Shown here: in pieces, positions 1 through 23,912 of the stretch
Layout of the letters: each line of letters starts with the position of its first letter
Numbering within the stretch: position 1 is the first letter of the stretch
The notes under the pieces: model-generated
What the model was told of the DNA's origin: nothing
Seen by the model: only the letters and a program-made list of their open reading frames with translations
The model's database searches: none
From: a virus
DNA length: 23,912 nt
Direction: 5' to 3' (one strand)
Virus record (IMG/VR): IMGVR_UViG_3300010151_000161
Coordinates: 1-23,912 of that record
Made by a program: the position numbers and the translations under genes

Positions 1-3000
1 CTTAGAATCAATGTCAAATGGATTTGCTCTCAGTTTTTCAATATCTGTAGGTAATGTAGGATTAAAGAATTGTACAGATCCTTCTTGTGTAAAGTCTGCT
101 CTATAGAGCTTAAACTTCATATCTTCATATTGACTAGGATCCCAAGTAGAAGCATTCTGCGATTTGAATAGAGATCCAAGAATTGGTTGAGATGTAACTA
201 AAATTGTTCCTGCTTCCTGAGCAGTAGATGTTACATCTGCTTCTCCCATACGAGAAATCCAAAGTCGATACTCGGTAGAATCAGAAAGGAAGACTAAAGC
301 ATATTCTCTCTTACCATTCAGATAAACTGGAGAATCAAATGTAATTGTAGTAGCTACTGATGCATCCTCAGATACGTTAACATTAGCAGAAGATATTTCA
401 ATATCTGCAAAAGGTAGAACCTTTAAGGTAGGAAGACCAGTTTGAATTTCTCTTAATTGACAGAAAACTGGTAAAGTAGGATCCTTTGTTTTAAACCATA
501 CATCAACCTTCGTAATAAAGACACCTTCAGTATCATCAACAAAGAATGATTGTGCTAAAGGATCTTGCCTTGGAGGTGGTGGTGGTGGACCAACAATAAC
601 ACTATCACTTGCTGTTTGTGTGATACTTTCTCTAGTTGCTAATGTTCTGCTCTCATCAAAATCTTCATGTGTAACTCTTGCATTCCTAAGAGAAAGTGTA
701 ACTTCTTGAGTATTATCAAGGTCACCTTGAGAATAGAAAATCTCTTCTGCAGAAGTAATTACAACTCCACCCGTTTTATCATTAGTAGAACTATTACTTA
801 ATCTAAAGATTCCTCTACCAGTTTCAAATAAGGGGTTTCCTGGAACATTGCCATCAGGAACCATATAAGATCCCTGTACAGTTCCTACATTATCCGTAAT
901 GAACCTTAAATTGGTTAATCTAGCAACAGCACCACTCTGCTGACCTCTAAGAATCATACCTGTCTGAACCCAACCCCAATATTCAGGTTGTCTTTCATCT
1001 GCTAAACTAGCTAAATCAACGTTTAAAAGAGTTACATTACCAAGGTATTGAGAAGGAACATCTAAATCTCTATTGTAGGGATTCTGAACATAGATATCAT
1101 CTCTTTGATTGAAAGGACCATACTTATGATTGCTTAAAGCAAGTCTAAATGAAATGTATGGAACAGAAGGTGCAAAAATATCATCAATCGTCTCAGATTC
1201 TGACATAGTTCCAATTACATTCTCACCCCAAGCAAAATCACCACTAACCATTTCAATTTCCAATAACTTAGGAACGATGAAATCATTAATATCTACGTTA
1301 TCATAGAAACCATATACTTGAGTATTGGGCTTCATTCTTCTGGCAGTGAACGAAATGTTCCTTTGCCTCATGAATTGGACTATATTTCTACTTACAATCC
1401 TATCTCCTAAAGATTCAGTATCAATTTCTTCTCTAACAGTATGTTGAATACCTGTTCTATCTTGATCAAGAGTAGTTGTGAGTGTTGTAGTAACAGAAAC
1501 GTCTGTTGTAACAGAATCCTGTGGACCATTTCGGCCAGTACTCATATCTACATTAACAGCCATATCAAGATCTTGGGTCACATTATTGGTTTGCCAAGCA
1601 TCCCAGATAATAGGACTTACACCCAGACGACTACCATCAGCAGCATCAGTAATTTCTGCTTGTAGTGCTTCAGCGACTCCTCTAAAGGAACCTTCCATCT
1701 GAACGTCTCTCACTTCCACCCTATTAACATCAATCCATACATCTACACTTGGATCAAGTTCAATAGATCCGTCATAACTCTTAACTAGGAAAGGAGTTAC
1801 ATTTTCAATACGTGTAGCAAATGGTTGATTTAACCATTCTACATCCTCATAATCCAAACTTACAACCTGACCGGTTCTCTTAATATTCGTACCGGTTATA
1901 TTTTCTAAGAAATTGAGATCAGCATTAGTAGAAGTTGTAGTTCCTAATCCAGCGATTGCATCAGAACCGAGCTCCAAACTAACAGAAGTAGTATAATGTG
2001 AAGGTCTCAATCTTCCCATTTTAAGATCAACACTATTCTTAACACCAACAGTAAGATCTTGACCTCCCACTGCAGAGAAATTATCAATTAAGAATCCAGA
2101 TTTAAATCTATCTTTTCCTTGTGAATCTGAAATAAAGAGGTTAGCAGTGTTATTCTCTAGGAGAGAAAGAGTAGTATAATATTCAAGGTTCTTAATCCTA
2201 TTCTCCAATTTAAAGATATCACTCATTTGATATCTCTTATGATCTACATATGTAATTTGTGCATTCTTAACATTAAAGAGATATGGAGGAAGTGCTATAT
2301 TCGCTACATTTATAGCATCATTGACTGGTTGAGGTAACTTAGGATTATCTGCAGGTTCTCCTATTTTAACTTGGAATACTCCATCACTAGTCAAATAAAT
2401 CCTATCAAGCCTTGGTAAGTAGTAATTAAATGCTATTGTTTCAGATTCATCAGACGCAAAGATATATTTTGTACTATGTAAGTCATCCGTAAAAGAACGA
2501 CCTCCAAATTCAAATGGAGATGCTGCATCTACTGCTACTGTATAATCATCAACTCTTGGACGTGCATCAATAATATCAGTATTACGGAAAATATCTATTT
2601 TCTGAATTTCCGTTCCATAATCAAATCCTTCATAAGAATTGGCAGTAGTAATATCTCCCGTATCATTGGCTTCATAATAACCCTTCGTATAAACAACTTT
2701 CAAACTTTTAGTAGGTGCTAGAATCCCCTGCTTTCTTAAAATATAACTATAGTCATAATAAGTTAAAGTTTGACCATTGTAGAAAGTATAATAATCAGTT
2801 ATATTCTTACTACCTTGATCTAGAGTAGAAGCAATAGCATTAACCCCGGATTCTAAGAAATTAATAATTTCTCCATTTTGGAAAGTATTCTTATTCAAGT
2901 AGATAAAGCTTATTTTACTACTATCAACTTGAACAGCATATGTTCCTCTTGCACCACTTAATGTCCCTACAAATTCTTCTCCAATTATTAAATCATCAGT

Positions 3001-5637
3001 TTTACCCGTGGGACCATCTAATGACCCAAGAACTATATTGGGGAGGGTAGGTTCAGAAGTATCCGAAGATTCATATATTCCATGAATTTTAATTACATCA
3101 GGAACATTAAGAGAAATCTTCTCATCTTGTACTCTAGTACCATAAGGATAATTTCCATATGTTAACCCATCATTTCTAGTTGTAGAAAGAGTACCAGCAT
3201 TTGTACCAGATCCTTCTGATGTTGACTTATTAACAACATAAACGTTTATAGAACTTTTCTTCTTAGATTTAGAAGTTACTTTATTCTTTCTTAAAGTAGC
3301 AATTAATCTTGCTTCTCCAGTAGAATCATTAGCTCCCAATCCATTGATTTGAAGACTAGTACTTCCATTAGTAAAATCAAATTGATCAGATGCAAGTTTT
3401 TCTGTACTTCCATCTCCTCTTGTCAATACATACCTTTCTTCATCAAAAGGTAAGAATACTTGATTAGAACCAGCTTCTGCTGAGAGAACATTAGAAGAAT
3501 TATTGGTGATTGTTACATCAAATTCTCTTCTAATAATAACGCTACCACCATCAAGATCAACTGAAGAAACATTCTTCTTAGGTAGAGGAGCAAAAATCCT
3601 TTCGTTATTCTCAGTTTTTTCCGTATATGTAGTTAAAACTGATAAATCTGTAATTTCTAGTGCGGAAAGACTCAGACCACCATCACAAATTCCGCTTACA
3701 GTAGTAATTCCACTTATTATAATATTATTAGTGTTTACAATATCAACCTTGGCAAAAGATGGGTCAGTATAACCAGGACGTGTATACCTAACATAATTAC
3801 CACTCGTTACAATACCAGGGAAGGTTAGATTGGGACTAGTGACTGTTGAAATATTTCCAGGACCAGCAGATGCGGGAGTTAACTTAGCAACTCCAATTTC
3901 AAAAAATTCTGAAGGAATAACATCAGCAGAGAATGTGGAACCTGCACCCGCATTATCATGATTAACCAAAGAATAGACAGATCTTACATCTCCTAACCCA
4001 TAATTAGTCCATCCAATACTTACTCTACTATCAGATGTATTATCAAAGACTAATTTTTCACCATTAATAAAGTTTCCAGAGATTTGGTATACAGTTAACG
4101 CAGTTCCAGCACTTACAGCATTCTTAAGGAATGCAGTTGCTCCACTAGAATCACCTTTAACATGTGTTGGAACACTTAAAGTAACTGCTTGATTTATCTG
4201 CAAATCCCCATAAGTCTGTACATCATATACAGAGAGATCCCATCTATTTAAATTATAATTACTAGTTTCATAACCACCAGATTCTAAAGCATAATCATAA
4301 ACTCTTGCAATTCCAATTTCCTTACCTGCAGGAGTTAATGAACTTAAACCAACTCTATCTCTTCTTAAACTGAGAGTTTCAGAAGTACTCAGACCAATTT
4401 TAGGTGATCCAGATGCTCTATCAAGTCTTAAAGTAGATCCAAAAGTAAAATTAACTGCTTGATTCTCAAGTAAATTAGTAGTTCTAGGTTTTTTAACATC
4501 TAAAAGAGTAGGTGCAATAGATTCAACTTCAAATCCCCTTACATATGCCTTTCCTGGACCAACTTTATAAACCATCAAATCTTCAGATGGTTTTTGACCA
4601 GAATCTGTTAATTGATTTTCCTTATAAAGACCATTATTTCCTATTCCATTATTAAGGCTTTCCTTGGCAAAAACATCATATGATTTAACATAATAACTTC
4701 CAGATTCATCAAAAGTTCTCCTAGCAAACTCATTTGCCAAAAGATTATATTCTGTCTTATTGTTTATCTTTCTTAAAACACCATTTTTTACATTCGCTAA
4801 TTCAACAAAATTAGGAACATCAAAAACATCTAAATCTTTCTTTGCTAAAGAAGCAGTAATCTTTAATCTATCTCCACCAGGAGCAGCAAAGTTATTAAAT
4901 CCTTGAGCATTATCATTTAAATAAGGATCTTGGTCAGCATTTACAATTTCTTCAATAACATCTAATCCAATCCTATAACTAGGACTATTATCATATTGAT
5001 CAAGAATAAGAATCTCTGAATCAACATTAACTAAATATCCTCTTAAGAAATATACACCTTCACTAATACGGAATGCAGATCCAATAGAACAAGCATTCAC
5101 TGCTATAGTTCTTGAAAATCCTTCTCCAGCAGTAATAAAACTACTTCCAAAAGTAATATTGGAATCTGTAATCAGATTCTCTCCATCACTGAAATCTCTT
5201 GCTGAATTATTATTCCCAGATTCTCCATAACTTACATAAAGAGTAATATGACCTCTATCAGATTCAGTTGCTGAAATTACTTTTTCAATCTTCGCAGTTA
5301 CACCACTAGTTTCTCCTCTAATGGAAACACCTACTAAATCATCCTGATATAAAGATACAGGAATTCCAAGAAAATTATCTTCAACCTCTACAGCATAAAA
5401 TTTATCAATATACGTCAAATCACCAGGAATTATTTTAGCACCTTCCTTAAAGAAATGGTTGCCAAATTGCTCCACTTGATTTTGCAGCATAGACTGCAAA
5501 GTTGTTAGCTCTCTCGCTTGAACTGGAAAACCAGGTTTAAAAAGAACTTTATAGTAGTCTTTAGCTTTCCCGCCTATTTCAGGTTCATTGAAGTCATCAA
5601 AATAGGGAGCTACGTTAAGATTGGTTTCCTGAGACAT
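1..5637 (-). CDS. DUF4815-type virion structural protein, 3' end outside the window
   Basis: From the ATG at 5635-5637 the frame stays open to base 1: 1,879 complete codons with no stop, so the C-terminus is missing. Residues about 20-65 contain Y-Y-K-V-L-F-K-P-G-F-P-V-Q-A-R-E-L, then T-L-Q-S-M-L-Q-N-Q-V-E and an E-G-A-K-I-I-P-G tail, the pattern of DUF4815 proteins in marine T4-like and other phages. Residues 1141-1160 form a short heptad stretch (I1141, L1144, I1148, L1151), a probable small coiled coil. Six prolines (1684-1689) precede D-P-L-A-Q-S-F-F-V and a beta-rich region with V-D-V-W-F-K-T-K-D and Y-A-L-V-F-L-S-D-S, common in phage baseplate and fibre-base proteins. It sits where T4 has genes 9 and 10, but I see no sequence match to either. 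A role in the outer baseplate or fibre attachment is inferred. The start has the best Shine-Dalgarno sequence in the window. Confidence 0.88.
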   Translation of the reverse strand, partial: MSQETNLNVAPYFDDFNEPEIGGKAKDYYKVLFKPGFPVQARELTTLQSMLQNQVEQFGNHFFKEGAKIIPGDLTYIDKFYAVEVEDNFLGIPVSLYQDDLVGVSIRGETSGVTAKIEKVISATESDRGHITLYVSYGESGNNNSARDFSDGENLITDSNITFGSSFITAGEGFSRTIAVNACSIGSAFRISEGVYFLRGYLVNVDSEILILDQYDNSPSYRIGLDVIEEIVNADQDPYLNDNAQGFNNFAAPGGDRLKITASLAKKDLDVFDVPNFVELANVKNGVLRKINNKTEYNLLANEFARRTFDESGSYYVKSYDVFAKESLNNGIGNNGLYKENQLTDSGQKPSEDLMVYKVGPGKAYVRGFEVESIAPTLLDVKKPRTTNLLENQAVNFTFGSTLRLDRASGSPKIGLSTSETLSLRRDRVGLSSLTPAGKEIGIARVYDYALESGGYETSNYNLNRWDLSVYDVQTYGDLQINQAVTLSVPTHVKGDSSGATAFLKNAVSAGTALTVYQISGNFINGEKLVFDNTSDSRVSIGWTNYGLGDVRSVYSLVNHDNAGAGSTFSADVIPSEFFEIGVAKLTPASAGPGNISTVTSPNLTFPGIVTSGNYVRYTRPGYTDPSFAKVDIVNTNNIIISGITTVSGICDGGLSLSALEITDLSVLTTYTEKTENNERIFAPLPKKNVSSVDLDGGSVIIRREFDVTITNNSSNVLSAEAGSNQVFLPFDEERYVLTRGDGSTEKLASDQFDFTNGSTSLQINGLGANDSTGEARLIATLRKNKVTSKSKKKSSINVYVVNKSTSEGSGTNAGTLSTTRNDGLTYGNYPYGTRVQDEKISLNVPDVIKIHGIYESSDTSEPTLPNIVLGSLDGPTGKTDDLIIGEEFVGTLSGARGTYAVQVDSSKISFIYLNKNTFQNGEIINFLESGVNAIASTLDQGSKNITDYYTFYNGQTLTYYDYSYILRKQGILAPTKSLKVVYTKGYYEANDTGDITTANSYEGFDYGTEIQKIDIFRNTDIIDARPRVDDYTVAVDAASPFEFGGRSFTDDLHSTKYIFASDESETIAFNYYLPRLDRIYLTSDGVFQVKIGEPADNPKLPQPVNDAINVANIALPPYLFNVKNAQITYVDHKRYQMSDIFKLENRIKNLEYYTTLSLLENNTANLFISDSQGKDRFKSGFLIDNFSAVGGQDLTVGVKNSVDLKMGRLRPSHYTTSVSLELGSDAIAGLGTTTSTNADLNFLENITGTNIKRTGQVVSLDYEDVEWLNQPFATRIENVTPFLVKSYDGSIELDPSVDVWIDVNRVEVRDVQMEGSFRGVAEALQAEITDAADGSRLGVSPIIWDAWQTNNVTQDLDMAVNVDMSTGRNGPQDSVTTDVSVTTTLTTTLDQDRTGIQHTVREEIDTESLGDRIVSRNIVQFMRQRNISFTARRMKPNTQVYGFYDNVDINDFIVPKLLEIEMVSGDFAWGENVIGTMSESETIDDIFAPSVPYISFRLALSNHKYGPFNQRDDIYVQNPYNRDLDVPSQYLGNVTLLNVDLASLADERQPEYWGWVQTGMILRGQQSGAVARLTNLRFITDNVGTVQGSYMVPDGNVPGNPLFETGRGIFRLSNSSTNDKTGGVVITSAEEIFYSQGDLDNTQEVTLSLRNARVTHEDFDESRTLATRESITQTASDSVIVGPPPPPPRQDPLAQSFFVDDTEGVFITKVDVWFKTKDPTLPVFCQLREIQTGLPTLKVLPFADIEISSANVNVSEDASVATTITFDSPVYLNGKREYALVFLSDSTEYRLWISRMGEADVTSTAQEAGTILVTSQPILGSLFKSQNASTWDPSQYEDMKFKLYRADFTQEGSVQFFNPTLPTDIEKLRANPFDIDSK

Positions 5638-5646
5638 AATTCCTTA
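5638..5646 (-). promoter_or_regulatory. Ribosome binding site of the DUF4815 gene, overlapping the gp8 stop
   Basis: On the minus strand the junction reads TAAGGAATTATG. The AAGGA (5645-5641) uses the last two bases of the gp8 TAA stop and lies three bases before the ATG at 5637. It is the only clear Shine-Dalgarno-type sequence at a gene junction here, and it fixes the start of the DUF4815 gene. Spacing is short, but the match to an anti-Shine-Dalgarno core is good. Re-initiation after gp8 is likely. Confidence 0.65.
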
Positions 5647-7209
5647 GAATTGCAAAATAACTTTGATATCTTCTTTTTGATTGGTAGATCTAGTAATCGA
5701 CGGTCTGTTATCAACATAGATGATATTACCGGAATATTTTTTCACCTCTGGTTGAGATACGCCCTTTATAAAAGATTGTCCTAAGTTATATGTACGACTA
5801 TTTATTACCGTATTAATACCCGGATTAGCAGCACTACCAAAAGAAGTTTGAATTGCTAGTGTTGCACTACCACCAATAATATTAAAAGATCCCCCACTGC
5901 CTATATCAGCAGTAAATCTCTCCATTGTAAATCCATAAGTAGGAGATGTATTTTTAGTTCCATCAGTATTAAATCCACAATGGAATTTATCCTGCCAATA
6001 CTTCAACACACCCGTATTTTGATCATAAGAAACTACTCTACCAAAAGCAGTTGATCCTATACCAATTGTTTGAGTAATCTGAACATCTGGATTATATGTA
6101 ACTCCACTATAACCAGCTCCAGCTAATTTAAGTGCATAAACCGCACTTGCTTTATCGGATTCTAAGTTTGCAGTAGATGAATACGCTTTAGGACTTTCTA
6201 CAACCCCAACTCTTGCTATTTGATTTCCAGTTACAAAATCGGGATTATCTGTATCATTTTCAATTCTAGAATATAAAAGAACATTATAAGCACCCAATTC
6301 TCTATAGATATCAGCACCATGTCCTCCTTGAGGAGGAATAATAACATTAAACACAGGAGAAGTAGTTCCTGTAATTCCCTTAGCAGCAAGATCTAAAGTA
6401 CCGAAGGTATATCCAGATCCACCGTTAGAGATTGTTACATTTGAAATTTTAGCATCATTATTAGTAGTTACTGTTGCTTCTGCACCAGCTCCATCACCTT
6501 TGATGGGAACTTGAGTATAAACCTTATTAGCAGTTCCTACTCCCACACCTCTATCGCCAATAGTTACAATCTTTAATTGTCCACTACTTGAGGCATTATT
6601 TCTAACAGCAGCATCAGTGGTATTGGTTGACCAATCTTGAGGAACTGGTAGATAATTTGTAGAATCAAATTTAACAATATCACTAGGACTAATAGTATAG
6701 AGATATTTCCAAATATAACCATCACCACTCGTTCCCGCTGCCCGTGGTTCTAAATCAGTAAACGTGGGTTCATCCAGCGATGGTCTCCCAGAAGGATTAT
6801 CAGGGGAAGTTCCATTTTGAAGACAAATATAAACTCTATAATCACTATTCAGTATATAATAATTTGCATCATATAAGGTTACAGAATCAGAAGGTTTAGC
6901 TACATCAGTTGCACTAATATTATTCCGATACATGTCATATGTAATACCTGAAGTCCAACTAGTTTTTCTAACAACTTGTCTGACATCAGATTTACTAATC
7001 TTTTTCAATGCAACCATTGTATCCCAATAATTATCCTCTTGATTAAAATTATCAATAGGAGAAGGTGGGGTAGTTTCCCAATCTGCATCATAATCTGTTG
7101 GATTTGGTAACCCAACAAAGGAGTAGTAAGAGTTGGCTGTTGAAGCAACTCCTGCCACAAAATTCTTAGCATTTAATATACGAAGTTGATCAGTTATAAT
7201 TGCAGCCAT
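5644..7209 (-). CDS. 8: gp8-like baseplate wedge subunit
   Basis: This 521-residue protein matches T4 gp8 (334 residues) at several landmarks. Residues 163-170 read D-G-Y-I-W-K-Y-L, followed by a segment with N-Y-L-P-V-P, like D-G-Y-V-W-E-Y-L and its V-V-P in T4. The last 29 residues (493-521) hold S-G-N-I-I-Y-V-D-N-R-P and end V-I-L-Q-F, matching S-G-E-M-I-Y-M-E-N-R-P and the I-L-F-T-F end of T4 gp8. The N-terminus I-T-D-Q-L-R-I-L-N-A is typical of marine gp8. T4 gp8 is a wedge dimer that binds gp7 and gp10. The extra length falls mainly between about residues 215 and 480, which carry GxGY units (G-G-S-G-Y and G-A-G-Y-S) and a G-I-G-S-T motif like those of the giant upstream gene. It has its own 33-base leader with a possible late promoter. 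The TAA stop is part of the ribosome binding site of the next gene. Confidence 0.94.
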   Translation of the reverse strand: MAAIITDQLRILNAKNFVAGVASTANSYYSFVGLPNPTDYDADWETTPPSPIDNFNQEDNYWDTMVALKKISKSDVRQVVRKTSWTSGITYDMYRNNISATDVAKPSDSVTLYDANYYILNSDYRVYICLQNGTSPDNPSGRPSLDEPTFTDLEPRAAGTSGDGYIWKYLYTISPSDIVKFDSTNYLPVPQDWSTNTTDAAVRNNASSSGQLKIVTIGDRGVGVGTANKVYTQVPIKGDGAGAEATVTTNNDAKISNVTISNGGSGYTFGTLDLAAKGITGTTSPVFNVIIPPQGGHGADIYRELGAYNVLLYSRIENDTDNPDFVTGNQIARVGVVESPKAYSSTANLESDKASAVYALKLAGAGYSGVTYNPDVQITQTIGIGSTAFGRVVSYDQNTGVLKYWQDKFHCGFNTDGTKNTSPTYGFTMERFTADIGSGGSFNIIGGSATLAIQTSFGSAANPGINTVINSRTYNLGQSFIKGVSQPEVKKYSGNIIYVDNRPSITRSTNQKEDIKVILQF

Positions 7210-7242
7210 TGGACAATAGTTTTTTACTTATTTAGCAGGGAA
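7210..7242. other. 33-base intergenic gap, the longest in the window
   Basis: This gap between the giant gene and gp8 is the only one large enough for regulatory sequence. Apart from the possible late promoter box at 7229-7236 it is AT-rich and shows no inverted repeat that would act as a terminator. Confidence 0.7.
7229..7236 (-). promoter_or_regulatory. Possible T4-type late promoter box before gp8
   Basis: The 33-base gap between the giant gene and gp8 (7210-7242) contains GCTAAATA on the minus strand, matching 6 of 8 bases of the T4 late -10 octamer TATAAATA. It ends 19 bases before the gp8 ATG, leaving room for a very short leader. T4-like late genes are read from such single-box promoters by sigma gp55-type polymerase. 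The rest of the gap is AT-rich and has no Shine-Dalgarno sequence and no hairpin. The match is short and could be chance in AT-rich DNA. Confidence 0.4.
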
Positions 7243-10200
7243 TTAGCTATAGTTTTTCCATTTAAGAGGATATAGCCTTCTGACTATTCCTCCTGTTATA
7301 ATTCCAGTCACTCCATCGGTAGTGTAAGCATTATATGCTTGAGCATCAGCCCTATTTCCAAAGAGAACTTTACCCCAAGAGAAGTTTCCATAATAACCAC
7401 TATATCCAAGACCACTTATAGAATTCCAGTCCTTAACACTAACAGTTACTTTAGCAACTGCAGTTAAACCAGCACCAGTCTTAGACTCTGCTGCAGTTAC
7501 CCCAATAGAGACAGCTGCAACTTCATATACATTATCTATAAAGGTTGAACCTATTCCTATAGTGCTACTATCTTGATAGAGAGAAGTTACTCCATTACCC
7601 ACAGTTGAATTGCTGACCGTGAAGTAATATCCAGTAGCAATTCCACTAACAGTAGTAACTCCAACAATATTAGAATCTCTTAGTTCTGAATCAGGTGGAA
7701 TAAACAAATCAAATACCAATCCAGTTGATGCAACACCCACCGTAGTTGTATGAACACCCGTGATAATTCCGAAATCACCTTGATATGTTACGGTAGTTGC
7801 CTTTCCTCTTACAGGAATAGGATCCCCAATAAGAACTTGAGGTGGATTTGTAGATGTATATCCAGACCCTGGAGTAGATCCAATAGTTATAGCATTTACA
7901 ACACCGCTACTGATAGTTGCCGATGCATATGCTTGACACTCTCCAGGAGTTGTTCCAAGTCCAACAGGAGAACCAATAGTAACCGTAGGAGCAGATGCAT
8001 AACCGTATCCTCCTCCAGTTATACTAAGTGAAGTAATTGTTCCTGCAGTAGAAACATTAGCAGTTGCAGAAGCAGAAACTTTACTATCTTGAGATACAAT
8101 CTCTACTGTATATGTGTTTAAATCAGTATTATTTTCATTAATAGGATCAAAGAATGGTTTTGCATTTTGAACCCAAGCACATGTTGATGCTACACCAACA
8201 CTTTGAATTAAGAAAGCAGTAGGTTGGACAAGTGGTTCATAATGAACTCTATCTTTTCCAATTCTAATTCCATCAATAAACTTATCCTTAGTTTGCTTAC
8301 ACCATTTAATTGGTCTTACTAATGTATCATCAGTAGTAATTCCTGGTCCACCATAAGGATTAGTATTAACAGAATCAGTAGTATTGATTCCAGTAACAAC
8401 TCTTTCGTCCTGAAGCAATCCATATCCTTGATTATATGGATCTCTAGGTTCATTCATTAAGGTAAGTTCATCACCTACTTTTACAGTTTCAAGTACATCC
8501 CGGAAGACAACATCAATATCTCCAGTTCCTTTATAGTAAAGAACCTTGGTAGAATCTCCCTTCTTAGGTGCTTCACTGAATTTAAGAGTGCTTCCCCCAC
8601 TGAAGGTATATGCTTGCCCTGGGACTTGAAGAATATCATTAATGAATACTAATAGAACTGATTGAACATCAATTGATGATCCTTTAGCAGCTCTAATTGT
8701 AAGGTAAGTGCCATCAAGTTTAATTGGGAAAGACTTATTATTTCCATCACATAAATCATCAAAATGATCTAATACTTCTAAATCCCCAATAGTCCATCCT
8801 GCAAATGAATCACTAAAGGTATCTTGCAGAGTGAGCTGGAATTCCTTATAAGTCATAGAAGGATCTGTAGGAATTCCTGCGGTTCCTCCGGTATGAACTG
8901 TTAATATTTCACCTTGTCCATATCCATATCCAGTATTTTTAATTGAGAAATTAATTACACTTGATCCTTGCCCTACTACTACATCAACCTTAGCATGAGT
9001 TCCTATTCCTTGAGTTGACTTAGAACTATAAATCAAATCCAAATTCTCATAAGATTTAGGATCATCAAATTTAACTTTCAATTCTTTATCAACCTTTCCG
9101 CCTCTAGCATAGAAGTGAGTTCTGGTCGATACACCCGTCAGCACCTCAAATTTCTTATTATCAATAATATTAGTAATTGTAGATCCACTCTCAGCAGGAT
9201 CTTGACCGGAAGTAGAGAAGTTCTTCGCCCTAGGAGCAATAATTGCTGCTTGAACTTTTCCTCCACCCTGATAGAATGTAGGAACAGTAGATATTCCAAC
9301 ATTAACAGTAAAGGTAGTTGTAGTTCCTACACTATTAATAGGAACTCCCGCATATGTTGGGTCAGGCTTCCTTGGATAACTATGCTCAGTAGCATGTGCA
9401 TCTCTAGCACATGTAAAGGTAAGAGATTCTGTAGCAATGGCAACATTCGTACCTTTAATCATACTATGAACGGTACTGCCTGCTCCCGTAAGAGTTAAAA
9501 CAAGATCCCCTTCTGAGGGGTCATAAGTTGCAGCAGAAACACTATGATATACTAAAGTAGATATTCCAACATTAAGAGTAATTGTAGTAGCAGTAGTTGC
9601 CCCAATAGAAATTGAAGTATTAGAATAAGGATCACTAGGACGTGGATAACTATGAAGTGTTTGATAATTATCCATTCCACATCTAAATGTGATTCCATTA
9701 TCTAACATCCTGACAGATTCTCCTGCCTTCGACAGTCCATTTGAAGTTGCAGATACAAAGGAATGAATTCCTGTATATGCGGATGGTCTTCCTATCCCCT
9801 CCTCTAATACATTAACCTCAAATGTGTTGGTTGTAACCCCAGTAATTGGTAACCATTTATTACTTACATAATCACTAGATCTTGGATAAGTATGATTAGA
9901 TCCATAACTATCTTTTGCACAACTAAAGGTTAAAGAATTAGTTGCAAATTTAATTCTATCGCCCGTAGTAAAGGACTTCGCTGTTCCTACATAACAAGTC
10001 ATAATACCAGTATTTGGATCATACTGTGCGTCTGTTATAGTCTCAGTTGAAGATCCTGCTAAAGTATGAGATCCGATTGTGAGTACCATATCACCAGTGG
10101 ATCCATTATAAGTCGCTGTAGATGGCGTATAGAAGACGCTTCCAGAGGTTCCAACGTTAACAGTGATTGTATTATCACTAACAGCTGTAATAGAGGTGTT

Positions 10201-13200
10201 AACACCCGTTACAGGGTCTGTGGGACGAGGATAAGCATGACTTGTAATACCTGCATCCATTGAGCAAGTTAATACTATGCTACCAGTATCAAATCCAACA
10301 GTGTCACTGGTAGTGTAAGTATGTCCACTACCCACTGTTAAGACCATAGCACCAGTGGTCGGAGCATAAGTAACATTTGTAGGTACAACCGAACCAATAC
10401 CTGTTACAGTAATAGAACCGACTCCTACACTCACAAAGCTATGAGAGTAGTTGCCACCAACAATCAGGCAACTAGTTCCCGCGCTAACAAAGTTATGTTG
10501 ATAATTACCACCAGAAACTATAGCATTAGAAGATGCACGTTTAAAGGTATGTGCATATTGATCTCCGGGACCAGCAACACCCACATTAACTGTAACAGTT
10601 CCATTATGCTTTATTAATCCATCATCAGAAGCAGAAACAAAAGTATGAGCAGAAGTATTGGATGATGGAGTTACATTAACAGTAAATGTATTAGTTGTTT
10701 TATTAGATACTTCTAACCATCTGTTATTTACAGGATCAGTGGGTCTTGGATAAGAATGTTGAGTAGCATGACTATCTTTAGCACAAGTAAAGATCAATGA
10801 TTCGCCAGCAAGTCTAATCAAATCTCCATTAGAGAATCCATGACTAGTAACTGTTAAAGTTAATACTCCCGTAGTAGGGGCATATGTCGCATTACTTACC
10901 GTATAAGCGGTTCCATCATTTGTAATAGCAAGTGAATTATTATATGCATAATCAGCACCTCTAGGATAATAATGTGTAGATACACCAGCATCAATAGCAC
11001 ATGTCATTCCCAATCCAGTGAATATTACAACACTTGATTTATTAGTAGCATTGAATCCATGAGCAGTGCTGGTAGTGACCGTCATAACACCAGTACTACT
11101 TGTATAGTCCGCTGTATAGATTCCAATAGGACCAGCATAATCACATGTAAGTGCAATACCAGAAAGTTTGATATTTTCTCCTCTCTGCAATCCATGAGGA
11201 AGATGTGTTGTAACTGTAGTCAATCCAGTAATTGAACTATATCCGACATTAGAAATATCTTTTGGTCTATAGAATACCGCAGGATTAGTAATTGCAATTC
11301 CTGTGATACCACCATTTACAATCTGTCCTGTACCAACTCCGGTATAATTAGCAGCATACAAACTTGAGGTTTGAATTGCTACATTAACTGTTGGTTGAAT
11401 ATTAAGTCTATATCCACTACCGCTAGTACCAATACCAATAGATTGAATGGTTCCTGCTGTAGATACAACTGCTGTTCCTCCAGCAGCGACTAATGGTTGC
11501 AATCCGAATCCTTCAGTAGACCCGACAGAAACAATAATTCCACCTACAGGAATATTTGCATTGTTAACATCGTAAGTAACAGAACTTGCTGTTCCTGTGA
11601 AGAAGATACTAGAAATACCAGCACTTTCCTTCATGTCATAATCTTCTTCGCGAGGTTGAGTTCCCTCAGGACCTTGGAAAACACCATTGATTAAAATTAT
11701 ACCATTGCTGGTAGAGAATCCAGTAGCACTCGTTCCACCATTCTTAGTTAAAGCGAATGTCTTAGCAATTCCTGTAAATTCATTTGAAATGTCATCCAGG
11801 ATCATATTATTAGTATATGTCTCTGCAATTGTTCCTGTCTTTCCACTCCTCATAAAGGTTCTACCTTGGAAAGTAGAATGTGTAGCAATCCCTACCCAAT
11901 CTCTATCATCAGGTGCATTAGTATCTGATGAGATTGGTTCTAATCCATAAGGTGCTTCAACAAAATGAATCTTATTCTCACGAATATTATAATTACCCTC
12001 AATTATCTGAACCAAATCACCAGAACTATGGGTAGAAAGTCCAGTACCCATCCATGGTCTATCCACAAGAATAATATTAGTGCTACCAAGACCAACAGTG
12101 TTGATCTTCATAATCTCACTATTGATTTGAACTAGATCCCCACTAAAGAACGAAGTTATTCCAGTAAATTCAATTCTCTCATCTACTAGTGTTATATCTT
12201 TATCCAGAGTGGTAGTTATTGCTCCACCGACAATGGGAGATTGGAACCAATTATCAATTGCAATAAGTGCCTTAGCATTCTGATTAGTTGATGTAAAGGA
12301 GTGTGAAGTTCCAATACCAACAGCACTAATATCCAACACTACAGGATTCTGGAGAAGTGCTTTCTCAGGACTTGCTGCCAATTTAATCGTGCTGTCATTA
12401 ACCTTAACTGCATATACAGTTGGTGGTACTTTAGTAGTCGCTCCAAAACCAGGACCACTAGTAGAAGCAATACTAATTGCTTGAGTAGACCCTATACCTG
12501 CCCATGAATAAGTAAGTTCTTCACCAGTCACAAAGTAATGATCTGGAATGGTAATTGTATCCGCAGAAACACTAACCAAAGATGTATCACTTGCATCGAC
12601 ATATCTTTGGAATATTGGCAACTCATTATGAAGTAATCCAAAGGTTCTCTTAATATCCGTATGAGTTCCTCTATACTCTGCATAACTGGAAGTAATCTTA
12701 GCAGATTCAAAATCAAGAGATGAAACCATATCATCCTTCTGCAGACTTAAAACATTCTGGAATACTCTTACTTGAACCTTAATATTATGATTTGGAATAA
12801 AGGTTAAATGATTTCTACCGGAACCATCATTATTAGCACCAATAGTTCCTAATCCAGTAGTATGTAATTGAACATTACCATATTCGGTGAAAGCATTGTA
12901 ATCATCGTCATCACAAGCAACAACCTCACACATCTCATAACGCTTATTAGTAGTATCCTCTAATTGAACAACATAGTAGGCAGCATGAGAATCACCATGG
13001 TACTCAGCAATAGTGTTTATACCAGGAGTTCCTGAAGCAGCAATAGATGTGTACCAAGAATCTAAAAGACCAGTACTCATCTCTTGAGCAGTTCCTACTC
13101 CAGTTGCAGTAGATGTGCTACTTGCAATAGAAATAGACATTGCACTTACGCTATGACCTACACCAAGTGCAGAATCAGGAGTAAAGTCAATTTTTAATCT

Positions 13201-16200
13201 CGAACCCTCAATATAAGGATAATAAGTTCCTAATCCACCAACACCATAGGGACTGAGATTATTATCTGATAATTGACCGTATTCAGTCAGATCAACGGTT
13301 GATCCATCATGAATCAAATTAAGTTCATCAAATTCATAGTATGAACCATCATTTGCTCCAATCTCAACAATAACCTTAGCAGAACGATAGGTGGATGCAA
13401 TTCCCACAATAGTGGTTGCAGTGCTAGTTCCACTAGCCATTTGTTTATAGTGGGAATTAATATGAGCAACACTTCCAAGAGCAGTGCTACCTATTCCACT
13501 ATTATTACTCAAAAGATCATGTGAAATATAAGTAACATCATAATTATTGTCTTCATACTTAATAGGATAGAATTGAAGTCTTCCTTCCTCTCCACTGACA
13601 TTCCAATCAAAAGATCCTAAATCAGGATGAGTTTCTATTCTCGCATATTGATTGATAAAGCCATTGGTTCCATCATGAAGAAGTGATACAAGAAGAATCT
13701 GTCTTTCCTTAGTATATCTCTTATCTCTTACATAAGTAAAATATTTTCTACTTCTATATGCAGTTAATTTATCACTATTAATAACAGCATATCTTGTTGA
13801 TCTTGGTTTGTGATTAAATTCTCCACTAAAATCATCAATAGTAAGAACCCTATTTCCAACAGATTCTGAATAATCAGTCAATACTCTATTTTCAAATATG
13901 ATTTGATTAGAGACTAATGCTGTTCCAATTTTAACTGCTTCTTCAGATGCTAAATCGAAAGTATAAACACAATGAAGATGTCCTTCTCCTGTTAAATCTG
14001 CAACAATTTCAGCATCACTATCGAGACCAAAAACTCCACCTGTATTTTCTGCTTGAGTTTCAACAATCAGATCTGAGAATTTTAAGAATCCAGAAGTATG
14101 GTTTAGTGAACTAACAGCATCATTCCAATCTTGATAAGCAACTTTAGATTTTAAAGAGTAAGAGAAGTATTGATAATAATCGTTATCGGGCAATCTTTGA
14201 ACATTATTATTCAGAACACCAGTATCATATGTCCATCCCTTGTTAACCTGAGAATAGGGTCCTAATTTAATATAAGAATCAAAATCAACTTTACTCTTAA
14301 TACGACCCTTAGTGTTAGAAGTTTCACCCGTAAGAATAGATCCAACCAAAAGATCGCTATCAGTAGCAACTTTAAGTGTTTCTATCTTATTATTCCAACT
14401 TTCTACAATTCCACTATCATCACCAGTAGTAACAATTTCTCCATCCTTAAAGTCATTGATTTTTAATTTTATATCAAAAATTGGGAATTGCTTTTTAGGA
14501 ATTATTCTACCAAAAGAAGTAATAGGATCAAAATAACCTGGATATTGGTCACCCTCCAAAACAGAGCTCATATCATAAACTATAGAACCTGTGTTACCAC
14601 CTAAAGCAGAATTTACTTCAGTAACAGGGAAAAGCTTATAGTTATAAGAAGAAGAATTATATCCTAACGATGTACTTCCAACACCAACACTGGTATTCTC
14701 AATAAGAACGTCATCTCCTACAGCAACAGGGAATAAATCACTAAATCCAGTATTAATCCCTACAGTTACTAGTTTAGTGGTGCTATTATAGGTAATGGTA
14801 TTAATTCCAATTCCATTGGAATTGTGAATAGGTATAATAGTTGGGAGAATATTATTCATCCCATAAGTATTCTGTACTATCCTTACCTGAGTAGATCCAA
14901 CATTATATTCTAAAATAACATCATCAATTACCTCACCAGTATATCCATCCAAAACAACTAAACCAGGATCAGTCAAGTAATTCTTACCACCAGATGAAAT
15001 ACCAATACTCTTGAACGATGTAAGAGGTTCAATTGTAAGAATTTCTGGAAGGTTGAGAGAAGGCTTCAAAGTAAAGTCAGTAGGATAATCAAATCCAATA
15101 TTGTCAATCGTATCCTTTTGAATTTTACCAATAGAAGTACTTTGAACTTCTAAAATTGCTCCTTTTCCATACGCAGAGGAAATTGTATTAATACCTGGAT
15201 TAAATTCATACTTTGTACCACCATTAACAACTTCAATTTTAGCAATAGCACCATAAGCAGTTGAAGACCTAGTAGTGTAGTAAGAATTTGCAGTGGCTGA
15301 TGTATAAGAATCTGCTTCAGGATATTTTCTTATATTATACTTAAAGGTGGTAGTTCCTAATCCAACTACTTTCTGAGTTCCTGCATACTGACTATCAACC
15401 AGATTAACCTGATTATTATTAATTACATCAGTATCAACAACAATCTCCTTTTTAATATCCGCAATATAATCTTCATTAATAGGTTCTAGATTATAATAAA
15501 GATTTTCAGGAATATCATCATTTAAGAATAACTTAACAGTGGCATCACTTTCTAATCCAATCTCACCAGTCTTAACAACTTCAAACTTATTAGTAACTCC
15601 GGTAGATTCAAACTTATATTTGAATTCAGGATCCTTATAGAAATTAAAGGTAAATGCTGAATAGGAAGTTACTCCAACCTTTGATGATAAGGTAGAATCA
15701 GATAAATCAAATGTAACAATCTTATTTCTATAAACATCAATCTGAGGATTAATCTCACATAGAGTTCCAATTGTAGCACTAGTAATATCAATATAATTGG
15801 GAATATTTAAATTTAAATCATATCTAGTTTTACATAACCTAATCTTATCTTTTGTATAATAAAGAACATAGTAAAGTTCTTCATTAGTTAATCCACCAGA
15901 AGGAGAAGAAGCTTTATAAAGAATCTTATCACCAGTCTTCAATCCATGATTAGTAATAGTAATAGTATCAGCAGCAGTGTCTATATCCGATGCAGCCCAA
16001 GTGGTAGAGTTATATACGGCTCTTCTATTATCATCATCATATTTTACTGTTATAGTTTGGGTATCCTTTCCAAGATTTGTAACTTGAATTTCATCACCCA
16101 AGGATAATCCATGTGTAGAAGCAGTAGAAACAGTAACAATATTCTGTCCAATTTCACCACTTATAGCAGTTCTCTTTGTAGTAAAACTATGATAGTTTCC

Positions 16201-19200
16201 TATACCAAAATTCTGGAAATAAGGTAACCGTTGGGTAGTAGTTGAACCAACCCCAACAAAAGTTCCTGTAGTTCCTAAACCTACTCTAACAGTCGCAACT
16301 CCAATAAAATCTCTTGCAACATTAGCAATGTATAAGTCTTGACCTTCTGGCAATTCAAATGTAGTTCCAGATGTAATACCAGTTATAGGTTGCCAACATT
16401 GAATTCCAGTTCCACCATGATTTGAATAAGTAACCTTCTCACCAGTCTTCAATCCATGATTAGGAATATAAATCTGACTATAAGGAACAAATACTTGTGT
16501 TACTCCCAAACCAGGCATGGAGAATACTGCAGTAGATCCAACACCTGCAATTGCTGATGTTCCCACACCTACCGATTCATTGGGATTAAAATAAATCTCT
16601 TTATTTGCGCTATAACTATAATCTGTTTTAAATCCAGTATTAATAGTAAATTTACGTGGATTTTCTCTAAGAATAGTAGATGAGCTATACGCAAATCCTA
16701 CAGTACCATCAACTGCTCTTCTAACTCTAATTCTTCCACCAACTTTGTCTATATTAAGAACTTTAACTTTCTCAGTATTACCTATTCCAAGAATATCATT
16801 CTCCCTAATAAATGGGAAATCAAGGAATCCAGTAGTGTAGAAATAAGTGGTTAATCCTGTTACATTAGTACTTCCAATACCTAAAGTAGTTACAAAATTA
16901 TCTGTCCTAATACCTATAGTGTAATCATCTTCTAAATGCGCAAAATAAGTGCTTAAACCAGAAACAGTGATTAATTCGCCATTCTCTAATCCATGAGGAG
17001 CAGTGGTAAATCCAACCACACTTCCTCGACCATCTATAGTAGCAAATTCAACACTAGAATATGAAGTAGTTGCAATACTTACTGAAGAAATACCAGGACT
17101 GTAAAGACTCTTAACTCTAGCAGAAGCATTATTTCCACCTGTTAGAGAATTGTCAAATAAGACTCTATCCCCAACATTATAATTATTACCCCCAGTTAAG
17201 ATGCCAATAGAATCAACCTGGCCAGTAGAAGCACTGTCAATATTTACTGTTTGATTTCTAACATTATCAGGATCAAAAACAAATTCATAATCACTGTTAG
17301 AAGATTTAAATTGATAACCTAAAGTGTTTCTAAACCATTCTGAATCATTTAAATTAAATTCTTCTTGATTTAAATCATTACTCCAATCTGATGTAATGGG
17401 TTCTGAGTAAAAACTAGTTCCAATAACATAAGGAAACTCTGGTCTATAATATCCATCAAAAGATCCAGAAGTATCCGTTTGCCCACCTTCAATAGTAGTA
17501 AAGTATGCATAAACTCCATTAGGATATTCGGGTGTTATTCCAAATCTACCATTATGTTCGTCCAGATCTCCACTATTCTTAAATCCATAATCTTCATTGA
17601 AAAATCCTTGTGGGAAAATAGTAAGAGATGGTCTATTAGAGTGGGAAATCAATTCATACCCAGTTTTCAGTGCTCTAGCAACTCCACCCTCAGGAGTAGT
17701 GTATCCATAAGGACCATAAATGGGATTTCCATCATAAGCCCATCCTAGAAGTGGTGAATGCCAAGAAGAAGTTTGTTCCTTCTGTTGCGCCATCCTTAAA
17801 TCACCAACACCATATTGTATTACTCCACCATCATTTCTTACAAATACAGATTTCCTAAGTTCCCTAGGAGCATACATGTGGCAATATTGTAATCCAAAAT
17901 CTTCTCTCTCCGAACGAGCAATAATTCCATCATCTGCACTTATAGTATCTAATAATTTACGGAATAGATTAACTGTCCACTTCTGAAGATGTCCTTTAAG
18001 TTCACAAGTAGATCCAGCAGGTTTTATAGTAATAGTAGTGGTATCATCGTATCCAATGCCGCCACTTATTACCTTTACTTCTTTTAGTTGTCCACCTTCA
18101 ACAACAGGAGTAAGTGTGGCATAATTTCCACTTCCATTAATTACAAGATCAGGAGGAGCATTATATCCTGTTCCGTTTCGTGTAACTAATACTTCTTGAA
18201 TTTTCCCATTACTAACTACGACCATCACTTCAGCATTTAATCCTTGACCATTAACTTCACCTCCACTTCTAAAGAAGAATTCAGGTTGTCTATCCCAATT
18301 AACAATAGTATCTGACCCGTAAGAACTTCCAGCGTTAGTTAAATAAACAGACTCAATCTCTCCTCTAACAATGGGTTGAACTTGTGCAGAGAAATCTTGA
18401 TTAGATAATGTAGAAACTCCAGTATTTCCTGTGATAACAACAGAAATTGCAGGATAATTAAAAGAATGTATCCCACTACCAATCGAACTTAACTGAACAT
18501 ACTGTTCACTATCAAGATACTGTGTTTTAGAGGTAGTTCCTAATCCAACAGGAGCAAGTTTAAAGGAATTAGTATTTTCCTTTTTAACCAAATATTCTAA
18601 GGAAGTATTAAGACCATCAATAACAGTTCCTGTTGTAGCATAAGTAACAGTCTCGCCTGTCTCATATCCGTGAGAATCTATATTAATAACATTAAGTGAG
18701 GTACTGACACCAGTAGTTTGAGTACTTCTCTTTTTATTTGCATATCCTTCACCACTATTATTAACAACAATATCGGAAATTATATTTTTCTTTGAAGTAG
18801 AATTAATTTCTTGTCGTCCGACTCCATAACCACTAATGAAAACAGTGTTTATTCCACTTATAGCATCCTTTTGTTTGGGATAAATCTTAACTGTTTGAGC
18901 ATCTACTACACCGACATGATAAAGTGATCCTGTAGTTAAACCAGTTAAAGCAGTTTGCTTACCGGGATTATATACAACTTCTTCATAATCTCTAAACTTA
19001 TGATAAGTGGAAAATCCAATTAAACTAGTAGTAGCACTTCCTGCTTGAATAAAGACATTACCACTAGATCCTTGGTTAGTTGCATCAAGAGAAACACTAT
19101 GAGATACAGATCTCATATTGACTGCTGCCGATGCATCCTTACCATTTCCTCCAGTAATAGTAATAAATGGATCACTTACATAATCAAATCCACCATCAAT

Positions 19201-21600
19201 AATTTCAATTCTTTGAAAAGATCCTTTTACTGCACATATACCAGTTGCACCACTACCAACAGAATCTATAATATCTAAACTAGGTGGAGTTACTACATCA
19301 TATCCAGATCCAGGAGATTCTACTTCAATACTTTCAATACCTCCATAGAATACAGTATCTGATGATTTGTAATTTAAAACCTCAACTCCATTAATTAAAA
19401 TACCTGTTCTTCCAGGTTCAGTTATATAATTACCGCTCTTATTTTGAGGATCTTTTACTTCTCTGAAAAGATTTTGTGCTTCTATCTCTTGTCTAGCAAA
19501 ATCATAATCTTCAATAACATTAGAAGTTACAATTCCAGAAATAGAGATATAATTGCCACTATTAATATTAGATCTACTTTTTGCAAAACTTAATTTAGAC
19601 GCATCAATTCTTTTAACAAAATAAAGTCCTTCTTGAAGTTCTGGGAACTTACTCATTGAAGTTTGAATCCCAGCAAAACCATCACTATCAACAATAGTCT
19701 CTTCTTTCACATATGGTTGATAATAGATTCTATCACCAGTATAAAAACCATGATCTAATGGAGCATTTGGATCATTAGCAAGTACATCAATCTCAGTTCC
19801 ACTATACTCACCACTTAAAGTAATTTTTCTACTATAGGGGTTAATATAGGTATCCCGATAAAAAGGAAGGGATGGGGATCCAACTAAAATTTGATTATTA
19901 AAGTTAGTGTAGGTATTTTGAATATTTGCGTTATTTCTATTCAGATAAGGATACCTGGTAGAATCTACTTTTGTTAATTTTCTTTGAACTTCATAAGTGT
20001 AATTAGATAATAATTCACCCTGTCCTCTAATAGTAAAGATCTTAGATCCAGATACCGAAACAATATCACAATCTCTGTTTACTCCATCACTTCTCTTAAC
20101 AAGTCCTCTATCTCCAGCTTTAAAATTATGAATATCATAAGATGTTACTTCATAAGTATAATTTGAACTATTAGTTAAACTAAAATCACTAAGATTATAG
20201 GTATTAGCAACATTACCAATCCAATTCTCTCTTCTAGTAGTAGCAGAAGAAATTCCTAAACTCTTAATCCTACCAGTATCATTCTTAGAATATAAATGAG
20301 TTTCTGGAAGTACAACCTCTTCCAAGACAGATCCAATTCTAACTTTAACTACTTCATCGGTAGTTATTCCAGCATAACCATATGCATTAGCATCTAATCT
20401 AATTTCTGCTGCTGTTCCAATTCCAGAAACAATAGTAGTACTTGCTATACCAAAAAACTGAGTAATAGATTTGGAAGAGTAAGATGCTATTCCAGATATT
20501 CCATTATCATATTTAAAAGCAATCTCTCCAGATTGTGCAAACCCAACAGTAGAATCAACATCAATAGTGGTAGATCCGGAAGAAACAGGAGTTATTACTA
20601 ATGTTTTTGGATGAACGGAAAAATCTCCATAGAGAGTGCCCTGCAGAGTTACATCTTTATTATAATCAGCATCAAAACTTAACTTATAGTATTCTGTATT
20701 ACCTATAGCAATTTTTTCTACATCTGTAACAGATCCATACGCTTCGGTAATGCCATATTTTTCATTAGCATCTTGATATAAGGTATTATTTAAAAGTTTT
20801 GTAGGATCTCCCTGAATGCCTTCAACAACTAAATCTCTAGTTCTTCTCCACCCAGCATCCGATGGTCTGAATAAAAAATCTCTTGGTTTAATAACCGAAA
20901 CTTCTTCACCAAATAATGCACCAAATAAAATTTCAAATGATGGATCAGCACCCTTTGAAGAATAAAAATCTTTAGATTGTTTAATAAAAAGATTCTCATT
21001 TAAATCAGATGTTAAACTTCTCTCAGCAAATCCTGGAATAAATTGTTGCTTTAACTTATTGAGAAATTCAGTGAAAAATAATCCACTTAAATTATAAACA
21101 AGAGGACCTATAGCATATCCCTCATACGTCTCCACAGGGTGCTGTGCTGCCACAGAAGAAGAGAATACGAGTTCTTCTGGGGAATTTACCTTAGAGTATT
21201 GAGTAACGCCACTGAACCCCCTTACACACCCCTCAAAGGTCGTATCTGTCTTACTAGTGTAGGTAATTATTTCATTATCAATCTTAAGGATTCCATACCT
21301 ATCAGGGAATCCTCTTGTACCTGTTAGAATATTACCGTCTTTATCAGTACTTGTACTTACCGTAATAGTAGTATCACTATATGATAAGTCATCACTTAAT
21401 ATACATGTATTAACATTCTTAAAAATTTCATCAAGTTTAATATATTTGTCAAGATTTTGGACGAGATCAGTAGCTCCACTAGGGTATTCCTGTGAAATAT
21501 AATATTGTTTTAAAAAGTCTACAAGAAGTGGATTCTCCTCTGCAATAAAATCTGGTAGTTGATTCTCAACTATCGATTGAATTTTAACTCTAGTTTCCAT
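7243..21600 (-). CDS. Giant multi-repeat baseplate protein in the gene 7 position (expanded gp7-like)
   Basis: One uninterrupted frame encodes 4,785 residues (about 0.5 MDa by residue count), more than four times T4 gp7 (about 1,030). It lies between gp6 and gp8, as gene 7 does in T4. Residues 212-234 read F-Y-S-S-K-G-x3-S-F-x-I-L-F-x2-L-F-x-E-E-V, very like a T4 gp7 segment recalled from memory. Order of regions: an N-terminal F-L-K-Q-Y-Y helix near residue 28; a module ending G-C-V-R-G-F near 125; the gp7-like segment; GxGY units at about 767-1184; a YHYH-like domain at about 1235-1405; HGxxxG[DE] units throughout the first 3,590 residues; a Cys/His/YPR array at about 3500-4100; two GxGY units near 4532 and 4581; and a C-terminus ending K-N-Y-S. 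No signal peptide, membrane segment or enzyme motif is seen. The start follows the gp6 stop by 3 bases, without a strong Shine-Dalgarno sequence. The structural role is strongly supported; gp7 orthology is likely but not proven. Confidence 0.85.
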   Translation of the reverse strand: METRVKIQSIVENQLPDFIAEENPLLVDFLKQYYISQEYPSGATDLVQNLDKYIKLDEIFKNVNTCILSDDLSYSDTTITVSTSTDKDGNILTGTRGFPDRYGILKIDNEIITYTSKTDTTFEGCVRGFSGVTQYSKVNSPEELVFSSSVAAQHPVETYEGYAIGPLVYNLSGLFFTEFLNKLKQQFIPGFAERSLTSDLNENLFIKQSKDFYSSKGADPSFEILFGALFGEEVSVIKPRDFLFRPSDAGWRRTRDLVVEGIQGDPTKLLNNTLYQDANEKYGITEAYGSVTDVEKIAIGNTEYYKLSFDADYNKDVTLQGTLYGDFSVHPKTLVITPVSSGSTTIDVDSTVGFAQSGEIAFKYDNGISGIASYSSKSITQFFGIASTTIVSGIGTAAEIRLDANAYGYAGITTDEVVKVRIGSVLEEVVLPETHLYSKNDTGRIKSLGISSATTRRENWIGNVANTYNLSDFSLTNSSNYTYEVTSYDIHNFKAGDRGLVKRSDGVNRDCDIVSVSGSKIFTIRGQGELLSNYTYEVQRKLTKVDSTRYPYLNRNNANIQNTYTNFNNQILVGSPSLPFYRDTYINPYSRKITLSGEYSGTEIDVLANDPNAPLDHGFYTGDRIYYQPYVKEETIVDSDGFAGIQTSMSKFPELQEGLYFVKRIDASKLSFAKSRSNINSGNYISISGIVTSNVIEDYDFARQEIEAQNLFREVKDPQNKSGNYITEPGRTGILINGVEVLNYKSSDTVFYGGIESIEVESPGSGYDVVTPPSLDIIDSVGSGATGICAVKGSFQRIEIIDGGFDYVSDPFITITGGNGKDASAAVNMRSVSHSVSLDATNQGSSGNVFIQAGSATTSLIGFSTYHKFRDYEEVVYNPGKQTALTGLTTGSLYHVGVVDAQTVKIYPKQKDAISGINTVFISGYGVGRQEINSTSKKNIISDIVVNNSGEGYANKKRSTQTTGVSTSLNVINIDSHGYETGETVTYATTGTVIDGLNTSLEYLVKKENTNSFKLAPVGLGTTSKTQYLDSEQYVQLSSIGSGIHSFNYPAISVVITGNTGVSTLSNQDFSAQVQPIVRGEIESVYLTNAGSSYGSDTIVNWDRQPEFFFRSGGEVNGQGLNAEVMVVVSNGKIQEVLVTRNGTGYNAPPDLVINGSGNYATLTPVVEGGQLKEVKVISGGIGYDDTTTITIKPAGSTCELKGHLQKWTVNLFRKLLDTISADDGIIARSEREDFGLQYCHMYAPRELRKSVFVRNDGGVIQYGVGDLRMAQQKEQTSSWHSPLLGWAYDGNPIYGPYGYTTPEGGVARALKTGYELISHSNRPSLTIFPQGFFNEDYGFKNSGDLDEHNGRFGITPEYPNGVYAYFTTIEGGQTDTSGSFDGYYRPEFPYVIGTSFYSEPITSDWSNDLNQEEFNLNDSEWFRNTLGYQFKSSNSDYEFVFDPDNVRNQTVNIDSASTGQVDSIGILTGGNNYNVGDRVLFDNSLTGGNNASARVKSLYSPGISSVSIATTSYSSVEFATIDGRGSVVGFTTAPHGLENGELITVSGLSTYFAHLEDDYTIGIRTDNFVTTLGIGSTNVTGLTTYFYTTGFLDFPFIRENDILGIGNTEKVKVLNIDKVGGRIRVRRAVDGTVGFAYSSSTILRENPRKFTINTGFKTDYSYSANKEIYFNPNESVGVGTSAIAGVGSTAVFSMPGLGVTQVFVPYSQIYIPNHGLKTGEKVTYSNHGGTGIQCWQPITGITSGTTFELPEGQDLYIANVARDFIGVATVRVGLGTTGTFVGVGSTTTQRLPYFQNFGIGNYHSFTTKRTAISGEIGQNIVTVSTASTHGLSLGDEIQVTNLGKDTQTITVKYDDDNRRAVYNSTTWAASDIDTAADTITITNHGLKTGDKILYKASSPSGGLTNEELYYVLYYTKDKIRLCKTRYDLNLNIPNYIDITSATIGTLCEINPQIDVYRNKIVTFDLSDSTLSSKVGVTSYSAFTFNFYKDPEFKYKFESTGVTNKFEVVKTGEIGLESDATVKLFLNDDIPENLYYNLEPINEDYIADIKKEIVVDTDVINNNQVNLVDSQYAGTQKVVGLGTTTFKYNIRKYPEADSYTSATANSYYTTRSSTAYGAIAKIEVVNGGTKYEFNPGINTISSAYGKGAILEVQSTSIGKIQKDTIDNIGFDYPTDFTLKPSLNLPEILTIEPLTSFKSIGISSGGKNYLTDPGLVVLDGYTGEVIDDVILEYNVGSTQVRIVQNTYGMNNILPTIIPIHNSNGIGINTITYNSTTKLVTVGINTGFSDLFPVAVGDDVLIENTSVGVGSTSLGYNSSSYNYKLFPVTEVNSALGGNTGSIVYDMSSVLEGDQYPGYFDPITSFGRIIPKKQFPIFDIKLKINDFKDGEIVTTGDDSGIVESWNNKIETLKVATDSDLLVGSILTGETSNTKGRIKSKVDFDSYIKLGPYSQVNKGWTYDTGVLNNNVQRLPDNDYYQYFSYSLKSKVAYQDWNDAVSSLNHTSGFLKFSDLIVETQAENTGGVFGLDSDAEIVADLTGEGHLHCVYTFDLASEEAVKIGTALVSNQIIFENRVLTDYSESVGNRVLTIDDFSGEFNHKPRSTRYAVINSDKLTAYRSRKYFTYVRDKRYTKERQILLVSLLHDGTNGFINQYARIETHPDLGSFDWNVSGEEGRLQFYPIKYEDNNYDVTYISHDLLSNNSGIGSTALGSVAHINSHYKQMASGTSTATTIVGIASTYRSAKVIVEIGANDGSYYEFDELNLIHDGSTVDLTEYGQLSDNNLSPYGVGGLGTYYPYIEGSRLKIDFTPDSALGVGHSVSAMSISIASSTSTATGVGTAQEMSTGLLDSWYTSIAASGTPGINTIAEYHGDSHAAYYVVQLEDTTNKRYEMCEVVACDDDDYNAFTEYGNVQLHTTGLGTIGANNDGSGRNHLTFIPNHNIKVQVRVFQNVLSLQKDDMVSSLDFESAKITSSYAEYRGTHTDIKRTFGLLHNELPIFQRYVDASDTSLVSVSADTITIPDHYFVTGEELTYSWAGIGSTQAISIASTSGPGFGATTKVPPTVYAVKVNDSTIKLAASPEKALLQNPVVLDISAVGIGTSHSFTSTNQNAKALIAIDNWFQSPIVGGAITTTLDKDITLVDERIEFTGITSFFSGDLVQINSEIMKINTVGLGSTNIILVDRPWMGTGLSTHSSGDLVQIIEGNYNIRENKIHFVEAPYGLEPISSDTNAPDDRDWVGIATHSTFQGRTFMRSGKTGTIAETYTNNMILDDISNEFTGIAKTFALTKNGGTSATGFSTSNGIILINGVFQGPEGTQPREEDYDMKESAGISSIFFTGTASSVTYDVNNANIPVGGIIVSVGSTEGFGLQPLVAAGGTAVVSTAGTIQSIGIGTSGSGYRLNIQPTVNVAIQTSSLYAANYTGVGTGQIVNGGITGIAITNPAVFYRPKDISNVGYSSITGLTTVTTHLPHGLQRGENIKLSGIALTCDYAGPIGIYTADYTSSTGVMTVTTSTAHGFNATNKSSVVIFTGLGMTCAIDAGVSTHYYPRGADYAYNNSLAITNDGTAYTVSNATYAPTTGVLTLTVTSHGFSNGDLIRLAGESLIFTCAKDSHATQHSYPRPTDPVNNRWLEVSNKTTNTFTVNVTPSSNTSAHTFVSASDDGLIKHNGTVTVNVGVAGPGDQYAHTFKRASSNAIVSGGNYQHNFVSAGTSCLIVGGNYSHSFVSVGVGSITVTGIGSVVPTNVTYAPTTGAMVLTVGSGHTYTTSDTVGFDTGSIVLTCSMDAGITSHAYPRPTDPVTGVNTSITAVSDNTITVNVGTSGSVFYTPSTATYNGSTGDMVLTIGSHTLAGSSTETITDAQYDPNTGIMTCYVGTAKSFTTGDRIKFATNSLTFSCAKDSYGSNHTYPRSSDYVSNKWLPITGVTTNTFEVNVLEEGIGRPSAYTGIHSFVSATSNGLSKAGESVRMLDNGITFRCGMDNYQTLHSYPRPSDPYSNTSISIGATTATTITLNVGISTLVYHSVSAATYDPSEGDLVLTLTGAGSTVHSMIKGTNVAIATESLTFTCARDAHATEHSYPRKPDPTYAGVPINSVGTTTTFTVNVGISTVPTFYQGGGKVQAAIIAPRAKNFSTSGQDPAESGSTITNIIDNKKFEVLTGVSTRTHFYARGGKVDKELKVKFDDPKSYENLDLIYSSKSTQGIGTHAKVDVVVGQGSSVINFSIKNTGYGYGQGEILTVHTGGTAGIPTDPSMTYKEFQLTLQDTFSDSFAGWTIGDLEVLDHFDDLCDGNNKSFPIKLDGTYLTIRAAKGSSIDVQSVLLVFINDILQVPGQAYTFSGGSTLKFSEAPKKGDSTKVLYYKGTGDIDVVFRDVLETVKVGDELTLMNEPRDPYNQGYGLLQDERVVTGINTTDSVNTNPYGGPGITTDDTLVRPIKWCKQTKDKFIDGIRIGKDRVHYEPLVQPTAFLIQSVGVASTCAWVQNAKPFFDPINENNTDLNTYTVEIVSQDSKVSASATANVSTAGTITSLSITGGGYGYASAPTVTIGSPVGLGTTPGECQAYASATISSGVVNAITIGSTPGSGYTSTNPPQVLIGDPIPVRGKATTVTYQGDFGIITGVHTTTVGVASTGLVFDLFIPPDSELRDSNIVGVTTVSGIATGYYFTVSNSTVGNGVTSLYQDSSTIGIGSTFIDNVYEVAAVSIGVTAAESKTGAGLTAVAKVTVSVKDWNSISGLGYSGYYGNFSWGKVLFGNRADAQAYNAYTTDGVTGIITGGIVRRLYPLKWKNYS
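9301..11103 (-). repeat. Six-copy protein repeat with invariant C-x2-D-x5-H-x-Y-P-R-x2-D
   Basis: Residues about 3500-4100 of the giant protein hold six units, each with a strand-rich lead-in (T-G-x-[LM]-x-L-T-V type), then the motif, then an N-T-F-T-V-N-V-type strand. The motif histidines are at residues 3543, 3615, 3788, 3903, 3983 and 4073, and each motif cysteine is nine residues earlier. Unit spacing varies (72 to 173 residues), mainly because of an insertion between copies two and three. A degenerate unit keeping only L-T-C-D precedes copy one. The DNA copies have diverged, so the repeat shows mainly at protein level. Confidence 0.9.
10396..10557 (-). repeat. Three tandem 18-residue (54-base) units, motif Y-x-H-x-F-[VK]
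   Basis: Residues 3682-3735 of the giant protein form three consecutive 18-residue units starting Y-A-H-T-F, Y-Q-H-N-F and Y-S-H-S-F, with their tyrosines at 3682, 3700 and 3718. The first two end in G-G-N. They lie in the insertion between copies two and three of the C-x2-D-x5-H array. Related single H-x-F-V-S units occur near residue 3652 and inside array copy four. The exact period suggests a regular beta arrangement, which is inference. Confidence 0.85.
15929..15953 (-). repeat. 25-base direct repeat, copy A (HGL module)
   Basis: These 25 bases are identical to 16439-16463, 510 bases away in the same frame and direction. Both encode the core N-H-G-L-K-T-G of an HGxxxG[DE] unit, with the histidine here at residue 1885. 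Other copies of the unit are related only at protein level, so this pair looks like a recent duplication or gene conversion. Confidence 0.85.
16439..16463 (-). repeat. 25-base direct repeat, copy B (HGL module)
   Basis: This copy is identical to 15929-15953 and encodes the same N-H-G-L-K-T-G core, with the histidine at residue 1715. The two copies are 170 residues apart, a distance a multiple of three, so recombination between them would delete or add a module without breaking the frame. Confidence 0.85.
17386..17898 (-). other. YHYH-like domain inside the giant protein
   Basis: Residues about 1235-1405 of the giant protein resemble the YHYH domain. The landmarks are H-S-P-L-L-G-W-A-Y-D-G-N-P-I-Y-G-P-Y-G-Y at 1281-1300, L-D-E-H-N-G-R-F-G at 1346-1354 and G-V-Y-A-Y-F-T-T at 1362-1369. 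In family members as I recall them, the second block is usually L-D-x-C-N-G-R and the third gives the Y-H-Y-H signature. Here the Cys is replaced by H1349 and the signature reads Y-A-Y-F. The function of YHYH domains is not established. Within a baseplate protein it may be a surface or binding module, which is inference. Confidence 0.75.
20899..20967 (-). other. gp7-like conserved segment inside the giant protein
   Basis: These 23 codons are residues 212-234 of the giant protein. The pattern F-Y-S-[ST]-K-G-x3-S-[FY]-x2-L-F-x2-L-[FY]-x-E-E-V is shared with T4 gp7 as I recall its sequence. In T4 the segment lies in the C-terminal third; here it is near the N-terminus. Upstream residues about 24-33 (L-L-V-D-F-L-K-Q-Y-Y) may match the helix that precedes it in T4. 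The comparison is from memory, not from an alignment run. Confidence 0.7.
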
Positions 21601-21603
21601 ATC

Positions 21604-23502
21604 TTATCTTACAAAGACTCCGTTTGAATAACTTGACGATACTTGAAGGGTACTTCCTGAAATTTCTGCTCCAGATGCAATTTCATCAGGCCACATATTA
21701 ATACTTACCTTACTAGTATCTAGTTGCAAATAAAGATCCTGTAATCCAATAACATCATTCGAATATGGAATAGCTTCAATCTCAATAAGTGGAGTTCCTC
21801 TATTAATAGTGGTTCCTATAATATTAACGGGATTTAATTTAATTTCACCTTTTTTATAGTCAATAGATCCAATATTTCTTCTAATAATTTGTGGTTGAGT
21901 GGGAGAATCCAATCTAAAGAAATTAAGAGTTCCCATATGGCAACTAATAGGTATATCCGCTAGATATACCGTTCCTGCGATTCCACTAACCGTAAATCCG
22001 GAAGATTTGATATTGTATCCAGATTGATGGGCAATATGGAATCTATTACCATAACATATTTCATATTCAGCAAAACTATTTAATATTGCTCTCAAATCTC
22101 TTCTCATAACCACTGTAGTGATGTTAGAAGTGACAGATTGATTACTTTGGTCAATTATATTCAAAAATTGACTATATTTGAATCTTGCACCAAATTTATT
22201 CAATTCTGTGGAATCAGCATATGTGTTAATACTTGAAAAAATGGCATTTTTCGCCGAATTAGCAGAAGGTGCTAAATTTGGGTTATAATAGACATTTGAA
22301 GCGGTTTCAATGTACAAATATTTCAAATCCACTATTTCTGGAACAATTCCAGCAACAGTATATTTTTGTAACTCCCTTTTTATGTTATCTTTGATCAAAT
22401 TTGACAAATAGCGGTCATTATAAGGTTTTATGCTAACATAAACTTTTCCAAATCGAGGTGGAGTAAGAGTTTCTCCGCCATAAGCAGAAACTGACTCCGT
22501 TTCGGGATAAATTGTCGGAATTAGTGCTTCATAGTCAGATGAAGTGACTGCTCTGTTCCGAGAAGCATAAACTTGGGTTCCATATTTCTTAATTGACTCT
22601 ACACTTTCAATACTTTCGCCAGAATGTGAAGAATCAGTAACTGAAATTAGTGAAATTCCGGTTTCTACTGCTCTATCCGAATCATCTTGCAAAATTCCAC
22701 TAAATTGGAAGGAAGAAAGATTATTTGCAGCACTACCATTACAAACAACGTAATTGGCGGCAATAAATTCGGGTTCTTCAAGTTTTTTACCAAAAATACC
22801 GTCTCCAAAAATCAATTCATACTCTTCATTTTCAACTTCTTGAATAAAGAACACTCTAGAAGTGGGAGTGAGGTCAAAAAGACTATCAGCAAACGTATAT
22901 GTGTTTGCTGCACTTGAAGTAGCATTAGCACTAACAGTTACTGTAAGTAAACTAGTGTCAATACCAGCATTATCAAGAATAAATCGTTGATTGGGTGTAA
23001 AAGAGCTAACTGTAAAGGTTTGAGTAACTCTTGTACCTTCATATATTGTAATATCAACAAATTCTGCAATATTGTTAATAACAGGAACAGTAATATCTGA
23101 TGGAATAGAAAAAGAATAACTTTGCTCTCCAAAAGGATCAGTTGTAGCAACCACTCCTGCCTTTAAAATGAGTGATGCTGGTGCATTGGTAAAATTACTA
23201 GTGTCAACAAAGAAAGATACCTTTGCTCTTGCTGATTTTCTTGATCTAGGAACATATCCAATATTACGAGCAAGAGAAACAACATTTTCTCTTAATGTTG
23301 CACTATCAATGAATACTTCATTCGTTACCATGTTGGTATTGTATGAAGTAATGTAAGTGTTATAGGCTAACGTATCAACAATGACTGAAAGGTTTGATCC
23401 TTCAAAGTCATAATCGGTAAAATTAGAGTTTGCTCTCAGATAATCCTTAATTGAGGTTTTTATCTGGTCAAAATCTAGATCTGCGTAATTTACTAATGCC
23501 AT
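21604..23502 (-). CDS. 6: gp6-like baseplate wedge subunit (baseplate J-like)
   Basis: This 632-residue protein is close to T4 gp6 in length (about 660). The N-terminus has the typical marine gp6 pattern: D-L-D-F-D-Q-I-K near residue 8, then F-E-G-S-N-L-S-V-I-V-D-T-L-A-Y-N-T-Y from about residue 33, then a segment that begins S-A-T-L-R-E-N-V-V-S. A second conserved block lies at about residues 312-345 (A-V-T-S-S-D-Y-E-A-L-I-P followed by Y-G-G-E), as in baseplate J-like proteins. In T4, gp6 dimers form the inner ring that holds the six wedges together and contacts gp25, gp53 and gp7. The start ATG overlaps the gp25 stop by one base and has no clear Shine-Dalgarno sequence, so it probably relies on ribosomes finishing gp25. 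Three bases separate its TAA from the next ATG. No frameshift or truncation is seen. Confidence 0.93.
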   Translation of the reverse strand: MALVNYADLDFDQIKTSIKDYLRANSNFTDYDFEGSNLSVIVDTLAYNTYITSYNTNMVTNEVFIDSATLRENVVSLARNIGYVPRSRKSARAKVSFFVDTSNFTNAPASLILKAGVVATTDPFGEQSYSFSIPSDITVPVINNIAEFVDITIYEGTRVTQTFTVSSFTPNQRFILDNAGIDTSLLTVTVSANATSSAANTYTFADSLFDLTPTSRVFFIQEVENEEYELIFGDGIFGKKLEEPEFIAANYVVCNGSAANNLSSFQFSGILQDDSDRAVETGISLISVTDSSHSGESIESVESIKKYGTQVYASRNRAVTSSDYEALIPTIYPETESVSAYGGETLTPPRFGKVYVSIKPYNDRYLSNLIKDNIKRELQKYTVAGIVPEIVDLKYLYIETASNVYYNPNLAPSANSAKNAIFSSINTYADSTELNKFGARFKYSQFLNIIDQSNQSVTSNITTVVMRRDLRAILNSFAEYEICYGNRFHIAHQSGYNIKSSGFTVSGIAGTVYLADIPISCHMGTLNFFRLDSPTQPQIIRRNIGSIDYKKGEIKLNPVNIIGTTINRGTPLIEIEAIPYSNDVIGLQDLYLQLDTSKVSINMWPDEIASGAEISGSTLQVSSSYSNGVFVR

Positions 23503-23903
23503 TATCGTGTTGGTTGTAATGCAAATTGTAATTGTTGAGGTAATACATCAATTCCAACAATATCATATTCTAAAGTTACGTTGAATTCACCATTGTCATA
23601 ATTTGGAACAACATCAACATTGGTTAATACTACCCGTGGCTCAAAGTTTTCCACTGTTATCTTGATTTGATCACTAATTTCCTCTGCCGTTAACTCATCA
23701 ATACTCTCAAAAAGGAGTCCCATAACATCTGAACCCAAAATAGGGTTAAAAAATCGTTCTCCAGGAACCGTCATGATCAAATTTCGTATAGAACGAGCAA
23801 TAGCAGTTTCATTTTTGATTGCAATAAGGTCTTCATTCAAGGGATTTACCTTAAATGAGGAGCTTATATCCTTAAAAGATTGACTTACCCGTTCTAACGG
23901 CAT
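23502..23903 (-). CDS. 25: gp25-like baseplate wedge subunit (sheath initiator family)
   Basis: This 133-residue protein matches T4 gp25 in length (132 residues) and in the gp25/TssE family pattern. Two landmarks are visible: a P-G-E-R-F-F-N-P-I-L-G-S stretch at residues 47-58, and the family's E-P-R triplet at residues 88-90. In the family, gp25 sits in the inner baseplate next to gp6 and gp53 and provides the first docking strands for the contractile sheath; the E-P-R motif is important for that contact. The ATG at 23903 gives the expected N-terminus. Only 9 bases lie upstream in the window and show no Shine-Dalgarno sequence. The TAA stop shares its last A with the ATG of gene 6 (TAATG), which suggests translational coupling. 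In T4, gene 25 lies in a different cluster from gene 6, so this adjacency differs from T4. Family assignment is very likely. Confidence 0.95.
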   Translation of the reverse strand: MPLERVSQSFKDISSSFKVNPLNEDLIAIKNETAIARSIRNLIMTVPGERFFNPILGSDVMGLLFESIDELTAEEISDQIKITVENFEPRVVLTNVDVVPNYDNGEFNVTLEYDIVGIDVLPQQLQFALQPTR

Positions 23904-23912
23904 GAAATTATA

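Follow-up and report, generated by a model that had tools for sequence, protein, structure and literature searches.

The closest described counterparts of the protein analysed here are the giant gp7 proteins of the T4-like cyanophages S-SM2, Bellamy, P-TIM68, P-SSM2, S-B43 and S-SCSM1, which belong to the PHROGs family phrog_2885, and gp7 of phage T4 itself (PDB 5IV5, 5HX2). Small proteins of simple contractile systems with core helices at the N-terminus, among them gp17 of the Vibrio phage XM1, TssG and other gp7-like wedge proteins, are believed to be counterparts of the gp7 core; XM1 gp17 has only 242 residues in contrast to the 4,785 residues found here. In XM1, this gp7 counterpart binds the tail spikes via an internal loop and a C-terminal tail (PMC10457771), and the gp7-like part of contractile systems has been described as a hotspot both for re-engineering and for the binding of fibres (PMC8894135). 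In the literature we found no structure of the baseplate of a T4-like cyanophage or of a phage with a giant gp7; the structure of the cyanophage A-1(L) is that of a simpler myophage. In addition, it has been stated that cyano- and pelagimyophages lack T4 gp7 and have VrlC as its substitute (PMC7029224).

The stretch of DNA that we analysed (the window) comprises the whole of the IMG/VR contig IMGVR_UViG_3300010151_000161 (23,912 bases) and carries five genes, all on the minus strand (Table 1). The gene order gp25, gp6, giant frame, gp8 is the order of the cyanophages, and the order of gp6, gp7 and gp8 is also found in T4. Since gp8 shares 66 percent identity with gp8 of Synechococcus phage S-SM2, the DNA comes from a marine T4-like phage of cyanophage kind. 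The initial annotation had described a single unbroken frame between gp6 and gp8, and this is confirmed: the frame starts with ATG, runs over 4,785 codons without internal stop and fills 60 percent of the window. A chance or mis-assembled frame was rejected, since independent contigs encode full-length relatives, with frames of 4,785, 4,570, 4,574 and 4,575 aa which can be aligned end to end. From the computed mass of the chain, six copies, a number which is itself inferred, would add up to 3.09 MDa, in agreement with the earlier figure of about 3 MDa, and the excess over T4 gp7 would be 2.4 MDa.

Table 1. Genes of the window and parts of the giant gp7-family protein (positions refer to the window, residues to the giant protein).
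Feature	Residues	Position	Strand	Remarks
gp25, sheath-initiating wedge protein		23502-23903	-	profile matches
gp6, baseplate wedge protein		21604-23502	-	profile matches; predicted partner of the gp7 core
Giant gp7-family baseplate wedge protein		7243-21600	-	4,785 aa, 515 kDa; phrog_2885 match with E 0
N-terminal helices of the gp7 core	1-62	21415-21600	-	predicted helices 8-14, 17-22, 24-38, 44-60; low-confidence model
Small beta domain in the core helices	65-170	21091-21408	-	missing from the shortest members
Core segment A	197-245	20866-21012	-	DFYSSKG..SFEILFGALFGEEV; homologous to T4 gp7 ~727-758
Insert between the core segments	246-2467	14200-20865	-	2,222 aa; 106 aa in T4 gp7
YHYH-type domain	1274-1371	17488-17781	-	PF14240, 85.2 bits, cut-off 25
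Endosialidase-type beta-barrel-like module	1707-1748	16357-16482	-	below Pfam cut-off; one of several HG..G(D/E) modules
Core segment B	2468-2520	14041-14199	-	YYQ.FSYS..W..H..GF; homologous to T4 gp7 865-888
Three tandem ~90-residue beta-sandwich domains	2612-2955	12736-13767	-	confident model; best PDB fold match T4 gp9
Repeat array	~3451-4080	9361-11250	-	about six repeats of ~90-115 aa (...HSYPRP.DP...)
C-terminal region	4175-4785	7246-9078	-	phrog_2885 positions 3551-4176
gp8, baseplate wedge protein		5644-7209	-	66 percent identity to S-SM2 gp8
DUF4815/VrlC-type structural protein		1-5637	-	truncated by the contig end

When the protein is compared to PHROGs, the family phrog_2885 ('baseplate wedge subunit', profile length 4,179) is matched with E 0 and 3663 bits over residues 2-3547, and the C-terminal part is also matched, up to the end of the profile. 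With the giant gp7 proteins of the cyanophages named above the protein has the gene order, the two core segments A and B, the YHYH domain, the beta-sandwiches and the C-terminal region in common, and the alignment is near full-length with ~30-45 percent identity. In contrast to S-SM2, Bellamy, S-B43 and S-SCSM1, the window protein carries an extra repeat array of ~630 residues. A tblastn search with the first 800 residues retrieved 468 phage records, almost all of them marine T4-like cyanophages and many already labelled 'gp7, baseplate wedge initiator'. In IMG/VR at least 590 stretches code for relatives of the N-terminal 397 residues, which illustrates that marine T4-like phages are very common, and the giant gp7 is among their largest virion proteins.

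The lengths of the proteins in this slot, taken from annotated coordinates, are 4,156 aa in S-SM2, 4,067 in Bellamy, 5,195 in P-SSM2, 4,307 in P-TIM68, 4,337 in S-B43, 4,120 in S-SCSM1, 3,884 in S-CAM9, 3,515 in S-RSM4, 3,007 in S-SSM7, 6,064 in ACG-2014a, 6,376 in Syn33 and 7,312 in P-SSM4. Shorter members are found in S-H34 (1,942), S-CREM2 (1,937), S-CRM01 (1,454), Melnitz (896), BUCT-ZZ01 (607) and Variovorax V45v66 (~486), and T4 gp7 has 1,032 residues. With 4,785 residues the window protein lies in the upper middle of the family range, and a giant gp7 is normal in marine T4-like cyanophages. The window protein adds to a family which has been annotated in cyanophage genomes for years and is no new kind of system.

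Two separate segments connect the protein to T4 gp7. For segment A a profile was built from the N-terminal 320 residues of 13 family members, without any T4-type coliphage sequence. Among 177,635 PDB sequences this profile matched only T4-type gp7 (E 3e-7 and 1.2e-6), and the profile-profile comparison with T4 gp7 gave a probability of 94.8 percent and E 5e-8, compared to a probability of only 0.1 percent for T4 gp10 as control. The Pfam model Baseplate_wedge matches residues 199-241, below its cut-off. The profile of segment B, which in its fuller form has the pattern YYQ.FSYS....W...V....H..GF, found T4-type gp7 as its top two matches in the PDB, with E values (0.06 and 0.26) that are statistically weak alone; hhalign of this segment against T4 gp7 gave E 2e-5, and gp7 was best by far among the T4 proteins and 300 shuffles. 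All 33 tabulated members, T4 among them, have both segments, with A preceding B. Plain Pfam and single-sequence searches gave no gp7 match over threshold, and phmmer with the whole protein against the PDB and NCBIfam returned nothing useful.

A comparison of the first 400 residues with gp7 had been proposed earlier; it succeeded with the sequence profile and was less clear on the level of the fold, as residues 1-397 were modelled only poorly by AlphaFold2 (mean pLDDT 60). The top two Foldseek matches of this model are the T4 baseplate chains 5iv5_BJ and 5hx2_A, which have the size of gp7 (E 0.01 and 0.06), matches too weak to be relied on alone. Judged from the homology of both core segments, the giant protein is gp7 of a T4-like baseplate. 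Thus the gp7-like segment that the initial annotation had noticed near residue 212 is real, and the proposal that the protein takes the place of gp7 is right concerning the slot in a T4-like baseplate but falls short in that the protein itself, with its segments A and B, is gp7.

T4 gp7 and the window protein have the two segments in the same order and occupy the same slot between gp6 and gp8. Nevertheless, the lengths before the core, between the segments and after them are completely different, with ~640, 106 and 144 residues in T4 gp7 and 0, 2,222 and 2,265 residues in the window protein. The T4 N-terminal half (~1-640) has no counterpart in the window protein or in any non-T4 member examined, as had been supposed before for the window protein, and we judge this half to be a feature of the T4 side which does not define the core family. 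The N-terminal core helices are conserved even in the members with 486 and 607 aa. The short gp7 proteins of Methylophilales phage Melnitz, Synechococcus phage BUCT-ZZ01 and Variovorax phage V45v66 have the same N-terminal core and segment B with 208-399 residues between; in other tabulated members this spacing is 1,095 and 1,646 residues and reaches 2,817 residues in P-SSM4. The tail beyond segment B ranges from 15-41 residues up to 2,662 residues. As both distances lengthen across the members, the core of gp7 is split, and both the loop and the tail have grown. An extension of about 4,500 residues following the gp7 segment had been described initially; there is indeed an expansion, but segment B had been missed, and because of this second gp7 segment the expansion is really an insert within the core plus a C-terminal tail. 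The small beta domain within the core helices is a third, small insertion, and P-SSM4, ACG-2014a and Syn33 have a far longer stretch instead, with segment A starting at ~680.

Both the insert and the tail consist of beta-rich modules. The earlier description as repeated modules holds for the motif YPR..D, which is found six times (~3,500-4,110), for the HG..G(D/E) motif with nine occurrences (0.1 expected in shuffles) and for the three beta-sandwiches, whereas most of the length is without recognisable repeat. GYxxP-type modules were observed five times, compared to 0.1 expected in shuffles. The model of the three beta-sandwiches has a pLDDT of 80-95 in most blocks. For the YHYH domain a role as metal-dependent hydrolase has been predicted (PMC7824862). 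In the window protein and in nearly all giant gp7 relatives the eponymous residues are replaced by YAYF; because of this degenerate motif the hydrolase role is doubtful here, and an active enzyme, having lost the residues of the predicted metal site, is unlikely.

The repeat array matches the tail-fibre family phrog_5342 (E 3e-81) and short tail fibres. It is absent from S-SM2, Bellamy, S-B43, S-SCSM1 and nine metagenomic relatives, and ~215 residues shorter in three relatives which are otherwise mostly 60-95 percent identical. The idea that the array is private to the clade of the window was dropped, as P-SSM2, P-SSM4 and S-SSM7 also have an array, each with its own version. On the basis of these sequence comparisons, the array is the most lineage-specific part of the giant gp7; beyond it, conservation resumes in the C-terminal region. 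Since the array is patchy, variable in copy number and related to tail fibres, it suggests contact with something variable, and it provides a named variable piece for the question of host or fibre contact. In S-SSM7 the giant gp7 is encoded by two open reading frames (2562-11585 and 12651-21001 of the retrieved stretch), both annotated as gp7, with a small structural gene between them. The split is at about residue 3170 of the window protein, and the second reading frame matches residues 3177-4488. Thus the outer tail may be a separate chain, and a covalent join would not be needed.

Our main reading, which we consider very probable, is that a marine T4-like myovirus of cyanophage type (Kyanoviridae-like) uses this protein as its gp7, with a split core and with the expansion as a peripheral platform for holding fibres or contacting the host. 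The core segments (residues 1-250 and ~2468-2520) would pair with two copies of gp6 to a (gp6)2-gp7 wedge, in analogy to T4, the T6SS and XM1 (PMC3004832, PMC6300606, PMC10457771). The loop and the tail would exit from this core as a string of beta-rich modules located along the baseplate periphery, and these modules would most probably either build a peripheral platform that holds the tail fibres or themselves contact the host surface. Such a platform would do part of the job of the T4 gp7 N-terminal half and of the T4 peripheral proteins. The homology of both core segments to gp7, the modular make-up of the expansion, the occurrence of relatives in virions and the relationship of the repeat array to tail-fibre proteins are shown by the data, and from there we infer six copies, a peripheral position and a role in fibre holding or receptor contact. 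The platform is suggested by the binding of spikes via loop and tail in XM1, by the fibre-binding hotspot of contractile systems and by the separable tail of S-SSM7. In addition, the two growth sites, internal and C-terminal, fit the picture of loop and tail in XM1, with a putative equivalence of the sites.

The main rival concerning the role of the expansion accepts the identity as gp7 but regards the expansion purely as structural skeleton, that is, as a thick wall or second layer that stiffens the wedge, while separate fibres encoded elsewhere contact the host. We give this possibility a real though minority chance. In its favour, the insert is conserved in length (~2,175-2,245 aa) and in sequence in most marine members, with an identity that is fairly even throughout, and the YHYH domain without its eponymous residues also suggests a structural use; moreover, T4-like cyanophages encode separate tail fibres as well (S-CREM2 ORF85 and ORF126). 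The repeat array in the tail, patchy, of variable copy number and akin to tail fibres, argues against a mere wall.

The initial annotation had gone further and raised the possibility that parts built into the giant protein stand in for T4 gp9 to gp12, which in our view is unlikely. Pfam models detect neither GP11 nor the gp9/gp10 N-terminal domain anywhere in the genomes of three phages with a giant gp7 (S-SM2, Bellamy and P-SSM2), and in the same three genomes the gp8 model still detects gp8; the short-gp7 phages Melnitz and S-CRM01 have separate open reading frames between gp7 and gp8. The three beta-sandwiches have T4 gp9, the socket of the long tail fibre, as best PDB fold match (Foldseek E 1.4e-4, probability 1.00), with a TM-score of only 0.28, and their fold matches in a viral library include cyanophage tail fibres. 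Among the T4 proteins and shuffles gp9 ranks first for this region (E 0.03, a weak value), but sequence homology to gp9 was found neither in the PDB profile search nor by hhalign (probability 1.3 percent), and within the giant protein there is no sign of gp10, gp11 or gp12. Since P-TIM68 and S-SCSM1 combine a giant gp7 with a separate open reading frame between gp7 and gp8 that has a gp9/gp10-type N-terminal domain, the replacement is unsupported beyond one fold-level hint. A bolder variant, which we regard as quite improbable, takes the gp7 core as a docking frame into which a gp9-like socket is threaded, with the sandwich trio after segment B mimicking the gp9 trimer and the fibre-type arrays beyond it being swapped or lengthened as the host contact changes. 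If true, wedge, socket and adhesin would be united in one polypeptide.

It is scarcely credible, finally, that the protein is not gp7 and that VrlC (DUF4815) stands in the place of a missing gp7. The published statement (PMC7029224) says so, and the similarity to gp7 stays below threshold in plain Pfam and single-sequence searches; on the contrary, two collinear gp7 segments are present in the giant protein, and VrlC matches a solved DUF4815 protein, PDB 9euf, with E 1.8e-35. VrlC as substitute of gp7 was therefore rejected. The reading with a split core locates the gp7 part of the wedge exactly, and the two gp7 segments contradict and correct the published view that these phages lack gp7 and use VrlC instead. 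The entry matched by the VrlC-type neighbour is named 'ORF65', and thus a structure exists for part of the DUF4815/VrlC family.

Virion mass spectrometry, which had been proposed as a check, is at hand for relatives. In purified virions of S-CREM2 the family member gp122 (1,937 aa) was detected with 91 unique peptides, compared to 113 for gp6 and 55 for gp8 (PMC10665884). For S-SCSM1, 45 virion proteins were found by mass spectrometry (PMC9602691), and in its GenBank record the member with 4,120 aa bears the mark 'virion protein'. We read this mark as detection in virions, because in the S-CREM2 table the same mark is carried by exactly the detected genes of the cluster.

A stretch from another metagenome, IMGVR_UViG_3300037634_004756, is 100 percent identical to the window over the compared stretches and ends within the giant gene. 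The open reading frames between gp7 and gp8 are located at 30951-33395 (P-TIM68), 15585-16364 (S-SCSM1) and 5828-6712 (Melnitz) of the retrieved stretches, and by eye the one of Melnitz resembles those of P-TIM68 and S-SCSM1.

Follow-up and report, generated by a model that had tools for sequence, protein, structure and literature searches.

The window analysed here, a 23,912-nucleotide fragment from IMG/VR, shows the gene content of a marine T4-like cyanophage. On its minus strand, gp25 (phrog_261) is followed by gp6, recognized by Gp6-like Pfam domains and phrog_219, by an ORF of 4785 aa, by gp8 (PF09215 and phrog_438) and by a gene for a DUF4815 protein. The giant ORF is assigned to the gp7-type wedge proteins both by its place between gp6 and gp8 and by a profile search in which phrog_2885, a “baseplate wedge subunit” family, covers aa 2–3547 (E = 0); the ORF at the equivalent locus of phage P-SSM4 is annotated as gp7, the “baseplate wedge initiator”. 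A YHYH domain is present at aa 1274–1371 (E 7.7e-24). The N-terminal 733 aa, when compared with solved structures, returned actin-like matches, which were dismissed as chance.

The initial annotation had drawn attention to six units of this protein in which Cys, Asp, His, Tyr, Pro, Arg and Asp recur with identical spacing, and a six-frame scan of the window with the exact pattern C..D.{5}H.YPR..D bears this out. All six matches lie in the giant ORF, where they together span aa 3534–4080 (start residues in Table 1), with the motif histidines at precisely the residues that had been given (3543, 3615, 3788, 3903, 3983 and 4073), and no seventh match occurs in any frame of the window. From the composition of the protein, 7.5e-8 matches (about 1e-7) would be expected by chance. 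Within the range of −20 to +35 relative to the Cys, full identity across the six copies is confined to the seven named positions; the accompanying statement that the residues between them vary freely is nonetheless slightly overstated, since further positions are restricted, namely Ser/Gly at −5, Leu/Ile at −4, Ser/Thr at +7 and mostly Pro at +17. Just upstream of copy 1 lies a degenerate unit, in which HG..xGE and the Cys are kept and the Asp, the His and the YPR are absent.

Table 1. Features of the giant ORF and its repeat units, in coordinates of the window
Feature	Positions	Strand	Basis
Giant baseplate protein, 4785 aa, gp7 position	7243..21600	-	ORF; phrog_2885; P-SSM4 equivalent
Degenerate FCCH-like unit, aa about 3449–3490, HGLQRGENIKLSGIALTCDY	11131..11256	-	alignment, weak profile hit
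Motif copy 1, CAIDAGVSTHYYPRGAD (aa 3534–3550)	10951..11001	-	pattern scan
Whole module around copy 2 (aa about 3563–3667), predicted FCCH-like beta-barrel	10600..10914	-	E1 FCCH match, profile hit
Motif copy 2, CAKDSHATQHSYPRPTD (aa 3606–3622)	10735..10785	-	pattern scan
Motif copy 3, CSMDAGITSHAYPRPTD (aa 3779–3795)	10216..10266	-	pattern scan
Whole module around copy 4 (aa 3846–3957), predicted 8-strand beta-barrel	9730..10065	-	AlphaFold2, fold neighbours
Motif copy 4, CAKDSYGSNHTYPRSSD (aa 3894–3910)	9871..9921	-	pattern scan
Motif copy 5, CGMDNYQTLHSYPRPSD (aa 3974–3990)	9631..9681	-	pattern scan
Motif copy 6, CARDAHATEHSYPRKPD (aa 4064–4080)	9361..9411	-	pattern scan

Conservation and spread of the repeat module

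The motif belongs to a module of about 85–115 aa. Searches with the full protein and with 82 units as queries turned up no Pfam family dedicated to it, and no prior description came to light in the literature searched, mainly open-access. A profile made from 82 units led to 1201 usable units, of which 619 were left after clustering at 70% identity. Across this non-redundant set the Cys (616 units, 99.5%) and the Pro (99.8%) are near-invariant, and the Tyr (95%), the Arg (94%) and the second Asp (about 95%) are conserved as well, whereas the first Asp is found in 85% and the His in 66% of the units. In 158 units (26%) a Lys takes the place of the His, and about 8% have neither His nor Lys, with the Cys still present; the loop is of standard length in 540 units, and short-loop units retain the His and have lost the first Asp. 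Many of the loci had been collected by a pattern that contains the motif, and the counts were repeated on 274 non-matching units and on loci collected without the pattern, in which Cys and Pro were still near-invariant and the His and first Asp still variable.

The exchange of His for Lys occurs between units that are otherwise nearly the same, as in a syntenic pair with 97% identity outside the motif and matching units before it, one of which reads SNHQYPR and the other SNKLYPR. Likewise, at another locus, L004, the ortholog of window copy 4 reads CAHNGADGAAQIKTYPR, with Lys in place of His. The initial annotation had argued for a constraint stronger than that of a general β fold and had expected the pattern to stay fixed in close relatives. 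The first of these claims describes the Cys and the YPR well, although positions of the barrel outside the motif, namely Gly24 (99.3%), Tyr19 (95%) and His33 (95%), are equally conserved over the 619 units; the second is true of the Cys and the Pro and fails for the His and the first Asp.

The search of phage and metagenome proteins that had been proposed along with these claims recovers the repeat family widely, the phage records being marine or cyanophage. A tblastn search with the 601-aa region matched 296 phage records and the unit consensus matched 379, every name among them being Synechococcus, Prochlorococcus, Cyanophage or Marine, and the genes that host the module are those for gp7, tail fiber, short tail fiber, YHYH protein and structural protein. 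Both the H and the K version of the pattern are present among the viral-contig matches listed. In genome contigs, 26 stretches match the pattern, most of them in uncultured marine bins, bacterial as well as archaeal. The one contig checked among these, a 188-kb contig of a Nonlabens isolate, shares 98.7% identity with cyanophage P-TIM40 over 8 kb, and a cellular origin of its copy was rejected in favor of phage sequence within the assembly. Plasmids gave no match. Related loci differ by whole units gained or lost, with six copies in the window and in L003 and four in L006–L009; H-type and K-type units (those with His and those with Lys at the motif position) were checked for strict alternation, which was not seen.

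Predicted fold and covariation of the hairpin

The AlphaFold2 model of the window unit at aa 3846–3957, made with an 82-sequence alignment (pLDDT 90.5, pTM 0.82), is all β save for a helix of one turn that follows the Cys; the predicted strands end at the Cys and at H-x-Y. Covariation was computed from 936 sequences (effective number 621) and couples T49 with S62 and T51 with N60, giving an antiparallel hairpin, as well as K42 with W74, K40 with K76 and N79 with T86, which account for the rest of the sheet, and strong covariation is also found among Tyr63, Arg65 and Asp68. The tested pairs beat the maximum of 30 column-shuffle controls, which ignore relatedness, with the exception of Cys–Pro, two residues that barely vary. 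Given the predicted strands and the pairing from covariation, strand alternation would bring Leu48, Phe50 and Cys52 to the face of a β-hairpin that also holds Ser/Thr59, His/Lys61 and Tyr63, an arrangement supported by the prediction, and the hydrophobic pattern suggests that this face points inward. The initial annotation had named, next to a metal site, a buried Cys/His/Tyr/Arg network at the tip of each unit. Of the two, the network is the better fit, with Cys, Ser/Thr, His/Lys and Tyr predicted on one face of a hairpin and with covariation of Tyr, Arg and the second Asp, although the burial is something that we infer.

Comparison of the models with known structures gave fold matches that are modest, with a Foldseek E of 0.02 and a TM-score of about 0.38, and no Foldseek match in the PDB has an E below 0.001. 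The Z scores, which are near the level of common arrangements, are 8.2 for the single unit against the FCCH domain of the E1 enzymes UBA1/UBA6 and 7.2 against phage endosialidase barrels. In a 676-residue model of low confidence (pLDDT 70.8, pTM 0.44), two units give FCCH at Z 8.0 and endosialidase at Z 7.5, the E1 FCCH match at Z 8.0 being that of the copy 2 module (model residues 124–228). By sequence, no solved structure was found for the motif region, and the unit profile compared with solved structures gave nothing credible (best E 0.027, over a short stretch). The viral structure library BFVD gave 27 matches at E ≤ 0.001, and the named proteins among them are all from cyanophages.

Possible roles of the conserved residues

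The motif is probably the hairpin signature of an FCCH-like barrel that has been multiplied in cyanophage baseplate and tail proteins, with its conserved residues acting as a structural clamp. The six patterns stand for six copies of one module, a predicted small β-barrel, which marine T4-like cyanophages have multiplied into bead-like arrays, both in the giant baseplate protein at the gp7 position and in tail-fibre proteins. Within each bead, the strand L-x-F-x-C would lead through the Asp-containing loop into the strand H/K-x-Y and from there into P-R-x-x-D, such that one face, presumably the inward one, would carry the Cys, the His/Lys, the Tyr and the Ser/Thr that stands two positions ahead of the His (H−2). 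The Arg and the second Asp may lock the exit turn, and the residues would be retained for holding the hairpin on the barrel and not for a metal. Gene position, together with the gain and loss of units, suggests that the modules are beads in a baseplate arm of variable length, which presumably reaches from the baseplate to the host surface and the length of which would be altered as units are gained or lost.

The strongest rival, on account of the endosialidase resemblance, sees in the hairpin a pocket for small molecules or glycans through which the host surface would be recognized, with one specificity in H-type units and another in K-type units. The similarity to the endosialidase β-barrel fold is joined here by a match in BFVD to a cyanophage protein with an endosialidase annotation, and the occurrence of the module in tail-fibre genes and its two loop subtypes (Ser/Thr going with H, Ser/Ala with K) also count in its favor. 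We nevertheless regard it as unlikely, as the most conserved residues (Cys, Pro and Gly) resemble determinants of a fold, and as recognition surfaces would usually diversify over as many as 619 units.

A very improbable reading is a metal site at each unit's tip, in which the Cys, the Asp and the His, possibly with the Tyr, would bind zinc or another metal. The ligands are plausible ones, their spacing is fixed in the six window copies, and the Cys and the His/Lys would lie on one face of the hairpin; however, the presence of Lys in about a quarter of the units, including the syntenic unit described above, and the short-loop units with a His and no Asp speak against it. The pattern of coupling does so as well. 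Among standard-loop units the first Asp is retained equally whether His or Lys follows, at 98.2% in the H-type and 97.5% in the K-type group (Fisher p = 0.70), and Ser/Thr at H−2 is present in 97% of H-type as compared with 51% of K-type units (p = 2e-31), p-values that are descriptive in that the units were counted as independent although they are related. When the units are divided by loop, the first Asp is found in 521 of the 540 with standard length and in 5 of the 79 with other lengths. The Asp thus tracks the loop and the H/K choice tracks the Ser/Thr, and they are therefore unlike co-ligands of one metal site, for which the residues are neither invariant nor jointly retained (His 66%, Lys 26%, Asp 85%). 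The replacement of His by Lys and the independence of the Asp from the His led to the rejection of the metal site as the leading idea, and a triad of C/H/D of the kind found in cysteine proteases was rejected on the same two observations.

Even less probable is a covalent or redox bond of the Cys (an interchain disulfide, a thioether with His or a Cys–Lys NOS bridge) that would rivet the array in the virion: there is a single motif Cys to a unit, kept in 616 of the 619, and its presumed neighbor on the same face is usually a His or Lys, but the units that keep the Cys without either of them argue against it and a simpler reading would be a free thiol that is buried. The more specific proposal that a Cys–Lys NOS bridge in K-type units, or a Cys–His thioether in H-type units, stiffens the baseplate arms of marine cyanophages or switches these arms on host contact is the most doubtful of all, even if covalent Cys chemistry, were it true, would be the most novel outcome.

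The structural clamp stays the preferred reading, with the qualification that Ser, Ala and Val hardly ever stand in for the Cys, a pattern for which structure alone offers no obvious reason. Some room is left for chemistry at this residue, and one may ask why, in an extracellular protein, a single Cys that looks buried should hardly ever be exchanged. Cyanomyoviruses count among the most abundant viruses in the sea, and large parts of their giant baseplate and tail proteins are without domain annotation; with a recognizable module, many genes now called “hypothetical” or “virion structural” could be read as barrel arrays, and the unit is small enough for crystallization.

Comparison with known domains and baseplate proteins

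The top fold neighbor of two separately modelled units is E1_FCCH (PF16190) of UBA1/UBA6, at Z 8.0–8.2, with alignments of about 76–79 residues at an rmsd of about 2.7 Å. PF16190 is also the Pfam family with the most member matches, 10 of the 82 units matching it at any level (best E 1.6e-4), and it is not listed at E ≤ 1 for the full 4785-aa protein. A His-Gly-x-x-x-Gly-Asp turn is present before a strand in the cyanophage units (His33 95.5%, Gly38 71% of the 619 units), and they have an HG..xGD.V motif in common with the E1 FCCH sequences. The cyanophage units are unlike E1 FCCH in that they form arrays in phage virions, carry the Cys..Asp..His/Lys-x-YPR..Asp hairpin and are not expected to take part in ubiquitin chemistry.

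The second fold neighbor, the endosialidase β-barrel (PF12195) of phages K1F and phi92, at Z 6.7–7.5, is also a phage tail module, and in those proteins the barrel binds sugar. Weak matches to PF12195 (End_beta_barrel) were found in 3 of the 82 units (best E 6.7e-4) and at aa 1707–1748 of the window protein (E 0.003). The endosialidase barrel is a single domain within a tailspike, whereas the cyanophage units come in arrays.

The gp7 proteins of the cyanophages P-SSM4, P-HM1, P-HM2 and S-SSM7 (phrog_2885) have the same locus order and the same kind of arrays, P-SSM4 differing in that gp9 and one more gene separate gp7 from gp8 in an otherwise comparable order. T4 gp7 is much shorter, at about 1000 aa. 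Relative to the 4785 aa of the window ORF, annotated coordinates give 7312 aa for gp7 of P-SSM4 (a gene of 21939 bases) and 8573 aa for the P-RSM6 protein (25722 bases). The number of units also differs among the cyanophage gp7s, with six exact copies in the window and eighteen YPR units, some H-type, some K-type and some of other kinds, in the part of the P-RSM6 protein that was analysed.

A possible metal site outside the motif

The giant baseplate protein contains a YHYH domain (PF14240, E 7.7e-24), a domain predicted to bind Zn2+ via conserved His and Asp and, by the same prediction, possibly a tail-associated hydrolase (PMC7824862). The protein may therefore hold a metal site, but one lying away from the motif copies, at the YHYH domain.

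Coordinates of two features of the giant baseplate protein
Feature	Residues	Window
YHYH domain	1274-1371	17488-17781
Three short hairpin-like repeats in tandem, between motif copies 2 and 3	~3668-3735	10396-10599

Unit variants and intervening repeats

Shortened-loop units, which occur in loci L002-L034 of the collected set, are of two types, C-x6-H-x-YPR and one in which the Cys is followed by a Gly-rich loop and then YPR, with D and H absent; they sit alongside standard units within a single protein (e.g. in L026, L005 and L016). The tandem repeats have the form H-x-F-x-S/R-A...GG-x-Y and are kept in relatives.

Cyanophage relatives

Over the 8 kb examined, cyanophage P-TIM40 shares 98.7% identity with the Nonlabens xiamenensis contig NZ_RMVE01000006.1. 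At 188 kb, this contig is about as long as the P-TIM40 genome, so the flavobacterial assembly appears to carry a cyanophage. The giant gp7-position gene products of P-SSM4 (7312 aa) and P-RSM6 (8573 aa) bear arrays of motif-bearing units.
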